Below are positions 1 to 63,963 of a DNA stretch of 63,963 nt, one piece after another. Below the pieces are notes generated by a model. It was not told where the DNA came from. It searched no databases and saw nothing but the letters and a program-made list of their open reading frames with translations. This DNA comes from Chloroflexota bacterium. Lineage in GTDB: Bacteria; Chloroflexota; UBA6077; CF-72. The stretch covers positions 1 to 63,963 of the forward strand of contig JAFAZN010000310.1 in the NCBI GenBank assembly GCA_019239775.1. The letters are read 5' to 3'. Position 1 is the first letter of the stretch. Each line of letters opens with the position of its first letter. The position numbers were made by a program, and so were the translations under genes.

Positions 1-1
1 C

Positions 2-787
2 AAGGACCAGGCGCACAACGGTCCGCCGGATGACTACCAGGACTACTGGGATTTCGTTTCCGCGTTCGTGTCGCGCTACGGCACCGGGTCAACGATTGGC
101 CGGGTTCAGGCGATCGAGGTGTGGAACGAACCGAACCTCGATCGCGAGTGGGGCGATCAGACCATCAACCAGCAATCCGCGGCGGACTACGTCCGGCTTC
201 TTGGCGGTGCGTATCAGGCGGCCCATCGTGCGGACCCGAACATCATCGTTTTGAGCGCGGGTCTCTCGCCGAACGGTGTGACGGACGGGCACTCCGCGGA
301 CGACCTGGAGTATCTGAAGTGGATGTACGCCGCCGGGTTGCGCGGCAAGTTTGATGCACTGGGTGCGCACGCCAACACGCAGGCCCCCGACGTTTCTGTG
401 CCTCTGGGCGTTTTGAAGGATTTCCCACATCCGAGCTTCTACTTCCGTCGCATCGAGCAATTGCGCCAGGTCATGGTGGATAGCGGGGACGCTGCGAAGC
501 AGGTGTGGTTGACCGAGTGGGGCTGGACGGCCGATACGGTCCATCCCGCGTACAAGTGGTTTGCGGTTTCAGAAGCCAAAAAGGCGACCAACCTGGTGGA
601 GGCGTTCGAATACGCGCGCCAGAATTGGGCGCCCTGGATTGGCGTCATGACGGTTTGGACCTTGCCTGATCCGACATGGACGTCGGATCGCGAAGAGTAC
701 TGGTGGGCCATTACCAATCCTGATGGCACCCCGCGACCAGCCTACGACGCGATACGCGTGAGCCGCCTGAACGGTCTTCTGCCCTAG
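2..787 (+). CDS. Clan GH-A glycoside hydrolase, 5'-truncated by the window edge
   Basis: This is the C-terminal part of a secreted TIM-barrel glycosidase of clan GH-A (cellulase/GH39-like). The reading frame is open from base 2, so the start, signal peptide and first barrel strands lie outside the window. The acid/base glutamate sits in WNEPN (Glu codon 128-130) and the nucleophile glutamate in WLTEWGWT (Glu codon 515-517). Both also occur at the matching places in the next gene, which is clearly a paralogue (shared stretches such as SFYFRRIEQLRQ and REEYWWAI). The two genes form a tandem duplication. A role in cleaving extracellular polysaccharide is inferred from the fold; the substrate cannot be read from the sequence. 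Confidence 0.88.
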   Translation, partial: KDQAHNGPPDDYQDYWDFVSAFVSRYGTGSTIGRVQAIEVWNEPNLDREWGDQTINQQSAADYVRLLGGAYQAAHRADPNIIVLSAGLSPNGVTDGHSADDLEYLKWMYAAGLRGKFDALGAHANTQAPDVSVPLGVLKDFPHPSFYFRRIEQLRQVMVDSGDAAKQVWLTEWGWTADTVHPAYKWFAVSEAKKATNLVEAFEYARQNWAPWIGVMTVWTLPDPTWTSDREEYWWAITNPDGTPRPAYDAIRVSRLNGLLP

Positions 788-1118
788 GTATTTCTGCTGT
801 TCTCCACCCTCCGGAGAGAAGGTGTATCCTCCAACAGGGTTAGGGCAGTTCGGCTTATCCGGCCCAGAGCGCCATACGCGGTAGCAGGGGTAAACAACCA
901 GGCAGAATCCTGGACCTCGTGGTTGACCGCCGAAGCGCCTCTGCGCAGTAATAGGTCCAAAAACCCGGGGAGATGCGCCGTAGGGTCCAAAACCAGGGGA
1001 CATTCCTTGACTCACTGTTGAGTGGAGGGACCAAGTACTTCTGTCCTGGTACGTCGGGACGGATCTCCCCCGTGTGGGGCTTGGGCGGCGCAGCTTGCGC
1101 GGGTAAACACCGCGTGCT
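788..1118. other. Intergenic region between tandem glycosidases
   Basis: About 330 bases without a credible gene. The only structure I see is a pair of imperfect 20-base direct repeats at 952-971 and 981-1000, described separately. Short ORFs on both strands here have no recognisable motif or good ribosome binding site. Confidence 0.6.
952..1000. repeat. Imperfect direct repeat pair, possible remnant of a mobile-element end
   Basis: Two copies with a 29-base period: TAGGTCCAAAAACCCGGGGA at 952-971 and TAGGGTCCAAAACCAGGGGA at 981-1000. The core CCAAAACCAGG recurs, inverted, in the intergenic repeat at 33868-33928. Paired, sequence-related motifs in otherwise empty DNA resemble degenerate insertion-sequence ends, but no transposase is present. 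The IS origin is inference. Confidence 0.45.
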
Positions 1119-2387
1119 GTGCAATTCCCTACTCAGTCTCTGGCGCGCGTGCTCGGCGCCACGCTGCTGGTCGGCGCCATGGTGTGGCCGGCCGCGACGT
1201 TTGCCGAAGATGCGGCCACTCCCGACGATACACAAGTGATTTCCGACGTCACCGGTCCAGTCACGTCGGATCTGTCGGCCCCAGCAGTTGCCACGCTGCC
1301 CGCGCCAACACCGACGACGGCGCCGGCGCCGAGCGCTGTGCCGTCCACCCCATCGGTCGTAGCCGACCACAGTTACGGCATGAACATCTTTGTGTGGGGT
1401 CACCCGGACACCACCGGCCGCGACCTGGGTGTCGTCAAGCAGGCTGGCTTCACCTGGCAGAAGACTCTGTTCTCCTGGCGTGACATCGAAGGCAAGTGCA
1501 AGGGTTGCTACGACTGGAACGAGGCCGACCGAATCGCCAAGACGACCACCGACGCGGGCATCAAGCTGCTGGTACGCATCGACTTTCAGCCGGATTGGGC
1601 GCGCGCGGATCACGCGCACAACGGTCATCCGGACAACTTGCAGGACTACTCTGATTTCGTGCAGGCCGTCGCGAACCGCTACAAGGCCGGCTCGCCGTAC
1701 GGCACCGTCGGCGCGATCGAGATCTGGAACGAGCCGAACCTCGAACGCGAGTGGGGCGACCCTATTTCACAGCAAAGCGCCGCGCTCTACGTGCAGATGG
1801 TGAAGCGCGCGTATCAGGCGATCAAGTCCGTGTCTCCCACCACGCTGGTTGTCACCGCTGGCTTGAGCCCCACTGGTTGGAGCGACGACAGCGCACAGCC
1901 GGATGACAAGTTCCTTCAGTGGATGTTCGACGCGGGCCTCGGTGGCTGGTATGACGTCCTGGGCTTGCACGGCAACAGCCAGGTCTCCGATCCGACCGCC
2001 GCGATCGGGAGCATTCCCGGGCTCAGCGATGGCAGCTTCTACTTCCGTCGCATCGAGCAGCTGCGCCAGATCCAGGTGGCCAATGGCGACGCCAACAAGC
2101 CGATCTGGTTGCTGGAGTTCGGCTGGACTGCCGACGCGGTGCACCCCAACTATGCCTGGTTTGCAGTATCCGAGCAGCAGAAAGCGCTGAACATCATGTC
2201 GGCGTTCCAGTACGCGCGAGCGAACTGGCCGTGGCTTGGGACCATGTTCGTCTGGACCCTGCCGGATCCGAGCTGGAACTCACAGCGCGAAGAGTACTGG
2301 TGGGCGATTGCCAATCCCGACGGCACGCCGCGGCCCGCGCTGACGGCCATCCTGCAGGCTGCACAGGCGAAGCAGCTCCCGACGTAG
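1119..2387 (+). CDS. Secreted clan GH-A glycoside hydrolase
   Basis: A 422-residue secreted glycosidase. It starts at a GTG, followed by a hydrophobic signal peptide (about residues 9-29, ending near AATFAED) and a Pro/Thr/Ala/Val linker (about 50-80) before the catalytic TIM barrel. The likely acid/base is Glu205 in EIWNEPN and the nucleophile is Glu333 in WLLEFGWT. A C-terminal EEYWWAIANPDGTPRPA segment closes the barrel as in its upstream paralogue. It is a tandem duplicate of the gene ending at 787, and the 331-base gap suggests its own promoter. The family is placed as cellulase/GH39-like; exact GH number and substrate are not resolvable by eye. The start is uncertain because no strong ribosome binding site precedes it. 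Confidence 0.85.
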   Translation: MQFPTQSLARVLGATLLVGAMVWPAATFAEDAATPDDTQVISDVTGPVTSDLSAPAVATLPAPTPTTAPAPSAVPSTPSVVADHSYGMNIFVWGHPDTTGRDLGVVKQAGFTWQKTLFSWRDIEGKCKGCYDWNEADRIAKTTTDAGIKLLVRIDFQPDWARADHAHNGHPDNLQDYSDFVQAVANRYKAGSPYGTVGAIEIWNEPNLEREWGDPISQQSAALYVQMVKRAYQAIKSVSPTTLVVTAGLSPTGWSDDSAQPDDKFLQWMFDAGLGGWYDVLGLHGNSQVSDPTAAIGSIPGLSDGSFYFRRIEQLRQIQVANGDANKPIWLLEFGWTADAVHPNYAWFAVSEQQKALNIMSAFQYARANWPWLGTMFVWTLPDPSWNSQREEYWWAIANPDGTPRPALTAILQAAQAKQLPT

Positions 2388-2483
2388 GTCGCGAAGTCGC
2401 GAGTTGCGAGTCACGGGCTCGACCGTTCCGCTGCGAACGTGTCGAGCGCTCGCCGCAGAGGCAGTCCCTACAACCAGGAGGGT

Positions 2484-3749
2484 CTAGCGCAACCTGACCG
2501 GCATGCGTTTGATGCCGTTGATGAAATTGCTCCGCAAGCGCGCGGGCTGTCCTGCCAACTGGATGTTCGGGTAGCGCGCAAACAGCTCCTCGAACATCAC
2601 GCGAATTTCCTTCTTCGCAAATCCCGCGCCGAGGCAGAAGTGTTCGTGATGTCCGAACGCGAGGTGGTCGTTCGGCGAACGCGACACGTCAAATCGGTAC
2701 GGATCAGGGAATACCTCTTCGTCGCGGTTGGCCGACGGGTACCACATCAGCACCGCGTCGCCTTTGCGAATCTCCTGGCCGCGAATAGCAGTGTCCTCGG
2801 TGGCGCGGCGCGACATGTGGTGCAGCGGCGAGGTCCAGCGCAAGATCTCATCCACCGCGCTGTCAATCAGGCCGGGCATGTCAGCTTGCAATCGCGCCCG
2901 TTCGGCAGGATGTTCGCACAGCGCAAGCAATCCGCCCGAAATAGCGTTGCGCGTGGTCTCATTTCCGGCCAGCACCAACAGGAAACAGAACGCCAGGATG
3001 TCGTGTTCATCCAACCGCTCGCCGTCGACTTCGGACTCCAGCAACACACTGACGAGGTCGTCCTGTAACCCGTTCGCGCGACGTTCCTTCAGCATTTCAG
3101 CGAAGTACGCGGTCATCTTCAAGCGGCCGTCGAGACCGGTGCGAGTGGAGGCTGTCACGGTACCGCGTTGATCCGCGGGCATGACTGCCGCCTGATACTC
3201 CGGATCCGCTGCCCCGAGCACCTGGTTGGTCAATTCGAACATGAGCGGCCAGTCCGGCTGCGGAATGCCCATCAAACCGCAAATGACTGCCAGCGGCAAC
3301 TGGCTGGCGATTTCCAGGACAAAGTCGCATTCGGTGCGGTCGGCGACACGATCCACCAGTGTCCGGGCGATCTCACGAATGCGCGGCTCCATAGCGTTCA
3401 CTGCGCGCGGAGTGAAGCCTTTGTTGACGAGCCGCCGCATCTTGACGTGGCGGGGCGGGTCCATCGTAATGATGCTGATGCCGCCCGGTTGATTGATCGC
3501 ATTCGGGTTGTTTTCGGGGTCGCGCAGGCCCGGTCCGCTGATGCCTTTGGCCGAGCTGAAAAGCATCGGATGGCTCGAGACGTAAAGAATGTCGCTGTAC
3601 TTGAGCAGCGACCAGAAGCCTTTCAGTTCGTCGTTGCCTTCGTTCCAGTGCACCGGCGACTCGCGCCGCAGCAACCGGAACGCTTCGTGCGCCTCCCCGC
3701 GCTCGAAGATGTCCAGATCCAGGAAGTTGATCTGCTGGATAAGGGTCAT
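2484..3749 (-). CDS. Cytochrome P450
   Basis: A soluble bacterial P450 of 421 residues, the usual length. The I-helix oxygen-activation motif appears as AGNETTRN and the ExxR motif as EILR. The heme-binding loop is FGHHEHFCLG, with Cys372 as the thiolate ligand. The canonical second glycine (FGxGxHxCxG) is replaced by Glu. Overall features fit the CYP125/CYP142-like or linalool-hydroxylase-like bacterial group that oxidises sterols, terpenes or fatty acids; the substrate is not determined. Its ATG overlaps the stop of the upstream channel gene by four bases (ATGA), so the two are translationally coupled. No ferredoxin partner is adjacent. Confidence 0.93.
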   Translation of the reverse strand: MTLIQQINFLDLDIFERGEAHEAFRLLRRESPVHWNEGNDELKGFWSLLKYSDILYVSSHPMLFSSAKGISGPGLRDPENNPNAINQPGGISIITMDPPRHVKMRRLVNKGFTPRAVNAMEPRIREIARTLVDRVADRTECDFVLEIASQLPLAVICGLMGIPQPDWPLMFELTNQVLGAADPEYQAAVMPADQRGTVTASTRTGLDGRLKMTAYFAEMLKERRANGLQDDLVSVLLESEVDGERLDEHDILAFCFLLVLAGNETTRNAISGGLLALCEHPAERARLQADMPGLIDSAVDEILRWTSPLHHMSRRATEDTAIRGQEIRKGDAVLMWYPSANRDEEVFPDPYRFDVSRSPNDHLAFGHHEHFCLGAGFAKKEIRVMFEELFARYPNIQLAGQPARLRSNFINGIKRMPVRLR

Positions 3750-4429
3750 GAGGCGGCCAGTATAAGGCCTCGCCTGACAAAGGGAAGCTCAAATCCCAGT
3801 ATCGAGTGAAACTGCAACGCGATCAGCGCCGCGATGCTGATGTACGTGTTGATGATGCTGAGTAGAAACGCCAGCGCATACAGCACCTGGTAGCTCACCA
3901 CGCGGCGCGAGTGAATGAGCCGGGCGGCCGGCGGAAGTTCGTCACGGAGCAAACCAGCGCGGGCGGCGTATCGAATGCTGGCCATGAGCAGCAATCCAAG
4001 TAGCAGCAGGTTCAACCAGTAGACGCCGAGGGCCACGCGGTAGGTGATGAACTGGGCCAGCAGCGACGTCGAGAACGGCAGCAGCGTGACCGCACACAGG
4101 AAGCCAATATGGATCCAGGACAGCACGCGCGTGCTCTCTCGAAAGTGGTTCAGCTGCGCCTGCTGGCCGAGCCAGAAGATGCCTAACGTCATGAAGCTCA
4201 TCAGGTAGGTGGAGATACTTGGTCCCAGCTTCGCCAGTGCCTGGCCGAGCAGAACCTCCTGGTCCAATTCACCGGCAGTCCAGATCGGAGCCAGGGTGTG
4301 CGCGGCATCCATGACGGGGACGTGGAGCTCGAGCACCAGCAGCGTCATGGCCACTGCGAAGATTCCGTCGCTCAAGGCAGACAGGCGTTCGAGGCTCCGC
4401 CCGGCGATGCGACTGTAGTGCGTTTGCAT
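3746..4429 (-). CDS. TMEM175-family (DUF1211) ion channel protein
   Basis: A 227-residue integral membrane protein with about six hydrophobic segments. The N-terminal RLSALSDGIFAVAMTLLVLE is the signature of bacterial TMEM175 proteins (FSDGIFAIAITLLVLE-like). This signature lines the pore of these potassium-permeable channels and is followed by the SYLMSFMTLGIFWL segment typical of the same family. The gene is the first of a two-gene unit with the P450 downstream, overlapping it by ATGA. Why a channel is coupled to a P450 is unknown. The ATG is followed by a short basic cytosolic tail, as expected. Confidence 0.85.
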   Translation of the reverse strand: MQTHYSRIAGRSLERLSALSDGIFAVAMTLLVLELHVPVMDAAHTLAPIWTAGELDQEVLLGQALAKLGPSISTYLMSFMTLGIFWLGQQAQLNHFRESTRVLSWIHIGFLCAVTLLPFSTSLLAQFITYRVALGVYWLNLLLLGLLLMASIRYAARAGLLRDELPPAARLIHSRRVVSYQVLYALAFLLSIINTYISIAALIALQFHSILGFELPFVRRGLILAAS

Positions 4430-4558
4430 GACGTACGCATGTTGCCTCGCACGCGAAGCCTTTTTTTCTTTAGAGGCCCAACTTTATTGACATCCGTCGC
4501 GGAGCGCTCCAGGCTGGACGGCGGGAACCCATTTTCGACCCCGTGGGAGGTACCCGCT

Positions 4559-5116
4559 GTGCTCAAGTATGCAAGGCGGCTTGCGTTGTGCGCGCCACTT
4601 CTGGCGCTTCTGGCAATCGTCATAGGGCTGCCGGCATCGGTGGCGTTCGGCGATGAGGATTCGCGCTCATTCAGTACGCGGTTTCTCGGACTCAACGAAG
4701 TTCCGCCGAATATCACCGACGCGACGGCATCGCTGCGCTTGACGATCGACGGCAGTGGCAATAGCGCCACGATCACCTATACGTTCACGTTCTCCAACTT
4801 ACGCGCGCCAGTCACGCAGGCGCATATTCACTTTGCGCCGACCAAGGTGAGTGGCGGCATCATGGTGTTCCTTTGCGGCACCGCCGCCAGTCCTGGCCCG
4901 GCAGGTACGCCTACGTGTGTTTCGGGCACCACGATCACGCGCACGCTGAAAGCCAGCGACGTCGTTGGCCCGACGGCACAGGGCATCGCACCAGGTGTTG
5001 ACATGGGCAGCGTCGTGCAGGCCATTCGGGCTGGTGACGCGTATGGCAACGTCCACAGCACGATGTTCCCCGGCGGCGAGGCGCGCGGCCAACTGGTTCG
5101 CAGCGACCGCGACTAG
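4559..5116 (+). CDS. Secreted CHRD-domain protein
   Basis: A 185-residue exported protein. I place the start at a GTG (4559) because GGGAGG lies at 4545-4550, eight bases upstream, and the product then begins with a clean signal peptide (MLKYARRLALCAPLLALLAI...ASVAFG). The frame is open further upstream, but that part looks non-coding. The mature part is a CHRD domain: it opens with FLGLNEVPP, contains AHIHF, and ends with GNVHSTMFPGGEARGQL. CHRD domains occur in animal chordin and in many secreted bacterial proteins, with no settled bacterial function. The gene is divergent from the TMEM175/P450 unit. Confidence 0.85.
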   Translation: MLKYARRLALCAPLLALLAIVIGLPASVAFGDEDSRSFSTRFLGLNEVPPNITDATASLRLTIDGSGNSATITYTFTFSNLRAPVTQAHIHFAPTKVSGGIMVFLCGTAASPGPAGTPTCVSGTTITRTLKASDVVGPTAQGIAPGVDMGSVVQAIRAGDAYGNVHSTMFPGGEARGQLVRSDRD

Positions 5117-5247
5117 CGCACTCGGCAGCGCCGACGACTCTTCTGGCGTCCGCGCTGCTATCGCTCGGAGGATGAAACCCCCAAAGGAAAAGACGGACGA
5201 GGCGCATGGCGCAGCGGCCATTAGGTCGGCGTTACCCTTGCAAGCGA

Positions 5248-6159
5248 ATGCCTGAACACGCACTTCCGACGAAGGCCGAAGTCGAGAGCTATCTGCGCGA
5301 TCGTCGCAATTGGGGGCGTTGGGGCGCCGATGACCAGGTCGGCGCGGTCAACTTGATCACGCCCGAAAAACGGGCGCGCGCAGCGGGACTTGTCCGCAGC
5401 GGGCGGGCGGTCTCGCTGTCCCGCCCGTTTCCGAAGGAGCCGGCGGTTAACAATCCGACTCCCGCCCAGCACTTCATGAAACTCCTCGATCGTGGCAGCG
5501 GCGGCGCGGCGATCGACTATTACGGCATTTCCTATCACGGCCAGGCATCCACGCACCTGGATTCGCTCTGCCACGTGTGGAACGAAGAAGGTATGTGGAA
5601 CGGCCGCAGTCCATCGGAGGCCATCGGCTTCGATGGAGCGAAGTGGGGCGCCATCACCAACTGGCCAACCGGCATCATCACGCGCGGTGTGCTGCTGGAT
5701 GTGCCGAAGTTCCGGGGTAAACCGTTTGTCACCCAGGAGGAACCGATCCACGGCTGGGAGCTTGCGGAAATCGCGAAATCTCAGAACGTTCAACTGGAAG
5801 CGGGTGACGCGGTATGCGTGTACGGTGGCCGAGAAGCGTGGAATCGGAGTAACGCAACCTGGGGCTCCGGTACGTCACGACCAGGATTGCACGCCTCGTG
5901 TCTGCCATTCATACGGGATAGCGATGTGTCGCTCCTGGTGTGGGACATGATGGATCACATGCCCAACGGGTACGACATCCCGTGGTCAGTCCACGGTGTG
6001 ATTTTCGCGTATGGCGTCGGCCTGGTAGACAACGCGCTGCTGGAGCCGCTGGCGGCTGCCTGCGCGCAGGAGAACCGGTACGAATTCATGTTGATGGTGC
6101 TGCCGCTGGTAGTGCCCGGCGGGACCGGTTCACCCCTGAACCCGGTGGCGCTGTTCTGA
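5248..6159 (+). CDS. Cyclase-family metal-dependent hydrolase (kynurenine formamidase-like)
   Basis: A soluble protein of 303 residues from the ATG at 5248; an in-frame ATG at 5206 would add 14 poorly conserved residues. The motif HGQASTHLDSLCHV matches the HxGTHxDxPxHF metal site of the cyclase/kynurenine formamidase superfamily (COG1878), with the usual Pro replaced. Other family blocks are NLITPEKRARAAGLVRSG near the N-terminus and GDAVCVYGGREAW in the middle. Members hydrolyse amides, lactones or cyclic substrates with Mn or Zn; the substrate here is unknown. It stands between the CHRD gene and an ABC transporter without an obvious functional link. Confidence 0.82.
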   Translation: MPEHALPTKAEVESYLRDRRNWGRWGADDQVGAVNLITPEKRARAAGLVRSGRAVSLSRPFPKEPAVNNPTPAQHFMKLLDRGSGGAAIDYYGISYHGQASTHLDSLCHVWNEEGMWNGRSPSEAIGFDGAKWGAITNWPTGIITRGVLLDVPKFRGKPFVTQEEPIHGWELAEIAKSQNVQLEAGDAVCVYGGREAWNRSNATWGSGTSRPGLHASCLPFIRDSDVSLLVWDMMDHMPNGYDIPWSVHGVIFAYGVGLVDNALLEPLAAACAQENRYEFMLMVLPLVVPGGTGSPLNPVALF

Positions 6160-6212
6160 TCCGCCGCGCCTGAGCGCCGCGCCTGAGCCGTGCGCTGTAC
6201 CCTTCGCAGGCG

Positions 6213-8018
6213 ATGCTGCGCGCGGTGGGTCTGGTCAAAGAATTCGGGGTCCTGCGCGCCGTCGACGGCCTGAATTTCGAGGTTGGCGCAGGCGAAATCT
6301 ACGGCCTGCTCGGCCCAAACGGTGCTGGCAAAACCACGGCGATGCGCATCCTCGGCGGCCTGCTGCAACCGACCGCCGGTTGGGCAACGGTCGCCGGCTA
6401 CTCGGTTACTCACCAGCCTGACGCCGTGCGCGGCAGCGTCGGCATCCTCACCGAGGTGCCGGGCCTCTACGCAAGGCTCACCCCGTGGGAGTACCTCGAC
6501 TTCTTCGCTCAACTGCACGACATTCGCCAGCGCAGGGGACGAATCGAGGAGATGTTGCGCCTCGTGGGGCTTTGGGACAGACGCCACAGCGTGATGCGGC
6601 CCTTCTCGAAAGGCATGCAGCAGCGCGTGGCGATCCCGCGCACGCTGCTGCAGGATCCGCCGGTCTTGTTATTGGATGAGCCGACCGCGGCACTGGATCC
6701 GGAGGCCGCGCGCGGGGTGCGCGATTACGTGCGCGACCTGGCCGCCTCGCGAGGTCGAACGGTGCTGCTGTGCACCCACAATCTGTTCGAGGCCGAGCAG
6801 CTTTGCCATCGCTTGAGCATCGTGCGAGGTGGCCGACAGTTGGCCGAAGGCACGCCGACCTCGCTGCGGGCGCGTGCTGTCGCGACGTGTGTTTTGCGCG
6901 TGGGCGAGACGACTTCCGAACTCCTGGAAGGTCTGCACGGCCTGCCCCAGATCGACTCGATCAAAGTGGAGAGCGCGGGGCGCATCGTCTATCAGGCCCC
7001 AGATACGGCGGCGGCAAATCCAGTGGTGGTGCGGACAGCCGTGGCGGCTGGCGCGGACGTGCTATCGCTCAGCGAGACCGCGGCGTCACTCGAGGACGTG
7101 TACCTCGAGGTCATTGCTGCGCCCGCGCTGCCCTCGGCGACCCTTGCGGCGATTGCGCCAGAGCCTCTGGGTGACCTGAAGCCGGCCGCGAGGCGCAGCC
7201 GGTGGAGTCATGCGCGGCTGATTGCGCTCCGCGAGCTCCGCGAAATGCTCCGCGATCCGAATTTGATGTTGCCACTCATCGTGATGCCTTGCCTCATCGG
7301 GTTGCTGGCGGGCATCAGCTCGTTTGCATCGTTTGGGCCCAGCACCGGGGCGGTCGGCACGGCGATGACCAACGCTGCCCTGGACCGATTGCCCGATACG
7401 GCCGTGCAACGGCTGAGCAATCTGCCCACCACCGACCGTGAAGCGACGCTCGAAACGCTGCTGAAAGCGTTTTCAATCCCGCTGTTCTGGGTGATTCCCG
7501 TTGCGTTGACGCCGGCGGTCGCGGCCGACAGCTTTGTTGGTGAGCGCGAGCGCTTCAGCCTCGAACCGCTGCTGGCCGCGCCAGTCGCGACAACGCAAGT
7601 ACTGCTCGGCAAACTGTTTGCCGGGGTTATTCCCGCGGTTGGCGGCACAGCGCTTGGCGTCCTCGTGCTGTGGATCATGACCGTGCTTTCGCGAACGCAG
7701 CTCTATCCCCGAGTGCTCATCGCCGACCCCGACTGGTTGTTTTCGTTGCTGGTGGTGACACCCCTGGTGGCGCTGTTCACCGCCGGCGTGGCCGCGCTGA
7801 TCTCCACCAGGGTGAGCGGCTTTCGCGTGGCCTACCAGTTGAACGGACTGATCGCATTGCCCATCGTGCTGGTCCTGATTCCGGCCGCCGCATTCGGCTT
7901 TCTGCTCGATGCAAACGCCCTCGGCTACGTTGCCGGGCTGTTTGCCGTGGTCGACGTCATCGTTATTCTCTGGGCCAACCGGTTGTTTGACCGAGAACGC
8001 CTGCTCAGCAAGCGTTAG
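6213..8018 (+). CDS. Fused ABC-2 type transporter: ATPase plus permease
   Basis: A 601-residue half-transporter joining both NatA/NatB-like components in one chain. Residues 1-240 are the ATPase: Walker A GPNGAGKT near residues 34-42, a signature reading SKGMQQR, and Walker B LLLDEPTAALDP. Residues 330-600 form an ABC-2 permease with about six membrane segments, starting at a basic RLIALRELREMLRDPNLMLP segment. Such proteins export drugs, lipids or ions, and sodium export is the best-known role of Nat proteins. The fusion is less common than split genes. The ATG lies 53 bases after the cyclase-family gene, so the two may be co-transcribed. Confidence 0.88.
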   Translation: MLRAVGLVKEFGVLRAVDGLNFEVGAGEIYGLLGPNGAGKTTAMRILGGLLQPTAGWATVAGYSVTHQPDAVRGSVGILTEVPGLYARLTPWEYLDFFAQLHDIRQRRGRIEEMLRLVGLWDRRHSVMRPFSKGMQQRVAIPRTLLQDPPVLLLDEPTAALDPEAARGVRDYVRDLAASRGRTVLLCTHNLFEAEQLCHRLSIVRGGRQLAEGTPTSLRARAVATCVLRVGETTSELLEGLHGLPQIDSIKVESAGRIVYQAPDTAAANPVVVRTAVAAGADVLSLSETAASLEDVYLEVIAAPALPSATLAAIAPEPLGDLKPAARRSRWSHARLIALRELREMLRDPNLMLPLIVMPCLIGLLAGISSFASFGPSTGAVGTAMTNAALDRLPDTAVQRLSNLPTTDREATLETLLKAFSIPLFWVIPVALTPAVAADSFVGERERFSLEPLLAAPVATTQVLLGKLFAGVIPAVGGTALGVLVLWIMTVLSRTQLYPRVLIADPDWLFSLLVVTPLVALFTAGVAALISTRVSGFRVAYQLNGLIALPIVLVLIPAAAFGFLLDANALGYVAGLFAVVDVIVILWANRLFDRERLLSKR

Positions 8019-8124
8019 GCGTCTCAACCGAAGCGCAACCGGGGCTGGGCAAGCTGGCATACGGCATGTGGCGCGCCGCGGAGTATAAAAGGGCCTACAC
8101 AGAAGGGGATTGGACGGAGCGCAC

Positions 8125-9579
8125 GTGACTTTGGACGCCGCTGACGGACAGCGCCGGCCCGGCGTGCTCCGCATTTTCATCAGTTATCGGCGTCAAGACG
8201 CGCCCAGCTACGCGCGCGAGCTCTACCACGCGCTGAACTCGCACTTCAAAGACAGCCAGATCTTCTGGGATATCAAGATGGAGCTCGGCGTCGATTTCGT
8301 CAAAGAGATCGAGCGAGCCGTGGGCTCCTGCGACGTGCTGGTTGCCGTGATGGGGCCGAACTGGCTGCGGATGACCGATGAAAGTGGCCAACGACGGCTC
8401 GACGATCCGTCTGACTTCGTCCGACTCGAGATTGCGACGGCCCTGGACCGCAACATCCGGGTGATCCCCGTGCTCGTGCAGTCGGCCAACATGCCGTACG
8501 CCAATGACCTGCCCGCTCCACTGCAATCCCTGGCTCGCCGCCAGGCCATCGAGCTGAGCGACAAGCGATGGGACTACGACGTTGGCGAGCTCATCGCGAG
8601 CCTCGAGCGCGTGCCATTCCAGAAGCTGGTTCCGCCGACTGGGCGTGAGCCGTTTCCCGTGGAAGACCAGCCGGCGCGAGCGGCTGCTGCAACGCCCGCC
8701 GTCACTGCAACCCCCGCAACCGCCGGCCACTCAACAGCAACTACGGCTGTGCCAACTCAGCCGATCGCACCCACGCCCACGCCCGCCCCCGCCCCCGCAC
8801 CCCCGCCCGTCCCGACGCCGCCGGTGATCGCTGCTCGTTCGAGCGGCTCTATTCCAGCGCCGATGCTCTTTGGTGGCATTGCGCTGATGGTGGTGGCGAT
8901 CCTGGCAGTACTCCTGGTCATCACGCGGCCGGCGCCGACGCCAGATCCAACTCCAACCGCGGCGCCCGTCGCCGCTTCGACAAGGGCGCCCGCGCCGACA
9001 AGTCGGCCAACACAGGCGCCGACGCGCGCGGCGGCGACGAACGCGCCTGCCACCACACGTCCAGCGCCGACACCTACGGTTGTCCTCACCAACTATGCCG
9101 ACGAGCTGACAGACTTTGGCGTTGCGCCGCTGTTCAACCTCCAGACTCAGGATCGCATCGGCTCGGCCACGCCGACCTGGATACCCGGGGGCGACGTGAT
9201 CACCACAATGGACCTGGCCGACGCCCTCAGCCAGTCCTCAGACCTCTTTGGCTCCAGCACAAGCATGGAGGTTGGTGCGCTGGTCGACGCGCTCGGCGGG
9301 CCCGCCCACCGCAGCATTCCAGGCGCGCACTGGCTGCCCGATGCTGGCAGCTCGGGTTCGTTCAACGACGCCGAGCAGCAGTCGCTGGACAGCCAGCTCG
9401 GCGATCTGACAACCGACCTGGATACGCCGATCGTGTTCTTCTGCCAGGGATCGCGCTGCTGGGAGTCATACAACGCGTCTCTCCGCGCGATCCATCTCGG
9501 CTACACGCACGTGTGGTGGTATCGCGGCGGATTATCCGCCTGGCAAGCCGCCGGCCTCCCGCTTACTAACACCCCCTGA
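8125..9579 (+). CDS. Membrane TIR protein with C-terminal rhodanese-like domain
   Basis: A 484-residue protein. The GTG at 8125 is preferred because GGAG lies at 8115-8118; a TTG at 8110 is also in frame. Residues 12-155 form a TIR domain (LRIFISYRRQD, then DFVRLEIATAL with putative NADase Glu102). A Pro/Ala/Thr-rich linker leads to one membrane span (about 247-267, MLFGGIALMVVAILAVLLVI). A second low-complexity stretch precedes a rhodanese-like domain (about 335-484) with FCQGSRCW, where Cys440 is at the expected catalytic place and Cys445 five residues later. If the TIR is cytosolic, the rhodanese lies outside. The stop is separated from the next TIR gene by one base, so the two form an operon. 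Confidence 0.85.
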   Translation: MTLDAADGQRRPGVLRIFISYRRQDAPSYARELYHALNSHFKDSQIFWDIKMELGVDFVKEIERAVGSCDVLVAVMGPNWLRMTDESGQRRLDDPSDFVRLEIATALDRNIRVIPVLVQSANMPYANDLPAPLQSLARRQAIELSDKRWDYDVGELIASLERVPFQKLVPPTGREPFPVEDQPARAAAATPAVTATPATAGHSTATTAVPTQPIAPTPTPAPAPAPPPVPTPPVIAARSSGSIPAPMLFGGIALMVVAILAVLLVITRPAPTPDPTPTAAPVAASTRAPAPTSRPTQAPTRAAATNAPATTRPAPTPTVVLTNYADELTDFGVAPLFNLQTQDRIGSATPTWIPGGDVITTMDLADALSQSSDLFGSSTSMEVGALVDALGGPAHRSIPGAHWLPDAGSSGSFNDAEQQSLDSQLGDLTTDLDTPIVFFCQGSRCWESYNASLRAIHLGYTHVWWYRGGLSAWQAAGLPLTNTP

Positions 9580-9580
9580 C

Positions 9581-12500
9581 GTGCCCACGGGCGCCACCGC
9601 GTACGACGGTTTTCTTTCGCACAACACGCGCGATAAGCCCGCAGTTCAGCGCATCGATACCCACCTGCGCGCCTCGGGCTTGCGCATGTGGCTGGATGAC
9701 CGCGAGCTGGGCGACGAGTGGCATGGGCCGATGCAGGCCGCCATCGACGAGGTTCCGGCGTGCATCATCTTCCTCGGTCCCAACGGCTGGGGAAAGTGGC
9801 AGCACCGCGAAGCGCAGCTGGCCGACGCCCGCCATGTTGACGACCACCAATTCCGCGTCATTCCGGTGCTGCTGCCAGGCATCGGCGACGAATTTCTCGG
9901 CAGCTTGCCGCGCTGGATTACCCAGTACCGCTATATCGACTTTCGCGGCGGGTTGGACGATCCGGATCGGCTGCAAGAACTCCGCAATCGAATTCTCGGC
10001 GTAAGCGGCGCCGATCTGATCGCCGATCGCGACCTCGACGAGGTCGAGTGCCCGTACCAGGGCCTCGACGCCTTTGACGCCTCCCACTCGCGCTTCTTCT
10101 ACGGCCGCGACGGTGACATTGCGCGCATGCTCCAGAAGCTCGAAGGTGCCCGATTGCTAGCCGTGCTCGGCGCCTCCGGCTCTGGCAAATCCTCTGTCGT
10201 CCTGGCGGGCTTGCTGCCGCGCTTGGCCACGGGCGCCCTGCCCAACTCACAGACGTGGAAAGTCCAGGTGCTGCGTCCGGGCGCAGATCCGATCGCTGCG
10301 CTCGCAGGGGCCGCGACGTTGCTAAGCGCACATCAGGCGGTGCACCGAACCGCCGACGAGTTGGCGACCGATGACCGCACGCTCGACGGACTGACCGGCC
10401 TGATCCTGGCCCAGGACCAAAAAGCCCAACGCGTCGTCTGGGTAGTGGATCAAGCCGAGGAGTTGTTCACCCTGTGCTCCGACGAGGAACGCCGGCGTCA
10501 GTTCCTGGCCAACCTGGTGAAAGCCGCCAGCAACTCGGCCGGTCGCGCGATCGTCCTTCTCACGATGCGCGCAGACTTCTACGGCAATTGCGCGCAATAC
10601 CCCGATTTTTCGCGGCTGCTCGAGAGCAATCAGTACCTGGTTGGTCCGTTGGACGAAGACGGGCTGAGGCGCGCGATCGTCGAACCGGCCGGCTTGCAGG
10701 GTCGGACATTCGAAACCGGTCTGGTTGAAACGATCCTGGATGACGTGCGCCAGCAGCCTGGGGCGCTTCCACTTCTCCAGTACGCGCTGCGCGAGCTGTG
10801 GTATCGCCAGGAAGGCCACCTGCTCACGCTGAAGGGCTACCGTGACGCGGGCGGCGTTGCCAGCGCGTTGGCGCGGCGGGCGGACGCCATTTACGAGCGG
10901 CTCACACCCGAACAGCAGCGCATCGCGCGCATGACGTTGCTGCAGTTGACGCAGCCGCAGGAAGGCATGGAAGCCACGCGGCGCCGTGCCGCCATCCGTC
11001 AGCTCGTGCCAAACCAGGGCTCCCGTCAGGCGGTTGAGGCTGTGGTGCAGCAACTGGTCGATGCACGCCTGCTTACGACCGATCGCCAGGCAAATGACGA
11101 ATGGGTCGACGTGGCGCACGAAGCGCTCATTCGCAGTTGGGGACGGCTGCGGGCGTGGGTTGAGGAGGACCGAAGCGGCCTCCGCCTGCTGCACCAGGTG
11201 CAGGATGCAGCTGAGGAATGGCGCGCCAGCGGCGAATCCGAAGACGACCTCTGGCGCGGAGCGCGGCTGGCACAGATAGTCGAGTGGCAACTTCAGCACG
11301 AAGACGTGCTCTCGGCGGACGCGAGCGATTTCGTGCAGGCGAGCGTGGCTCGGCGTGACCGTGAGGTACGGGAGGCCGAGGAGCGCCGTCAGGAAGAGCT
11401 GCGGCTAGCGCAACAAGTTGCCGCCAACGCGCAGCGCCTGGCAGCCGAGCGGCGCACGCGCAACATCGTCCTCACCGTGGGGCTGGTTGTGGCGCTTGGC
11501 ATCGGCGTTCTCGCAGTCGTGCAGAAATCGGCCGCGGACGCGGCACGTCTGCTCGCGGATCAGAACGCGGCCCAGGTAGACCAGCAGCGCCAGGCGCGAT
11601 TGACCGAGCTGGTGGCTTCTGAGTCACTCGAACGCCTGGGCCAGCGCGACCTGTCACTGCTGCTCGGCGCCGAAGCCGCCCAGCGCGTCGGCGGCGATGC
11701 GCCCGGCGTCCAGCGCAGCTTGCTCGCAGGTCTGACGACTTCACCAAACCTCACCGGCTTTCTGTACCAACCGGTTGACCAGCGCACGACGTGGATTGGC
11801 GGAGTGGCGTTCAGTCCCGACGGCAAACTGCTGGCGGCTGCCGGCGATGCGGGCGAGGTGGCTCTGTGGGACACCGCATCCAACAAGCTGACCGCCACGC
11901 TGCACGGGGAGCAAACCGGCCGTATGTTCAGCGTTGCATTCAATCCGGACGGCAGCACACTGGCGACAGCCGGGGCTGACAACACCATCATGCTGTGGGA
12001 TGTCGCCTCACGTGCGCCGCGCGGCGCGCCAGTCCAGGGGCACACCGCCCCCGTGCATGCGCTCGCGTTCAGCCCGGACGGACAGCTCCTGGCTTCTGGC
12101 GGCGAAGACAACACCGTTCGGTTGTGGGACGCGACCAGCGGCGCTGCCATCGGCCAACCCTTGCGCGGGCATACAGCGCCGGTACGAGCGGTGAGCTTCA
12201 GCTCCGATGGAGCAGTGCTAGCGTCCGGCAGCGACGATGGCACCATTCGGTTGTGGGACCCGCGCTCGGGGCAGCAGCAGGGACAGGCCCTTGGCGGCAC
12301 CGGCGCCGACCCCATCAATAGCGGCATCGCTGCCCTGGCGTTTTCGCCCGACCCGGCCGATCCAGTTCTGGCCGCGGGCGTCTGGGACGGGACATATCAG
12401 CTCTGGGACACCAAGCAGGCCACGATGCGCGGATCACCTGTCAACGTGGGCAGCACGCCCGTGGCGGCACTCGCATTTTCGAACAAAGGCCGCCTGATCG

Positions 12501-14659
12501 TGACCGGCAGCGTCGACGGTGTCGTGCGCCTGTGGCGAGCCGATACTGGCATGCGCCTGTACGAATGGACCGGCCAGGGCGCCTCGATCACGAGCGTAGC
12601 GATCAGTGATGCGAACTCGACGATCGCCTCGGGCGGGTCTGACGGCAGCCTCGTGGTCTGGGCCGGCCCAAATCTCAATCCGCTGTACCAATCGCTGGTT
12701 GCAACACAGACCGTCCCCGTTCTCGCGCTGGCATTCCCGCCGGGCGGCAGCAGCATCGCAGCCGGGAGCGGTAACGGCACAACCGAAGTATGGGATCTGG
12801 CCAGCGGCAAGACACTGCAACGGCCGCCGCCATTCGAGGGCAACCCACTGCTGGTCGCGGCGCTTAGCTTCAGTCCCGACGCGGCGCAGACGGCAATGTC
12901 GAGCAACGCCGGAACCAGCACTATCTGGGATACCGCCAAGCACACGGTGATCAAGCGGCTCGATACCGGCGCGGACTACTTCCCATTGACGATTCGCTAC
13001 GGGCGGCTCGGCAAGCTCGTGGCCTCCGGCGGGTGCGCCGCGAGCAATCAGCCAGGCTGCGCCATCGGTGAGATTCGCATCTGGGATGCGCCGTCCTGGC
13101 AGCCACATGGTCCGGTCATCGATGTTCCGGGAGGCGCCGTGCGGGACATCGCCTTTAGCCCGACCGAAAACTGGCTCGCAGCCGTCAACGGCAATAACCA
13201 GGTCACACTCTGGGATACGGCGACGGGCGCCTCGACCGGTGGCCCCATGCAAGTTGGCTCGGGTCTGGTCAGGACGCTTGCCTTCAGCCCGGACGGTGCC
13301 ACGCTGGCGGTGGGCAGTCTGGACGGCACCATTCAGTTGCTCCACGTCGACTCGCAGCTCGGTTTGGTCGAAGCAGGCTCGGCGCTGAGGGCGAACGCGA
13401 TCGGGATCACCGCGCTCGCGTTCAGCCCCGATGGCAGCGCGCTCGTTAGCGGCAACTTCGGCGGCGATGTGGTCGTCTGGGATGTTGCTTCACGCCAGCA
13501 GCGCGACCAGCAGTTCTCGGGTTTCGGAAGCGCCGTATCTACGCTGGCGTTCACTCCCGATGGGCGGAGCGTGGCCGGTGCCGACATGAACGGCTTCATT
13601 AATGTATGGGACGCCAGCACAGGCCAGGCCCTGCACGACCCCACGCTCGCCACCGGCGCTTCGGTGACCGGCGTCTCTTATAGCTCGGATGGGCAGTTCA
13701 TCGCGGTGGGGACCTCGGGCAGTTCGCTGCAGGTCTGGGACGTCGCATCGAGCAAGATCGTGCACATCTCGCAGGTCGCTGCGCAGGACATCGACCACGT
13801 CGCCTTTACACCACAGGCTGGAAGCCACGTGCTCGCCTTTACCAGCGCTCTGAGCGCCGAGCTTGGTATCTGGGACGTGGACAACGCGATGACGCCGACC
13901 TGGCTGCCCGCGCCCATCGTCGGCGGTGGTTTGGCGTTCGCGCCAGACGGCCAGACGCTGGCGACCGGCGGCTGCGCCCAAGCGACTTCACTGGTGACGT
14001 GCGCCCAGGCGGGCGTTCAGTTATGGGACGTTGCGACGCACCAGGCGAAGGGCCCACCGTTGGTCGGCGGCGCCGGTCTGGCACGTACGCTCGCGTTCAG
14101 CCCGGACGGGCGGCGCATCGCTGCTGGTCTGCAGGACGGCACGGTCTTGATCTGGGACATCGGCACCGGCCAGCTCGTCGGCGACCCGCTCAAAGCGGGC
14201 ACATTCGAGATACTGGCCCTGGCGTACAGCCCGGACGGAAGCATCCTTGCCTCCAGCGGACGCGACACGGAGATCGTGCTGTGGGATGCAGCCAGTCAGC
14301 AACGCTTCGGCCAACCACTGAAAGGCCACACGAACACGGTTTTCGCGCTGGCGTTCAGTCCGGACGGGAAGACGCTGGCATCAGGCAGCGCCGACATCAG
14401 TATTAGGCTGTGGGACGTCGCCAGCCATCTGCCCCTGGCAAGCCTGAACAATGAGACGGCCTGGGTGACCAGCCTGGTGTTCAAACCCGGTGACCCGCAC
14501 ACGCTGGCGGCCGGTTCGACGGACGGCTACGTGGCCATGTGGGACCTTGACCCTGCGTCGTGGCTGCGCCGCGCCTGCGCGATCGCCGGCCGCGATCTGA
14601 CGACCGAGGAGTGGCAACAGTACCTCGGCAGCGAGCCATACCACGCAACATGTTCGTAG
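9581..14659 (+). CDS. TIR-nSTAND-transmembrane-WD40 protein
   Basis: A 1692-residue signalling protein. Residues 5-140 are a TIR domain (YDGFLSHNTRDK; WQHREAQLA carries the likely NADase Glu). CPYQGLDAFDASHSRFFYGRD at about 152 introduces an nSTAND1 NTPase with Walker A GASGSGKSS and Walker B VVWVVDQAEE, followed by its winged-helix region. One membrane span lies at 628-648. From about 737 to 1658 I count 21 WD units, most ending in [VIL]xxWD, which would fit three seven-bladed propellers. Units 6, 7 and 12 are degenerate (LWR, VWA, LLH). GTG start, one base after the preceding TIR gene. STAND proteins couple ligand sensing by repeats to oligomerisation; here a TIR effector is attached. The ligand is unknown. 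Confidence 0.92.
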   Translation: MPTGATAYDGFLSHNTRDKPAVQRIDTHLRASGLRMWLDDRELGDEWHGPMQAAIDEVPACIIFLGPNGWGKWQHREAQLADARHVDDHQFRVIPVLLPGIGDEFLGSLPRWITQYRYIDFRGGLDDPDRLQELRNRILGVSGADLIADRDLDEVECPYQGLDAFDASHSRFFYGRDGDIARMLQKLEGARLLAVLGASGSGKSSVVLAGLLPRLATGALPNSQTWKVQVLRPGADPIAALAGAATLLSAHQAVHRTADELATDDRTLDGLTGLILAQDQKAQRVVWVVDQAEELFTLCSDEERRRQFLANLVKAASNSAGRAIVLLTMRADFYGNCAQYPDFSRLLESNQYLVGPLDEDGLRRAIVEPAGLQGRTFETGLVETILDDVRQQPGALPLLQYALRELWYRQEGHLLTLKGYRDAGGVASALARRADAIYERLTPEQQRIARMTLLQLTQPQEGMEATRRRAAIRQLVPNQGSRQAVEAVVQQLVDARLLTTDRQANDEWVDVAHEALIRSWGRLRAWVEEDRSGLRLLHQVQDAAEEWRASGESEDDLWRGARLAQIVEWQLQHEDVLSADASDFVQASVARRDREVREAEERRQEELRLAQQVAANAQRLAAERRTRNIVLTVGLVVALGIGVLAVVQKSAADAARLLADQNAAQVDQQRQARLTELVASESLERLGQRDLSLLLGAEAAQRVGGDAPGVQRSLLAGLTTSPNLTGFLYQPVDQRTTWIGGVAFSPDGKLLAAAGDAGEVALWDTASNKLTATLHGEQTGRMFSVAFNPDGSTLATAGADNTIMLWDVASRAPRGAPVQGHTAPVHALAFSPDGQLLASGGEDNTVRLWDATSGAAIGQPLRGHTAPVRAVSFSSDGAVLASGSDDGTIRLWDPRSGQQQGQALGGTGADPINSGIAALAFSPDPADPVLAAGVWDGTYQLWDTKQATMRGSPVNVGSTPVAALAFSNKGRLIVTGSVDGVVRLWRADTGMRLYEWTGQGASITSVAISDANSTIASGGSDGSLVVWAGPNLNPLYQSLVATQTVPVLALAFPPGGSSIAAGSGNGTTEVWDLASGKTLQRPPPFEGNPLLVAALSFSPDAAQTAMSSNAGTSTIWDTAKHTVIKRLDTGADYFPLTIRYGRLGKLVASGGCAASNQPGCAIGEIRIWDAPSWQPHGPVIDVPGGAVRDIAFSPTENWLAAVNGNNQVTLWDTATGASTGGPMQVGSGLVRTLAFSPDGATLAVGSLDGTIQLLHVDSQLGLVEAGSALRANAIGITALAFSPDGSALVSGNFGGDVVVWDVASRQQRDQQFSGFGSAVSTLAFTPDGRSVAGADMNGFINVWDASTGQALHDPTLATGASVTGVSYSSDGQFIAVGTSGSSLQVWDVASSKIVHISQVAAQDIDHVAFTPQAGSHVLAFTSALSAELGIWDVDNAMTPTWLPAPIVGGGLAFAPDGQTLATGGCAQATSLVTCAQAGVQLWDVATHQAKGPPLVGGAGLARTLAFSPDGRRIAAGLQDGTVLIWDIGTGQLVGDPLKAGTFEILALAYSPDGSILASSGRDTEIVLWDAASQQRFGQPLKGHTNTVFALAFSPDGKTLASGSADISIRLWDVASHLPLASLNNETAWVTSLVFKPGDPHTLAAGSTDGYVAMWDLDPASWLRRACAIAGRDLTTEEWQQYLGSEPYHATCS

Positions 14660-14680
14660 ATCCCGCCCGCTCCTTGTTCG

Positions 14681-15803
14681 TTAGCCTGCCGACCTTTGTG
14701 GCAGAAGATCGAACGGCGCGGGGAAGTGCTCGGGCTTGATCTGCTCCGCGGCGCGCTCGCCGATGTGCGCCAGGTCCTCGATATTGCCAGTGCCGGCGAA
14801 GTCGCGAAAGCGCAGATGCGTCGCGGCAAGTTCGGGCAGCCCGAGCGCCTCGAGTCCAATTCGATCGAGCCACACGTCGTATCGTAGATAGGTCAACGCT
14901 GGCTCCGGGCGTGAGCAGGTCCGCCGAAAGATCGCCTACCTCAGAATCGATCGGCCAGGGTGTCTGCGACCGCGACAAGAACTGCAGTAGGAGTTGGTTC
15001 TGCCAATTGGCATCTTCCATCAACATCAGCGGCACGTCCTGGGCCCAGTTGAGCAGTCGCTGGCTGGCCACGCGATGGACGTCGTCGTCGCGACGCCACA
15101 CGCCGGTGCCAACCGAGACGAGCAACAGCTGGTGCTCGCCGATCGGCCAGTTGAAGTGGAAGCCGCTCAGCGTCGCGACGAGGAACAGTTGCAGCGCCGG
15201 ATTGCTGGCCATACTGACGCCGCCATCGACGAATGCGCCGTACTCGCCGGGCCGCACCGACAGCTTCTCGGGCTCGAAAAACGTCGGCGCGGCCGTGCTC
15301 GCGCGCACCGCGTCGCGTAGCAAGATCGACCTGTTCACGTCGTAGAAGTTGCTGTGAGGGTGGTTCAGCAGCGGCCAGGTGCTGCCGGTGTCTGCGCGCT
15401 TGGTCACGATACACAGGCCCGTCAAAACGCTTTCGTCGCCGAGCGTATGGTCGCCCAGGGCACCTCGCAGCGCGGACTCGAGCGGCGCCGCCTCAAACCG
15501 CGCCCGTTCGATCCACCAGCGGCGTCGGCTTAGCACGGTCCGTCCCAATTGCTGGTACAGGTCGAAGATGCGCGCGACGTCCCAGCCAAGCGCAAGGCCG
15601 GCGGCGATCACCGCGCCAGTGCTCGTGCCGCCGATCAGGTCGAAGTAATCGGCCAGTACGAGATCCTGCCGACGGTGCCGCTCGCGCAGCACACGCTCCA
15701 TTCTGCGCAACAGGCCGAGGCTCATGATGCCGCGGAGGCCACCGCCGTCCAGCGATAGGATGCGCTTCGGGCCAGGCGCAGTCAGCCGATCAAGCAGGCG
15801 CAT
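14681..15803 (-). CDS. Patatin-like phospholipase, frameshifted near the C-terminus
   Basis: A patatin/CapV-like lipid acyl hydrolase. It shows the oxyanion motif DGGGLRG (19-25), nucleophile Ser61 in GTSTG, and catalytic Asp193 in DGG. The initial frame runs on to 14481, but its last ~140 residues are Arg-rich nonsense overlapping the TIR-nSTAND gene. The natural C-terminus (LTYLRYDVWLD...NIEDLAHIGERAAEQ...HFPAPFD) lies in another frame ending at 14681. Joining them needs one +1 shift near 14903-14915, so the gene is either broken or carries a one-base sequence error. It starts 3 bases after the upstream DUF4231 gene, forming an operon. Patatins are common membrane-damaging effectors in phage defence. 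Confidence 0.85.
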
Positions 15804-15806
15804 GGC

Positions 15807-16712
15807 TCACGCGCGGCGGAGCGGTGGCAATCCGACGTGGCGCTTCACGCGGCGCGCCACCCAGATCCAGTGTTCGTGGGTCATCGTCTCTTCGGCGGCT
15901 GCAACGTAGGCCACGAGCTCGGCTTCGCTTGCACATTGCTCCAGTTGAGCACCGATCGCGCCAAGCTGGTTGCCCAGGCTTCGGTACGTCTGGCTGAGCT
16001 CGCCGAACCGGCGGGCATTCGACCACGCCAACAACGCGGCCGCCAGCGTTGTCATTACACCTACAAAGTTCGTCGTCGGATTGAGGACGTGCAGCACCAG
16101 GAAACCGCCGGCGAGCACGTTTGCGCCGGCGGTCGCCAACCATAAGCCGCGCTCGCCCCGAGCGTTGAGCTGTGCTTTACGCGCATACCACTGGCGCTGC
16201 TGATCGAGCCGTTGCTCACGATAGAGTTCTGCGCGCGCGGGCCAGGGCGACTCGCGTAGCTGCACCATGGCAATCGTCGGGTGGAATGCGCTATCACCAA
16301 GATGGGTCATGGTTCCACGTAGCGCCGCACTGCCGCCCGGCAGCTCCTGGGCGAGCGCTCGCGCGAAGCTCTCCGCATCGACATCCGGCCCTTCAAATGG
16401 AACACAGCGGAGCATGAAGCGCCAACTCGCGCTGAGGCTGGCCTCTGCGACTGCGCGATCCTCAAACCAGGCATGATTCCAGTCCATGACGTGCGTCAGC
16501 ACCTGTACGGCAATTGCTACGACAAGTCCGACTGCTGAGGCGACTTCCAGCCGAAAGGATGCGTCTGGGAACAGGGTCCCGAGTTGACTCAGGACAGCAG
16601 CCAACACGGTTGCGACGAGCTGGATGCTCAGCAACGACGTGTACCGCCGTTGGTTGACTCCGGCTAATTGATCCGCCACGTGACACAGCGAGGGAAGACT
16701 CAACTGGTTCAC
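15807..16712 (-). CDS. DUF4231/SLATT-like four-helix membrane protein
   Basis: About 301 residues from a GTG at 16712; the frame is open further upstream but that part has no family character, and the exact start is uncertain. There are two hydrophobic pairs: residues around LLSIQLVATVLAAVLSQLG with ASAVGLVVAIAVQVL, and GLWLATAGANVLAGGFLVL with VGVMTTLAAALLAW. The C-terminal AEETMTHEHWIWVARR matches the E-x-I-x-x-EH-x-x-W ending of DUF4231/SLATT proteins. SLATT proteins are proposed pore-forming effectors controlled by nucleotide or STAND partners. It is the first gene of an operon with the patatin and is divergent from the peptide-cyclase-TIR operon. Confidence 0.75.
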   Translation of the reverse strand: MNQLSLPSLCHVADQLAGVNQRRYTSLLSIQLVATVLAAVLSQLGTLFPDASFRLEVASAVGLVVAIAVQVLTHVMDWNHAWFEDRAVAEASLSASWRFMLRCVPFEGPDVDAESFARALAQELPGGSAALRGTMTHLGDSAFHPTIAMVQLRESPWPARAELYREQRLDQQRQWYARKAQLNARGERGLWLATAGANVLAGGFLVLHVLNPTTNFVGVMTTLAAALLAWSNARRFGELSQTYRSLGNQLGAIGAQLEQCASEAELVAYVAAAEETMTHEHWIWVARRVKRHVGLPPLRRA

Positions 16713-16755
16713 AGTCGGACGAAAATACCAAACTTTTAAGGATTGACGCCGGCCA

Positions 16756-16775
16756 TCTGTCGCACGCGCGACAGA
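16756..16775. promoter_or_regulatory. Palindrome with Crp-like geometry upstream of the peptide operon
   Basis: TCTGTCGCACGCGCGACAGA is a nearly perfect 20-base palindrome with eight-base arms. Its core TGTCG-N6-CGACA has the 5-6-5 spacing of Crp/Fnr operators (classic TGTGA-N6-TCACA). It lies in the shared upstream region of the divergent DUF4231/patatin and peptide operons, and the latter encodes a Crp-family regulator. That this is the regulator's own site is inference. Confidence 0.5.
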
Positions 16776-16847
16776 CACTGCCGAGATTTGCCCGATAATC
16801 AATAGTGCAAGGTACGTTCGATGGTCGCACGTGGCGGCAGGAAAGAG

Positions 16848-16863
16848 GGACACCGGAATGTCC
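16848..16863. promoter_or_regulatory. Second inverted repeat in the same control region
   Basis: GGACA-N6-TGTCC, again with 5-6-5 spacing but with half-sites in the opposite orientation to the palindrome at 16756. It lies 109 bases before the peptide start codon. It may be a second regulator site, or chance. Confidence 0.3.
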
Positions 16864-16971
16864 GGATGAGGGGCTTGAACGCAACACACGCAACACCGAT
16901 CCTCAACCACCAACGCATTCTGATACACCACTAATTCACACGGACGAATCGGAACACACTGGGAGGTCACA

Positions 16972-17235
16972 ATGACATCCGGAAACCAGCCGTCTTTCAC
17001 AGAAGCCGACTCGAAAGAGCTGGCCAAGAAGCTCAATGACTTCGGCAAGAGCCTGCCGAAGGGCCAGCAGCTGGCGCTGCGCGCGATTATTGAGCGCGGT
17101 CGACCGAACGCCGAAGACGTTCAGGGGTACGAATACTACGTCAACTGGTGGGATCGGTACGGCGACTACCTGTACACCGACATCTACAGCAACTGGGGTG
17201 TCTACGAGGGCTGGGAGAACATCGCTCCCCTCTAA
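16972..17235 (+). CDS. Small peptide with a Tyr/Trp-rich C-terminus, candidate exported peptide precursor
   Basis: An 87-residue protein with a strong ribosome binding site (GGGAGG at 16961-16966). The N-terminal half is charged and probably helical (KELAKKLNDFGKSLPKGQQL). After DVQGY the last 34 residues contain seven Tyr and four Trp in a glycine/aspartate-rich context (EYYVNWWDRYGDYLY onward). This leader-plus-distinct-tail layout resembles peptide natural-product precursors, but there is no double-glycine site, no cysteine, and no modification enzyme next to it. It is the first gene of the GAF/S8 protease/ABC exporter operon, three bases before the GAF gene, so processing and export by those products is the natural hypothesis. 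I do not recognise a named family. Confidence 0.8.
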   Translation: MTSGNQPSFTEADSKELAKKLNDFGKSLPKGQQLALRAIIERGRPNAEDVQGYEYYVNWWDRYGDYLYTDIYSNWGVYEGWENIAPL

Positions 17236-17238
17236 ACA

Positions 17239-18042
17239 ATGGACGCAAGCCAACAGGCCATAGCCGACCTGCGCGCCGCGGTCGGCTTGGCCACCATTGC
17301 GGGTACGGCCGCGGCTCCCGTCAGCCAGAACCAGTTACTGGAGATGATCGTCGAGACCGCGGCGCACCTCATCGATGCGGAGGCCGCCTCACTTCTGCTT
17401 GTGGATCGCGCGACCGACGAACTGGTCTTCGAGGTCACGCTCGGGCAGGCGGCCAGCGAAGTCAAGAAGGTTCGCGTGCCACTCGGCCACGGCATTGCCG
17501 GGCTGGTGGCGGTGAGTGGTCAGCCGATGGCGACATCCGGTGGCCAACACGACCCACGCCAGGCGGCTGATATCGCCCAGCGGGTGGGCTACACACCGCA
17601 GACCATCTTGTGCATGCCGCTGTTCCTGGGTGATGAAGTAATCGGCGTGCTCGAGCTCCTGGACAAGCGCAATGCCGCGTCGTTTACTCCAGCCGACATG
17701 GAGGCAATTGGCTTATTTGCGAATCTCGCGGCCATTGCCATCCAGCAGTCGCGTATGCAACAGGATCTCAGTCGTCTCATTACGGATGCGTTGTTGTCAC
17801 TTTCCGATCCGATCGGAACTGGCAGTCAGCAACGTGAGGCGGTGCAGCAGCGGGTGCGCGGGTTCGCGGCCGACCTGGAATCCGAAGCGGGATATCGCTG
17901 GGCGCTGGAGATGGCGAGTCTGGTCCAACAGCTGGCGCAACAGGGCGACAACGAACGGCGGATGTGCGAATCGATGCTGCGGACGTTCCTGGACTACGTG
18001 CAAACGCAGGCGCGCCAGGACGATGTTCAGGCGAGCCTTTGA
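17239..18042 (+). CDS. GAF-domain protein
   Basis: A 267-residue soluble protein with one GAF domain at about residues 25-175. It contains NQLLEMIVETAAHLIDAEAASLLLVD, the central VRVPLGHGIAGLVAVSGQP, and MPLFLGDEVIGVLELLDK. A C-terminal helical region of about 90 residues has no recognised enzymatic motif. GAF domains bind cyclic nucleotides, haem or other small ligands; with a cyclase downstream, cyclic-nucleotide binding is possible, but no NKFDE signature is visible. It starts 3 bases after the peptide gene and overlaps the protease gene by one base (TGATG). Confidence 0.9.
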   Translation: MDASQQAIADLRAAVGLATIAGTAAAPVSQNQLLEMIVETAAHLIDAEAASLLLVDRATDELVFEVTLGQAASEVKKVRVPLGHGIAGLVAVSGQPMATSGGQHDPRQAADIAQRVGYTPQTILCMPLFLGDEVIGVLELLDKRNAASFTPADMEAIGLFANLAAIAIQQSRMQQDLSRLITDALLSLSDPIGTGSQQREAVQQRVRGFAADLESEAGYRWALEMASLVQQLAQQGDNERRMCESMLRTFLDYVQTQARQDDVQASL

Positions 18043-18869
18043 TGCGTCCGCCGCCGCCAAGACCGGCCTATTCGGCGCAGTTCACACCCGAGCGGTTGGC
18101 CACGCTGGATCCGGTCCTGCCGGTGGACGCAATCACCTCCGAATGGGCGTGGGGCGGCAGCACGGGCAAGGGCATCAAGGTCGCCATTCTCGATAGCGGC
18201 ATCGATGCTCAGCACGCCGCAGTCGATGGCCGCGTCGCCGGCTACGTCGGCATTACCGAAGGTCCGGACGGGCCGGTTTTCGATACAGAGCCGCACGAGG
18301 ACGCCTACGGGCACGGAACGGCGTGCGCTGGCATCATCCGTACGGTCGCCCCCGACTGTGAGCTCTACAGCATAAAGATTCTGGGCGCCGGTCTTAGCGG
18401 TCGCGGCTCCGTCTTCATCACCGGCTTGCGCTGGGCAATCCAGAACGGCATGCGCGTCTGTAACCTTAGCCTGGGCACGACCAAGCGCGACTTCTTCGCA
18501 GTCCTGCACGAGCTGGCGGATATGGCGTACTTCCACAACGTCATGCTTGTGACAGCCGCCAACAACATGCCCTTTCCGAGCTTTCCATCCGTCTTCGCAT
18601 CCGTCATTGCTGTTGCCTCGCACGACCTCAAAGACCCGTACGTCTTCTATTACAATCCCAAACCACCCGTGGAGTTCGGCGCACCCGGTGTGGATGTACG
18701 TTTGGCCTGGCTGAATGGCAGCTGGATTGTTGGAACCGGCAACAGTTACGCGGCGCCGCACATTACCGGTCTGGTCACCAAGATTCTCGCGAAGCACCCG
18801 GACCTCACCGGATTTCAGATGAAGACCGTGCTGCGCGCGCTCGCCACCAACACCGCACGCCCCACATGA
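18042..18869 (+). CDS. S8-family (subtilisin-like) serine protease without signal peptide
   Basis: A compact 275-residue subtilase starting at the ATG overlapping the GAF stop (TGATG). The catalytic triad is complete: Asp51 in VAILDSGID, His91 in YGHGTACAGI, and Ser235 in GNSYAAPHITG. The oxyanion Asn is in TAANN (174/175). There is no signal peptide or inhibitor-type propeptide, so it should be active in the cytosol. Some peptide maturation systems use dedicated subtilases, and the setting between a small peptide and an ABC exporter suggests cleavage of the peptide. An alternative is a protease effector as seen in conflict systems. The stop overlaps the exporter start by ATGA. Confidence 0.9.
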   Translation: MRPPPPRPAYSAQFTPERLATLDPVLPVDAITSEWAWGGSTGKGIKVAILDSGIDAQHAAVDGRVAGYVGITEGPDGPVFDTEPHEDAYGHGTACAGIIRTVAPDCELYSIKILGAGLSGRGSVFITGLRWAIQNGMRVCNLSLGTTKRDFFAVLHELADMAYFHNVMLVTAANNMPFPSFPSVFASVIAVASHDLKDPYVFYYNPKPPVEFGAPGVDVRLAWLNGSWIVGTGNSYAAPHITGLVTKILAKHPDLTGFQMKTVLRALATNTARPT

Positions 18870-21800
18870 GCGCAACGGCGCCGGCTGCTCCCGCCACGTC
18901 ACACTTCCACATCGAGTGCGCCCCCGGCTCATTTGCCGAGGCACGCCTGGGGCAGATCGGCACGCGCCTTGAAAGCGCGTACGCAGTTATCGCTCGCTTA
19001 CTGGGTACGGACGAGCCACAGCCGCCGATTGACGTACACCTGATGGATCAGCCGGTTACCAGCAGGTCGCCGAACCGCATCACTGAGCTCTTTTCGCCGG
19101 AGTCGCCAGCACCTGGTCTGGAACGGTCGCTGCTGGCGATTGTCCTTGCGCGTACCACGCAGCGCCAGGACGGCGTCGCAGCGTTTCTCATCGACGGTTT
19201 GATGGCTCAATTGGTGCAGCAGCTGCGCATGCAACCCGCATCACCGAGTGCGCCGCGACCGAATGGGACCGAGGCCCAATCCGCGGGTCCGTCGTCACCG
19301 ACCACCGGGCCATCCGCGCCGCTGCCGATCACGGCGGACTCCGCGCAAGGTCCAGGTGCAAGTGCTCCGCGGCCTGGAGAGCCGCCACCGCGCGCGGCCG
19401 CGCCGCCGCCGCAACTGCTCGCGTTGTTGCAGGCGCGCGCCGCCGACCGTCTGCCGCCAATCCGCACATTGCTGAACGGACCAACTCCAGCCACGCGGCC
19501 GCTCTATTTCGCGGCGGCCGCGAGCTTCATGGAGTTTTTGCTGCGTACTTCCGGTCCGCGCGCATTTCTCACGTTTGCGGCCCAGGCATCGACCGAAACA
19601 CTGGATGCAGCAGCGCAGGCCGCGTATCAGCAGAGCTTCGGCCGCCTCGAAAAGCGCTGGCAGTCAACCTTGAAGCCCCCACGCGCAGGTGGTGTAACCC
19701 AATTGCTGCGCGGTCTGGCGCCCTACTTGAGATCACGCTGGCTCCGCGTACTCGAAGTGGTCATTGAAATCGCGGCCAGCGTGGCGTTCACCACGTTCGT
19801 CGCAACCCAGCAGCAAGTGCTGATGGACGCGGGCATTCTACAGGGCAACCTGGGCGTGGTTATCCAGGTGATCGCGCAGTTGGTGGTGCTGTTTGCGATC
19901 GTCTCATTGATCTCACTTCGGCAGAACTACGCGATTGCGCAGCTGGCGCAATCCGTATTGCGGGAAATCCGCCTGCGCATGTTCGGACTGGTGCAACGCC
20001 TGGAGCCGGCTTTCTTTCAGTCGATGCAGGCGGGCGACATCCTGACGCGGATGACAAGCGACCTGTCGTCGCTAGAAACCACCATCGGCATGGGCCTGGC
20101 GCAGGGCGTACGCACCATTTTGATGATCATCATTCCGGGTGCCGCGCTAATTCACCTGAATCCGCGATTCGCTTTGCTCCTTCTGCTGGGCACTCCACTC
20201 TTCTTTGTCGCTGGTCGCTACTTCGGTCCGCGCACTGCGCGCGCCAGTCGCACGCGCCAGCAGGACCTGGCGGCTCTGACCACACTGGCTCAGGAGGATC
20301 TCGCCGCGCATTCGGTGGTGAGCGCGTTTGGACTGGAGGAGCTGCTGGTTCAGCGCTACGCGCGCGAGCTTGGTCTGTTCATTCGATCCGCACTGCGTTT
20401 GTCGATTCTCTCCGGACTCACGGGACTGGCCGCGCAAAGCATTACGATTGCCATCCAGCTCACCGCGCTCGGAGTTGGCGCCTGGCTGATTGTGGTTGGC
20501 AACTCAACTCCGCTGAGCGCGTGGATCAATGCGGGTGGAGCGATCACGCCGGGGTCCATTGGCGCGATCCTCTCGCTCATGGCCCAGATCGTCGGCGCCG
20601 TTCAGGGCATGAACACGCTGCTGCAGATGTTCCAGCAGGCCACCGGACCGATGGATCGGGTGCACGAGCTGTTGAACGCGCAGCCCAAAATCGCCGATCT
20701 CCCAGACGCGTCGCCAATCCCACGCGCCTCCGGCGCGATCCGACTCGAAGGTGTGTGGTTCGGCTACGAGCCGCGTCAGCCGGTCCTGCGGAATGTGAAC
20801 ATCGAGATTCCGGTGGGAACGTCGGTGGGGCTGGTCGGCCCGAGCGGCAGCGGCAAGTCCACGATCCTGGGTCTCATTCAACGCTTTTACGACCCGCAAC
20901 GGGGTGGTCTCAGCATTGATGCCACCGATATCCGGCGCGCCACGCTCGGCTCGTTGCGCAGCCAGGAAGGCATTGTTTTCCAGGAGAGTGTCCTGTTCAA
21001 CGTGTCCATCCGCGAAAACATCCGTATGGGCAAACTGGATGCGACGGATGCGGAGGTCGAAGCCGCCGCCCGACAGGCCGAAATCCATGACGTCATCATG
21101 GCCCTGCCGGAGGGCTACGACACTTTGGCAGGTGATCGGGGCGGTCGCTTATCTGGTGGTCAGCGCCAACGTGTGGCGATCGCGCGCGCAATTGTCCGCA
21201 ATCCGTCGATACTCTTGCTCGACGAAGCGACCTCGGCATTGGATCCCGGTACCGAAGCAGCCATCAACGCCACGTTGCGTCGCCTCGCCGAAGGCCGTAC
21301 CACGATCAGCGTCACGCATCGTCTCGCCGGCGTGATGCATGCCGACCGGATTTATGTGCTCGACCGGGGCACCGTTGTCGAAAGCGGTACACACGCGGAC
21401 CTACTGCAGCGTAACGGCCTATATGCGCGTCTGTGGAACGAGCAAATTGGCGCGGCGGCGCCCACCGGCCTCACTCCCGATGCTGCACGATTGCAGAAAG
21501 TTCCCCTGTTTGCTGGAATGCCGGCGGAGGAGTTGGCTGGGCTGGCCAGGCAACTGCGTGCCGAACGCTTTGCGCCGGGCGACGACATCATCCACGAGGA
21601 CGATATCGGCGACAAACTCTACTTGCTGGAACGTGGGGAGGTGGAGGTCGTACACGCCGAGGCGGGCGGCCCGGAGCTGCGCCTGGCCACGCTGCGTGAA
21701 GGCGACTACTTCGGTGATGTCGCCTTGCTCCACGACGTCAAGCGCACGGCGTCGGTCCGCGCGGTGACTCCGGTGCTGGTGGATAGTCTCGGCAAAGACG

Positions 21801-21910
21801 ATTTCCTGCGGGAGCTACAGCGAGTCCCAGGTCTGCGGCAACGCATGGAGCAACGCATCGGCGAACGCACCGCGGCCGCTGCCAGTCGCGGAAACAGCGC
21901 CCCGGCGTGA
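18866..21910 (+). CDS. ABC exporter with N-terminal extension and C-terminal cyclic-nucleotide-binding domain
   Basis: A 1014-residue protein. Residues 1-285 are an unassigned extension with a Pro/Ala-rich middle; it is not a C39 bacteriocin peptidase. Residues 290-590 form a six-helix exporter membrane domain. The NBD has Walker A GPSGSGKST (about 658), signature LSGGQRQR (about 761), Walker B ILLLDEATS and switch His in SVTHRL. Residues 878-1000 are a Crp-like cNMP-binding domain with phosphate-cassette residues GDYFGDVALL and KRTASV (usual FGE is FGD). Export gated by a cyclic nucleotide is the direct implication. It overlaps both neighbours by four bases (ATGA and GTGA). The substrate is probably the upstream peptide, by context only. 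Confidence 0.92.
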   Translation: MSATAPAAPATSHFHIECAPGSFAEARLGQIGTRLESAYAVIARLLGTDEPQPPIDVHLMDQPVTSRSPNRITELFSPESPAPGLERSLLAIVLARTTQRQDGVAAFLIDGLMAQLVQQLRMQPASPSAPRPNGTEAQSAGPSSPTTGPSAPLPITADSAQGPGASAPRPGEPPPRAAAPPPQLLALLQARAADRLPPIRTLLNGPTPATRPLYFAAAASFMEFLLRTSGPRAFLTFAAQASTETLDAAAQAAYQQSFGRLEKRWQSTLKPPRAGGVTQLLRGLAPYLRSRWLRVLEVVIEIAASVAFTTFVATQQQVLMDAGILQGNLGVVIQVIAQLVVLFAIVSLISLRQNYAIAQLAQSVLREIRLRMFGLVQRLEPAFFQSMQAGDILTRMTSDLSSLETTIGMGLAQGVRTILMIIIPGAALIHLNPRFALLLLLGTPLFFVAGRYFGPRTARASRTRQQDLAALTTLAQEDLAAHSVVSAFGLEELLVQRYARELGLFIRSALRLSILSGLTGLAAQSITIAIQLTALGVGAWLIVVGNSTPLSAWINAGGAITPGSIGAILSLMAQIVGAVQGMNTLLQMFQQATGPMDRVHELLNAQPKIADLPDASPIPRASGAIRLEGVWFGYEPRQPVLRNVNIEIPVGTSVGLVGPSGSGKSTILGLIQRFYDPQRGGLSIDATDIRRATLGSLRSQEGIVFQESVLFNVSIRENIRMGKLDATDAEVEAAARQAEIHDVIMALPEGYDTLAGDRGGRLSGGQRQRVAIARAIVRNPSILLLDEATSALDPGTEAAINATLRRLAEGRTTISVTHRLAGVMHADRIYVLDRGTVVESGTHADLLQRNGLYARLWNEQIGAAAPTGLTPDAARLQKVPLFAGMPAEELAGLARQLRAERFAPGDDIIHEDDIGDKLYLLERGEVEVVHAEAGGPELRLATLREGDYFGDVALLHDVKRTASVRAVTPVLVDSLGKDDFLRELQRVPGLRQRMEQRIGERTAAAASRGNSAPA

Positions 21911-22590
21911 GACCGCCTGCCGAGCGCGGCGAGCATTTGCGTTCCATCCCGCTGTTTGCCGACTGGGATGCGCGCGAGCTGTCGATGCTGCAAGCGCGTA
22001 GCAGCCGCCGCCGCTGGCGCCGTGGCGAGTCCATCCTGCGGCAGAGCGACCCTGGCAACGTCGCATTCGTGATCATCGACGGTCGAGTCGATATCCTGCT
22101 GGAGTGGCCCGACGGTCGCGAGTTCTGTCTGGCCCGTCTCGGGCCAGGAGACTATTTCGGCGAGATGGCGTTGCTCGATCCTGAGCCGCGCTCGGCCAGT
22201 GTCCGCGCAGCGGCAGATACCCAACTGCTCATTATCCGACGTGAGGACTTGCTCAAGCACCTCCTCGACCATCCACCCGCGATGCTGACCATGCTGACTT
22301 CGCTCTCCCAACGGTTACGCAACACCGATACCCAGATCGCCGGCCTGGCATTCGACGATACCGCCGCCCGCCTCGGTCAGATTCTCAACCTGAACGCTGT
22401 GCCCCATCCGCGCGGACTCGGCGTCGACGTCTCGCAATCTGAACTTGCCACCATGGTCGGTGCAACGCGCCAGACCGTGGCCCGCATCCTTGGCGAGTGG
22501 CGGCGTCAGGGTCTCATTGAAACGGGCCGCCGTCGAACAATCATCCTTCAGCCGCACCAGCTTGCGGCTGCGGCTCGGACTGCTGCATGA
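21907..22590 (+). CDS. Crp/Fnr-family transcriptional regulator
   Basis: A 227-residue regulator with the standard layout. The N-terminal cyclic-nucleotide domain has a canonical phosphate-binding cassette (GDYFGEMALL and PRSASV). A dimerisation helix follows, then a C-terminal winged helix-turn-helix reading SQSELATMVGATRQTVARIL. Four cysteines for an Fnr iron-sulfur cluster are absent, so Crp-like ligand control is more likely. It starts at a GTG overlapping the exporter stop (GTGA) and overlaps the cyclase gene by ATGA. A Crp-geometry palindrome at 16756-16775 is a candidate binding site, implying feedback on the operon. Confidence 0.92.
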   Translation: MRPPAERGEHLRSIPLFADWDARELSMLQARSSRRRWRRGESILRQSDPGNVAFVIIDGRVDILLEWPDGREFCLARLGPGDYFGEMALLDPEPRSASVRAAADTQLLIIRREDLLKHLLDHPPAMLTMLTSLSQRLRNTDTQIAGLAFDDTAARLGQILNLNAVPHPRGLGVDVSQSELATMVGATRQTVARILGEWRRQGLIETGRRRTIILQPHQLAAAARTAA

Positions 22591-24668
22591 ACTCGTCCGA
22601 CTACACTCCGGAGCCGCTGGATACCTCGGGCATCGAATTGCCAAAGCCGTTGCTGGAGCTGGAGGAGCGGCTTGCGCAGAATACCCACGAAGTCTGGGCC
22701 AAGCACCGCATGGCCGAGGGCTGGACCCTTGGACCGCGTCGGGACGACGAGCGCAAACAGCACCCCTGCCTGGTGCCCTACGACCAGTTGCCGGAGTCCG
22801 AGAAAGCCTACGATCGCGTGCTGGCGCACAACACGCTGGCAGCCGTAGTAGCGCTCGGATATCACATCGAGCCTCCAGCTCACACCCCCGCGGCCCCCGA
22901 TTCCGCGGCGTCGCAGGACCTCATCCTATTGCAGTTGCGGGAGGCGCTGGACCTCGCGGCATTGCTGGCAATCTGGCAAGGTCGGATTGTCGAGCAATGG
23001 CAGTACGCACCGGGTGCGTACCGTCTTCTGGCTGAGCGATTGCTCGGTCTGGGGGAGCCGTTGCTTGCATACGACGTCGTGAGCGAAGGTCGCCAGCACT
23101 CGCCGACAGATTGGCGATTACGTCAGCTGGAGGCGCTGGCGCTGGCTCGCAGCGGTGCGACCGGTCGCGCCAGCGAGCTGCTCCAGGAGCTGCGCGCCGA
23201 GGGCGCCACCGATGAAGAGACCCTGGGCATGCTCGGACGTACCGAGAAGGATTTCGGATTGTCGGCGGCGGATGCAGATACGCGCCGAAACCACCTCGCG
23301 CAAGCCGCGCGACTGTACGAGGAATCATTCCAGCGGCACCAGGGCTACTGGTCCGGCATCAACGCCGCCACGCTGTACTTGCTCGACGGCGAGGTCCAAC
23401 AAGCCAATAGCCTGGCGCGCGCCGTGCGCGAGCAATGTCTTGGTCTCGTGCGTGAGGCGCCGGACAACCAGGATTATTGGGTGCTCGCCACCCTGGGTGA
23501 GGCCGCTCTGGTCCTGGGTGATCATGCAGAAGCGAGCCGGTGGTACACGGCGGCGGTGCAAACGGGCCGAGGTCGTCTGGGTGATATCGCGTCCACGCGC
23601 AGGAATGCGCGCCTGCTCCTGGAGTACCTGGGCAGTGATCCCGCGCGAATTGAGAACACCCTCCACATTCCGAGCGTTGCGCTCTTCAAAGGTGCGGGGA
23701 CGTCCGGGCAGGGGGAGAGCGCGCTGCATGACACCTTCGAGGCCCAGCTGACCCAGGCGGACTGCCGCCTGGGCTACGCGTGCATCACCGGTCCAGCTGA
23801 GACCGTCTTCCTCGAAACGATCCTGGAACGCGGTGGCACGCCGTATGTGGTCACTCCGTATGATGCTGACGCGTACCTGGCCGACCTGAGTGGGGCCGGG
23901 CTCCAGGGCAGTTGGCTGGAGCGGGCGAAGTCAGTGGTGGCTCAGGCAGGTCGCCTGATCGTGGCATCGCCGGGCGGCGCCGCGCAGAGCATCGCCGGGC
24001 AGCAGTTTGCACATTTGCTCGTGGCGGGCCTCGCCGCGGCGGACGCGCGTCGGCTCGACACCGAGCTGGTGTCACTGGATGGAGTGGCACCACAACCCCC
24101 GGCCCCGCAGGCGGAGCGCTTTCCCAGTCAGATCGTTGGGATGTTGTTCGCGGACGCGGTCCACTTCAGCCGGTTGCGAGAGGCCGAGGTCGTCATCTTT
24201 TCGGACCTCTTCATGGGTGCTATCGGCCAACTGGTGGCGAGCAGTGCCAACGCACCGGTTTTTACCAACACATGGGGAGACGGGTTATTCTTTGTCTTCC
24301 GCAACGTGGTGGATGCTGGAACTTTTGCGTTGTCTCTGCGCGACCTCGTCAACACGACGGATTGGGTGGCGCGCGGACTACCTGCCGAGCTGAATCTGCG
24401 CATTGGTTTGCACGCTGGCCCGGTGTTCGGCTCGCGGGACCCGATCACCGGGAGAGCCGGCTATTTCGGGACGCATATCAGCCGTGCTGCCCGCATCGAA
24501 CCAATTACGCCACCCGGGCACGTCTACGCAAGCGAGCCCTTCGCCGCACTCTCGGAGCTCGTGTCAAATCGGAATTTCACCTGCGAATATGTCGGTCAGA
24601 CTCCGCAGGCGAAAGGCTACGGCACGTTCCCCACCTATCACGTCCGACCTTTCTCATCACCTGACTGA
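22587..24668 (+). CDS. RyR - TRAFs-binding (TPR) - class III nucleotide cyclase
   Basis: A 693-residue cytosolic protein. Residues 6-95 are a RyR domain (NTHEVWAKHR, EGWTLGP, HPCLVPYDQLPESEKAYDR). Residues 110-355 are a helical TPR-like TRAFs-binding/DUF4071 region. Residues about 515-690 are a class III cyclase with both metal aspartates (Asp523 in FADAV, Asp565 in WGDG) and the transition-state Arg636. The usual adenine-selecting Lys is Asn561 (NTWGD), the partner Asn before the Arg is Ser632, and the Asp of the D-x-W-G motif is Gly. The nucleotide specificity is therefore not predictable and may not be cAMP. RyR domains are proposed sensors of modified nucleotides. It is flanked by cNMP-binding proteins. 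Confidence 0.9.
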   Translation: MNSSDYTPEPLDTSGIELPKPLLELEERLAQNTHEVWAKHRMAEGWTLGPRRDDERKQHPCLVPYDQLPESEKAYDRVLAHNTLAAVVALGYHIEPPAHTPAAPDSAASQDLILLQLREALDLAALLAIWQGRIVEQWQYAPGAYRLLAERLLGLGEPLLAYDVVSEGRQHSPTDWRLRQLEALALARSGATGRASELLQELRAEGATDEETLGMLGRTEKDFGLSAADADTRRNHLAQAARLYEESFQRHQGYWSGINAATLYLLDGEVQQANSLARAVREQCLGLVREAPDNQDYWVLATLGEAALVLGDHAEASRWYTAAVQTGRGRLGDIASTRRNARLLLEYLGSDPARIENTLHIPSVALFKGAGTSGQGESALHDTFEAQLTQADCRLGYACITGPAETVFLETILERGGTPYVVTPYDADAYLADLSGAGLQGSWLERAKSVVAQAGRLIVASPGGAAQSIAGQQFAHLLVAGLAAADARRLDTELVSLDGVAPQPPAPQAERFPSQIVGMLFADAVHFSRLREAEVVIFSDLFMGAIGQLVASSANAPVFTNTWGDGLFFVFRNVVDAGTFALSLRDLVNTTDWVARGLPAELNLRIGLHAGPVFGSRDPITGRAGYFGTHISRAARIEPITPPGHVYASEPFAALSELVSNRNFTCEYVGQTPQAKGYGTFPTYHVRPFSSPD

Positions 24669-24682
24669 TAGATAGCGTAGAG

Positions 24683-25672
24683 ATGGTCACCCGCCTGGAG
24701 CGCTCGGTCACCTCCGTCTCGTGGATCCCGCGCGAGTCCATCGTCGGCGTGATGGAGACTGCATTCAAGCTGGGTGTCGCGCACTACGACGCGCCTCCGC
24801 CGGATCAGCTGCTCAACCTGGACCACATGCGCGACGCGGGCATGTTCCGTTTCGCCAACGAGCTGCGCGGCTGGATCGAAGTCGACAATGAGCGGGTCGT
24901 CGGTTATGGCCAGGTGGGGCGGGGCTACATTAGCAATACGCAGCTTAAAGTCGGTCCGGCTGTCACCACCTTCACCGGGCTCGAATATCCGGAGCTGCGC
25001 TCGCAAGAGCTCGTCGACGACCAGACGGTGAGGTTCGTGCAGACTATCGGCGGCCGCACAGGCGCACCGCTGCCGCGCACAATCTCCGCCTTGCCGTATC
25101 TGACGCTGGTCCCACCAACTGTCTGGACCACCCTCAGTCTCACCATGCACGCCGACGGTCGTTTTGAACACGAGCTGCTGGGCGCCAGCCCTTTTCCGCG
25201 GCACTGGATCTTCGACGACACCGGTAAGCTATGCCGAAAAGTCGCCGTTGCCGATTTCCACACCTGGGCAACGACGGTGTTCGGTGACCGAACCCCGTGG
25301 GGTGGGCATGAACTTGCGGCGCTGGTCATCGGCGTGGAGTCGCCTCTCGAACGCCAGTTGTCCGCACGCGTGCTGGGAGGACCGCACGCGCCAGTCGTCC
25401 GCCGGTTGAAGACGGGCCAGGAGTTGGTGCGCCAGGGCGATGTGGGAACCGAGATTTTCCTGATCATGAATGGGCTATTGTCCGTCGAGGTGGACGGCGA
25501 GGCCGTCGGCCAGGTCGGACCTGGCGCCATCGTCGGCGAACGAGCGGTGCTCGGCGAGGGCCGCCGCACGGCCAGCCTGACCGCGCTCACCGACGTCACG
25601 GTTGCCGTCGCCGATGCTTCCACGTTCGCCGTGGACGCACTGCAACAGCTGCGCGCTCAGAAGGACACGTAG
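24683..25672 (+). CDS. Cyclic-nucleotide-binding protein with an unassigned N-terminal domain
   Basis: A 329-residue soluble protein. Residues 1-225 form a domain I do not recognise by name, with conserved-looking blocks SVSWIPRESI, FELGVAHYD-like LGVAHYDAPPP, FRFANELRGWIEV and ADGRFEHELLGASPFPRHW. Residues 230-325 are a cNMP-binding domain with phosphate-cassette residues GAIVGERAVL and RRTASL. It begins 14 bases after the cyclase stop, the only sizeable gap between successive genes of this operon. It ends at a TAG that is directly followed, in the same frame, by the first strand of the next gene's TIR domain. It is a likely reader of the cyclase product; effector or adaptor function is unknown. 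Confidence 0.85.
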   Translation: MVTRLERSVTSVSWIPRESIVGVMETAFKLGVAHYDAPPPDQLLNLDHMRDAGMFRFANELRGWIEVDNERVVGYGQVGRGYISNTQLKVGPAVTTFTGLEYPELRSQELVDDQTVRFVQTIGGRTGAPLPRTISALPYLTLVPPTVWTTLSLTMHADGRFEHELLGASPFPRHWIFDDTGKLCRKVAVADFHTWATTVFGDRTPWGGHELAALVIGVESPLERQLSARVLGGPHAPVVRRLKTGQELVRQGDVGTEIFLIMNGLLSVEVDGEAVGQVGPGAIVGERAVLGEGRRTASLTALTDVTVAVADASTFAVDALQQLRAQKDT

Positions 25673-25744
25673 ACGGATCACACACGCGTCTTCGTTTGCC
25701 ATTCGCCTGAGGACGGTGCTTTTCTGGACCGCTTCGAGGCCGCA

Positions 25745-28462
25745 GTGGCGGAGCGTGGCGTCGACTTCAGCATAGAGACGGTCCACGCGCCACTCACGGC
25801 CGAGAATCTGTCGGAGGTATACGCGGCCATTGAGACGGCCGATGTCGTGCTGGTGGTCATCAGTCCTGATGCGATGGCCTCCGACATGTGCCGGCTCCAG
25901 GTCACGCATGCCAGTCGGCGAAACAAACGTCTGGTGCCGGTCATCTATCGCGACGTGGACGTGAACTCCGTACCCGCGGATCTGGCCCGGCTGAACTGGA
26001 TCTTCCTGCGTCAGCAAGATTCGGGCTCACTTGGTTTCGACGCTCTCATCGAGTCGATCAACCTGGACCTGGAGTGGCTCCATGCGCATACGCGCCTGCT
26101 CGTGCGCGCCCTGGAATGGCAACGCACTGGCGCTTCGCCGAGTCTGTTGTTGCGCGGCGGTGACTTGCGGGAGATGGAGCAAAGTCTGCGTCGGGCTGAG
26201 ACCGCGCAGCCACCCGCATCAGCTCTCCAGTTGGAGTACGTTCAGGCCAGTCGAGAAGCAGCCGCGATTAGCCGCTGCTTCTGGCGTGGCGCACTGTCGA
26301 GCATCGGGGTAGGCCTTGTCTGGGCTGCGAGCTTTGTGCCGATCGCCATCAATCTGGTGCAGCAAGTCGCGCCGGATTCTTCCGCCCTGCAACTTGCAGG
26401 CGAAATTATCGTCCCATTGTTCGCGGGTACCGTGGCGGCGAGCATCTTCGCAATCGCCAGTTTCGGAGCATTGCTCCTCGAAAGGCACCTGACTGGCTCG
26501 GCGATCTGGCGACTCCAGCTGCCGATTCTCGTCGGCGCGCTGGGAGCTGTCACTCTGGGTAGCGCCGCCGGATTCCAGGTCCCGTTGGCGCTGTACGGCT
26601 CGAAAATTCCCGTGGATCTGCCGCTCGCCGTTGAAATCGGTCTCCTGCTGAGCGCCGGACTGGGTACGGCCATCCTGCAGAGTCTCGTGCTTGAAGGAAT
26701 GCTGTTCAGCATGCGGCGCGTACGCGTTCGCCGCTTGACAACTGCCCGGCTTAGGCAACCTGCGCGAGCTGCCACGCGGCTTGTACTTCCGGTGGTCGCC
26801 GGTCTGTGCAGCGCGGCCGTCGCCCTTGGGCTCTTCCAGCTCAGCACCGCGAACGTGCTGACCTTTTTTGGCCACCCGGCAGACTTGTTCACAGCAGCCG
26901 TGTTGTCGGTGGTTCTCGTTGTTGGCGTATCAGCGCTGGTAGATCGCGAGCCGTATCACACGCTTCAACTCTCCAGCAGCACCGTCTCGCAAGAGCCTGT
27001 TGCCGAGGATCGGCGAACCGCGGCTGCACGCGTGTTCATCTCATATTCGCGCAAAGACGCGGCATTCGTCCGGAGTTTGCACGCCGCCTTGCTCGAGCGC
27101 GGACTTGAAGCATGGGTCGACTGGGAAGGTATTCCCTTAACCGCCGACTTCTTGCAGGAGATTTATGCCGCCATCGAAGGGAGCGATGCGTTCGTCTTCA
27201 TCGTCAGCCCTGATTCGGTGACATCCGAGGTATGCGGCCTCGAACTTGCGCACGCGGAGGAACAGCACAAGCGCATCGTGCCGGTGGTCTATCGCGCGGT
27301 CGAGGCCGACGCCGCGCCGGAGCCGCTTCGAAACGTTGAGCCGGTTGTGCTGGCGGCACGCTCGGATCTTTCCGACGCGCTCGCTCACCTGTGCGAAGCA
27401 GTTTCGCGCGACTTGGTCTGGGTGCAACTGCATACGCGGGTGCTCACCCGGGCAATCGAGTGGCAGCGCAAGCTGCGGCAAGAGAGCTTCTTGCTTGCGG
27501 GCCAAACATTACACGAGGTGGAGAGCGTCTTCCGGGCGGATCGCCATATCACCATCGATCCATCTCCGACCAGCCTGCAGGTCGAATACTTGCTACAAAG
27601 CTGGTGGGCTGCGGTCCACCGCCAGGTGCGCTCGCGCGCGTGGCTTCTCTCAGTCGCGTTTGGTGGTTTGTGCGCCTTGCTGGTGGTGCTGCCGCTCGTG
27701 CCAGCGCGCAATTTTTCGTCGGGTGCCCTCGTCTTTATCGGGGTCGCGACCGGCATTGGGGCAAGTGTCTGTCGCGGCTTGTTGGCCGGTGCGATGGCGC
27801 TGGAGCGGCGGCGCAAGGTCGAGTACGCCACGCGTGAGCGCCGCTTCCCGGTGGCCATCGTCGTGCTGATCGCGACGATGGCCGGTTGTGGGAGTTTGAT
27901 CGCGATGGGCCTGTACATCGTCGGAGTGCCTGAATTCGAGGCGCTCGTGTATCGTCCGCTGGGCGCCATTATTGCGAGCGTTGTGGCCGCTGGAGCGGCG
28001 GTCATGCTGGTCCGGCTCGTCCTGCTGCCATACCGGCGCCTCAGCACGTTCCATATCGTGGGCGATAGCGGTCACCTGCTAGAGGTTCGGCGGCGTGGCT
28101 CGCTCAAGCGTTTTGGTGTGGTGTTGCTCGTACTAGGCGCACTCGAGGTCGGCTGGGCTGCGCGGTCGGGACTTGTTCCAGTCAGCATGCTGGTGGTGGC
28201 GTTCGGTGTATCGGGCGCCTGCCTTGGGCTGGCCGCCTTTATTCACGCGCGGTCTCGGCACACGCATGGCCCAGCCGTAGCTTCATCCGTTGCCGGAGTT
28301 GTCGCCGGTGGTGTCTTCGGCGTTGGCGGCTGCGCAGTGCTCCTACCGCCCATATCGCTGATCATCCTGCTGCCTGGCGTCCTGAACATTGTCGCCACAA
28401 CGCTCGCAGCGGCTGTAGCCGCCGCGAGCGTGCTTGTCCTGGAGCCAAAAGCAAGACGTTAA
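25745..28462 (+). CDS. Duplicated TIR-membrane protein (TIR-TM-TIR-TM), N-terminus apparently damaged
   Basis: About 905 residues from a GTG at 25745, but this start removes the first strand and helix of the TIR domain. That part is encoded at 25673-25744 (TRVFVCHSPEDGAFLD) in the same frame, right after the TAG of the preceding gene, with no ATG, GTG or TTG available. The protein is an internal duplication: TIR, a helical extension (LxWxxxHTRLLVRALEW), then about four membrane helices, twice. In TIR-2 the NADase Glu is present (VCGLELAHA, residue 500); in TIR-1 the equivalent residue is Gln52 (MCRLQVTHA), so TIR-1 is probably inactive. It is the likely effector of the operon. Confidence 0.85.
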   Translation: MAERGVDFSIETVHAPLTAENLSEVYAAIETADVVLVVISPDAMASDMCRLQVTHASRRNKRLVPVIYRDVDVNSVPADLARLNWIFLRQQDSGSLGFDALIESINLDLEWLHAHTRLLVRALEWQRTGASPSLLLRGGDLREMEQSLRRAETAQPPASALQLEYVQASREAAAISRCFWRGALSSIGVGLVWAASFVPIAINLVQQVAPDSSALQLAGEIIVPLFAGTVAASIFAIASFGALLLERHLTGSAIWRLQLPILVGALGAVTLGSAAGFQVPLALYGSKIPVDLPLAVEIGLLLSAGLGTAILQSLVLEGMLFSMRRVRVRRLTTARLRQPARAATRLVLPVVAGLCSAAVALGLFQLSTANVLTFFGHPADLFTAAVLSVVLVVGVSALVDREPYHTLQLSSSTVSQEPVAEDRRTAAARVFISYSRKDAAFVRSLHAALLERGLEAWVDWEGIPLTADFLQEIYAAIEGSDAFVFIVSPDSVTSEVCGLELAHAEEQHKRIVPVVYRAVEADAAPEPLRNVEPVVLAARSDLSDALAHLCEAVSRDLVWVQLHTRVLTRAIEWQRKLRQESFLLAGQTLHEVESVFRADRHITIDPSPTSLQVEYLLQSWWAAVHRQVRSRAWLLSVAFGGLCALLVVLPLVPARNFSSGALVFIGVATGIGASVCRGLLAGAMALERRRKVEYATRERRFPVAIVVLIATMAGCGSLIAMGLYIVGVPEFEALVYRPLGAIIASVVAAGAAVMLVRLVLLPYRRLSTFHIVGDSGHLLEVRRRGSLKRFGVVLLVLGALEVGWAARSGLVPVSMLVVAFGVSGACLGLAAFIHARSRHTHGPAVASSVAGVVAGGVFGVGGCAVLLPPISLIILLPGVLNIVATTLAAAVAAASVLVLEPKARR

Positions 28463-28469
28463 CTGGACG

Positions 28470-30314
28470 TTATGCGGGCACCATCTCCGCGAATTGTTGT
28501 TGGTACAGGCTGAAGTAGTGGCCGCGCTGGCGGAGGAGACTCTGGTGCGTACCGCGCTCGATCACGCGGCCTCCATCAAGCACGAGCACCTGGTCCGCGG
28601 CGCGGATGGTGGACAGCCGGTGCGCAATCACCAGCGACGTGCGACCTGCCAGCAATTTTCCGAGAGCCTGCTGCACCAGCAATTCTGTCTGGGAATCGAT
28701 GTTGGAGGTGGCCTCGTCCAGGATCAATACGCGTGGATTTGCCAGAACCGCCCGTGCAATAGCGATGAGCTGGCGTTGGCCGAGCGATAAATTGGCCGCA
28801 CGCTCCAGGACGGGAGTCTCGTAGCCGAGCTGCATACGCATGATGAACTCGTGCGCATTCGCGACCTTGGCCGCGGCCACGACCTCGTCATCCGACGCTA
28901 GCGGTCGGCCGTAGCGGATGTTGTCGGCGATGGTGCCCGAAAACAGGAAATTGTCCTGCAGCACCAGTCCGATGGATTCGCGCAGCGTCTTGAACGAGAG
29001 GTCGCGCAAATCGTCACCATCCAGCAGAATCGCACCTTCAACCGGATCGTAGAAACGGCACAGCAAGGAGGCGATGGTGGTCTTGCCCGCGCCCGTGTGC
29101 CCCACCAGAGCGATCATCTCGCCCGGATCGGCGTGGAAGCTCACGTCCTCCAGCACTGGCTCGCGGCCATAGGAGAACGTGACGTCGCGGAATTCCACCT
29201 CGCCGCGAACGCGCGGAAGCGTGATCGGGGTGGGGGACTCCTCGATGGTAACCTTTTCGTCCATCAGCTCGAACACCTTCTCCGCCGCGGCGGTCGCCGC
29301 CTGGAGCTGGTTGTAGAACTGCGTCAACGTGCGGATTGGCTGGAAAAAGCGCGTGATGTACGCGAGAAACGCCACCAGGATACCGAGAGTCACTTCGTTG
29401 TTGACCATCAGCCAGCCGCCATAGGCAATCACCGCCACCGTGGCAGCCGCGTTGCATAGCTCCACGATCGGGAGCAGCATCGAAGACAGCGTGTTGGCCG
29501 AGATGTTGGCGACGCGATTTTCCTCGTTGATCTTGTCGAATTGCTCCTGGCTGGAATCCTCGCGCGCGAATGCTTGCACCACGCGGACTCCGGCAAACGA
29601 CTCCGCGAATTCACCGGTCAAAACGGCAACTGTCACGCGCGAACGGCGATACGCAACTTTCGCCTTTTCGGTGAAGATCCAGACCGCGATGGACAGCAAT
29701 GGCATGACCGCGAATGTCACCAGCGCAAGCCGCGGGGCCAACGCAACCATGGCCGCGACCGTGAACACCAGCGTGAGCACATCGCTCAACGCCTGGATGA
29801 TGCCGTTGCTCAGCAGCTCGTTGACCGTCTGCACGTCGTTGATCACGCGCGAGACCACAACGCCCGCTGGAGTTCGGTCGAAGTACTGCAGCGGCAGCCG
29901 CTGAATGTGGCGCACCATATCGCCGCGCATCACCTGGAGCAGCCGCTGTCCGACAACAGTCATGACCTGGAACTGGGCCCAGTTGGTGGCGAACCCACCG
30001 AAGTACGCGACGATGGTAAGACCGAGATACACGGTCATACCACTGATATCGCCCTTGGAAATGTGGTCGTCGATGGCGACCTTGGTCCAGATTGGGCCGA
30101 TGGTCATCAGCGCTGCCTGCGCCAGCGTCATGAGCAGCGCGAACGCTACGCTCCACTTGTAGGGCTTGACGTATGCCAGCGCGCGGCGCGTGACGTGCGA
30201 GTTGTAGACGGCGCCGTCGACGTCGGCGACGTTCGCGAGCATGCCCGGGCCCATGCCGCGATTCAGTCCGCCGCCAAAGCCGCCGCCTCCGCCACCTCCA
30301 CCGCCATGCATCAT
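28470..30314 (-). CDS. ABC exporter half-transporter with poly-Gly N-terminus
   Basis: A 614-residue MsbA/LmrA-type exporter half. I place the start at the ATG at 30314, preceded by AAGGAGAG; the frame is open further upstream but not protein-like. A nine-glycine run (MMHGGGGG...) opens a flexible cytosolic tail before six membrane helices. The NBD shows Walker A GHTGAGKTT, signature LSLGQRQL (LSGGQ changed to LSLGQ), Walker B RVLILDEATSNID and switch His in VIAHRLS. It lies behind another half-transporter and a MarR regulator on the same strand, suggesting a heterodimeric multidrug or lipid exporter under MarR control. Convergent with the TIR gene, 7 bases apart. Confidence 0.92.
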   Translation of the reverse strand: MMHGGGGGGGGGFGGGLNRGMGPGMLANVADVDGAVYNSHVTRRALAYVKPYKWSVAFALLMTLAQAALMTIGPIWTKVAIDDHISKGDISGMTVYLGLTIVAYFGGFATNWAQFQVMTVVGQRLLQVMRGDMVRHIQRLPLQYFDRTPAGVVVSRVINDVQTVNELLSNGIIQALSDVLTLVFTVAAMVALAPRLALVTFAVMPLLSIAVWIFTEKAKVAYRRSRVTVAVLTGEFAESFAGVRVVQAFAREDSSQEQFDKINEENRVANISANTLSSMLLPIVELCNAAATVAVIAYGGWLMVNNEVTLGILVAFLAYITRFFQPIRTLTQFYNQLQAATAAAEKVFELMDEKVTIEESPTPITLPRVRGEVEFRDVTFSYGREPVLEDVSFHADPGEMIALVGHTGAGKTTIASLLCRFYDPVEGAILLDGDDLRDLSFKTLRESIGLVLQDNFLFSGTIADNIRYGRPLASDDEVVAAAKVANAHEFIMRMQLGYETPVLERAANLSLGQRQLIAIARAVLANPRVLILDEATSNIDSQTELLVQQALGKLLAGRTSLVIAHRLSTIRAADQVLVLDGGRVIERGTHQSLLRQRGHYFSLYQQQFAEMVPA

Positions 30315-30372
30315 GGGCGCTCTCCTTCCGTCCGAAACCGCTGAGGCACGAACGCCGAGAACGGAAAAGAAA

Positions 30373-32175
30373 TCATGAGACGAGCTCCTTTTCAGAGAAG
30401 AACCCGTCCGAGTCATACAGACCGTTGGTATCGCGCGGCGCGGCCAGCTCGTCAGGTTCGGCGAGCTGACTCGCGTGGATGTCTCGGTACACCTTGCTGG
30501 ACTCCAGAAGCTCCTCGTGCGTACCGCTGTCAACCAGCCGCCCATTCTTGAGCACCAGGATCAGATCAGCCGCGCGCACCGTGGAAAGACGATGGGCAAT
30601 AACGAACGTCGTCCGTCCCCGCATGAGATCTTCCAGTGCGGCGCGGATCAGGCGTTCGGTGGCCGCGTCGACGGCCGAGGTGAACTCGTCGAGGATCAGG
30701 ATCTTGGGGTCCATCAATAACGCGCGCGCAATCGCCACGCGCTGCTTCTGTCCGCCGGACAGGGAAACGCCGCGTTCGCCGACGCGTGTGTCGTAGCCCT
30801 CGGGCAGGCGGCTGATGAACTCCTCCGCGCGGGCCATACCTGCCGCCCAGTCGATGTCTTCATCGGTGGCGTCGGCTTTGCCGAAGGCAATGTTCTCGCG
30901 GATGGAACCAGAGAACAGCGTGGTTTCCTGCATCACGATGCCGATCTGTCGGCGGAGTGAATTGAGATTCACGTCGCGCACGTCGATGCCGTCGATCAAC
31001 ACATGACCGTCGCTGACGTCATAGAAGCGCGGAATCAGGTTGGCGACGGTTGTCTTGCCCGATCCGGTGGCGCCGACGAGCGCGATGGTGTGGCCCGGCT
31101 CGACTTTGAAGCAGACGTCTTCCAGCACCGCCCGCCCCGGGTGGTACTCGCACGTAACGTGGTCGAACTCTACTTCACCACGGATCGAGTCCATGTCAAT
31201 CGCATCTGGCGGACTGGACACGTCGATGGGCGTATCTAATACCTCCACGATGCGTTCCGACGAGGCTGCCGCACGCGAGGCCATCGACATCAAGAAGCCG
31301 CCCTGGCGTACCGGTCCCACGATTTGCAGCAAGTACGCATAGAAGGCCACCAGCTCGCCGATCGTGAGTTGGTTGCCAATCACCAGCAAACCTGCCACCC
31401 ACAACATCACGATGGTGGCGGCGTTGGCGATGAAGTTCAGCAGCGGCGTGTTGAACGATTGGAGCCGCGTCGCATCGAAGTAGCGCTGGTACAGTCGCTC
31501 GTTCTCGTTATCGAAGCGCTCGATCTCACGCTGCTCCTGTCCGAAGGCCTTCACCACACGCGCGCCGGCAGCGTTGTCCTGCACCAACGTGGAAACGACC
31601 GCTACCTGGTCCTGAATAGCTCGGAACAGCGGCCGCATCGAGCGACTGAACCAGGCGGCACGCCAGTACAGCAGTGGCAGGATCAGGATCGACAGCAGCG
31701 CGAGCTTCCAGTTCATCGAGATCAACGCCACCGCGACGCCAACCACCAGCAGCACCAGGTTGAAGATCATCAGCATGCCGCGGCCGGTGAAGTTCTTGAG
31801 CTGCTCGACGTCGGACATGGAGCGCGTCAACAGGTCGCCGGTCTGAGCCTGGTCGTGGAAGCTGAACGAGAGCTGCTGGACGTGTTTGTAGAGGGCGCGC
31901 CGCAGCTGGTAGCTGCCACCCTGCGCTGCGGTTTCTCCGAGATAGTTCTGGCCAAAGGCGCACAGGCCGCGCAGCGCACTGGCAACCACGATCATGACGC
32001 TGAGGAACACCAGGCGGGCAACGTCCTGCCGCACGACGCCTTCGTCCACCGCGGTGCCGATCAGACTGGGGACGGCAAGGTTGAAGAACGCGTTGCCAAT
32101 GACGGCGATATAACCGAAGACCAGCAGCAGGCGATACTTCTTGAAGTAGGGCGCAACGCGCAGGAGGGTTTTCAT
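30373..32175 (-). CDS. ABC exporter half-transporter
   Basis: A 600-residue exporter half with six membrane helices (about residues 15-320). It has a consensus NBD: Walker A GATGSGKTT, signature LSGGQKQR, Walker B ILILDEFTSAVD, and switch His in VIAHRLS. The first half starts at an ATG overlapping the MarR stop by ATGA; the second half (28470-30314) follows after 58 bases. The two NBDs differ: this one has LSGGQ while its partner has LSLGQ, consistent with one canonical and one altered site in a heterodimer. The substrate is unknown; drug efflux is typical for MarR-linked pairs. Confidence 0.92.
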   Translation of the reverse strand: MKTLLRVAPYFKKYRLLLVFGYIAVIGNAFFNLAVPSLIGTAVDEGVVRQDVARLVFLSVMIVVASALRGLCAFGQNYLGETAAQGGSYQLRRALYKHVQQLSFSFHDQAQTGDLLTRSMSDVEQLKNFTGRGMLMIFNLVLLVVGVAVALISMNWKLALLSILILPLLYWRAAWFSRSMRPLFRAIQDQVAVVSTLVQDNAAGARVVKAFGQEQREIERFDNENERLYQRYFDATRLQSFNTPLLNFIANAATIVMLWVAGLLVIGNQLTIGELVAFYAYLLQIVGPVRQGGFLMSMASRAAASSERIVEVLDTPIDVSSPPDAIDMDSIRGEVEFDHVTCEYHPGRAVLEDVCFKVEPGHTIALVGATGSGKTTVANLIPRFYDVSDGHVLIDGIDVRDVNLNSLRRQIGIVMQETTLFSGSIRENIAFGKADATDEDIDWAAGMARAEEFISRLPEGYDTRVGERGVSLSGGQKQRVAIARALLMDPKILILDEFTSAVDAATERLIRAALEDLMRGRTTFVIAHRLSTVRAADLILVLKNGRLVDSGTHEELLESSKVYRDIHASQLAEPDELAAPRDTNGLYDSDGFFSEKELVS

Positions 32176-32639
32176 TGGGCGGCCACGCCCGGGTGGGAGA
32201 TGGCCTTGGCGAGGCGCTTCATCGCCGGAATGGCCGCTTCAAGCTGCTGGCGGTCCGCCTCGTCCAGGGTGGCCAGGGCGCGGTCGATCGTTTGCTCGCG
32301 CGCGTTGCCGAGCTGGGTGACCCATTCGCTCGCCGACGGGGTCAGGCGCAGGCAGGCCGCCCGACCATCCAACGGATCCGCGGCGCGCTCCAGCAGGCCC
32401 GAGCGCGTGAGCTGGCGGACCAACGTGCTGACCGAGTTGGAGGCGATGCCTAGCTCGGCCGCCGCGTCGTTGACGCGAATGCCAGGACGGCGGTCCACTA
32501 GCCGCAACAGGTCGCCTTCGGAATGGGTGATGTCGAGTGCTTCGCGCGCAGCGCGCGTGTGATAACGGAGGCCGCGACCGACGCGGCTGAGGACTTTGGC
32601 CAGCTCAACCGTCAGGCCCGTAGATTGCGTGATGACCAT
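32172..32639 (-). CDS. MarR-family transcriptional regulator
   Basis: About 155 residues from the ATG at 32639, with the winged helix in RPGIRVNDAAAELGIASNSVSTLVRQLTRSGL and the wing DPLDGRAACLRLT. An ATG 27 bases upstream is also in frame. The stop overlaps the first ABC gene by four bases. A palindrome with eight-base arms overlaps its start codon (32638-32660), the usual arrangement for MarR autorepression. It likely represses the exporter pair until a toxic ligand binds. Confidence 0.9.
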   Translation of the reverse strand: MVITQSTGLTVELAKVLSRVGRGLRYHTRAAREALDITHSEGDLLRLVDRRPGIRVNDAAAELGIASNSVSTLVRQLTRSGLLERAADPLDGRAACLRLTPSASEWVTQLGNAREQTIDRALATLDEADRQQLEAAIPAMKRLAKAISHPGVAAQ

Positions 32640-32660
32640 ATCTCTCTGCGACAGAGATAT
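32638..32660. promoter_or_regulatory. Probable MarR operator overlapping the marR start codon
   Basis: An inverted repeat with perfect eight-base arms ATATCTCT and AGAGATAT around a seven-base spacer. It covers the start codon and ribosome binding site of the MarR gene and lies between it and the divergent lipoprotein gene at 32712. MarR proteins typically bind such 16-24 base palindromes. Confidence 0.65.
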
Positions 32661-32711
32661 TAGCACGCACGCTGCCTCGCGGGTACGGGGGATAGACTGG
32701 GAGATGGTCTG

Positions 32712-33842
32712 ATGATCCGTCCATTCCGCGTGGCAGTGGTCTTTCTGTGGTTAGCCGCGGCCTGCTCCGCGCCCGCGGCGGCACCACCCACGAGCGCGCC
32801 GGCCTCAGGCACCTCCGCGCCAGCGTCCGCGGCACAGCCCACGGGCGCAGCAGCCGCAGGCGTCCAGGCCTCAGGCACCTCCGCGCCAGCGCCCGCGGCA
32901 CAGCCCACGAGCGCGGCGGCGCAGCCCACCGGTGCGGCGCAGCCAGTGACCGTGGTGTGGACCGCCGTCACCGGCGCCAACGGTCCGCTGTGGACCGCCT
33001 ACGAAGAGGGCTATTTCAAGCAGGAAGGCCTGGACGTCACCCTGACGCACATCGCCAGCACCTCGCGCGCCATCGCCGCGGTACTCGCCAACGAGGCGCA
33101 GTTCGCCAATACCGATCCGAGCTCACTGGTCTCGGCGGACGTCGAGGGTGGCGACATGCGCCTGGTGATCGGACTGACCAATCGCCTGGTGTTCTCGGTG
33201 ATGGCGCAATCCAGCGTGGGCTCAGGCCCAGAGTTGAAGGGCAAGAAGCTGGGCATCACCCGCGCGGGATCCTCCACCTACACCGCGGCGCTGCAGGCGC
33301 TCAAGTTGTGGAACTTGCAGCCTGACTCAGATGTGGCGCTGATTCCGCTCCAGGAGGTGCCCTCCATCCTGGCAGGTTTGCAGGCGGGTCAGGTCGATGC
33401 GGGCGTGGTCTCTCCGCCAACCAGCATCCAGGCCAAGAACGCCGGCTTCAAAGAGCTGGTGGACCTGGCGGTGGATGGTCCGGCATTTCCGTCGGTCGGT
33501 GTCTCGACCACCGCTTCGTTCATCAGCAGTCATCGAGACGTGGTGCAGAAGTTCGTGCGCGGCTACGCCATGGGCCTTAAACGCTTCAAAACGGACAAGC
33601 AGGCCGGCATGAACGACATGAACAAATACCTGGAGCTGGACGACCAGGCCGTCGTCGAGCAGAGCTGGCAGGACTTCGTGAAGTACCTGGCCGATCCGCC
33701 CGAGATCCCAGAGGCGGGAATGCAAGCGGTCATCGCCGACACAGCCACCGCTTCGCCCAAAGCCGCCGGCACCCAGCCGAGCGATTACATGGATCCGAGC
33801 TTCGTCAAAGAGCTGGAGCAGTCCGGCGCGTTCAACAACTGA
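32712..33842 (+). CDS. NMT1/TauA-like ABC substrate-binding lipoprotein
   Basis: A 376-residue lipoprotein with signal peptide and lipobox LAAAC (acylated Cys18). An Ala/Pro/Thr/Ser-rich tether follows (to about residue 76). The binding domain belongs to the NMT1/TauA/SsuA class (GPLWTAYEEGYFKQEGLDV, LKGKKLGITRAGSST, QAGQVDAGVVSPP). Such proteins deliver thiamine precursors, sulfonates, nitrate or aromatic acids to an importer. No permease or ATPase is adjacent. The tether contains a near-exact duplicated DNA segment. It is divergent from the MarR gene, sharing its control region. A related lipoprotein begins at 63316. Confidence 0.87.
   Translation: MIRPFRVAVVFLWLAAACSAPAAAPPTSAPASGTSAPASAAQPTGAAAAGVQASGTSAPAPAAQPTSAAAQPTGAAQPVTVVWTAVTGANGPLWTAYEEGYFKQEGLDVTLTHIASTSRAIAAVLANEAQFANTDPSSLVSADVEGGDMRLVIGLTNRLVFSVMAQSSVGSGPELKGKKLGITRAGSSTYTAALQALKLWNLQPDSDVALIPLQEVPSILAGLQAGQVDAGVVSPPTSIQAKNAGFKELVDLAVDGPAFPSVGVSTTASFISSHRDVVQKFVRGYAMGLKRFKTDKQAGMNDMNKYLELDDQAVVEQSWQDFVKYLADPPEIPEAGMQAVIADTATASPKAAGTQPSDYMDPSFVKELEQSGAFNN
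32801..32914 (+). repeat. Tandem repeat inside the lipoprotein tether
   Basis: Two copies of about 46 bases with a 66-base offset, both starting GGCCTCAGGCACCTCCGCGC (32801 and 32867), encoding SGTSAPASAAQPT and SGTSAPAPAAQPT. The copies differ at only a few bases, so the duplication looks recent and the tether length may vary between strains. Confidence 0.7.
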
Positions 33843-33867
33843 TCAATAAGAGGTCTATCAAAACGTA

Positions 33868-33928
33868 CTTCCTGGTTTGGTCTTCACACAAGTAGAGGTC
33901 CAGGATCCTTCCTGGTTTTGGTCTTCAT
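33868..33928. repeat. Imperfect direct repeat pair in the 33843-34019 intergenic region
   Basis: CTTCCTGGTTTGGTCTTCAC at 33868-33887 recurs as CTTCCTGGTTTTGGTCTTCA at 33908-33927, with a 40-base period. The inverted core CCAAAACCAGG is shared with the repeat pair at 952-1000. No gene is visible in 33843-34019. This could be a decayed mobile-element end. Confidence 0.45.
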
Positions 33929-33946
33929 ACTGTGTATGACGCTCGG
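33923..33946. repeat. Dispersed intergenic repeat, copy 1
   Basis: The stretch ACTGTGTATGACGCTCGG (33929-33946), preceded by CTTC, is matched at 53840-53861 by ACTGCGTATGGCGCTCGG preceded by CTTC. Two substitutions and one two-base gap separate the copies, both in intergenic DNA. Confidence 0.35.
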
Positions 33947-34019
33947 GAGGTATGCTGCGAACCTTCGCTACGCAGGGACAAATACTCTCAGAGAGAGAGC
34001 CAGAACAAGGCCAATGCGC

Positions 34020-35171
34020 TCACAGGAAGGAGCGGTTGGGCTCCAGCCCGAGCAGGTACGCACCGACGTTCTCGTAGTGAGCGCGGCGGCCCTGGAGTTG
34101 CTGCGTGACGGCATGGATGTCGCGGAAGCGGCGTTCGAAAGGGCGGTCGGCGAAGATGGCGTTGGAACCCGCCAGCGTATACGCAGCGTCCACCACAGCG
34201 GCGGCTTCGTGCGTCGCGTGGGTCGAGGCCAACCGTACCGCCGCCTGTTGCGCCACGTGGAGTTCGCCGCTGGCGCAAACGGAGGCCCAGACCTCGGTCA
34301 ATGTCTGGTGAAGATAGCTGCGCGCCGCTCCAAGTCGGGCGTGGGCTAACGCAACTGACGACTGCACCACCGCGTTTTCACGAATGCTCCGCTCCATGCC
34401 GCGCGGGACCTTGCCGGCAGCGAAGTCCACAATGGCAGAGAGCGCAGAGTGCGCCAGTCCCAACCCCACTGAACCGAACGATGGTCCAAAGAGTCCGTTG
34501 TTGCTGAATAAGTACAGGACACCCGGTTGGCGGCGGCACTCCGGTGCATACCGAATGGCGTAGTCGCTTGCCACAAACAGGTCGTCGACGCTGAAGGATT
34601 GGCTGCCGGTCCCGCGCAAGCCGCTGACGTGCCACACATCGTGCAGCGTGGCGCTGCTTTTTGGAATGAGCATCAATCGCTGATCGTGATCCGCATTCGC
34701 GACATTGCACACCGCGAGCAGCCAATTGGCGTGCATGATGCCGCTGGCGAACATCCATTTGCCGGTAATGTGGAATCCGCCGTTCACGGGTGTCGCGATG
34801 CCTGGCCGGTTGTTCTCACCTGGACCATTGGCCAGGATCGTTGCCTGGTCCTTAAACACTTCTCGGGCAACGCGCGGCTCCGCATACGCAATGTAGTTCA
34901 GCAACCCGTTCGCCTGGCCGATGCACCAGGCAATGCTGCCATCGGCGCGCGCAAGCTCCTCGATGACTTTGACATAGGTTGGGAGGTCCAGTTCGAAACC
35001 GCCGAGATCGCGCGCCAGCAGCATGCGGAAGAGGCCCGCTTCGAGCAGCGCCTCGACCAGGTCCGCCGGCGCGCGGCGGTCTTGCTCGATGCGGTCCGCC
35101 TCCGCCTCAATACGCGGCGCAAGCGCGTGCGCCGCCGCGAGAAGCGCCTCCCCTTTTGAGGTGGAATCCAC
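34020..35171 (-). CDS. Acyl-CoA dehydrogenase-like flavoprotein (HsaA/DszC-type)
   Basis: A 383-residue flavoenzyme of the acyl-CoA dehydrogenase fold. The N-terminal helical domain contains LARDLGGFELDLPTYVKVIEELARADGSIAWC, the beta domain ends with WHVSGLRGTGSQSFSVDDLFV, and a C-terminal four-helix domain follows. The pattern SGLRGTGS and the lack of a clear catalytic Glu favour the flavin-dependent monooxygenase branch (HsaA, DszC, hydroxyphenylacetate hydroxylase type) over true dehydrogenases. It starts at a GTG directly abutting the stop of the LLM oxidoreductase gene, so the two are co-expressed. A reductase is not present nearby. Confidence 0.85.
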   Translation of the reverse strand: MDSTSKGEALLAAAHALAPRIEAEADRIEQDRRAPADLVEALLEAGLFRMLLARDLGGFELDLPTYVKVIEELARADGSIAWCIGQANGLLNYIAYAEPRVAREVFKDQATILANGPGENNRPGIATPVNGGFHITGKWMFASGIMHANWLLAVCNVANADHDQRLMLIPKSSATLHDVWHVSGLRGTGSQSFSVDDLFVASDYAIRYAPECRRQPGVLYLFSNNGLFGPSFGSVGLGLAHSALSAIVDFAAGKVPRGMERSIRENAVVQSSVALAHARLGAARSYLHQTLTEVWASVCASGELHVAQQAAVRLASTHATHEAAAVVDAAYTLAGSNAIFADRPFERRFRDIHAVTQQLQGRRAHYENVGAYLLGLEPNRSFL

Positions 35172-36044
35172 TCAGGCGACGAGGGCCGGTGCGAGTTGGC
35201 GCCAACCGTTCATGGCGGACTGCATGTCCGATGGATTCTCCGTCAGCACCTGGATGCAGACGTGGTCCGCCCCGGCGGCATGGTGCTCGCGAATGCGCTG
35301 GGTGATCCGCTCCGGCGAACCCCAGGCGATCAACTCATCCACCAGCCGGTCGCTCCCACCATTGCCGACGTCGGCGTCGGTATAACCCAGCCGCAGCAGG
35401 TTGTTGACGTAGTTCGGCGCATGCAGGTACCGATCCATGGCCGCGCGCGCAATCGTGCGAGCCTTGCTAGGGTCGGTCTCGAGTATCACCATTTGCTCAG
35501 GTGCGACCACCTTGCCAGGTCCAACTGCCTCACGCGAAATGCGCGTGTGCGCCACTGGCATGAAATACGGATGAGTCCCCACTGACCGGTCGCGCGACAG
35601 CTTCAAGCTCAGCGGACCGAGTGAGGCGAGAATCCGTTCGTCAACCGGCACCGGATTGGGCGCCGCGTCCAATTCATCCAGGTAGCTGCGCAGCTTCTGC
35701 AGCGGCTTCTCGTAGCGAATGCCAGCGCCCTCGACAGCGTGCTGGTGAGAGATGCCCAGACCAAGCAGGAACCGGCCGGGATACGCCTGCGTAAACCCGT
35801 GGTGTGCCGCGGCAATCGCCGGCGCAGGATGCGTCCACACGCTGACGATGCCGGTTGCGATGACTGCTTTCTTGGTGGCCCCGAGCAGCGCCTGAATGTG
35901 ATCGACGACGTCGTCATGCCCGCCGCCCGGGAACCACAGGGTGCTATACCCGAGTTCCTCCAGCTCGGCCGCTGCCTCGACCATTGCCTGCCGCTCGCCG
36001 CGGCGCAGCAGGCCGCTCCATACACCGACAGAACCCAGTTGCAT
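35172..36044 (-). CDS. LLM-class F420-dependent oxidoreductase
   Basis: A 290-residue luciferase-like TIM-barrel enzyme (MQLGSVGVWSGLL, TLWFPGG, YPGRFLLGLGISHQ, TRISREAVG). It resembles the TIGR03620-type F420 family seen in Actinobacteria and Chloroflexota. The cofactor is probably F420 rather than FMN, by family resemblance only. It precedes the acyl-CoA dehydrogenase-like gene with no gap and follows the MFS gene by six bases, so all of these reverse-strand genes may share a transcript. Confidence 0.87.
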   Translation of the reverse strand: MQLGSVGVWSGLLRRGERQAMVEAAAELEELGYSTLWFPGGGHDDVVDHIQALLGATKKAVIATGIVSVWTHPAPAIAAAHHGFTQAYPGRFLLGLGISHQHAVEGAGIRYEKPLQKLRSYLDELDAAPNPVPVDERILASLGPLSLKLSRDRSVGTHPYFMPVAHTRISREAVGPGKVVAPEQMVILETDPSKARTIARAAMDRYLHAPNYVNNLLRLGYTDADVGNGGSDRLVDELIAWGSPERITQRIREHHAAGADHVCIQVLTENPSDMQSAMNGWRQLAPALVA

Positions 36045-36050
36045 AACCCA

Positions 36051-37748
<1,698 letters not shown>

Positions 37749-37751
37749 CTT

Positions 37752-38216
37752 TTAGATTCCCTCCAGGGGCTGCACCGCCGCCCGCAGCACGCCGAAGGCC
37801 AGCGTGACCAGCTCCAGCTCGTCGGTGCCCAGCCGCGACAACGCTTCCCGCATCACCTCACCTTTGCCTGCGAGCATCCGCTCGAGCGTTTCCCGGCCAG
37901 TTGGGGTGGCCGTCAGGTGAGCGATACGGCGGTCGCGCGGATCTTCGTGGCGCTCGACGAACCCGTGGTCCACGAGACGATCGACTAATGGAGTTATGGC
38001 TGAGGCGCCGACGCCGAGCAAGGTCGCCAGCTCACGGCTGGTGCGGCCGCTGGGCGAGGCGATGATCGAGCTGAGGGCACGTAACTGCGGCACGGTCATG
38101 GGGCACTCGGACCAGGGCTCGCCGCGGCGGGCGCGAGCCACTTGCAGAGCGGCCATCCACTGATGGAACGCCTGCAGCGCCGCATCCACGCTGGTACTTG
38201 AAGTGGTAGTGGTCAT
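37752..38216 (-). CDS. MarR-family transcriptional regulator
   Basis: A 154-residue MarR protein with helix-turn-helix RTSRELATLLGVGASAITPLVDRLVDHGFV and wing HEDPRDRRIAHLTATPTG. It is followed after 3 bases by the MFS pump gene, and a 15-base palindrome lies 12 bases upstream of its start (38228-38242). It probably represses its own operon. The divergent UPF0182 gene shares the control region. Confidence 0.93.
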   Translation of the reverse strand: MTTTTSSTSVDAALQAFHQWMAALQVARARRGEPWSECPMTVPQLRALSSIIASPSGRTSRELATLLGVGASAITPLVDRLVDHGFVERHEDPRDRRIAHLTATPTGRETLERMLAGKGEVMREALSRLGTDELELVTLAFGVLRAAVQPLEGI

Positions 38217-38227
38217 AAGCTGAATGA

Positions 38228-38242
38228 TTCAGTGTAACTGAA
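38228..38242. promoter_or_regulatory. Probable MarR operator between marR and the UPF0182 gene
   Basis: TTCAGTGTAACTGAA is a perfect palindrome with six-base arms around GTA. It lies 12 bases upstream of the MarR start and 32 bases upstream of the UPF0182 start on the other strand, so a bound repressor could affect both. Confidence 0.6.
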
Positions 38243-38273
38243 AGATTGTACTTTCTGCAACTATTGGGTTGGC

Positions 38274-41129
38274 GTGAACCTCAGGCCCTTTGGGGTTATC
38301 CGCGCGGAGAAACGCGTCCCGAGAGATAATGACCCGCGAGAGACACCCGCTGTGCGCGCGACATCGGCAATCTTTGGCCTGGTCGTGCTGGTCCTGGTCC
38401 TGGGCCCCCTCGGGCTCAACCTGTGGCTGGACGCCCGCTGGTTCGGTGCGCAGGAGCTCGGCGCGGTGTTCGCGCTGCGGCTGCAAACCCAGCTAGCCCT
38501 TGGCGCAGTCGCCGCTGTAGCCGCGGGCGTGTTCATCGCCGCCAACGCGCTGTGGGCTGCCTACAGGCTCCGGCGCGTCGCATCCAAAGAGGATCGCGAC
38601 TCCCGCGGCATGGCCACGCTCTTCGCCGCTATCCCAGCGGCGGCATTGATCATCGGCGTGGGCTTCGGGCTGGCAGCCTTCGGCGACTGGCAAACCTGGC
38701 TTGGCTTCCAGGCGCAGGTCCCGTTTGGCCAGACCGACCCAACCTACGGCCAGGACGTGGCCTTCTACATCTGGACGCTGCCGGCGCTGGCGGCGCTGCG
38801 AGGCTGGCTTACCGGCCTCATCATTCTCACGGCGCTGGGCACCATCGTCGTCTACGCCATCGGCCTGATGTCGATCGAGCCGCCCATTGCCGCCGGCCGG
38901 CCCTACCCGTTCATTTCGCGCGAGCGCGACCTGCGTTATCACCCGCTGCTTGCGCCAGCCGTTCGCCACGTGGCGGTCCTGGGCGCGGTCTTCCTGGTGC
39001 TGGTCGCGGGCTCCTACTGGCTCAATAACTGGGAGCTGGTGTATTCGTCACGCGGCGTGGTCTTCGGCGCCAGCGCCACGGACATGCACGCGGTGTATCC
39101 GTCCAACACGATCATGGCCGGTGTCGCGCTCGTTCTCGCCCTGCTCCTCCTCTTCGTCGCCGTCAGACCCTCCGCTGGCGCGTCCACCGGCTTCCTGGTG
39201 ACCGCGGCGGCGGTTCCCATCCTGTGGATCGGCATCGGTTTCGTACTCGGCGAGATCTGGCCGGCTCTCTACGAACAAGTGGCCGTGCATCCCAATCAGC
39301 TGGCAGCAGAACGTCCGTATATCGACAACAACATCGTGTCCACTCGGACCGCGATGGACCTTGCACGCATCGACGTGCGCGATCTCACCGGTGACGGCAC
39401 GCTCGACGCCTCGGTGCTCGCGAGTAACCAGGCGGCGTTATCGGACGTGCGCATCACGGACTGGCGACCGCTGCTGGCCGCATTCAATCAGCTGCAGCGC
39501 ATTCGGCAGTACTACCAGTTCACCGACGTGGACGTGGATCGCTACGACCTGAGCAACGGTCGACAGCAGGTGATGCTGTCCACGCGCGAGATGGACCCCA
39601 CCAGCCTGGCCCAGGTTGCACGCACGTGGCAGAACACCCATCTCGTGTACACACATGGCAGCGGCGTCGTTGCCAGCCCGGTGAACAGTGTGGATTCGCA
39701 AGGGCTGCCCACGTTGCTGGCCCGCGATATTCCAACCACCAGCAGCGACCCTGCATTGAAGATCGACGTGCCGCAGGTGTATTTCGGCATCCGCGCGGCA
39801 GACTACGCGGTTGTTGGTACGCGCCTGGACGAATTCGACATGCCCAGCGACAACGCGGTGGCTGAAGTGCGCAGCCGCTACACCGGTGGCGGTGGCGTCA
39901 GTGTTGGTAGCGGGTTGGAGCGGTTGATGATGGCCGCGGCCATCGCTGACGGAAACCTGCTGCTCAGCGGTGACGTTACCAGTGATTCGCAATTGCTGCT
40001 GCATCGTCAGATCCAGGAGCGCGTCGCGCACGTCGCGCCTTTCCTCAAACTGGACGGCGATCCGTATCAAGTGATTCTCAATGGCCGGTTGCTCTGGATC
40101 CAGGACGCGTACACGTGGACGAATTTGTATCCGGATGCGACCTCGCAATCGGGCGCGAATTATTTGCGAAATAGCGTGAAGGTCACGATCGACGATTACG
40201 ACGGCTCGATGCGTTTTTACGCGGTGCAGCCGGACGATCCAATCCTGCGCGTGTGGATGCGGTTGTACCCGAGTCTCTTCACGCCGATCGACCAGGCGCC
40301 AGCCGGTCTGCAGGCACATTTTCGCTATCCGGAGGACCTGTTCAACGCGCAAGCCGCGCTGCTTGCGACCTACCACATGACGGATCCGCAGACGTTTTAC
40401 AACCGAGAGGACCTGTGGGGCATCGCCCAGGAGACGTACGTCGATCGCGTGCAGCAAATACAGGCGTACTACACCACCCTGCGTCTGCCCGGGGAAAGCG
40501 GCACCGAGTTCGTCTCGATCCTGCCGTTTACACCGTCGGGACAGAACCGCAACAACATGCTGGCGTGGATGGTGGCGCGCTCGGATCCGGCGCATTATGG
40601 CGACCTGATCGTGTACCGCTTCCCACAGGGCAAACTGGTGTTCGGACCGCAGCAGATCGAAGCGCGCATCAACCAGGAGCCGGCCATTTCGTCGCAAATC
40701 ACGTTGTGGGGCCAACAGGGCTCGCAGGTGGTGCGCGGCAACCTGCTGGTGATTCCACTGGAGGATGCACTGCTCTACGTGCAGCCTCTGTACATTCAGG
40801 CGCAGAGTAATCCGCTACCCGAGTTGAAGCGCATCATTGTGGCATCCACCGGCGCGGTGGTCATGAGCGATCGACTGGACACCGCGCTTGCCGCACTCGG
40901 ACAGGGCCGCTCCGGCGAGGTGCTGTCGTCCTCCGCCCCGGCTCAACAGCAAGCGCAGGCGCCGCCGACTGGCGAGGTCCAGTCCGCCGCGCAGTTGGCC
41001 GCTTCCGCCCGGGACCATTTGCACAACGCTGAACAGGCCGCCGGACGTGGTGACTGGGCGACGTACGGCAATGAGATGGCCCAGGTCCGCGCAGTGTTAG
41101 ATCAATTGGCCAGCGCAGCCGGTCAGTAG
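38274..41129 (+). CDS. UPF0182 family membrane protein
   Basis: A 951-residue protein from a GTG; another in-frame GTG at 38352 would begin just before the first membrane helix. The N-terminal third has about seven membrane spans (starting SAIFGLVVLVLVLGPL). The rest is a large soluble region with UPF0182 blocks such as LAAERPYIDNNIVSTRTA, DVPQVYFGIR, LLLHRQIQERV and FRYPEDLFNAQ. It ends in an Ala/Gln-rich tail with a coiled, acidic helix. The family is found in Actinobacteria, Chloroflexota and Cyanobacteria and has no established biochemical role. A possible SBP-like extracytoplasmic role is speculative. Confidence 0.93.
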   Translation: MNLRPFGVIRAEKRVPRDNDPRETPAVRATSAIFGLVVLVLVLGPLGLNLWLDARWFGAQELGAVFALRLQTQLALGAVAAVAAGVFIAANALWAAYRLRRVASKEDRDSRGMATLFAAIPAAALIIGVGFGLAAFGDWQTWLGFQAQVPFGQTDPTYGQDVAFYIWTLPALAALRGWLTGLIILTALGTIVVYAIGLMSIEPPIAAGRPYPFISRERDLRYHPLLAPAVRHVAVLGAVFLVLVAGSYWLNNWELVYSSRGVVFGASATDMHAVYPSNTIMAGVALVLALLLLFVAVRPSAGASTGFLVTAAAVPILWIGIGFVLGEIWPALYEQVAVHPNQLAAERPYIDNNIVSTRTAMDLARIDVRDLTGDGTLDASVLASNQAALSDVRITDWRPLLAAFNQLQRIRQYYQFTDVDVDRYDLSNGRQQVMLSTREMDPTSLAQVARTWQNTHLVYTHGSGVVASPVNSVDSQGLPTLLARDIPTTSSDPALKIDVPQVYFGIRAADYAVVGTRLDEFDMPSDNAVAEVRSRYTGGGGVSVGSGLERLMMAAAIADGNLLLSGDVTSDSQLLLHRQIQERVAHVAPFLKLDGDPYQVILNGRLLWIQDAYTWTNLYPDATSQSGANYLRNSVKVTIDDYDGSMRFYAVQPDDPILRVWMRLYPSLFTPIDQAPAGLQAHFRYPEDLFNAQAALLATYHMTDPQTFYNREDLWGIAQETYVDRVQQIQAYYTTLRLPGESGTEFVSILPFTPSGQNRNNMLAWMVARSDPAHYGDLIVYRFPQGKLVFGPQQIEARINQEPAISSQITLWGQQGSQVVRGNLLVIPLEDALLYVQPLYIQAQSNPLPELKRIIVASTGAVVMSDRLDTALAALGQGRSGEVLSSSAPAQQQAQAPPTGEVQSAAQLAASARDHLHNAEQAAGRGDWATYGNEMAQVRAVLDQLASAAGQ

Positions 41130-41140
41130 GCGTGGTCACG

Positions 41141-41548
41141 ATGGCGCAGGTCCAGGAGATTGCGCGGCCGCTGCCGCGCAGTTACGAGGTCTGCGTGTAC
41201 GGTCGCTGGAAGTTCCGCGTCGGCAGCATCGTATGGCTCGCCTTCTCGCGCGACGAAATGACCATGGGTTTCGCGTTCCCCAAGGAGTGGCGCGCGATCG
41301 TGGTGGAAGCTGAGCCGCGCAAATTCATGCTGCCGAGCCTGTCGGACATGCGTTTCAACTGGCTGCACGCCAGATTGGATGCGCTGGACTACGACGAAAT
41401 GCACGACCTGGTGATCGACGCGTGGAAATGGGTGGTGCCCAAACGTGTTGCCGCCGAATGGGATGCGCGCCACGCACCCTTAACAAAAACAAACCACGCT
41501 CGTCGCACTGAGCGTTCTGCGTCTTATGTACCATCGCAACAGGAGTGA
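41141..41548 (+). CDS. MmcQ/YjbR-family protein
   Basis: A 135-residue small protein. The ATG at 41141 is preferred to an in-frame GTG nine bases upstream. The pattern YGRWKFRVGSIVWLAFSRDEMTMGFAFPKEWR, and the ending MHDLVIDAWKWVVPKRV, fit the MmcQ/YjbR (DUF419) fold, which resembles the TATA-binding-protein fold. DNA binding has been proposed for this family but is not well established. The C-terminal 25 residues are low complexity. It follows UPF0182 by 11 bases. Confidence 0.72.
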   Translation: MAQVQEIARPLPRSYEVCVYGRWKFRVGSIVWLAFSRDEMTMGFAFPKEWRAIVVEAEPRKFMLPSLSDMRFNWLHARLDALDYDEMHDLVIDAWKWVVPKRVAAEWDARHAPLTKTNHARRTERSASYVPSQQE

Positions 41549-41561
41549 GAGAACTGAGTAG

Positions 41562-42329
41562 ATGCTGACGCTTGCCATCGCCGCCGTGCCCTCGTTCGTC
41601 GCCTCCTGCGTCGAGTGGGCCGAGGCTTTCACGATCGTCCTGGCTGTTGGCAACACCCGCGGCTGGCGTTCGCCGATCTGGGGCGTTCTCGCCGCGCTCG
41701 GCACGCTCACGATCATCGTGGGTGTATTCGGAACCCCGCTGATCATCTTCCACGATCAGGTCACCCAGACCTTCCACATCGTGGTCGGGGTGCTGTTGCT
41801 ACTGTTCGGGATGCGCTGGCTGCGCAAAGCCATCCTGCGCTTCGCGGGCATCATTGCGCTGCACGACGAAGAGCTGATCTACCAGCGCGAGGTGGCCGAA
41901 TTGCGCGCCCAGGGCTTGCAGCCCAAACGCTGGGACAACATCGGCTTCTGGTTCTCCTACAAGGCTGTGTTGCTCGAAGGCCTGGAGGTTGCATTCATCG
42001 TCATCGCGCTGGGAGCGCAAGGCGGTACGGCGCTGCAGGCGGCCATCGCTGGCGCGGCCGCCGCGTTCGTGGTCATCAGCGGCGCCGGAGTGGCGCTGCA
42101 CAAACCACTGACGGTGGTGCCCGAAAACCTCATGAAGTTCATCGTCGGCGCCATGCTTACTACCTTCGGCATCTTCTGGGGCTCCGAAGGTCTGCTGGTG
42201 GAGTGGCCACTGGGCGATGCGACGTTGCTGGTGATCCTGGCAGGTGTCGCGCTGGTCAGTTTGATCGCGGTGCGCATGCTGGCGTTGGTGGCGCCGCAAG
42301 GTGCCCGCGTCGCGGTTCGCAATATCTAG
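41562..42329 (+). CDS. FTR1-like (COG4280-type) integral membrane protein
   Basis: A 255-residue membrane protein with about seven helices. Two helices carry acidic motifs, SCVEWAEAFTIVLAVG and VLLEGLEVAFIVIALG, which resemble the paired RExxE iron-binding helices of FTR1 permeases, with the Arg replaced by Val and Leu. This suggests a metal transporter relative, but the ion is unknown. A 76-residue membrane protein follows after 27 bases and is probably its partner. Confidence 0.75.
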   Translation: MLTLAIAAVPSFVASCVEWAEAFTIVLAVGNTRGWRSPIWGVLAALGTLTIIVGVFGTPLIIFHDQVTQTFHIVVGVLLLLFGMRWLRKAILRFAGIIALHDEELIYQREVAELRAQGLQPKRWDNIGFWFSYKAVLLEGLEVAFIVIALGAQGGTALQAAIAGAAAAFVVISGAGVALHKPLTVVPENLMKFIVGAMLTTFGIFWGSEGLLVEWPLGDATLLVILAGVALVSLIAVRMLALVAPQGARVAVRNI

Positions 42330-42356
42330 GTCCTGAGTCTTGGGAGACGTACCTCA

Positions 42357-42587
42357 GTGAAAACGTTGTTGGCAGCGTGGGAACAAATCTATGGACTCCT
42401 GGTCGAGGATGGCCAGATCGCCATCGGTACGTTGGTGGCTTTCGGTCTGGCAGCCGCCTGGTCCATCTTCGGCGGGGTCGACCTCCGCGACGCCGCGGGC
42501 CCCATCCTGTTCTGCCTGCTGATGGGCCTGCTGCTCGTCAACCTGTACACCACCGGCCGCAAGGCCTACGCCAAACGCACACAATAA
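42357..42587 (+). CDS. Small membrane protein, partner of the FTR1-like protein
   Basis: 76 residues starting at a GTG with a GGGAGA ribosome binding site upstream. Two hydrophobic segments are visible (IAIGTLVAFGLAAAWSIFG and AGPILFCLLMGLLLVNLY), followed by a basic tail. No family is recognised beyond its position directly after the FTR1-like gene, which suggests a small subunit. Confidence 0.72.
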   Translation: MKTLLAAWEQIYGLLVEDGQIAIGTLVAFGLAAAWSIFGGVDLRDAAGPILFCLLMGLLLVNLYTTGRKAYAKRTQ

Positions 42588-42693
42588 GAACAAGAGTTCG
42601 ACTCCACAATAAGTGGTTCTTGCGCTATGCTCTGCGCGCGTCCGCTAAAGCACGAGTCTTCGGACGTTTCTCGGGGGAGAAGAGCAGCAAAAG

Positions 42694-43557
42694 ATGGTCC
42701 GAGCCGTGTGCGTTGCCAGCGCATGGGTGCTGGCGCTGTCCGTTTGGCTATTTCCGGTAACGGCTGCACGGGCTCAAAGCCGCCCGCTGGCTGTCCATGT
42801 GCTCGACGCGGGCGCGGGCGACGCGACGTGGTTAGCAACGCCCGACATGAGCACCGTCGTCGTGCTGGAGTGCGGCACGACCGGCTATGGGCGCCAGTTC
42901 CTATCGTTACTGCTGGCCTCGGGCGTTCAGAGAATCGACGTGCTCGCTCCGACGTCTGCGAGACCGGAGGTCGTCGGCGGCTGCACCGATCTCCTGCAGG
43001 GTCTGCCGGTCGGCCAGCTCTGGCTCACCGGCCAGACCGACCCGTCGACCAGTTGGCGGACCTTCCAGGCGAGTTACCAGGCGGACGGACTCCAGCCAAA
43101 CTACTGGCGGGCAGGTGCCGATCCAGTCGCCTGGGGCGACCTCTCAGCCCAGGCATTCAATCCAGGAGCCGTAGTACCAGGCGCACCGCTGGATCCGTTC
43201 GACGACAGTCTTGCGCTGTTCCTCCAGTATGGCGCTGCACGAATGGTGGTGCTCGGCGGACTTCGCGCCAATGGCCAGTCCGCCGCCGTCCAGGCGGGCC
43301 TACCTCAGGCGTCCGTCCTGAAAACGGCAGTCCATGACGACCGTCAGCTCCCATCCGCAACGTTGCTGAACGCAGTCACGCCGCAGGTGTTGGTGCTGAG
43401 TGCACCTTCGAACGCAAGTGGCTTAGCCAGTATCGGCGTGCCGCAAGTGTGTTCGACCGCCTCCGGAGCTGTCGCCATCAACCTCCCAGCCGATGGCACG
43501 CCGCCGCTCGCGGTGAACGTGCGCAATCAAGCCTGCTCGCTCAACGCCAATGCTTGA
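42694..43557 (+). CDS. Secreted MBL-fold (ComEC-like) protein lacking the metal-binding histidines
   Basis: 287 residues with a signal peptide (AWVLALSVWLFPVTAARAQS). The mature part begins HVLDAGAGDATWLATP, matching the HFIDVGQGDAxLIxxP opening of ComEC-type metallo-beta-lactamase-fold domains. The position where THxHxDH should be reads APTSARPEVVGG. All metal-binding histidines there are missing, so it is probably a non-catalytic pseudoenzyme, possibly ligand-binding. It overlaps the following STAND-like gene by eight bases, implying a functional pair. Ribosome binding site GGGGGAG lies about 15 bases upstream. Confidence 0.72.
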   Translation: MVRAVCVASAWVLALSVWLFPVTAARAQSRPLAVHVLDAGAGDATWLATPDMSTVVVLECGTTGYGRQFLSLLLASGVQRIDVLAPTSARPEVVGGCTDLLQGLPVGQLWLTGQTDPSTSWRTFQASYQADGLQPNYWRAGADPVAWGDLSAQAFNPGAVVPGAPLDPFDDSLALFLQYGAARMVVLGGLRANGQSAAVQAGLPQASVLKTAVHDDRQLPSATLLNAVTPQVLVLSAPSNASGLASIGVPQVCSTASGAVAINLPADGTPPLAVNVRNQACSLNANA

Positions 43558-45919
43558 GAACACCGTCGCCAGCGTGGGCAAGACGCTAAAGGAGAGCGTG
43601 GATGCGATCACAGGCCTGGCGGTGGTGGTGGCGGCCGTTCTGAAGGTTCTGCTTTCGCAAACCGATGCCGACAAGTACTCGACACCAATCGCGGTATTCG
43701 TCTTCCTTACCGTGTTCATTTTTCAGGTCGTCAAACAGAGCAGAGCGCGTAGCAACAGTCCGGCAATATCGAAATCGACAGACAACGCAAACGTCTTCGC
43801 AAACGTCTTCGGCTTGCGTGACCTCCAACCGTTTGACATCGGTGACGAATTGTGGGGTCGCGAAGACGATGTACGACGCATCCGCGGAGTGATTCGTGAT
43901 GAGGAATTTCGATGTGGGCTGGTGCTGGGCGAGGCAGGCTCCGGCAGAACGTCATTGCTGCGCGCGGGCTTGCTCACGTATTTACAGGACGATGCGCATT
44001 TCCGCTGGATGTACGTTCGCACGCAGAGTAAGCCGCTGGCCGACCAGCTTGCGAGCACACCCGTACGTCCCACGCCGACGCCAGCCTGGGCCGCGACGGA
44101 CCTGCAGGAGCTGGCGCGCGCAGTCCAGGCCGAGAACCGCCGATTACTGGTGATCTTCGACGATTTCGACACGTTGTGGACCCAGCCGAATCAATCCGCC
44201 GGTGCATTGGAGCAGCTCCAGTGGTTGAAGCCATACGTGGAGTCGAATCTCGCGGTATCGTTCTTGTTCGTCATCCGCGAGGACCTGCTGGAATCGCTGC
44301 ACGACGTGGAGCGCATCTTGAATGTGATACCGACCAAGTATCGCTTCGAGGTGCGACGCTTCGAACCTGAGGTGGCGCGCACCGTTCTCAGCCGGCTCGT
44401 GCAGCGCGACGAAGCCCAGCTAGAGCCGGGGCTCATCGAGCGTATCGTTCGCGACCTGACATTCCAGGACGGCGTCTGTCCCGCCGAGCTCCAGGTCGTG
44501 GGCACCTGGCTCAAAGAGCGGCGTGTGCTCGGTGTACCGAAGTACGACCGTCTGGGAGCGGCTCCCGGTGTGCTCAGCGCGGTCATTCGTGAGAAGCTCG
44601 TCGCATCGACGGACGAAACGGTGGCTCGGATCGTCCTGGCGCGGCTGGCTCAGCACGCTCTGTCACCAGGCAAGAACGGCTGCGGACTCCGGCTCGCCGA
44701 CTTCAGCCACAGCGCGTCGGTGGATGCTGGCGAGGTCCAGCATGTACTCGACTTGCTAGTGGCCGACCGCCTGGTGGTGCCGACCGGGGATGGTGGTTAT
44801 CGGCTGGTCCATGCGTATTTTGGGACGATCGTCGAAGACGCCTTGCGAGATCATCCGCCCGTGCGCGAGATGGTTCGGCGACGATTGGTCTCGGAGTATG
44901 AGGCCGGGGCTCGACCAATCCAGGCACTGGCCTGCCTCGCGCTTGTTGGATTGGTCGCTTACGCCGGGCTGGTTTTCAGGACCCCCGTGCTCGAAGGTCA
45001 AAAGTTGGGGACCCTGAGCCCGGATATCGATGGCTGGACCAGCAACCTGGTGGCGTTCGATCCAAAGGGTCAGTCCATGGCGGTACTTGGTAGCTACGTT
45101 CAGAATCGGACGCACTTGCACGGTATCACTATCTGGCAGCTGCCATCCTTCAGCCAGTCCGCGTATATCGACCTGCCGGATCTTCCAACCGGCTTCATCC
45201 CCTATCAGTTTGCATTCGACCGCTCCGGTCAAGTTATCAGCGCCTATGGGTATGACGGAGAGTTTGGCTCGTGGTCTGTGAGTACCGGCGGGCTGACACG
45301 TTCATCGTGGGACTCATTGATTCCGAAAGAATCCATACCGGATTGTTCGGCGAGCACGCGCGCGGTCGCTCTCGATGATAATCGCGATCTCCTCGCCGTT
45401 GGATTCGAATGCGGTCCGATTCAAGTGTTCGACCTCCAGACGGGGACACGGCAGAACGTGTTCGAGCTCGCAGATAGCAATTGTGGTCCGAGCTCTCTTG
45501 CGTTTGGCCAGGGATCGCAAGCGCTCTTCGCGCGCTATCCGTGTGGCGGACCGGACGGTGGCTCGCGCGGCTTCTGGTGGTCGCTGCTGCCATCACAGAC
45601 GAAACCGACAGGCGTAGACGATCCACTGGGTGCCCAGAACTTGAAGGGCACGGTCTTTGGCGCCGACGGCAATCCACGTGGTGTGATTCAGAGCAACGCG
45701 CGCACACAGTTGGTCGATCTCATCGGCGGCAGGCGCCTCGGATCGTGGCCACTGGCGTCAGATTGGGAGGATAGCTCGGGCGGCCTCAGCCCGGACGGAG
45801 CCTTGCTGGCGGTGGACCGCGGCGCATTTGGCGTAGATGTCTATAGCCAGCCGATTCTGGCTTCGTTCCCATTTTCGGCAAATACGGCGCGGATTGCGCT
45901 CATGCCACGGCGGCCGTAA
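43550..45919 (+). CDS. STAND-like membrane ATPase with a C-terminal beta-propeller-like region
   Basis: A 789-residue protein. Two N-terminal membrane helices (about 20-62) precede an NTPase: WGREDDVRRI, a Walker A-like GEAGSGRTS in which the usual Lys is Arg, and Walker B LLVIFDDFD. A winged-helix region follows (about 300-440). A third membrane span (LACLALVGLVAYAGLVF, about residues 463-480) leads to a WD40-like region with degenerate repeats (ITIWQLP, IQVFDLQTG). The Arg for Lys change may weaken nucleotide hydrolysis. It overlaps the degenerate MBL-fold gene. The layout mirrors the TIR-nSTAND-WD40 protein but has no TIR effector, so the effector may be the neighbour or absent. Confidence 0.8.
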   Translation: MLENTVASVGKTLKESVDAITGLAVVVAAVLKVLLSQTDADKYSTPIAVFVFLTVFIFQVVKQSRARSNSPAISKSTDNANVFANVFGLRDLQPFDIGDELWGREDDVRRIRGVIRDEEFRCGLVLGEAGSGRTSLLRAGLLTYLQDDAHFRWMYVRTQSKPLADQLASTPVRPTPTPAWAATDLQELARAVQAENRRLLVIFDDFDTLWTQPNQSAGALEQLQWLKPYVESNLAVSFLFVIREDLLESLHDVERILNVIPTKYRFEVRRFEPEVARTVLSRLVQRDEAQLEPGLIERIVRDLTFQDGVCPAELQVVGTWLKERRVLGVPKYDRLGAAPGVLSAVIREKLVASTDETVARIVLARLAQHALSPGKNGCGLRLADFSHSASVDAGEVQHVLDLLVADRLVVPTGDGGYRLVHAYFGTIVEDALRDHPPVREMVRRRLVSEYEAGARPIQALACLALVGLVAYAGLVFRTPVLEGQKLGTLSPDIDGWTSNLVAFDPKGQSMAVLGSYVQNRTHLHGITIWQLPSFSQSAYIDLPDLPTGFIPYQFAFDRSGQVISAYGYDGEFGSWSVSTGGLTRSSWDSLIPKESIPDCSASTRAVALDDNRDLLAVGFECGPIQVFDLQTGTRQNVFELADSNCGPSSLAFGQGSQALFARYPCGGPDGGSRGFWWSLLPSQTKPTGVDDPLGAQNLKGTVFGADGNPRGVIQSNARTQLVDLIGGRRLGSWPLASDWEDSSGGLSPDGALLAVDRGAFGVDVYSQPILASFPFSANTARIALMPRRP

Positions 45920-46997
45920 CTGGTCGGCGCAGACCGGCCTGTTCGAGGAGCGGCATGACGTCGGCGTTCCAATAGCGCATCTCCTCCGGATAATTCACCC
46001 AGCTCAACACAGCACCGTCCAGCCCGACCTCGGAGAGGTGGACCATGCGCTCGGCGACCTGTTCCGGAGTACCAACAACCAGGTAGCTCCCCCAACCGGG
46101 ACTGCGCAGCGGCTCGCCATCCCGCGGGGCGCGGGCCGGGTAGCGACCGCGCGCGATATTGGACACCGCCTCCCAGTCGCCTTTGTCGACAATATAGTGC
46201 CTGGCGAAGTCTATTGCTTCGCGCTCGGTTGGACGGCAGACGATGCCGCAAGAGGTCCAGACTTGCGTCTCACGACCGGACTCATCGCGTGCAAGCGTGC
46301 GCAACTGCTCGATCTTGGCTCTGCCGGCATCTTCGTCGTGTGCGCTCATGCTGATAAAGCAAAGGTCAGCTTCGCGCGCCGCAAATCGAGCGCCCACCGC
46401 CGAGGAGCCGGCATTCATCACCGGGACCGGTCGTTGGATCGGTTTGGGAAGGCTGTAGCCGTGTTGGACCTGAAAGAACCGCCCCTGGAAATCCCACTCC
46501 GCATCCTCTGTCCAGAGTCGCCTGACGATCTGCAACCATTCTTCGGCGTACTCGTACAGACCATCGTGGTCGCTAAGCGAGTAGCTGAACATTTCGAATT
46601 CGTGCTGGTACCAGCCGCACACCACATTCAGTGCAAAGCGACCATTCGAGATGTGGTCGATGGTGGCGCCTTGCTTGGCGGCGACGATCGGATGCGTGGT
46701 GAGGACGTGGGAGGTGGAGAACAGCGCAATCTGCCTGGTGGCGGCAGCCAGTCCCGCAGCCCAGGTATACGTTTCGAATGCGGCGCCGTTGAAATCGGTC
46801 GTCCCGCCGAAGCCCTTCCAGCGGGCGATCGGAACCAGCGCTTCGATGCCCGCGTCGTCCGCAATCTGGGCAATCTCCAGCGTGTTCGGCCAGGTCGTCT
46901 CGAGCGTGCCTTCAGCGGTGGTGGCCGTACAGCCGTAGCTGCAGTTGGTGCCGAAGATCCCGAGCTTCAGCTTGTTCGCGTTGAACAGCGCGTTCAT
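45900..46997 (-). CDS. LLM-class flavin-dependent oxidoreductase
   Basis: A 365-residue luciferase-like monooxygenase from the ATG at 46997, chosen because it overlaps the hydrolase stop by ATGA; the open frame continues 13 codons upstream. Motifs KLKLGIFGTNCSYGCTAT, ALVPIARWKGFGG, NVVCGWYQHEFEMF and WGSYLVVGTPEQVAERM are typical of alkane-sulfonate/RutA-type FMN monooxygenases. Its 3' end overlaps the end of the convergent STAND-like gene by 20 bases. It is co-expressed with the alpha/beta hydrolase, suggesting oxidation then hydrolysis of one substrate. Confidence 0.9.
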   Translation of the reverse strand: MNALFNANKLKLGIFGTNCSYGCTATTAEGTLETTWPNTLEIAQIADDAGIEALVPIARWKGFGGTTDFNGAAFETYTWAAGLAAATRQIALFSTSHVLTTHPIVAAKQGATIDHISNGRFALNVVCGWYQHEFEMFSYSLSDHDGLYEYAEEWLQIVRRLWTEDAEWDFQGRFFQVQHGYSLPKPIQRPVPVMNAGSSAVGARFAAREADLCFISMSAHDEDAGRAKIEQLRTLARDESGRETQVWTSCGIVCRPTEREAIDFARHYIVDKGDWEAVSNIARGRYPARAPRDGEPLRSPGWGSYLVVGTPEQVAERMVHLSEVGLDGAVLSWVNYPEEMRYWNADVMPLLEQAGLRRPVTAAVA

Positions 46998-47881
46998 GGT
47001 TGGAGGACCCCTGCGAACCGTGCGAGCGCCTGCCATACCTCGAGCGGTGCTTCTTCTGGTGCGAAGTGGCCGGACGCCGGAATCATGTGCTGTTCGATGA
47101 TGCTGATCCCGGCCGCGCGGAAGCCGCGCACGTAGGTGTCGATGTCGCCGGATTCGCGTTCGCCGCGAATGTACAGCAGCGGAGTGGTCACGTTCGGACC
47201 TGACGCCGCGGATCGGCGATTGTCCTCCGCGTCGTTGGTAAATGCGCGATACCAGTTGAAGCCTGCGCTCAATGCAGTTGGAGCGGAATATGCCGAAACG
47301 TACGCGGCACGTGCCTCCGCGGTGATGCTGGAGGTGTCCGCGGTCAGGACATCGTAGAACCAGTCAAAATACAGCGCCTGACGTCCTTGCACCAACGCCT
47401 CCGGCAAGCCCGGGTTGGCGTGGAAGGCGAAATGCCAGATGTACGGATTGCGCAGGACTTCCTCCCAGGGATCGACGCCCGGGATGACGACATCCATGAT
47501 CACCGCCCTTTGAATGTCCTGGTACGCGCGCAGGTAGGCGTAGGTGACCAAACCACCAACGTCATGGCCGACAAGCGTGACGTCGGTGAGCCTCTGCGCA
47601 GCGATCAATGCGTGGACCGTTTCGGCCAGCTGTCGCTTGGAGCCGTCCGTCGTTGCGCCGCTCGATTGACCGATGCCCGGGAGGTCGATCGCGAGCATGT
47701 ATGCGCTCGGTACGGCGTGCCGCATCACGCCACGCCAGGCCTCCCAGGACTCGGGCCAACCGTGCAGCAAGACAAACGCGGGAGCCTGTCGATCGCCTGC
47801 CTCGACGACGTGCAGCGACGATCCGTTGACTGACACCTGCTGATGACGAAAACCGCCGTCCTGCGAATCCATCGGCACCAT
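46994..47881 (-). CDS. Alpha/beta hydrolase, epoxide hydrolase/dehalogenase-like
   Basis: About 295 residues from the ATG at 47881; a second ATG three codons later is equally possible, and the open frame extends upstream without family character. Motifs are LLHGWPESWEAW (oxyanion loop) and GHDVGG with Asp as nucleophile. The catalytic His lies in ASGHFAPEE. An Asp nucleophile marks epoxide hydrolases and haloalkane or fluoroacetate dehalogenases rather than esterases. It overlaps the LLM gene by ATGA and is divergent from the citrate synthase-like operon. Confidence 0.9.
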   Translation of the reverse strand: MVPMDSQDGGFRHQQVSVNGSSLHVVEAGDRQAPAFVLLHGWPESWEAWRGVMRHAVPSAYMLAIDLPGIGQSSGATTDGSKRQLAETVHALIAAQRLTDVTLVGHDVGGLVTYAYLRAYQDIQRAVIMDVVIPGVDPWEEVLRNPYIWHFAFHANPGLPEALVQGRQALYFDWFYDVLTADTSSITAEARAAYVSAYSAPTALSAGFNWYRAFTNDAEDNRRSAASGPNVTTPLLYIRGERESGDIDTYVRGFRAAGISIIEQHMIPASGHFAPEEAPLEVWQALARFAGVLQP

Positions 47882-47955
47882 GGTGGCGCATCCACGTCCA
47901 CTGGCGCACCCATGCCCGTCCCAGGCTGTACGCTGCATACACCAGGAGCGGCGCA

Positions 47956-49086
47956 ATGACAACGACAGCGACGACAACCGAACAGGTCATCTCCGGTCTG
48001 GAAGGCGTGCTGGCCACCGAATCGTCGATCTGCTTCATCGACGGCCACGCGGGCGTGCTCGAGTACCGCGGCTACAACATCCACGACATTGCCGAGCGCG
48101 TGCCGTTCGAGGACGTGGTGTTCCTCCTGTGGGAGGCTCGGCTGCCCGATGCAGCGGAGGCGAAGACCTTCCGTGCCGAGCTTGCGGCGCTGCGCGCACC
48201 GGCGGGACAGGTGATTGACGCACTGCGGCTGGTGCCCAGCTCGGCGCATCCGATGGCCGCCCTGCGCGCAGCAGTAGCGATGCTCGCCGCGTGCGATCCC
48301 CACCAGGAGGCGCAGGGCCGTGCCGCGAACGTTCTCAAGGCGAAGCGCCTCACAGCGCAAATGGCGACGCTCGTCGCAGCCCAGCATCGCCTCGCCCAGG
48401 GCTTGCCGCTGATCCCGCCAGACCCCGCGCGCAGCCACGCCGAAGATCTGCTCCGAATGCTCAATGGAAAAGATCCGGACGCCGAGAGCGTGCAGGCCCT
48501 CGACATCGTCCTGAACCTGTATGCCGAGCACGAGCTCAACGCATCGACCTTCACCGCGCGCGTCATCACTGGCACCCTCGCCGACGCGTACTCGGCGATC
48601 ATCGGCGCGATTGGCGCGCTGAAAGGCCCGCTGCATGGTGGGGCGGTCGATGACGTGCAGCGCACGCTCATGGAGATCGGCTCGGCTGATCGCGTCCGGC
48701 CCTGGGTTGAGGAAGCGTTAGCGGCAAAGCGCAAGGTGCCGGGTTTCGGCCACCGCGTGTACCGCGTGCTGGACCCACGCGCGGTGCATCTGCGTGCGAT
48801 GATGGAGCGGCTTGCCCGCGCCAACGGCGACACGCGCTGGGTGGACATTGCGCTCGCGCTCCAGGACGAGCTCAAGCAACGCAAGAACCTGAATGCCAAC
48901 GTCGATTACTACGCCGCACCGGTGCTGTATTACCTCGGATTCCCACTGAACCTGTTCACCAGCCTGATTACGGCCAGCCGCATTGCCGGCTGGATGGCGC
49001 ACGTGCTCGAGCAATACGACAACAATCGGCTGATTCGTCCGCGCGCTCGCTACGTCGGCGCCCACGAACTGGCTTTCAGCCGCTAA
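47956..49086 (+). CDS. Citrate/2-methylcitrate synthase family protein
   Basis: A 376-residue short citrate synthase (type II/PrpC size). Motifs: SSICFIDGHAGVLEYRGYNI at the N-terminus, ELNASTFTARVITGT, GALKGPLHGGA, VPGFGHRVY (catalytic His) and NVDYYAAPVLYYLGFP (catalytic Asp). The AGGAG-type ribosome binding site lies upstream of the ATG. It is followed by PrpF-like and aconitase-like genes with overlapping codons, so 2-methylcitrate formation from propionyl-CoA is the likely role. Plain citrate synthase activity cannot be excluded. Confidence 0.9.
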   Translation: MTTTATTTEQVISGLEGVLATESSICFIDGHAGVLEYRGYNIHDIAERVPFEDVVFLLWEARLPDAAEAKTFRAELAALRAPAGQVIDALRLVPSSAHPMAALRAAVAMLAACDPHQEAQGRAANVLKAKRLTAQMATLVAAQHRLAQGLPLIPPDPARSHAEDLLRMLNGKDPDAESVQALDIVLNLYAEHELNASTFTARVITGTLADAYSAIIGAIGALKGPLHGGAVDDVQRTLMEIGSADRVRPWVEEALAAKRKVPGFGHRVYRVLDPRAVHLRAMMERLARANGDTRWVDIALALQDELKQRKNLNANVDYYAAPVLYYLGFPLNLFTSLITASRIAGWMAHVLEQYDNNRLIRPRARYVGAHELAFSR

Positions 49087-50186
49087 TGGGGCAGGTGGCG
49101 GTGCCGGCCGCCTTCTGGCGCGGCGGCACCAGTCGAGCCGTCCTGTTCAAGCAGGACGACCTCGCTCGGTTCGATACCCGCCAACGCGATCGCATCGTCC
49201 TGGCTGCGCTGGGCAGTCCGGATCCGGGTGGACGCCAGGTGGATGGACTAGGCGGAGGCATCTCATCGCTTTCGAAGGTTTGCATCCTCGATTCGACTGG
49301 CGATGAGGTGACGTTCACCTTTGGCCAGGTGGACGTGCTGCAACCGGTGGTTGATTGGACCGGGACGTGCGGCAACATGTCGGCGGCGGTTGGACCGTTT
49401 GCCATCGAGGCCGGCTGGATTCCACCGCGCGCTCCGCTCACCGAGGTACCGGTGCTCGCCACGAACGTGCAAAAGCGCTACATCGCGCAGGTGCCCACAC
49501 CCGATGGTGAACTTTCGCTGGATGGTGACTACGCCATCGACGGTGTTCCGGGCACGGCTGCACGGATCGGTCTGAAATGGCTCGACCCGAGTGGTACCCA
49601 GGGGCGCGGACCACTTCCCACCGGCCAGCCATGCCAGCGCGTGGATGGTCTCGACGTCTCGATCGTGGACGTTGCCAATCCATTCGTGTTTCTGCGCGCC
49701 TCCGACGTTGGTCTCACCGGATCGGAAACTCCGCTGGAGATCGAGTCCGACCCCGAGGTGATGGCCCGCCTGGAGTCGATCCGCGCGGCGGCGGCGCACC
49801 TCATCGGCCTGGCTGGTCTGCAAGCCATCCCGAAAGTCGCCATACTCGCGCCGGCCGCAAATGGCGTGGACATCGTTGCGCGAGCGGTGTCGATGCAGCG
49901 CATTCACCGCACGTTCCCCGCCACCGGCGCGATGTGCCTCGCAGCCGCCGTTGTCCTGCCTGGCACCATTGCGCACGAGATCGCGAAATCATCCGATGTC
50001 GTGGAGCGAACGGTCCGCATCGGGCATCCGGCAGGCGTAATCGAGATCGGCGTCGAGCTGGAACGACGGAGTGGCGAATGGGTGGTATGTAGCGCCTCCA
50101 CCTCGCGCACCGCGCGGAAAATCATGGATGGTCAAGTGTACGTGCCATCAGGCTACCTGGCTGATCACGCGTGGTTCGACCGGTGA
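49086..50186 (+). CDS. prpF: PrpF-like aconitate isomerase
   Basis: A 366-residue protein of the PrpF (diaminopimelate epimerase-like) fold. It shows PAAFWRGGTSRAVLFKQDDL, the first active-site Cys region GTCGNMSAAVGPFAIE and HRTFPATGAMCLAAA near the second. PrpF converts the trans-2-methylaconitate made by AcnD to the cis form in the AcnD-type methylcitrate cycle. It starts with TAATG overlapping the synthase stop and overlaps the aconitase by GTGA. No PrpB lyase is visible in the window. Confidence 0.88.
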   Translation: MGQVAVPAAFWRGGTSRAVLFKQDDLARFDTRQRDRIVLAALGSPDPGGRQVDGLGGGISSLSKVCILDSTGDEVTFTFGQVDVLQPVVDWTGTCGNMSAAVGPFAIEAGWIPPRAPLTEVPVLATNVQKRYIAQVPTPDGELSLDGDYAIDGVPGTAARIGLKWLDPSGTQGRGPLPTGQPCQRVDGLDVSIVDVANPFVFLRASDVGLTGSETPLEIESDPEVMARLESIRAAAAHLIGLAGLQAIPKVAILAPAANGVDIVARAVSMQRIHRTFPATGAMCLAAAVVLPGTIAHEIAKSSDVVERTVRIGHPAGVIEIGVELERRSGEWVVCSASTSRTARKIMDGQVYVPSGYLADHAWFDR

Positions 50187-52108
50187 ACCTCGCGCAGAAG
50201 ATTCTGGCAGCCCATCTCGTCGAGGGGAAGCTCGAGCCGGGCGAAGAAATCGCGATACGTATCGATCAAACCCTGACGCAGGACGCCACCGGCACGGCGA
50301 CCTATCTCCAGTTCGAGGCGATGGGTGTCCCGCGCGTGCGGACCAGGTTCTCTGTCAGCTACGTAGATCACCAGCTGATGCAGGCCGACTTCAAAAACGC
50401 GGACGACCACCTGTACCTGCAAGACGTTGCCGCGAAGTACGGCATTTACTACTCGCGACCCGGCAATGGCATCTGCCACCAGGTCCACCTGGAGCGCTTC
50501 GGCGTACCGGGCGAAACGCTCCTCGGCTCCGACAGCCACACACCGATGTGCGGAGCTCTTGGCATGCTTGCGCTCGGTGCGGGTGGACTGGATGTCGCGA
50601 CGGCGATGGCCGGCGCGCCGTACTACCTCAGAATGCCCCGCATCCTGGGTGTCGAGCTTGTGGGCGAACTGTCTCCCTGGGTATCGGCCAAGGATGTCAT
50701 CTTCGAACTGCTGCGGCAGTTGACCGTCAAGGGTGGTGTTGGCTGGTTGCTGGAGTATTTCGGTCCGGGCGTTGCCTCGCTCAGTGTGACGGAACGTGCC
50801 ACCATCGCCAATATGGGCGCGGAGCTGGGCGCCACCACGTCTCTGTTTCCGTCCGACGAAGTGACTCGTAGATTTCTGCGCGCGCAGCAGCGCGAGCAGC
50901 ATTTCTCGCCGCAATCGGCGGATCCCGACTCCACCTACGACCGTGTCATCGCCGTAAATCTGAGTGCGCTCGAACCGCTGATCGCGCAACCGGGCAGTCC
51001 AGACGCAGTGGTTCCCATTCACGCGGCGGCCGGCACGCCGGTGGACCAGGTCGCCGTTGGCAGCTGTACTAACTCATCGTTTCAGGACCTCGCAACCATC
51101 GCCAGCATTCTGCGCGGACGTGCGATCCACCCGCGTGTGAGCATGATGGTGAGCCCCGGCTCGCGTCAGGTTTACGAGATGGCCGCGCGCTCAGGCATTC
51201 TCACGGACCTGATCGCTTCCGGTGCCCGCATCCTGGAGTCCGGTTGCGGACCGTGCGCCGGCATGGGCGGGGCGCCATCGACTGGCGGCGTCTCGGTCCG
51301 TTCGTTCAATCGAAACTTTCCTGGCAGGTCCGGCACGGTCGATGCGGGCGTGTACCTCGCCAGTCCAGCGGTGTGCGCGGCCGTCGCGCTGGCAGGTGAG
51401 ATTGTCGACCCGCGCGAGCTGGGCGACCCGGTGGCGTTCGAGCCGCCAGAGGCCTACGTGGTGGATGACCGCATGGTCCTGCCGCCGCCGGAGGATCCCG
51501 CCACGGTGGTGATCCGTCGTGGGCCGAATATCCAACCGATACCAACGCGACCACCACTCCAGGAGCCGCTTCGCGGGCAAGTGCTGATCAAGCTCGGCGA
51601 CAACATCTCCACGGACCAGATCATTCAAGCCGGCATGGAAACCCTGCCCTTGCGGTCCAACGTTCCGGCCTCCGCCCAGTATGTTTTCACACGAGTCGAT
51701 CCCACGTTCGTGGAGCGAGCGCAGCAGCTCGGCGGCGGCTTCATCCTCGCCGGCAATAATTACGGTCAGGGCAGCTCGCGCGAGATTGCAGCGCTTGGGC
51801 CGATGTACCTGGGCATCAAGGCGGTCCTGGCCAGATCCTTTGCGCGGATCCACGCCGCGAATCTTGCCAACTTCGGCATCGTGCCGCTGACATTTCTCGA
51901 TCCCGCGGACTACGACGCGGTTGACACCGGTGATGACCTGGAGGTTGTCGGCATCCGCGAATCTGTCGCGGTGGTCCACAACCGGACGCGACGGACCACC
52001 CTGCGCATGCGCATCGACCTGGCGCCGCGCGCCCACAACGCGATGCTCGCCGGCGGACTGCTCACCTACATCGGCTCATTGGCAACCACCGAAACAGCGC
52101 GCGCGTGA
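50183..52108 (+). CDS. Aconitase-family hydratase (AcnD-like)
   Basis: 641 residues from the GTG overlapping the PrpF stop (GTGA); a GTG four codons upstream is the alternative. The 4Fe-4S ligands are in GSCTNSS and SGCGPCAGMGG. Substrate motifs are GSDSHTPMCGALG in the large domain and NNYGQGSSREIAALGP in the swivel domain. It is shorter than AcnA and closer in size and order to archaeal/mitochondrial-type aconitases. Coupling to PrpF indicates dehydration of 2-methylcitrate. It also overlaps the next gene by GTGA. Confidence 0.9.
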   Translation: MNLAQKILAAHLVEGKLEPGEEIAIRIDQTLTQDATGTATYLQFEAMGVPRVRTRFSVSYVDHQLMQADFKNADDHLYLQDVAAKYGIYYSRPGNGICHQVHLERFGVPGETLLGSDSHTPMCGALGMLALGAGGLDVATAMAGAPYYLRMPRILGVELVGELSPWVSAKDVIFELLRQLTVKGGVGWLLEYFGPGVASLSVTERATIANMGAELGATTSLFPSDEVTRRFLRAQQREQHFSPQSADPDSTYDRVIAVNLSALEPLIAQPGSPDAVVPIHAAAGTPVDQVAVGSCTNSSFQDLATIASILRGRAIHPRVSMMVSPGSRQVYEMAARSGILTDLIASGARILESGCGPCAGMGGAPSTGGVSVRSFNRNFPGRSGTVDAGVYLASPAVCAAVALAGEIVDPRELGDPVAFEPPEAYVVDDRMVLPPPEDPATVVIRRGPNIQPIPTRPPLQEPLRGQVLIKLGDNISTDQIIQAGMETLPLRSNVPASAQYVFTRVDPTFVERAQQLGGGFILAGNNYGQGSSREIAALGPMYLGIKAVLARSFARIHAANLANFGIVPLTFLDPADYDAVDTGDDLEVVGIRESVAVVHNRTRRTTLRMRIDLAPRAHNAMLAGGLLTYIGSLATTETARA

Positions 52109-53130
52109 GCACCCTGCCGCTGCTGCCCACCACCACGGTTGGGTCTTTGGGAAAGCCTGGCTGGTGGTTCGGCGCGTGGGAACTGGAGGCCAGCGGCCGT
52201 TTTGGTCCGGCCGATGTCCAGGAGATGTTGGACGACGCCGTCGATATCGCCCTGCTCGATCAGCAGCGCGCTGGCATCGACATCGTCACTGACGGCGAAC
52301 ACCGCCGCAAAGATGGCTATGTCGACGGCTACTACGAGCTACTCGGCGGGCTGCAAGCACTGCCCGCCCGGCGGTTGGCGGGTGCCTGGGGTTACGACCA
52401 GCAAACCCGTTACCACGCTATTGCGCCGATCCAACTGCCGCCTGGCGGCCTTGGTCTGGCGGAGGATTTTCGATTCCTGCGTTCCCGCACGCAGCAGCCC
52501 ATCAAGGTCACGCTCCCGGGTCCGATGACGCTTGGCTCGCGAATCGACCCGGGCGACGCGTACCCTGACCGTTCGGCCGTGTTCGAGTTTTTCGCCGAGG
52601 TTGTCAATGCGGAGCTGAAGGCGTGCGTCGCCGCCGGAGCGGACTTCGTCCAGCTGGATGAGCCGTGCCGCACCGGCCTCACCGGCCAGGAAATGGCGCG
52701 CCTCTATAATCGCGCCGTCGACGGCGTGAACGCACACCTGGCATTTCATATTTGCTTCGGCAACCGGTTCGGGCGTGGCCGCTTCCAGCGCACCTATGCT
52801 CACCTGTTCCCGTCCATCCTGGAGGCAAACTGCCACCAGTTCGTGCTGGAGTTCGCCTCGCGCGAAATGAGCGAGGTGGACCTCGCGGCACAGCTCGCCG
52901 ACCGCGAGCTCGGCGCCGGCATTGTAGACGTCAAGAGCTTCTATCCCGAAACCGCGGAGGATGTCGCGCTTCGCCTCGAAGCAGTCCTGCGCCACATCCG
53001 ACCGGAGCAGGTCTACGTCAATCCCGACTGCGGCTTCGGCTGGAGCCCCCGCGGCATGTGTCAGTCGAAGCTGGTGGCCATGGTCGCCGGCACGCGGTTG
53101 GTTCGCGACCGCCTCTCCTCCATTTCTTGA
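52105..53130 (+). CDS. MetE C-terminal-domain-like (cobalamin-independent methionine synthase family) protein
   Basis: A 341-residue TIM-barrel protein with GTG start overlapping the aconitase stop. The opening TTTVGSLGKPGWW and DIVTDGEHRRKDGYVDGYY, the LDEPC loop, HICFGN and PDCGFGW supply the His, Cys and Cys zinc-site residues of the MetE/epoxyalkane:CoM transferase superfamily. Stand-alone members act in methyl or CoM transfer. Why it is coupled to a methylcitrate-type operon is unclear; it may instead cleave or modify a thiol product. Confidence 0.82.
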   Translation: MSTLPLLPTTTVGSLGKPGWWFGAWELEASGRFGPADVQEMLDDAVDIALLDQQRAGIDIVTDGEHRRKDGYVDGYYELLGGLQALPARRLAGAWGYDQQTRYHAIAPIQLPPGGLGLAEDFRFLRSRTQQPIKVTLPGPMTLGSRIDPGDAYPDRSAVFEFFAEVVNAELKACVAAGADFVQLDEPCRTGLTGQEMARLYNRAVDGVNAHLAFHICFGNRFGRGRFQRTYAHLFPSILEANCHQFVLEFASREMSEVDLAAQLADRELGAGIVDVKSFYPETAEDVALRLEAVLRHIRPEQVYVNPDCGFGWSPRGMCQSKLVAMVAGTRLVRDRLSSIS

Positions 53131-53133
53131 TCC

Positions 53134-53805
53134 ATGTGTGGACGTTTCAATCTGACCGATCCGCAGGACATCATCCAGCGGTTCGGGTTCATGGACTGGT
53201 CAGACAAACGTATCGAGCCGCGCTTCAACATCGCGCCCTCGCAGGAGATTTTGACCATTGTCCAGCTGCCATTGCAGCAGCCGGAGGCGCAAACCGCCGT
53301 CTGGGGGCTCAAGCCATTCTGGCTCGCCAAAGGGGTGAAAAAACCGCCGCCGATCAATGCACGGGTGGAGGCGCTGGGTTCGGGCGCAATGTTCCGCGAC
53401 GCGTTGCGCTGCCTCATTCCGGCAACCGGCTTCTACGAGTGGCGTCAAAAGCAACCCATGCACATCCGCCTGCGTGGCGGCGGACTGTTCATGTTCGCTG
53501 GCCTGTGGCTGCCAGACCGACGTCCCACTGCGGCCATCCTGACCACGAAACCCAACGAGCTCATGGCAACAATCCACACGCGCATGCCGGTCATCCTGCG
53601 ACCCGAAGACGAATTACGGTGGCTGGACCCAGGTGTCGATGCAGATGAAGCCAAACGGCTCGCACTTGCCCCATTTCCCGCGGACTTGATGGAGGCGTAT
53701 GCCGTCAGACCGCTGGTGAACTCCTGGGAGAACGAAGGCCCCGAGTTGGTCGAGCCAGCACCACCAGACGAGGCCGTGCCACAGCAGTTGCCGCTGCTCT
53801 CCTAA
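53134..53805 (+). CDS. SRAP domain protein (HMCES/YedK-like)
   Basis: A 223-residue SOS-response-associated peptidase-type protein that covalently traps abasic sites in single-stranded DNA. The catalytic Cys2 follows the initiator Met (MCGRFNL). Other active-site residues are Asn75 (INARVE), Glu102 (GFYEW) and His148 (HTRMP). It follows the MetE-like gene by 3 bases and is probably read through from it. It is unrelated in function to its operon neighbours. Confidence 0.95.
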   Translation: MCGRFNLTDPQDIIQRFGFMDWSDKRIEPRFNIAPSQEILTIVQLPLQQPEAQTAVWGLKPFWLAKGVKKPPPINARVEALGSGAMFRDALRCLIPATGFYEWRQKQPMHIRLRGGGLFMFAGLWLPDRRPTAAILTTKPNELMATIHTRMPVILRPEDELRWLDPGVDADEAKRLALAPFPADLMEAYAVRPLVNSWENEGPELVEPAPPDEAVPQQLPLLS

Positions 53806-53817
53806 CCTCTTGGTCTG

Positions 53818-53833
53818 CTTCTCTTCAGAGAAG
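53818..53833 (+). terminator. Short hairpin after the SRAP gene
   Basis: CTTCTC-TTCA-GAGAAG, a perfect six-base stem with a four-base loop, 13 bases after the stop and followed by ATTTCCC rather than a clean T run. A weak terminator for the citrate synthase-SRAP operon is plausible. Confidence 0.4.
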
Positions 53834-53839
53834 ATTTCC

Positions 53840-53861
53840 CTTCACTGCGTATGGCGCTCGG
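53840..53861. repeat. Dispersed intergenic repeat, copy 2
   Basis: Matches 33923-33946 with two substitutions and one two-base gap (ACTGCGTATGGCGCTCGG here). Intergenic, directly after the SRAP hairpin. Confidence 0.35.
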
Positions 53862-53903
53862 CGCTGCAAACCCGCGTTTTTTAACCCGTCCGTCACTCGA
53901 GCA

Positions 53904-55841
53904 CTATCCGGTTGCTGGCTCCAGCGTATTGATAAACAGGCCCGAGGTCCGATGCCAGCTGGACGGGAGCGTGTATGGATTCTTCTCAGTAGGCCAGTTC
54001 GTCCAGTACGTCGTGTTCGGTGTAATGAAAATGTACCGATTGATGAGAGGGATCGTTGGCAAATTAGGGAACCAGAGCTCCATCGCCTGGTGATAGAGCG
54101 TCATAAACTTCGGATCGTTAGGCGCGGTGAGCGCCATGGTCTCCAGCAGTTTGTCGAAATCGGGATTCTTCCAGCGGTACGCGTGACCCGCGGGAGCGGG
54201 CTGCCCGGTTGCAGCCGCATAGCGGCTGTGAAGAAAGTTCAGCGTCGCATACGGGTCGCGCGCACTACCGCCAGGAATATCGAACCAGGCGTCGATATCG
54301 CCTTGCGGAATGATCGTGGAGGCATTCGACGGCGATTTGAATGTGGTATCGAATCCGCCTTTGCGCAGCTGTTCAACAATGACCGGCGCGATGTCGGTGA
54401 AGAACGGCGGTGTCGCGATCAGCACAATGCTGAAGTGATCTGCGCCTTTTGCCCAGAAGCCATCCGCATTCTTCGCATAGCCCTTCGATTGCATGATCTG
54501 CGCGGTCTTGTCCAGGTCGAACGCATCGACCGGATACGCCTGCATCAGATCGTTGACGGCATCCCAGTACGGGATGAACGTTCCGTACCGAGGGAACGGT
54601 AGTTTCGTCTTCTCGCCGATTCCGTGACTGCCGATCGCGACAATCTCGTCGCGATTGAGGCTGTGGTTGACGGCCCAGCGAATATCCGCGTCGTCGAACG
54701 GCGGCCGTGAACAATTCACCGCAATTGAAGTCACAGTGGAGATGTCCAGGGCGCCGTACGGTGGGGAATTGCCCTCCGTCCAACCGATGAGCTTGGGATT
54801 ACGGGCCAGCGCAGTCGGGACGGTGTACGCCGTCTGAAAGCCGTGTGCGGCGTCGACCTCATTGGCGGTAACCAGCTCCATCTGCTTGTCGTCCATGTAG
54901 TTTGGAACGATGGTGACCCGCTGCATCTTCGGCAACGGGTGAAAGCCGGTCTTTGCGCCCCACCAGTCGTCCCGCCGATCCCAGTAGCGTTGCTGTGGAT
55001 TTTCCAGGCTCAGCTTCCATGGTCCCGTGACGACAGGCCAACCCTTGGAAATGTCATCGTTTGTGAACGTGGCCGGATCCTGACCTTCCCAGATGTGTCT
55101 CGGCACGATCGGGATGCCAATGTCCGAGTGCCACTGAAAATAGTCGAACAGGAAGCGTGGGTTGCCGCTCGTAAGCGTGATGTTGACCGTCAGTGGATCT
55201 GGCGTCGTCACGTCCTTCACCCACGTTTGCATATCGACCGAGAAGTTCACTTTCGGCGCATTGCTTTTGAGCATGTTCAGCGTAAATACGACGTCATCAG
55301 CCGTAAAGGGCTGCCCGTCGCTCCACGTCACGCCTTGACGGAGTTTGATCGAGAGCTGGGTGGAGTCGGCATTGTAGGTGTAGCTCTCCGCGAGCCACGG
55401 GATCTCACCGTCGTTGCAGGCGAGGCCAGGCGCGCCACACACCTGGTCGGTGTGCCACATGTCATAGAAGTACAGTGGCTCGAAAGCGAACTGCCAGCCG
55501 TTGCGAAAGGCGCCAATGACAAAAGGATTCATGACGCCGACATCGGTGAACTGGTCCACAGAGTCAGACAGTGACAGGACCAACGTTTGCGCACGGGCAA
55601 CATCAGCCGGCGCCCCAGTCGTGGTCACCGGCTGGGAGGTGATCCCGCTCCCTGGCGCTCCAGTCGGCGCAGTCGCATTGGCTGAAGACGCCGGTGCCTG
55701 TGCCGCCGGCGCGGCGCTCGAAGAGGTCGGTGCGGCGGTCTGTGGCGCGGCCGGCGAACAGGCCGCCAGGACAGTCGCCGCGCCTCCGATCGCTATCGTG
55801 GCAAGTGCGCGCCGTCGCGAGATTCGCAGATCACCGGACAT
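53904..55841 (-). CDS. Oligopeptide/nickel-type ABC substrate-binding lipoprotein
   Basis: 645 residues from the ATG at 55841, chosen because GGGAGG precedes it. The signal is twin-arginine-like (SRRRALATIAIGG) with lipobox LAAC (Cys28), followed by an Ala/Pro/Ser tether. The SBP_bac_5 domain has LRQGVTWSDGQPFTADDVVFTLN and is of usual length. It is divergent from two DppB/DppC-like permease genes and likely feeds them. It could bind peptides, opines or sugars. Confidence 0.93.
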   Translation of the reverse strand: MSGDLRISRRRALATIAIGGAATVLAACSPAAPQTAAPTSSSAAPAAQAPASSANATAPTGAPGSGITSQPVTTTGAPADVARAQTLVLSLSDSVDQFTDVGVMNPFVIGAFRNGWQFAFEPLYFYDMWHTDQVCGAPGLACNDGEIPWLAESYTYNADSTQLSIKLRQGVTWSDGQPFTADDVVFTLNMLKSNAPKVNFSVDMQTWVKDVTTPDPLTVNITLTSGNPRFLFDYFQWHSDIGIPIVPRHIWEGQDPATFTNDDISKGWPVVTGPWKLSLENPQQRYWDRRDDWWGAKTGFHPLPKMQRVTIVPNYMDDKQMELVTANEVDAAHGFQTAYTVPTALARNPKLIGWTEGNSPPYGALDISTVTSIAVNCSRPPFDDADIRWAVNHSLNRDEIVAIGSHGIGEKTKLPFPRYGTFIPYWDAVNDLMQAYPVDAFDLDKTAQIMQSKGYAKNADGFWAKGADHFSIVLIATPPFFTDIAPVIVEQLRKGGFDTTFKSPSNASTIIPQGDIDAWFDIPGGSARDPYATLNFLHSRYAAATGQPAPAGHAYRWKNPDFDKLLETMALTAPNDPKFMTLYHQAMELWFPNLPTIPLINRYIFITPNTTYWTNWPTEKNPYTLPSSWHRTSGLFINTLEPATG

Positions 55842-55939
55842 CTCTACGCCCTCCCTCGTTGATCGGACAGCGCTGCAGCCCGATTGCATCGCCAGGCACG
55901 GGAAGTGTAGGTTGAGAGCCGGGAACGGTCAACGTCGGT

Positions 55940-56941
55940 ATGCGTGTCTACCTATCTCGACGGTTGCTCCAGTTCGTGGCGGTGCTGTGGGGCGCGGCGA
56001 CACTGAACTTCTTCATTCCGCGGCTGGCGCCCGGCGACCCGGTGCGCAGTCAGCTCGTGCAGATGGCAAGCCAGGGCGGCTATCTCCAGCAAGGCATCGA
56101 AGCCATGGTCCAGTCGTATGACCAGCAGTTCGGTCTGGATCAGCCGTTGTGGTTGCAGTACGTACGTTACCTCGGAAACGTACTGCACCTGGATTTCGGT
56201 TACTCGCTGTCTCAATACCCAATCAAAGTCATCACGCTCATCGAGGCCGCCCTGCCGTGGACGATCGGACTGCTGCTCGCATCAACGCTGATCGCGTTCT
56301 TCGTCGGAACGCTCCTCGGAGCAGTTATCGGCTGGACTCGCTCGCCGCGTTTTCTGCGGTTCTTGATCCTGCCAATGCTCGTCTTCTCGTCGATTCCCTA
56401 CTACTTGCTCGGGCTCATCCTGGTCTACGCGCTGGCGGTGACGCACCCGGTGTTCCCGCTTTCAGGCGGATACTCAATCAGTACGGCGCCAGCCCTGACC
56501 GTCCCGTTCGTCCTGGACGTCGCGCGCCATGCGCTGTTACCGGCGTTGTCAATTGTGCTCGCGGGCATGGGCTTCTGGGGGCTCGGCATGCGGGGGATGA
56601 TGGTTACCACCGAGGGCGAGGATTACATGCTCTTCGCTGAGGCAAAAGGCTTGAAAGGCACGCGCATTCTGCTCGGGTACTCGGTGCGCAACGCCATCCT
56701 GCCGCAATTCACTTCACTTGCTATCGCGCTCGGCCATATTGTGTCCGGTTCGGTTATCGTCGAAATCGTCTTCGGCTTTCCTGGCGTCGGCTCTTTGCTC
56801 GTCAAAGCCATATCGGGTTCCGACTATTTCCTGATCTATGGCATCGTCTTCGTGATCATCGTCGCAATCGGCATCGCGACGCTCTTGATCGACCTCATGT
56901 ATCCGTTGATCGATCCGCGCATCGCCCACCGGACGACGTGA
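55940..56941 (+). CDS. ABC transporter permease, DppB-like
   Basis: A 333-residue inner-membrane permease of the BPD_transp_1 type. It has the N-terminal MRVYLSRRLLQFVAVLWGAATLNFFIPRLAPGDP block found in DppB/GsiC proteins, six helices, and the EAA loop EAKGLKGTRILLGYSVRNAI that docks the ATPase. It starts 98 bases from the divergent SBP gene and is followed after 9 bases by the second permease. Confidence 0.93.
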   Translation: MRVYLSRRLLQFVAVLWGAATLNFFIPRLAPGDPVRSQLVQMASQGGYLQQGIEAMVQSYDQQFGLDQPLWLQYVRYLGNVLHLDFGYSLSQYPIKVITLIEAALPWTIGLLLASTLIAFFVGTLLGAVIGWTRSPRFLRFLILPMLVFSSIPYYLLGLILVYALAVTHPVFPLSGGYSISTAPALTVPFVLDVARHALLPALSIVLAGMGFWGLGMRGMMVTTEGEDYMLFAEAKGLKGTRILLGYSVRNAILPQFTSLAIALGHIVSGSVIVEIVFGFPGVGSLLVKAISGSDYFLIYGIVFVIIVAIGIATLLIDLMYPLIDPRIAHRTT

Positions 56942-56950
56942 GCATCTGAC

Positions 56951-57862
56951 ATGGCAGCCGGAACCGTTATCCAGAGCCGCCGCATCGACGTCCTTGCTCT
57001 GTGGCGCTCCCGAAGCGGAGGCGTGCTTACGTATTTCTCACGGAATGCCAGTCTGAGCGCTGGGGCAATTCTGCTGCTGGTGTTGCTGCTCATCTGTCTC
57101 GTCGGTCCGCTGTTCATCAATGTTGATCACGCACGCGCCACCTCGGTCCTACCGGACCAGGCGCCCTCACTACAGTTTCCGCTCGGCACGGATGACCAGG
57201 GGCGTGACCTGGCCGCGGTGCTGGTTGCTGGACTACCGCTCACCCTCCGCATCGGATTCATTGCTGGAGGTGTTGGACTGGGCATCGGCATCTTGCTGGG
57301 CCTTCTCGCCGGCTACCGAGGTGGTGTGTTCGACATCGCAGTCCGCATGATCGTCGATACGCTGTTGACCGTACCCGGTCTGCTGGTTCTGATTATCATT
57401 GCCGACTCCATCAAGGGTGTGCTCAGTATCAACTCGATGGCGCTGATCGTGGCGTCGCTAGCCTGGATGCAGCCCACGCGCACCATTCGGGCGCAGGTTT
57501 TAACCCTCCGGGAACGCGCCTACGTGCAGGTTGCCCGACTGAATGGTATGGGCACCCTGGCAATCATCGTGCGCGAGCTTCTGCCGAATCTTCTGCCATA
57601 TGTGGCGGCCAGCTTTGTGGGTGCCGTTGGATCGGCCGTGCTGGCATCGATCGGCCTCGAAGCCCTTGGACTGGGCCCCCAGGACGCGCCGGATATCGGC
57701 ATGACCATCTACTGGGCGATCACGTTCAACGCGCTACTACGCGGTCTCTGGTGGTGGTGGACAACACCAATCATTGCAGTCATGACTCTCTTTATCGGGT
57801 TGTTTCTGGTGAGCTCCGGGCTTGACGCAATCGCCAACCCACGCTTGCGCCGCCATCCGTAA
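56951..57862 (+). CDS. ABC transporter permease, DppC-like
   Basis: A 303-residue second permease. It contains LGTDDQGRDLAAVLVAGLPLTLRIGFIAGG, the DppC/GsiD hallmark, and the EAA-type loop YVQVARLNGMGTLAIIVRELLPNLLPY. The ATPase subunits (DppD/DppF) are absent; the next gene is on the other strand. A shared ATPase elsewhere is needed for function. Confidence 0.93.
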   Translation: MAAGTVIQSRRIDVLALWRSRSGGVLTYFSRNASLSAGAILLLVLLLICLVGPLFINVDHARATSVLPDQAPSLQFPLGTDDQGRDLAAVLVAGLPLTLRIGFIAGGVGLGIGILLGLLAGYRGGVFDIAVRMIVDTLLTVPGLLVLIIIADSIKGVLSINSMALIVASLAWMQPTRTIRAQVLTLRERAYVQVARLNGMGTLAIIVRELLPNLLPYVAASFVGAVGSAVLASIGLEALGLGPQDAPDIGMTIYWAITFNALLRGLWWWWTTPIIAVMTLFIGLFLVSSGLDAIANPRLRRHP

Positions 57863-57887
57863 GCGACTGCCGCGAAAAAGTCTGCCA

Positions 57888-59312
57888 TTACGTGTGGGGA
57901 AATATCAGCGACTTGATCACGACCGGCACGGCGCCGGAGGTGGGGATCAGCGCGCCAATATCGATGTAGTCGAACTCGCGCAGCTCCACCCCATCGATTG
58001 AGACAATCGGTAACTCCAAGCGGAGCTCCTCGCGCAGATGGAGTCCGAGCAGCCCGCCAATGTCGTTATCGAACACCAGGATTAGCGGATGCCCATGAGC
58101 AACGTGCAGTTGCATGGCATCCAGGGCGCCAGCACAAAACGCGTTGATGCGCTTGTACGTGGCGGAGCCTTCCCACCGGGCCGCGATGGCAACCGGAGTG
58201 CGCGCCTCCAGAAGGTCGAAGCGGTGCAGCGCGCCGCGGACTGAAGCGGCAACACGCTCGGGCGAGAACGGTTCGTCTGCCCACGCGATGTTCGGCATCA
58301 CAACGGGCACGTTGCGAACAGGGACCACGTCTTCCGCGGATAAGTAGATGGTGCTGCCCGAGACCTGGATGGTGTACTGCGAGGCACCGATAACGGTTGC
58401 GCGAATTCCGCCAGACGTCTCGACGATTGGTGCACCGAGCTCCGGCGTGCGCTCCAGGAACACGTCGGCCAGGAGCGGTCCCAGGTCGCCGAAGGCGCGT
58501 TCTGCGCGACGGTAAATGTACTCGGAGACTCCGCCCGAAAAGGTCACGTGCTCGATGCCGCGTCGATTGCGGAGTGGCTCCGTCCGGAGGAGGTGCGAGC
58601 CGTGCGTACAGCCACCAACCGCGATCTCCCCAAGGAGCTGGTCGACCATGTACTCGGCGAACAAACGCAACTGCGATTGCGTGACCGCTGTTCCAACCTG
58701 GAGTGACACATTCAGGCGTTGCGCGATGTCCAGGGCGGCCGGCTCCAGCCGCGTAACGACAAGGTTCGCGTCGTAGGCGATCAGACGTGCGCCGACATCG
58801 ATGGCCATCAGCTCAGCCGTGCGTCCTTCGCGACAGATCACCACTTTGGTGGTGCCACCGCCGACGTCCACATTCATGACAGCACCGCGCGTTTTCGACA
58901 AGGCGACCGCGCCGGATCCGTGCGCAGCCATGGTCGCCTCGAGATTGTCACCCGCGCTGACGGCGACAAACCGGCCAGCTTCGGCAGCGAACAGCTCCGC
59001 GATCGCGCGCGCATTGTCGCGCAGCAGTGCAACACCCGTCAGGATCAGCGCACCGGTGTCCACTTCGTCGCGCGTGAGTTTCGCAGCAGCATATTGCTGC
59101 TCTACGAAGTCGCCCAGGATCTGTTCATCAATAGTGGTTACGTCTCGGTAGGGAGTCAACAGAATGTCTGATTGAAAGAGGACGTCGCGCCGAACAGTGA
59201 CGTACCGGTTGTCCTGCCGCTCCAGCTCCAGTCGCGAAAACAGCAGATGGGAGGTAGACGAGCCGATATCCACCCCCACGCTGGTGAGGACAATGCGGTC
59301 CTCCTCCGCCAT
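57888..59312 (-). CDS. EutA-like ethanolamine ammonia-lyase reactivating factor
   Basis: 474 residues from the ATG at 59312, chosen because the family begins just after it; the frame is open further upstream. The ASKHA-type ATPase core is visible: VGVDIGSSTSHLLFSRL (phosphate 1) and MNVDVGGGTTKVV (phosphate 2). Further EutA-like blocks are VTFSGGVSEYIY and ETSGGIRATVIGASQYTIQVSG. EutA reactivates B12-dependent ethanolamine ammonia-lyase, but no eutB or eutC occurs in the window. Neighbours are an acetamidase and a bicupin, so the target may be a different B12 enzyme or a lyase elsewhere. Confidence 0.85.
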   Translation of the reverse strand: MAEEDRIVLTSVGVDIGSSTSHLLFSRLELERQDNRYVTVRRDVLFQSDILLTPYRDVTTIDEQILGDFVEQQYAAAKLTRDEVDTGALILTGVALLRDNARAIAELFAAEAGRFVAVSAGDNLEATMAAHGSGAVALSKTRGAVMNVDVGGGTTKVVICREGRTAELMAIDVGARLIAYDANLVVTRLEPAALDIAQRLNVSLQVGTAVTQSQLRLFAEYMVDQLLGEIAVGGCTHGSHLLRTEPLRNRRGIEHVTFSGGVSEYIYRRAERAFGDLGPLLADVFLERTPELGAPIVETSGGIRATVIGASQYTIQVSGSTIYLSAEDVVPVRNVPVVMPNIAWADEPFSPERVAASVRGALHRFDLLEARTPVAIAARWEGSATYKRINAFCAGALDAMQLHVAHGHPLILVFDNDIGGLLGLHLREELRLELPIVSIDGVELREFDYIDIGALIPTSGAVPVVIKSLIFPHT

Positions 59313-59335
59313 ATTGCGGCTCGGCGCGGTGAAAC

Positions 59336-60277
59336 TCACTGGAGCACGGACAGCGGAAAGAACGCGGTGACGGTCCAGTTCGGTGCGTCCACGATCTGGC
59401 TGATGCGCAGCTCCGCACACACGCTTGCGAGCACATAGGCCTGATCCGCATCGAGGTGTGTGGTCTGGCAGAGCCACTCCACCAGATACCGCGTTGCGTT
59501 CTTGGCCGCCTCCATCAGGTCAGGCGCGTGCGCCATACACCCGTGGTACGCGCCCCCAATGTTCGTTGGTGGTTGCAACAGTTGGAGCTGTGGCTCGCGC
59601 ACCGGAGTGTCACTGAGTGACAACCGCAGCGTCGTGGTGCTGTCCATCTCGATCGCCGTAATGCAGACTTCGCCATCGCCCTGTGCGCCGTGCGCATCCC
59701 CCACCGAGAAGAGGGCCCCCTCGACCTCGATCGGCAAGTACAGCGTAGTTCCCGCGGTCAGTTGGCGCACGTCCATGTTGCCGCCCACGCGACGCGGCGG
59801 AATGGTGCTGTGTTGGCCTGGCTCCGCGAGCGCCAGGCCCATCACGCCGCAAAACGGTGCCAGGGGCACGCTGACGCCGCGCATGCCGCGCGCGGCGTTG
59901 TTTTCTTGGAGGTCCCAGATCTGGAGGAAGTGGTGCCGAAAGTCCTCCGGCAGTAAACCGCGTTGTGGGCCGAACGAAGTCCAGCCCCAGGCCGCTGGAC
60001 GGACCTCCTGGATTTCCACCACCAAGGTCTGACCTGGTTTTGCACCATTGATGGCAATTGGACCTGTCAGCGCGTGGCCGACGCCAGGTTTGCGCACCCG
60101 CTTGGGCAAATCATCTGAGGTCCAATTGCGCTGGATAGCGTGCCCACTGGCGTCCCAGGTCTCAATGGTGATCTCCGCGCCGGCCTCCACCTCGAGCACC
60201 GGCGACAAGCTGTTATCCCAGGCAAAATGCAGCCGCTCCGCAGGGAGATAGTGGCTCAACGCCCGACCGCCCGCCAT
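59336..60277 (-). CDS. Acetamidase/formamidase family protein
   Basis: A 313-residue FmdA/AmdA-type amidase. Motifs: LTGPIAINGAKPGQTLVVEI, PLAPFCGVMGLA, PRRVGGNMDVRQLTAGTTLYLPI and VGDAHGAQGDGEVC, containing the conserved Asp, His and Glu of the metal-dependent active site. It releases ammonia from short amides. It follows the bicupin gene and precedes the EutA-like gene on the same strand (23-base gap), suggesting a nitrogen-acquisition unit. Confidence 0.92.
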   Translation of the reverse strand: MAGGRALSHYLPAERLHFAWDNSLSPVLEVEAGAEITIETWDASGHAIQRNWTSDDLPKRVRKPGVGHALTGPIAINGAKPGQTLVVEIQEVRPAAWGWTSFGPQRGLLPEDFRHHFLQIWDLQENNAARGMRGVSVPLAPFCGVMGLALAEPGQHSTIPPRRVGGNMDVRQLTAGTTLYLPIEVEGALFSVGDAHGAQGDGEVCITAIEMDSTTTLRLSLSDTPVREPQLQLLQPPTNIGGAYHGCMAHAPDLMEAAKNATRYLVEWLCQTTHLDADQAYVLASVCAELRISQIVDAPNWTVTAFFPLSVLQ

Positions 60278-60303
60278 CTAGCAATGGCCCCACTGGCAAG
60301 GAC

Positions 60304-60318
60304 TCCACTGTAAGTGGA
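60304..60318. promoter_or_regulatory. Palindrome upstream of the acetamidase gene
   Basis: TCCACTGTAAGTGGA, six-base arms around GTA, 27 bases before the acetamidase start on the reverse strand and after the bicupin gene. It may be an operator or the stem of a weak terminator. A looser relative (ACTCCACAATAAGTGG) lies at 42600. Confidence 0.4.
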
Positions 60319-60426
60319 CTGTTGTTTCTCCAGGTTTGGAGCGCTGGGCCCTGCAGCACGCGGAGCGCAACTACCCTGTGGAAGGAGGATTCGTCTGGTG
60401 AGAGAGTTCATCACCCGGAACGCCCG

Positions 60427-61638
60427 TCAGGCGAAGGCGCTTTCAGGCATGGTGAACTCAACCCCTTCGGCCGCCAGGCGCCGCTTGTACTCATCGCGAA
60501 TAAACGGATCCTCCTCGGGGTACAAAATGGTGCGCCCGCCCTCGTGGATCCCGAACAGGTTGCCAGCCTTGACGTCCTCGTCGCGGTCGTCGCCGATCCC
60601 CCAGCGCGCGTGGGGTCCGCCCCAGTAGTTGATGACCCGCAGTGGATCGCGAGCAACCCCAAAGTGCTGGTGGAACCAGTTGCCACCCCCAGGCGCCGCG
60701 GCCACGAGCCCGCCTGGCACGTACTCCAGCTCGCGAACCTGGTCGGCTTTGCCGTCTTTCCATGGAGTCGGTCCGACCTCCACGGGCCAGTTATATGTGT
60801 AGCCCTTGCCGCGGAGGCACACCAGCACCGCACCTGATGCGTGGAAGTGCGCCTTGGAGTACCGTCCACTCGGATATTGCGACACAAATCCGCCGGTCGA
60901 TGCATCCTGGATAAAGCCACTGAACGTGGGCTGAATCCGTCGATAGCCGGGCGCACGCTGGTTGTCGAGCGGAAGCTCCGCATTCACAATGTCAGGAAAC
61001 ACGTTGGAGCGAATAGCCGCGCGGCCGCGCACCGGCTCCATTTCGAGGTCCGACTTCGGCTTGAAGAAGTCGTCGGTCATGTCGTACCGCTCGCGGAAAT
61101 CCCAGTCGTTTTCGAAAATGAAGCGGTGGCTCTGGAAAATGTTGAACACGCCTGGAGCGTTGTTGGCGGCCAGCAGCAACGCCGGTGATCCGGTGGCATT
61201 CACCAGCCGATAGTTGGCGTTGATCGGAATCATGAACAGGCTGCCAGGTTGCCATTCGAAAACGCGAGGTTTGTCGGAGCCGCGCCAGACCTCGGTGGTG
61301 CCACGACCTTCGATTACCAGGAAGAACTCGTCGTAAATGTGTCTCTCGGCATTGGTGGCGTCGCCGGCGGGGACTTCCAGGACGTACATGCCTTTGAGGC
61401 CTTCAAGGCCGTCGAGATAAAGAAAGGCGCCGCGAGCGTTGCGCCGCTTCCAGGCGCCAAGCGTGACGTCGCGGGTGTCGCGAACGCCGATACCTCGCAG
61501 GACCGGGATGCCTTCTTCTTCCATCCAGCGCTCGTACGGGCTATGCGAACGTTTGTAGACGAAATAGCCGGCGGGTTTGTCACCGCTGGGTTCGACCCAT
61601 GTACCGAATTGATCCCTGTCCTGCTGCGTTGCGGTCAT
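60427..61638 (-). CDS. Bicupin protein (annotated family: ethanolamine ammonia-lyase-activating type)
   Basis: 403 residues from the ATG at 61638; the frame is open further upstream without family character. Two cupin barrels: the first around GMYVLEVPAGDATNAERHIYDEFFLVIEGRG and EWQPGSLFMIPINA, the second around SKAHFHASGAVLVCLRGKGY and VAAAPGGGNWFHQHF. The length and the GIPVLRGIGVRDTR segment recall cupins that public databases label ethanolamine ammonia-lyase-activating proteins. Proximity to an EutA-like gene supports that association. No catalytic activity can be assigned. Confidence 0.8.
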   Translation of the reverse strand: MTATQQDRDQFGTWVEPSGDKPAGYFVYKRSHSPYERWMEEEGIPVLRGIGVRDTRDVTLGAWKRRNARGAFLYLDGLEGLKGMYVLEVPAGDATNAERHIYDEFFLVIEGRGTTEVWRGSDKPRVFEWQPGSLFMIPINANYRLVNATGSPALLLAANNAPGVFNIFQSHRFIFENDWDFRERYDMTDDFFKPKSDLEMEPVRGRAAIRSNVFPDIVNAELPLDNQRAPGYRRIQPTFSGFIQDASTGGFVSQYPSGRYSKAHFHASGAVLVCLRGKGYTYNWPVEVGPTPWKDGKADQVRELEYVPGGLVAAAPGGGNWFHQHFGVARDPLRVINYWGGPHARWGIGDDRDEDVKAGNLFGIHEGGRTILYPEEDPFIRDEYKRRLAAEGVEFTMPESAFA

Positions 61639-61744
61639 CTCAACAGGCAAGGGTAGCGGCTCACAGCGCCGTAACACACGTGTTGCTAGACAGAGAGGCA
61701 GAATGTTGCGATCCGGTATGCGGGCTGCGGGTATCCGATCCGGC

Positions 61745-61909
61745 ATGGACGACGATCGCCCGCGCCCGAGGCCGGCCGAGGCGCCGGTCACGTACCTGTC
61801 GCCGACCCGCGCCGAACTGGTCCGCTACTTCGCCTGGGGCTACCTCTCCCGCCGCGAACTGAATATGCGGTTACGCGCTCTCGACGATCACAAGGACCGC
61901 GCCGCCTGA
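61745..61909 (+). CDS. Small protein of unknown function
   Basis: Possibly 54 residues from an ATG at 61745; an in-frame ATG at 61703 is also possible. The acidic/basic product (VTYLSPTRAELVRYFAWGYLSRRELNMRLRAL) has a SHOCT-like short amphipathic helical pattern but no certain family. No good ribosome binding site is seen. It sits between the divergent bicupin and Rieske genes. Confidence 0.35.
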   Translation: MDDDRPRPRPAEAPVTYLSPTRAELVRYFAWGYLSRRELNMRLRALDDHKDRAA

Positions 61910-61951
61910 ACTCGTTCTAGGCAGACGGTCCGCAGGGTTGCGACTGCCAAC

Positions 61952-61989
61952 TAAACTTAAGCGAAAGAGCAGAGTGCGTCTTAGGTTTA
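61952..61989 (+). promoter_or_regulatory. Inverted repeat abutting the Rieske gene ribosome binding site
   Basis: TAAACTTAAG at 61952-61961 and CTTAGGTTTA at 61980-61989 form ten-base arms with one mismatch and an 18-base loop. The right arm touches AAGGAGG (61989-61995). It could be a repressor operator or an RNA stem influencing translation of the downstream oxygenase. Confidence 0.45.
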
Positions 61990-62008
61990 AGGAGGCGGTC
62001 GGGTTCTT

Positions 62009-63316
62009 ATGCTGAAGAAGGAAGAGAACGAGCTGATCACCCGCGTCGGCCCGGGCACGCCGATGGGCAACTTGATGCGGGAGTACTGGGTTCCGGCCCT
62101 CCTTTCATCAGAGTTGGGTGCGCCTGATTGTGATCCTGTCCGCGTCATGCTTCTCGGCGAGCAGCTGATCGCTTTTCGCGATTCCAACGGCAGGCCAGGC
62201 TTGATCCAGAACAACTGCCCGCATCGTGGCGCAAGCCTGTTCTTCGGCCGCAACGAAGAATCAGGCTTGCGGTGCGTCTATCACGGCTGGAAGTTCGACA
62301 CCGCGGGCAACTGCGTCGACATGCCGAACGAACCAGCCGAGTCCGACTTCCGACAGAAGGTCAAGGCAACCGCGTACCCGTGCACCGAGCGCGGCGGCAT
62401 CGTGTGGACCTATATGGGTCCAAGAAAAGAGCCGCCGCCGATGCCCGACCTCGAGGCCAATGCGCTCGAAGGCGCGACCGCCACAGCCTTCCAGCTCGAT
62501 GGCAACTGGCTGCAGATCCTCGAAGGTGACATCGATACCACCCACGTCGGCTTCCTCCACTACGGTGGTCTCCGAGCCGAAGATCAGCCGCCAGGCAGCT
62601 TCTCGGACTATCAGCTGCGCCAGAAGCCAGCCCTCTTCGAGGTGATCGATACACCAGGCGGTGTCGCCTATGGTGCGAGGCGGCCAGGCCCGCCAGGCGA
62701 GCAGTACTGGCGCATCGCCCAGTTCTGCTTACCGTTCTATACCTTCACTCCGCCTGGTGTGCTGGGCGTGAAGAAGAACAACGGCGCGCGTGTGCCGATG
62801 GACGACTACCACACCATGAACTTCTTCATGAACGTGGGTGGCCGTCGACCAGGCGCAGGGGTGTTGAACGCGGTGTTCCCCGACCGCCTCCCGAACACTA
62901 CCGACTGGTTTGGCCGAAACCGGTTCGCGCCGAATCTCGCCAACGACTTCATGATCGATCGCGAAATGCAGCGGACCAACAAGGGCGGCGGCGGGTTCAC
63001 GGGCATCGCCAGCCTGCTGATGCAGGACGCGGCGATGACCACGAGCATGGGGCCGATCTTCGATCGCTCCACCGAGCACCTGGGCTCCACCGACGCCATG
63101 GTCATCCAGGTGCGCCGCCGCCTGATCAACGCCGTCAGGGCGCACGTGGAGCGGGGCATCACCCCGAGCGGTGTCGACAATCCTGAGGTCTACCAGGTTC
63201 GTTCGGGCGGCGTGTTCCTGCCGATCGGCGCGGATTGGGTCGAAGCCACGCGCGAGCTGCGCAAGGCGTACGTTGAACACCCGGAGCTCGATCCAACACT
63301 GAACGGACCCCTCTGA
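62009..63316 (+). CDS. Rieske-type aromatic ring-hydroxylating oxygenase, alpha subunit
   Basis: A 435-residue oxygenase. The Rieske 2Fe-2S site is CPHRGAS...CVYHGWKF (Cys-His, Cys-His). The mononuclear iron site lies in EGDIDTTHVGFLHYG, with a bridging Asp and two His. Phthalate/phenoxybenzoate dioxygenase or vanillate demethylase-type alpha subunits have this length. A strong AAGGAGG precedes the ATG. The gene overlaps a substrate-binding lipoprotein by one base (TGATG), so an imported aromatic is the likely substrate. A reductase is not in view. Confidence 0.93.
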   Translation: MLKKEENELITRVGPGTPMGNLMREYWVPALLSSELGAPDCDPVRVMLLGEQLIAFRDSNGRPGLIQNNCPHRGASLFFGRNEESGLRCVYHGWKFDTAGNCVDMPNEPAESDFRQKVKATAYPCTERGGIVWTYMGPRKEPPPMPDLEANALEGATATAFQLDGNWLQILEGDIDTTHVGFLHYGGLRAEDQPPGSFSDYQLRQKPALFEVIDTPGGVAYGARRPGPPGEQYWRIAQFCLPFYTFTPPGVLGVKKNNGARVPMDDYHTMNFFMNVGGRRPGAGVLNAVFPDRLPNTTDWFGRNRFAPNLANDFMIDREMQRTNKGGGGFTGIASLLMQDAAMTTSMGPIFDRSTEHLGSTDAMVIQVRRRLINAVRAHVERGITPSGVDNPEVYQVRSGGVFLPIGADWVEATRELRKAYVEHPELDPTLNGPL

Positions 63317-63963
63317 TGTGGCGCGTGGCGTCACTGCTGGTCGCACTCGCGACGGTGGTGACGGCGTGCAGCCCAACCACAGCGCCGCCGCCGACGACGC
63401 AGGCGCCAGCGGCTGCCCCCACGAGCGCGCCTGCCGCCACGAGCGCTCCCGCGGTGGCGCCCACGACCAGCGCACCCGGCGCCACCACTGCGGCCACCAA
63501 GCCAGCCGCAACGACCGCGCCAGCAATAACCGCGGCCGCCGCAACAACTGCTCCGGCCGGGCAAGCTGCTGCTGCGCCTGCTTTCACAGGCCAGCCGGTC
63601 TCGCTGCACGTCTCCTACAGCAACCTCATCGCCGACAACCTGCCCGAGTGGCTCGCCTTCGAAAGCGGCATCTTCAAGCAGAACGGCCTGGACGTAAAGC
63701 TCGACAACATTGCCAGCTCCACGGGTATCCCGGCCGTGATCTCAGGTGACGTGCAAATCGGCCACCTCGGTGGGTCCGAAACCCTGAGCGCGACCGTGGC
63801 CGGGGCCGACCTGGTGATCGTGGCCATCACCGGGCCGGTCTATCCGTTCGTATTCATGGCGCCCGCCTCGATCACCAGTACCGATCAGCTCAAGGGCAAG
63901 AAGATCGGCGTCTCGAACATCGGCTCATCCTCGGACATTGCAACCCGAGTCATGCTGACCAAG
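63316..63963 (+). CDS. NMT1/TauA-like substrate-binding lipoprotein, 3'-truncated by the window edge
   Basis: The first 216 codons are present. The ATG overlaps the Rieske stop (TGATG). Signal peptide with lipobox VTAC (Cys18), then a long Ala/Pro/Thr tether to about residue 88. The binding domain begins LHVSYSNLIADNLPEWLAFESGIFKQNGLDV and continues with LKGKKIGVSNIGSSSD. It is a paralogue of the lipoprotein at 32712. Importer components probably follow beyond the window. Confidence 0.88.
   Translation, partial: MWRVASLLVALATVVTACSPTTAPPPTTQAPAAAPTSAPAATSAPAVAPTTSAPGATTAATKPAATTAPAITAAAATTAPAGQAAAAPAFTGQPVSLHVSYSNLIADNLPEWLAFESGIFKQNGLDVKLDNIASSTGIPAVISGDVQIGHLGGSETLSATVAGADLVIVAITGPVYPFVFMAPASITSTDQLKGKKIGVSNIGSSSDIATRVMLTK

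What the first reader, a model, noticed from the sequence alone, without database searches (positions are those of the whole stretch)
16972..17235. Tyr/Trp-rich small peptide with a leader-like helix
Eleven of the last 34 residues are Tyr or Trp, after a charged helical N-terminus, with a strong ribosome binding site and first place in a protease/exporter operon. No known RiPP cleavage signature (GG) is present, so if it is a precursor it belongs to an unfamiliar class. It may instead be a membrane-active toxin or signal.
Basis: partly seen in the sequence, partly recalled or inferred. Interest (0 to 1): 0.75.

Follow-up and report, generated by a model that had tools for sequence, protein, structure and literature searches.

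The report
Leader peptide with protease cleavage tag
A Chloroflexota bacterium encodes a small peptide whose constant front half and fast-changing Tyr/Trp-rich back half meet at a short tag (DVQGY); the same kind of tag accompanies one lineage of cytoplasmic proteases in lanthipeptide clusters and repeat-peptide clusters across the phylum, so the peptide is probably a secreted-peptide precursor that this protease cuts.

Summary
The 87-aa ORF is real and heads a translationally coupled operon: peptide, GAF protein, S8 subtilase, ABC exporter, Crp, RyR-TPR-cyclase. It matches no Pfam, NCBIfam or PADLOC family. Relatives in two other genomes share a 53-residue leader ending in [DE]VQG[YF]; their tails differ completely (aromatic, Pro-rich or cationic). 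Two tandem paralogues are 100% identical in DNA over the first 168 nt (start codon to just past the motif) and then diverge at once, as leader/core precursors do.

The S8 gene gives the best clue. Its clade (42 of 400 Chloroflexota genomes, nearly always next to the GAF gene) sits beside class III/IV lanthipeptide synthetases in 9 loci and beside repeat peptides in others. In 30 of 41 loci a small ORF carries [DE]VxG[YH] (reversed DNA: 2; shuffles: 1-10). The S8 has an intact triad and no signal or propeptide. Best reading: the S8 cuts after DVQGY, freeing the 34-aa core EYYVNWWDRYGDYLYTDIYSNWGVYEGWENIAPL, which the ABC protein exports. Cleavage, export, modification and bioactivity are inferred; no modifying enzyme was found in the operon. 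It is a RiPP-like precursor of a new leader family in a wider, apparently undescribed, maturation module.

The parts
16961..16966 (+). ribosome binding site GGGAGG of the peptide gene
   Evidence: sequence read directly
16972..17235 (+). 87-aa precursor-like peptide
   Evidence: ORF; homologues in two other genomes
16972..17130 (+). leader half, residues 1-53, conserved L..KL..F...LP..QQ..L and ending DVQGY; helical hairpin 11-27/30-46 in a low-confidence model
   Evidence: alignments; AlphaFold2 single sequence, mean pLDDT 53
17116..17130 (+). DVQGY motif, predicted cleavage tag of the S8 protease
   Evidence: invariant VQG with D/E before and Y/F after in ten relatives; same motif type in small ORFs at 30 of 41 S8 loci
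17131..17232 (+). predicted 34-aa core EYYVNWWDRYGDYLYTDIYSNWGVYEGWENIAPL
   Evidence: variable part of the family; cut site inferred
17239..18042 (+). GAF-domain protein, constant partner of the S8 protease
   Evidence: Pfam PF01590 3.3e-18; homologue on the same strand beside S8 in 39 of 41 loci
18042..18869 (+). S8 subtilase without signal or propeptide, intact triad; predicted leader peptidase
   Evidence: Pfam PF00082; D, H, N and S invariant in 42 relatives; nearest PDB chains subtilisin BPN'
18866..21910 (+). ABC exporter (TM+ATPase) with an N-terminal domain weakly like gluzincin peptidases, no HExxH, and a C-terminal cNMP-binding domain
   Evidence: Pfam ABC_membrane, ABC_tran, cNMP_binding; Peptidase_MA_2 only E=0.03, below cut-off; same N-terminal domain after GAF-S8 in G025 and after S8 in G052
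21907..22590 (+). Crp-family regulator
   Evidence: Pfam cNMP_binding + HTH_Crp_2
22587..24668 (+). RyR / TPR-S / class III nucleotide cyclase protein
   Evidence: Pfam
24683..25672 (+). protein with cNMP-binding domain, last gene of the run
   Evidence: Pfam

Best explanation
The ORF encodes a leader-core peptide precursor. The N-terminal helical leader (residues 1-53) ends in a recognition tag D-V-Q-G-Y. The cytoplasmic subtilase of the same operon, together with its GAF partner, binds the tag (Val in S4, Gly in S2, Tyr in S1) and cuts after Tyr53, releasing a 34-aa Tyr/Trp-rich acidic core. The adjacent ABC exporter, which carries its own cNMP-binding domain, moves the peptide out; Crp, cyclase and cNMP-binding proteins of the operon set expression or activity by a cyclic nucleotide. 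Shown: ORF, operon, leader/core conservation pattern, shared motif and protease linkage, intact triad, lack of signal peptide. Inferred: cleavage and its site, export, cyclic-nucleotide control, extracellular role (signal or antagonist).
For: Leader/core pattern: mean pairwise identity 45% in leaders, 24% in tails (near background) over ten relatives; tandem copies in G009 (3) and G025 (5); two G009 copies with the first 168 nt identical and tails divergent from codon 57, upstream DNA dissimilar. Protease link: G009 copies lie 74-874 nt from a 62%-identical S8 gene with its GAF partner. The S8 clade adjoins RamC_N-kinase-LANC_like synthetases in 9 loci; among 47 genomes of the class around G351, 6 hold both, 1 only the synthetase, 2 only the S8, 38 neither (Fisher p=1.7e-5). 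Motif ORFs in 30/41 S8 loci, versus 2/41 in reversed DNA and 1-10 in shuffles; in the lanthipeptide precursors the motif sits directly before the Cys/Ser/Thr core. S8 triad invariant, no signal or propeptide. Only five S8 columns separate Tyr-motif from His-motif loci; three map to or beside the S1/S4 pockets of subtilisin BPN' (127, 135, 167).
Against: No cleavage data. The DVQGY leader family was seen in only three genomes, and in G025 peptides and S8 are on different contigs. Eleven S8 loci show no motif ORF (several are cut by contig ends). The exporter is not a constant partner. The pocket differences follow the S8 phylogeny, so are not independent evidence. The motif expression fixes V, G and the Y/H class, so those letters are not independently derived. 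The class III synthetase loci could use the S8 for other reasons. GAF role unknown.
Confidence: 0.68

Rival explanations
1. Latent intracellular toxin or effector: the S8 protease, switched on through GAF or a cyclic nucleotide during stress or phage attack, frees the aromatic tail, which acts on the cell's own membrane.
For: Neighbouring TIR-like genes and other conflict-type genes; cytoplasmic protease without propeptide; cNMP-binding domains, RyR/TPR-S and cyclase in the operon.
Against: PADLOC finds no specific defence family for peptide or GAF, only generic subtilase/IetS matches for S8; an exporter follows in the same operon; the same protease clade sits in lanthipeptide clusters; multiple copies with divergent tails suit diversified products better than a self-toxin.
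Confidence: 0.14
2. True RiPP: the Tyr/Trp core is cross-linked or otherwise modified by an enzyme encoded elsewhere before S8 cleavage (a refinement of the best explanation rather than its opposite).
For: The protease family serves class III/IV lanthipeptides and one locus has an aroma-sacti leader ending DVQGY; Tyr/Trp cores are known substrates of P450 and radical SAM enzymes (own knowledge); a P450-like ORF lies 13 kb upstream (2484-3749, by eye only).
Against: No modifying enzyme in the operon and no LanC-like gene in the whole genome; other trans-acting enzymes were not searched.
Confidence: 0.3
3. Trans-acting propeptide: the small protein is a folding chaperone or inhibitor of the propeptide-less S8 rather than a product precursor.
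For: The S8 lacks a propeptide; peptide and S8 are co-encoded.
Against: Leaders beside this S8 clade are unrelated to each other (NHLP-like, aroma-sacti, DVEGH repeats, this family), while only the tag is shared; several copies per protease; diverging tails.
Confidence: 0.07
4. Structural or housekeeping small protein that happens to head the operon.
For: No known function; few relatives.
Against: Variable tails, tandem copies, and linkage to the same protease in another family of the order.
Confidence: 0.04

Closest known systems
Class III/IV lanthipeptide systems with S8 leader peptidases (AmyP; review PMC10885120)
   Same: Leader-core precursor with short acidic-Val tag (AmyP motif (T/S/A)EVE) removed by an S8 protease; here the same S8 clade stands beside RamC_N-kinase-LANC_like synthetases in 9 Chloroflexota loci.
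   Different: Window has no synthetase, genome has no LanC-like gene, core has no Cys; tag is [DE]VxG[YH], and a GAF protein accompanies the protease. AmyP itself was not compared by sequence.
QhpE-type S8 and Qhp peptide maturation
   Same: S8 peptidase without secretion signal; best NCBIfam match is QhpE (98 bits).
   Different: Below the QhpE cut-off of 165 bits; no quinohemoprotein subunit or radical SAM partner in the operon.
Double-glycine bacteriocins exported by C39 peptidase ABC transporters (NHLM/PCAT)
   Same: Precursor plus ABC exporter with an extra N-terminal domain.
   Different: No GG; the N-terminal domain is not C39 but weakly like an inactive gluzincin (E=0.03); cutting is assigned to a separate S8.
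Aroma-sacti cluster domain peptides (NF045560)
   Same: One S8 locus (L066) has such a leader ending DVQGY.
   Different: The window leader does not match this model.

Membership tests
RiPP | ribosomal precursor with leader and core | tested here: met
   conserved leader, variable core, identical-leader paralogues
RiPP | dedicated modifying enzyme | tested here: not met
   none in operon; no LanC-like gene in genome; other trans enzymes not searched. Hence 'RiPP-like'
RiPP | leader removed by protease | not testable with these tools
   linkage, tag and intact triad only
Class III/IV lanthipeptide | LanKC/LanL synthetase in or near the cluster | tested here: not met
   absent
Class III/IV lanthipeptide | Ser/Thr plus Cys in the core | tested here: not met
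   core has no Cys
NHLP / Nif11 / other curated RiPP leaders | NCBIfam or Pfam model above cut-off | tested here: not met
   no NCBIfam match at E<=1; Pfam DUF4107 0.015, below cut-off
Double-glycine bacteriocin | GG cut site and C39 domain in exporter | tested here: not met
   no GG; no C39 match
QhpE | score over the equivalog cut-off | tested here: not met
   98.2 vs 165 bits
Peptidase family S8 | Asp-His-Ser triad and subtilase fold | tested here: met
   PF00082 2.7e-27; triad invariant; subtilisin BPN' 1.1e-33
Gluzincin (Peptidase MA) | HExxH and model above cut-off in ABC N-terminal domain | tested here: not met
   14.6 vs 32.4 bits; no HExxH in the sequence

The most novel reading that the evidence does not exclude
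Chloroflexota share a maturation module, a GAF protein paired with a cytoplasmic S8 protease, that reads one small tag, [DE]VxG[YH], on precursors of unrelated kinds: class III/IV lanthipeptides, an aroma-sacti leader peptide, multi-copy DVEGH repeat peptides, and this new leader family with free Tyr/Trp-rich or cationic cores. In the window's variant the product is exported by an ABC protein with a degenerate peptidase-like domain, and cyclic nucleotides control both.
Probability: 0.45. Interest if true: 0.8.

Novelty: new variant of a known kind. Interest (0 to 1): 0.68.

Why it matters
It would give a leader peptidase, with its recognition tag, to a large group of Chloroflexota peptides whose processing enzyme is not described in the papers I could search, and a way to find new precursor classes (search for the tag beside GAF-S8) without needing a modifying enzyme. 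The two S8 clades with Tyr-type and His-type tags, and a few pocket residues that differ, make protease-substrate matching directly testable.

Tried and rejected
Genome-contig scans: first found nothing, second only the G009 record already known. The weak own-genome hit C167 lies opposite a transposase-like ORF and was dropped as chance. Weak leader hits in G031, G203, G371 lack the motif or match unrelated proteins; G060 hits ('DVEAH') look like distant leader relatives but were not pursued. Other DVQGY-coding sites in the genome are inside an EAL/GGDEF protein and a phosphatase-like protein. I first took the synthetases for LanM; Pfam showed RamC_N-kinase-LANC_like. A long ABC query failed; the N-terminal part worked. 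Papers: 'DVEGH' only unrelated hits; none combining RiPP, GAF and S8; none on this module among lanthipeptide/GAF/Chloroflexota papers listed. Single-sequence AlphaFold model too poor for a fold search.

Full report
Observation. The ORF at 16972-17235 is as described: 87 codons, ATG, a GGGAGG ribosome site 5 nt upstream, GC3 0.80 like its neighbours, and 11 Tyr/Trp in the last 34 residues; only 10 of 49,668 34-residue stretches in window ORFs reach that density. It opens a tightly coupled run: stop, 3 nt, GAF gene; 1-nt overlap to the S8 gene; 4-nt overlaps to the ABC, Crp and RyR genes. Pfam names GAF, Peptidase_S8, ABC_membrane+ABC_tran+cNMP_binding, Crp, RyR+TPR-S+Guanylate_cyc and another cNMP protein. 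The peptide itself has no Pfam (best 0.015, below cut-off), NCBIfam or PADLOC match.

Relatives. Searching the order and class found four relatives in G009 (one contig equals the Chloroflexi MAG HOG27 record) and five tandem ones in G025. All share L..KL..F...L...(Q/E)...L and end in [DE]VQG[YF]; tails are aromatic, Pro-rich or cationic. Mean pairwise identity is 45% in leaders and 24% in tails. Two G009 tandem copies are identical for 168 nt from the ATG, then diverge at codon 57; DNA upstream is dissimilar. Constant leader plus diversified core is the ordinary signature of a peptide precursor.

The protease. The window's S8 belongs to a clade found in 42 of 400 Chloroflexota genomes (40-68% identity to the window protein). 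A GAF homologue lies on the same strand in 39 of 41 loci, before or (one family) after the S8 gene. Nine loci also hold a RamC_N-kinase-LANC_like synthetase, confirmed by Pfam in six: class III/IV lanthipeptide clusters. In 47 genomes of the class around G351, synthetase and S8 co-occur in 6, against 1 and 2 alone (Fisher p=1.7e-5, not corrected for kinship). Two synthetase loci without an adjacent S8 showed no motif precursor on the short-ORF list; one short stop-to-stop frame with DVTGY appeared in one of them.

The shared tag. Small ORFs with [DE]VxG[YH] lie in 30 of 41 S8 loci (52 ORFs), versus 2 loci in reversed DNA and 1-10 in five shuffles; permuted motifs are rare near S8. They are of distinct kinds: lanthipeptide precursors with NHLP-like leaders, the tag directly before the core; repeat peptides with up to six DVEGH units; an aroma-sacti domain peptide ending DVQGYAKGNGNFYY (NF045560, 7.8e-17); and the window family. 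Leaders differ, the tag stays. Because the expression fixes V, G and Y/H, the frequency of those letters is not evidence by itself; enrichment beside the S8 is.

Mechanism. Subtilisins favour aromatic P1 and hydrophobic P4 residues (established knowledge, not tested). D-V-x-G-Y places Val at P4 and Tyr at P1, predicting a cut after Tyr53. The S8 has an invariant Asp/His/Asn/Ser set and no signal or propeptide, so cutting would be cytoplasmic, before or during export. In the S8 tree, Tyr-tag loci and His-tag loci fall apart; five columns separate them, three at or next to subtilisin S1/S4 positions 127, 135, 167. This fits specificity but is confounded with descent. Export by the ABC protein is inferred from gene order. 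Its N-terminal domain resembles an inactive gluzincin only weakly, and the same arrangement follows GAF-S8 in G025 and S8 in G052, the only three genomes of 400 with it. A cyclase-like gene and a Crp gene also precede GAF-S8-ABC in G025, which supports cyclic-nucleotide control.

Limits. No cleavage, export or activity was measured. The leader family is known from three MAG-type genomes. Eleven S8 loci lack a motif ORF. Modification is open: none in the operon, no LanC-like gene in the genome, other enzymes not searched. The TIR-like neighbours keep a defence reading alive at lower probability.

Verdict. A RiPP-like leader-core precursor of a new leader family, in what seems an undescribed GAF-S8 maturation module. 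Precedent exists for S8 removal of class III leaders (AmyP, PMC10885120), so the principle is known; the tag, the GAF partner, the range of precursors and this family are new as far as the held literature shows.

Noticed in passing
L071:1507-3998, L076:2648-3817, L075:10378-10623, L077:6330-9407, L068:10493-10747: Sets of class III/IV lanthipeptide precursors (up to six per locus) with NHLP-like leaders and tags EVSGY/DVAGY/DVTGY/DVEGY before the core, next to RamC_N-kinase-LANC_like synthetase and GAF-S8.
   Followed up: partly
L086:6666-7202, L087:9694-9948, L090:6633-7139, L078:8917-9471, L092:5382-5618: Peptides made of tandem DVEGH units, probably multi-core precursors, beside GAF-S8 and often a Crp gene; no database family found for those tested.
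   Followed up: partly
L066:13526-13858: Aroma-sacti domain peptide ending DVQGYAKGNGNFYY, 4.7 kb from a GAF-S8 pair with 68% identical S8.
   Followed up: no
window 18866-19720; L081:4625-5506; L067:1-1101: ABC exporters with an extra N-terminal domain (about 280 aa) weakly like gluzincin peptidases without HExxH, always after this S8; possibly a substrate-binding pseudo-peptidase.
   Followed up: partly
window 8110-9579, 9581-14659, 14481-17048, 25745-28462: Conflict-type neighbourhood on both sides of the operon: TIR-like proteins by PADLOC at 8110 and 25745, a large WD40-like protein, and (by eye) patatin-like and SLATT-like genes on the minus strand.
   Followed up: no
window 2484-3749 (-): ORF that looks like a cytochrome P450 (by eye, not tested), 13 kb upstream; a conceivable trans-acting Tyr/Trp modifier.
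   Followed up: no
L022:1219-1755 and 2417-3127: G060 peptide with a related leader but DVEAH in place of the tag, followed by a class III cyclase gene.
   Followed up: no
L018:54-1822: Five tandem DVQG[YF] peptides with strongly cationic cores (+7 to +9), next to an M48-like protease gene (by eye).
   Followed up: partly

Follow-up and report, generated by a model that had tools for sequence, protein, structure and literature searches.

Genomic Linkage of EutBC-less EutA-like ATPases with Bicupins of Gentisate/Salicylate Dioxygenase-like Fold

Introduction

EutA, the reactivase of ethanolamine ammonia-lyase (family PF06277), acts together with a B12 enzyme, and proteins of the HyuA/AcxA and BadF types share its fold. 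A different arrangement is represented by the HypB, UreG, and CobW types, NTPases of the G3E GTPase fold that have a His/acid-rich terminal tail and stand beside a metalloenzyme. Canonical eut operons are described as encoding a cupin, EutQ, in the same operon as EutA; EutQ is a single cupin without metal-binding His (PMC3483176). Among the gentisate and salicylate 1,2-dioxygenases (GDO/SDO), three His ligands and an acid-base His are reported as H119, H121, H160, and H162 (PMC4019311), and some bicupins, the S. pomeroyi GDO included, are reported to carry iron in both halves (PMC10306065). Among the open-access PMC papers listed by our searches, no title or abstract opening describes a pairing between EutA and a bicupin.

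Here, we analyze such a pairing in a Chloroflexota bacterium. The window, i.e., the whole stretch of 63,963 nucleotides that was analyzed, is an entire contig (C356) of an assembly of 7.2 Mb, 91% complete and distributed over 507 contigs.

Organization of the Locus

Three genes on the minus strand form the core of the locus: an EutA homolog (57888..59339), an acetamidase/formamidase-family (FmdA_AmdA) hydrolase (59336..60277), and a bicupin (60427..61638). Matches to PF06277, PF03069, and Cupin_2 bear out the initial annotation with respect to position, strand, and gene identity. For the EutA-like gene, a GTG at 59339 is the probable start, and an ATG at 59312 is also possible. The GTG overlaps the stop codon of the amidase gene (GTGA) and yields the N-terminus VSFTAPSRNMAEEDR; it is supported by the similar sequence MTFTAPTRDMAEEDR in a locus from the same genus (L052). 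Due to this overlap, the amidase and the EutA-like protein are probably translationally coupled. Gene calls beyond the window are ORF-based and may be over-extended.

The EutA-like Protein and Its Clade

The EutA-like protein matches PF06277 nearly over its full length (positions 3-474 of 475; E-value 6e-115), scoring 385 bits where the cut-off is 27, and keeps the actin-type ATPase motifs; its best score with the NCBIfam EutA equivalog, 325.9 bits, lies below the cut-off of 598. Its structure model, of moderate quality (pLDDT 73.7), shows an actin fold, and sequence comparison with the PDB gave weak actin-family matches only.

In 400 genomes of the phylum, EutA homologs fall into two score classes. 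Seven genomes carry an EutA of 536-562 bits, and EutB is present in all seven; the other 23 EutA genomes score at most 432 bits, and EutB was found in none of them. The tree reveals the same division: EutBC-linked EutAs constitute one clade with a support of 1.0 (14 rows representing 13 distinct genes), from which 54 orphans are separated, and the window protein is placed outside the EutBC-linked clade. Across all 68 rows, 41 positions are conserved in at least 95%. Other residues are class-specific; the one following the GGGT[TS] motif of the second phosphate loop is an example, being Lys in 53 of the 54 orphans and Asn in all 14 EutBC-linked rows.

The orphans further differ in a His/Asp/Glu-rich N-terminal tail, present in about 42 of 54 and in none of 13 true EutAs. 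A scripted count gave 44 of 54 with at least three His, but the window protein and that of L060 were counted only via over-long starts, which may affect others as well. The tail is missing in the window protein and in its relatives at L052, L073-L075, and L187; elsewhere it suggests metal handling. In Phyllobacterium, genes for a NixA/HoxN-type transporter and NikR adjoin EutA. Tailed NTPases beside a putative metalloenzyme resemble the HypB, UreG, and CobW types; the EutA-like proteins differ from these in their actin fold, and the window protein and its close relatives in having no tail.

The orphans form a separate family that is sister to EutA, and naming them after ethanolamine ammonia-lyase is probably wrong. 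The Phyllobacterium member bears the label "ethanolamine ammonia-lyase reactivating factor", which predicts ethanolamine use although no ammonia-lyase was found on the record that carries the gene. In the class of CAVE-383 (Oxalobacteraceae), EutA is rare (3 of 274 genomes); one of these EutAs adjoins an apparent EutB-EutC fusion, and another is incomplete and lies on a contig of 4.3 kb that has no bicupin.

The Bicupin

The bicupin matches Cupin_2 with an E-value of 2.9e-9 (1.8e-9 for a shorter reading of the gene), and its best PDB profile match is 3bu7 (5e-10). Its structure model has a pLDDT of 84.1. In the fold comparison, the top ten VIA rows are all salicylate or gentisate dioxygenases (counting 2d40) with Z-scores of 20.1-21.4, the best-placed being 2phd (Z 21.4, rmsd 4.8, 272 aligned). 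The next row is an oxalate decarboxylase with Z 19.5, which by the rule of the tool ties with the lowest dioxygenase (20.1). In the 3bu7 profile match, an HxH and an HQH motif (H264, H266, H323, and H325) align with the GDO ligands and the acid-base His, and this four-His pattern is present in 119 of 137 bicupin ORFs.

Fold (Z about 21) and histidines are thus shared with the gentisate/salicylate 1,2-dioxygenases, but identity is only about 12%, nothing corresponds to Arg127 of GDO/SDO, and it is the C-terminal cupin that carries the conserved His set; the N-terminal cupin, which holds this set in the dioxygenases, lacks the motif-2 His in the window protein. No curated cut-off was reached: the window cupin has no NCBIfam match (TIGR02272 and relatives), and a relative scored 37.6 against a cut-off of 650 for the curated dioxygenase family. 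A cupin at another locus (L142) matches TIGR02272 with 7e-55, also below the cut-off; there, EutA comes after this gentisate-dioxygenase-like cupin, an FAA hydrolase, and an FAD aromatic hydroxylase. Going by model and alignment, the bicupin resembles a ring-cleaving dioxygenase of the gentisate/salicylate type and may have this activity.

A relationship to EutQ was considered and rejected, since neither the window bicupin nor three relatives showed an EutQ match in Pfam up to an E-value of 1. The initial annotation had described the bicupin as associated with ethanolamine ammonia-lyase. None of our results carries such a designation, an annotated plasmid relative being named simply "cupin domain-containing protein".

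Linkage of Orphan EutA Genes and Bicupins

A bicupin lies within 3 kb of an orphan EutA gene in 27 of 38 loci, compared with 1.3 expected; the count omits the canonical locus L033 and a weak partial match (L003/L071). In a further set, 7 of 12 orphan EutA loci have a bicupin. So do three of five EutAs in CAVE-383, again within 3 kb, the two at L187 having none nearby. The canonical eut loci of the phylum (six in the tree set plus G054) are devoid of it in all seven cases. Of the neighborhood that the initial annotation proposed to check, the bicupin recurs, and the amidase was found at no other locus examined. What recurs beside EutA is a cupin with a fold like that of the gentisate/salicylate dioxygenases, and the suggested common theme of ammonia release is not supported.

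Linked genes are arranged on the same strand with short gaps of 57-359 bases (32 pairs). EutA and cupin distances are correlated, with the restriction that the statistic ignores species relatedness: r is 0.42 for all 32 pairs, 0.73 for 24 upstream pairs, and 0.52 for 19 non-redundant upstream pairs (0 of 5000 permutations each), 0.78 for eight downstream pairs (26 of 5000), and 0.31 for 23 non-redundant mixed pairs (20 of 5000).

The association is not universal. No bicupin occurs within 3 kb in 11 of the 38 loci, nor in the stretch examined in five of the 12, some of which are truncated contigs. At L052, EutA and a Rieske gene are kept while bicupin and amidase are missing, and genome G002 retains two window-like bicupins elsewhere. 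Conversely, 73 of the best 80 bicupin loci have no EutA in the stretch examined, and hence the ATPase is not generally required by bicupins.

Proposed Function and Alternative Explanations

As the best reading of these data, which we put forward tentatively and at slightly less than even chances, the EutA-sister ATPase reactivates or metal-loads the ring-cleaving bicupin and has nothing to do with ethanolamine. The bicupin, rather than EutBC, would be its working partner and would help the cell to degrade aromatic or related organic compounds by oxidation. The ATPase, with its actin/Hsp70 fold, would most likely use ATP to open the bicupin and let a failed metal leave or be replaced, such as a wrongly loaded ion or iron that has been oxidized to Fe(III), by analogy with EutA swapping damaged cobalamin. 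In most members, the His/Asp/Glu-rich tail would hold the replacement metal. Should such a partnership exist, a non-heme enzyme of ring cleavage would have a reactivase-type ATPase of its own, and there would be a way into a bicupin family that reaches 44 copies per genome among organisms related to the source bacterium; CAVE-383 and the rhizobia make the partnership testable. The broader claim that EutA-derived, His-tailed ATPases of environmental bacteria are dedicated metal-insertion and reactivation chaperones for ring-cleaving bicupin dioxygenases, a reactivase class having moved from B12 to a non-heme metal enzyme, appears somewhat unlikely to us at present.

Alternatively, the orphan EutA could be a pathway enzyme or substrate-activating ATPase of the HyuA/AcxA or BadF type, with the bicupin as catalytic partner or next step. 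Its actin fold, its operon-like spacing with the bicupin, and a BcrAD_BadFG match agree with this, but the match is weak (22.7 bits, cut-off 31.5), by sequence the protein is closest to a reactivase, and the tail points to the handling of metal. Moreover, a single Cys column (Cys in 47 of 54 orphans, Ala in the window protein) should not suffice for an HgdC-type [4Fe-4S] site. We consider this explanation unlikely.

Mere co-clustering through shuffling of large catabolic islands, with no direct interaction of the two proteins, is quite unlikely in our view. In several genomes, bicupins and LigXa-type Rieske genes are indeed greatly expanded, reaching 44 and 81 copies, respectively, and the genes are separable, as L052 demonstrates. 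Against this, linkage is strongest where bicupins are few (three of three in G008, two of two in G007, and the sole bicupin of both G005 and G025), and the 32 pairs keep their short same-strand gaps.

The initial annotation had also suggested that the reactivase serves another B12 enzyme. A client other than EutBC is retained in our reading of an ATPase acting on the bicupin; an adenosylcobalamin enzyme whose gene lies in another part of the genome, however, is an improbable client. It would match the known role of EutA, and the source assembly contains seven B12-binding matches, but all of them are located away from its two EutA contigs. G040 encodes nine EutA genes against five B12-binding matches, one of which is below the cut-off. 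No B12 family is among the 25 listed of 104 Pfam families matched in 102 EutA neighbors (97 hand-chosen proteins of 162 listed and five from L073).

Finally, it is hardly credible that the locus is an ordinary eut cluster and that eutBC escaped notice because the assembly is incomplete and fragmented, even given that canonical operons encode a cupin as well. EutB is absent from the entire assembly, which agrees with the initial annotation that the ammonia-lyase is missing, and none turned up in the 23 genomes sampled that carry an orphan-type EutA; moreover, the clade is separate, and the cupin has no EutQ match up to an E-value of 1.

Amidase, Rieske Oxygenase, and Transport Genes

The amidase matches PF03069 (E-value 4e-55; 187.7 bits, cut-off 27) and stays under the NCBIfam formamidase equivalog cut-off (122.8 versus 500). 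Since no homolog was found in any other stretch examined, an amide/amine pathway as the theme of the locus was rejected; the amidase is perhaps a locus-specific addition that releases an acid or amine substrate.

The Rieske oxygenase, also named in the initial annotation, recurs at some loci. The LigXa-like gene (62009..63316, plus strand; PF00355 1.3e-17, PF19301 9.3e-25) is transcribed divergently from the bicupin, its product is 42% identical to that of a Sinorhizobium neighbor, and Rieske genes also adjoin EutA in rhizobial and same-genus loci. A Rieske gene within 3 kb was nevertheless found in only 7 of 59 orphan-type EutA loci, and it was therefore rejected as a constant part of the module. 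With 43 copies in the source assembly and 81 in G011, Rieske genes of the LigXa type are common enough to make their co-occurrence weak evidence. A Rieske expansion has been described for SAR202, in passages that make no mention of a cupin (PMC6946804).

On the distal side of EutA, an SBP_bac_5 binding protein (minus strand) and two BPD permeases (plus strand) occupy 53904..57862; in L052, such genes are not situated between EutA and the counterpart of the window gene at 53134-53805. The Rieske gene is followed by an NMT1/THI5-like ABC substrate-binding lipoprotein (63316..63963, plus strand; PF09084 6.6e-10), truncated by the contig end and with a possible role in uptake. A similar binding protein is found at the same position in L052.

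Gene arrangement at the locus

The window ends coincide with the contig ends, and our reading is confined to the window. In accordance with the initial annotation, three genes lie on the minus strand, in the transcription order bicupin (60427-61638), FmdA/AmdA-family amidase (59336-60277) and EutA homologue (57888-59339). The amidase stop overlaps the probable GTG start of the EutA gene (GTGA), and the N-terminus read from this start resembles that of the relative at the same-genus locus L052. A gene for a LigXa-like Rieske oxygenase (62009-63316) is transcribed divergently from these three; behind it lies the gene of an NMT1-type binding protein, which is incomplete at the contig end.

Orphan EutAs as a separate family

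EutA homologues without EutBC, here termed orphans, very probably constitute a sister family of EutA that is associated with bicupins rather than with ethanolamine. The initial annotation had noted that the lyase is missing; in the whole assembly of the window's genome, no EutB was found. EutB is likewise absent from 14 of 15 EutA-bearing genomes, the window's included; the sole exception, G054, carries it in a true eut locus. In a sample of 400 genomes of the phylum, 30 carry EutA (E 1e-30 or better) and 18 carry EutB. Both co-occur in exactly seven, namely those whose EutA scores 536-562 bits; none of the remaining 23 EutA genomes (432 bits or less, some fragments) contains EutB, and 11 genomes possess EutB without EutA at E 1e-30 or better. 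Among ten genomes or plasmid records reached via other orphan loci, nine are without EutB, whereby three plasmid records were covered by the plasmid alone and G406 is probably the identical genome to G040. On a Sinorhizobium terangae plasmid, EutB is present approximately 150 kb from the orphan EutA.

In a tree of 68 EutA rows, the EutBC-linked rows form a single clade with support 1.0, while the 54 orphans are placed on the other side. This clade (14 rows, 13 distinct genes) is composed of members from Klebsiella, Clostridioides, Listeria, Cetobacterium, two haloarchaea and relatives from the window's phylum. The residue after GGGT[TS], one of several diagnostic positions, is Lys in 53 of 54 orphans and Asn in all 14 EutBC-linked rows. 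The window EutA clusters with L052, L055, L060 and rhizobial plasmid proteins.

As a separate observation, locus L190 (4823-8480) shows an apparent EutB-EutC fusion ORF of 732 aa directly adjoining a EutA; it matches both families, each under the family cut-off.

Linkage of EutA and bicupin

A bicupin lies within 3 kb of the orphan EutA in 27 of 38 loci (14 genomes, window included), against 1.3 expected from the bicupin number per genome. It is also present in 7 of 12 orphan loci fetched later, and in none of the seven EutBC-linked loci of the phylum. Outside the phylum, three of five EutAs of CAVE-383 (Oxalobacteraceae) have a bicupin within 3 kb. The gap measures 57-359 bases in 32 close same-strand pairs, and the second EutA of the window's genome is flanked by bicupins on both sides. 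EutA and bicupin distances correlate (values uncorrected for species phylogeny). All of 5000 permutations fall below the r observed in the full set of 32 pairs (0.42), in the 24 upstream pairs (0.73) and in 19 non-redundant upstream ones (0.52); for 8 downstream and 23 non-redundant mixed pairs, r is 0.78 and 0.31, with 26 and 20 of 5000 permutations as high, respectively.

The bicupin family is much larger than its EutA partners, with at least 583 confirmed relatives, the best 80 of which bear record titles of Chloroflexi, Deltaproteobacteria, Alphaproteobacteria and others. EutA occurs in the fetched stretch of 7 of these best 80 loci; therefore, the EutA-like ATPase serves a subset of bicupins. 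In each of G011, G014, G015 and G040, bicupin paralogues number 26-44 and Rieske genes of the LigXa type 15-81, an unusual joint expansion. At L163 and L164, two orphan EutAs occur in one stretch of about 8 kb without bicupin; L163 also holds a Rieske gene (by homology) and an ornithine-cyclodeaminase-family gene.

The EutA-bicupin pair recurs; an amidase homologue was found in none of the other stretches examined. L052 retains EutA, Rieske oxygenase and binding protein and is devoid of bicupin and amidase, and its genome, G002, encodes two close bicupins at other sites, where the stretches read contain no EutA. These observations argue against the three genes forming a strict unit, and the pair remains as the core.

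Genes around orphan EutAs encode, among others, Rieske oxygenases and LigB-type dioxygenases, class II aldolases, UbiD decarboxylases, alpha/beta hydrolases and molybdopterin dehydrogenases, together with transporters of the NMT1 or SBP5 type. An FAD aromatic hydroxylase, FAA hydrolase and gentisate-dioxygenase-like cupin are encoded ahead of one EutA of CAVE-383, and a bicupin lies some 1.3 kb downstream. In Phyllobacterium, the order is Rieske oxygenase, ferredoxin, class II aldolase, bicupin and EutA, which is directly adjoined by a NixA/HoxN-type nickel/cobalt transporter and NikR (P. zundukense, L073:15473-17075). The Rieske link to EutA is numerically weak (within 3 kb in 7 of 59 loci, in genomes rich in Rieske genes).

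Predicted bicupin active site and putative role of EutA

The best PDB profile match of the window bicupin is gentisate 1,2-dioxygenase (GDO) 3bu7 (5e-10). Its structural model (pLDDT 84.1) matches salicylate (SDO) and gentisate 1,2-dioxygenases best (ten top rows, Z 20.1-21.4), followed by oxalate decarboxylase (Z 19.5). With residue roles taken from PMC4019311, the three GDO iron ligands align, in order, with H264, H266 and H323, and the acid-base His162 aligns with H325. However, the catalytic site of GDO/SDO resides in the N-terminal cupin, whereas the His set of the window bicupin is located in the C-terminal one, and Arg127 lacks an aligned counterpart. The bicupin is probably a metalloenzyme, putatively with dioxygenase-like activity, and its metal may be iron. 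EutQ of canonical eut operons, according to PMC3483176, has just one cupin domain and lacks metal-binding His, in contrast to the bicupin with its conserved His set, and no EutQ match was found for the latter by profile search.

By script, 44 of 54 orphans have three or more His in the in-frame sequence ahead of the first ATPase motif, or about 42 once two over-long starts are discounted; none of the 13 EutBC-linked genes does, and their extensions comprise 6-16 residues. A tail with at least three His plus HxH was detected in 38 of 54 orphans versus 9 of 162 neighboring ORFs; many orphan tails start with MHDD or MHDE, then EHxH. The tail is absent from the window EutA, L052, the rhizobial proteins and L187 (part of CAVE-383).

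Tentatively, the EutA-like protein could act as an ATP-driven chaperone that reactivates or metal-loads the bicupin, presumably by direct interaction, and the metal-binding-like tail of most orphans might contribute to metal loading. We favor this reading because the protein shares its family with a reactivase, its partner is a probable metalloenzyme, and most members carry such a tail.

Further genes in the window

Citrate synthase-like (by reading only), PrpF-family, aconitase-family and MetE-like genes are consecutive at 47956-53130, which looks like a methylcitrate-type cluster. At 14481-17048, a patatin-like phospholipase (PF01734) adjoins a SLATT_1/SLATT_3 two-TM effector protein; this pair resembles a component of a defence system. 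The regions 8110-14659 and 25745-28462 encode a TIR-rhodanese protein, an nSTAND1 NTPase of 1692 aa that carries WD40 repeats, and a protein matching TIR_2 twice, and a second nSTAND1/NACHT-like NTPase is located at 43550-45919.
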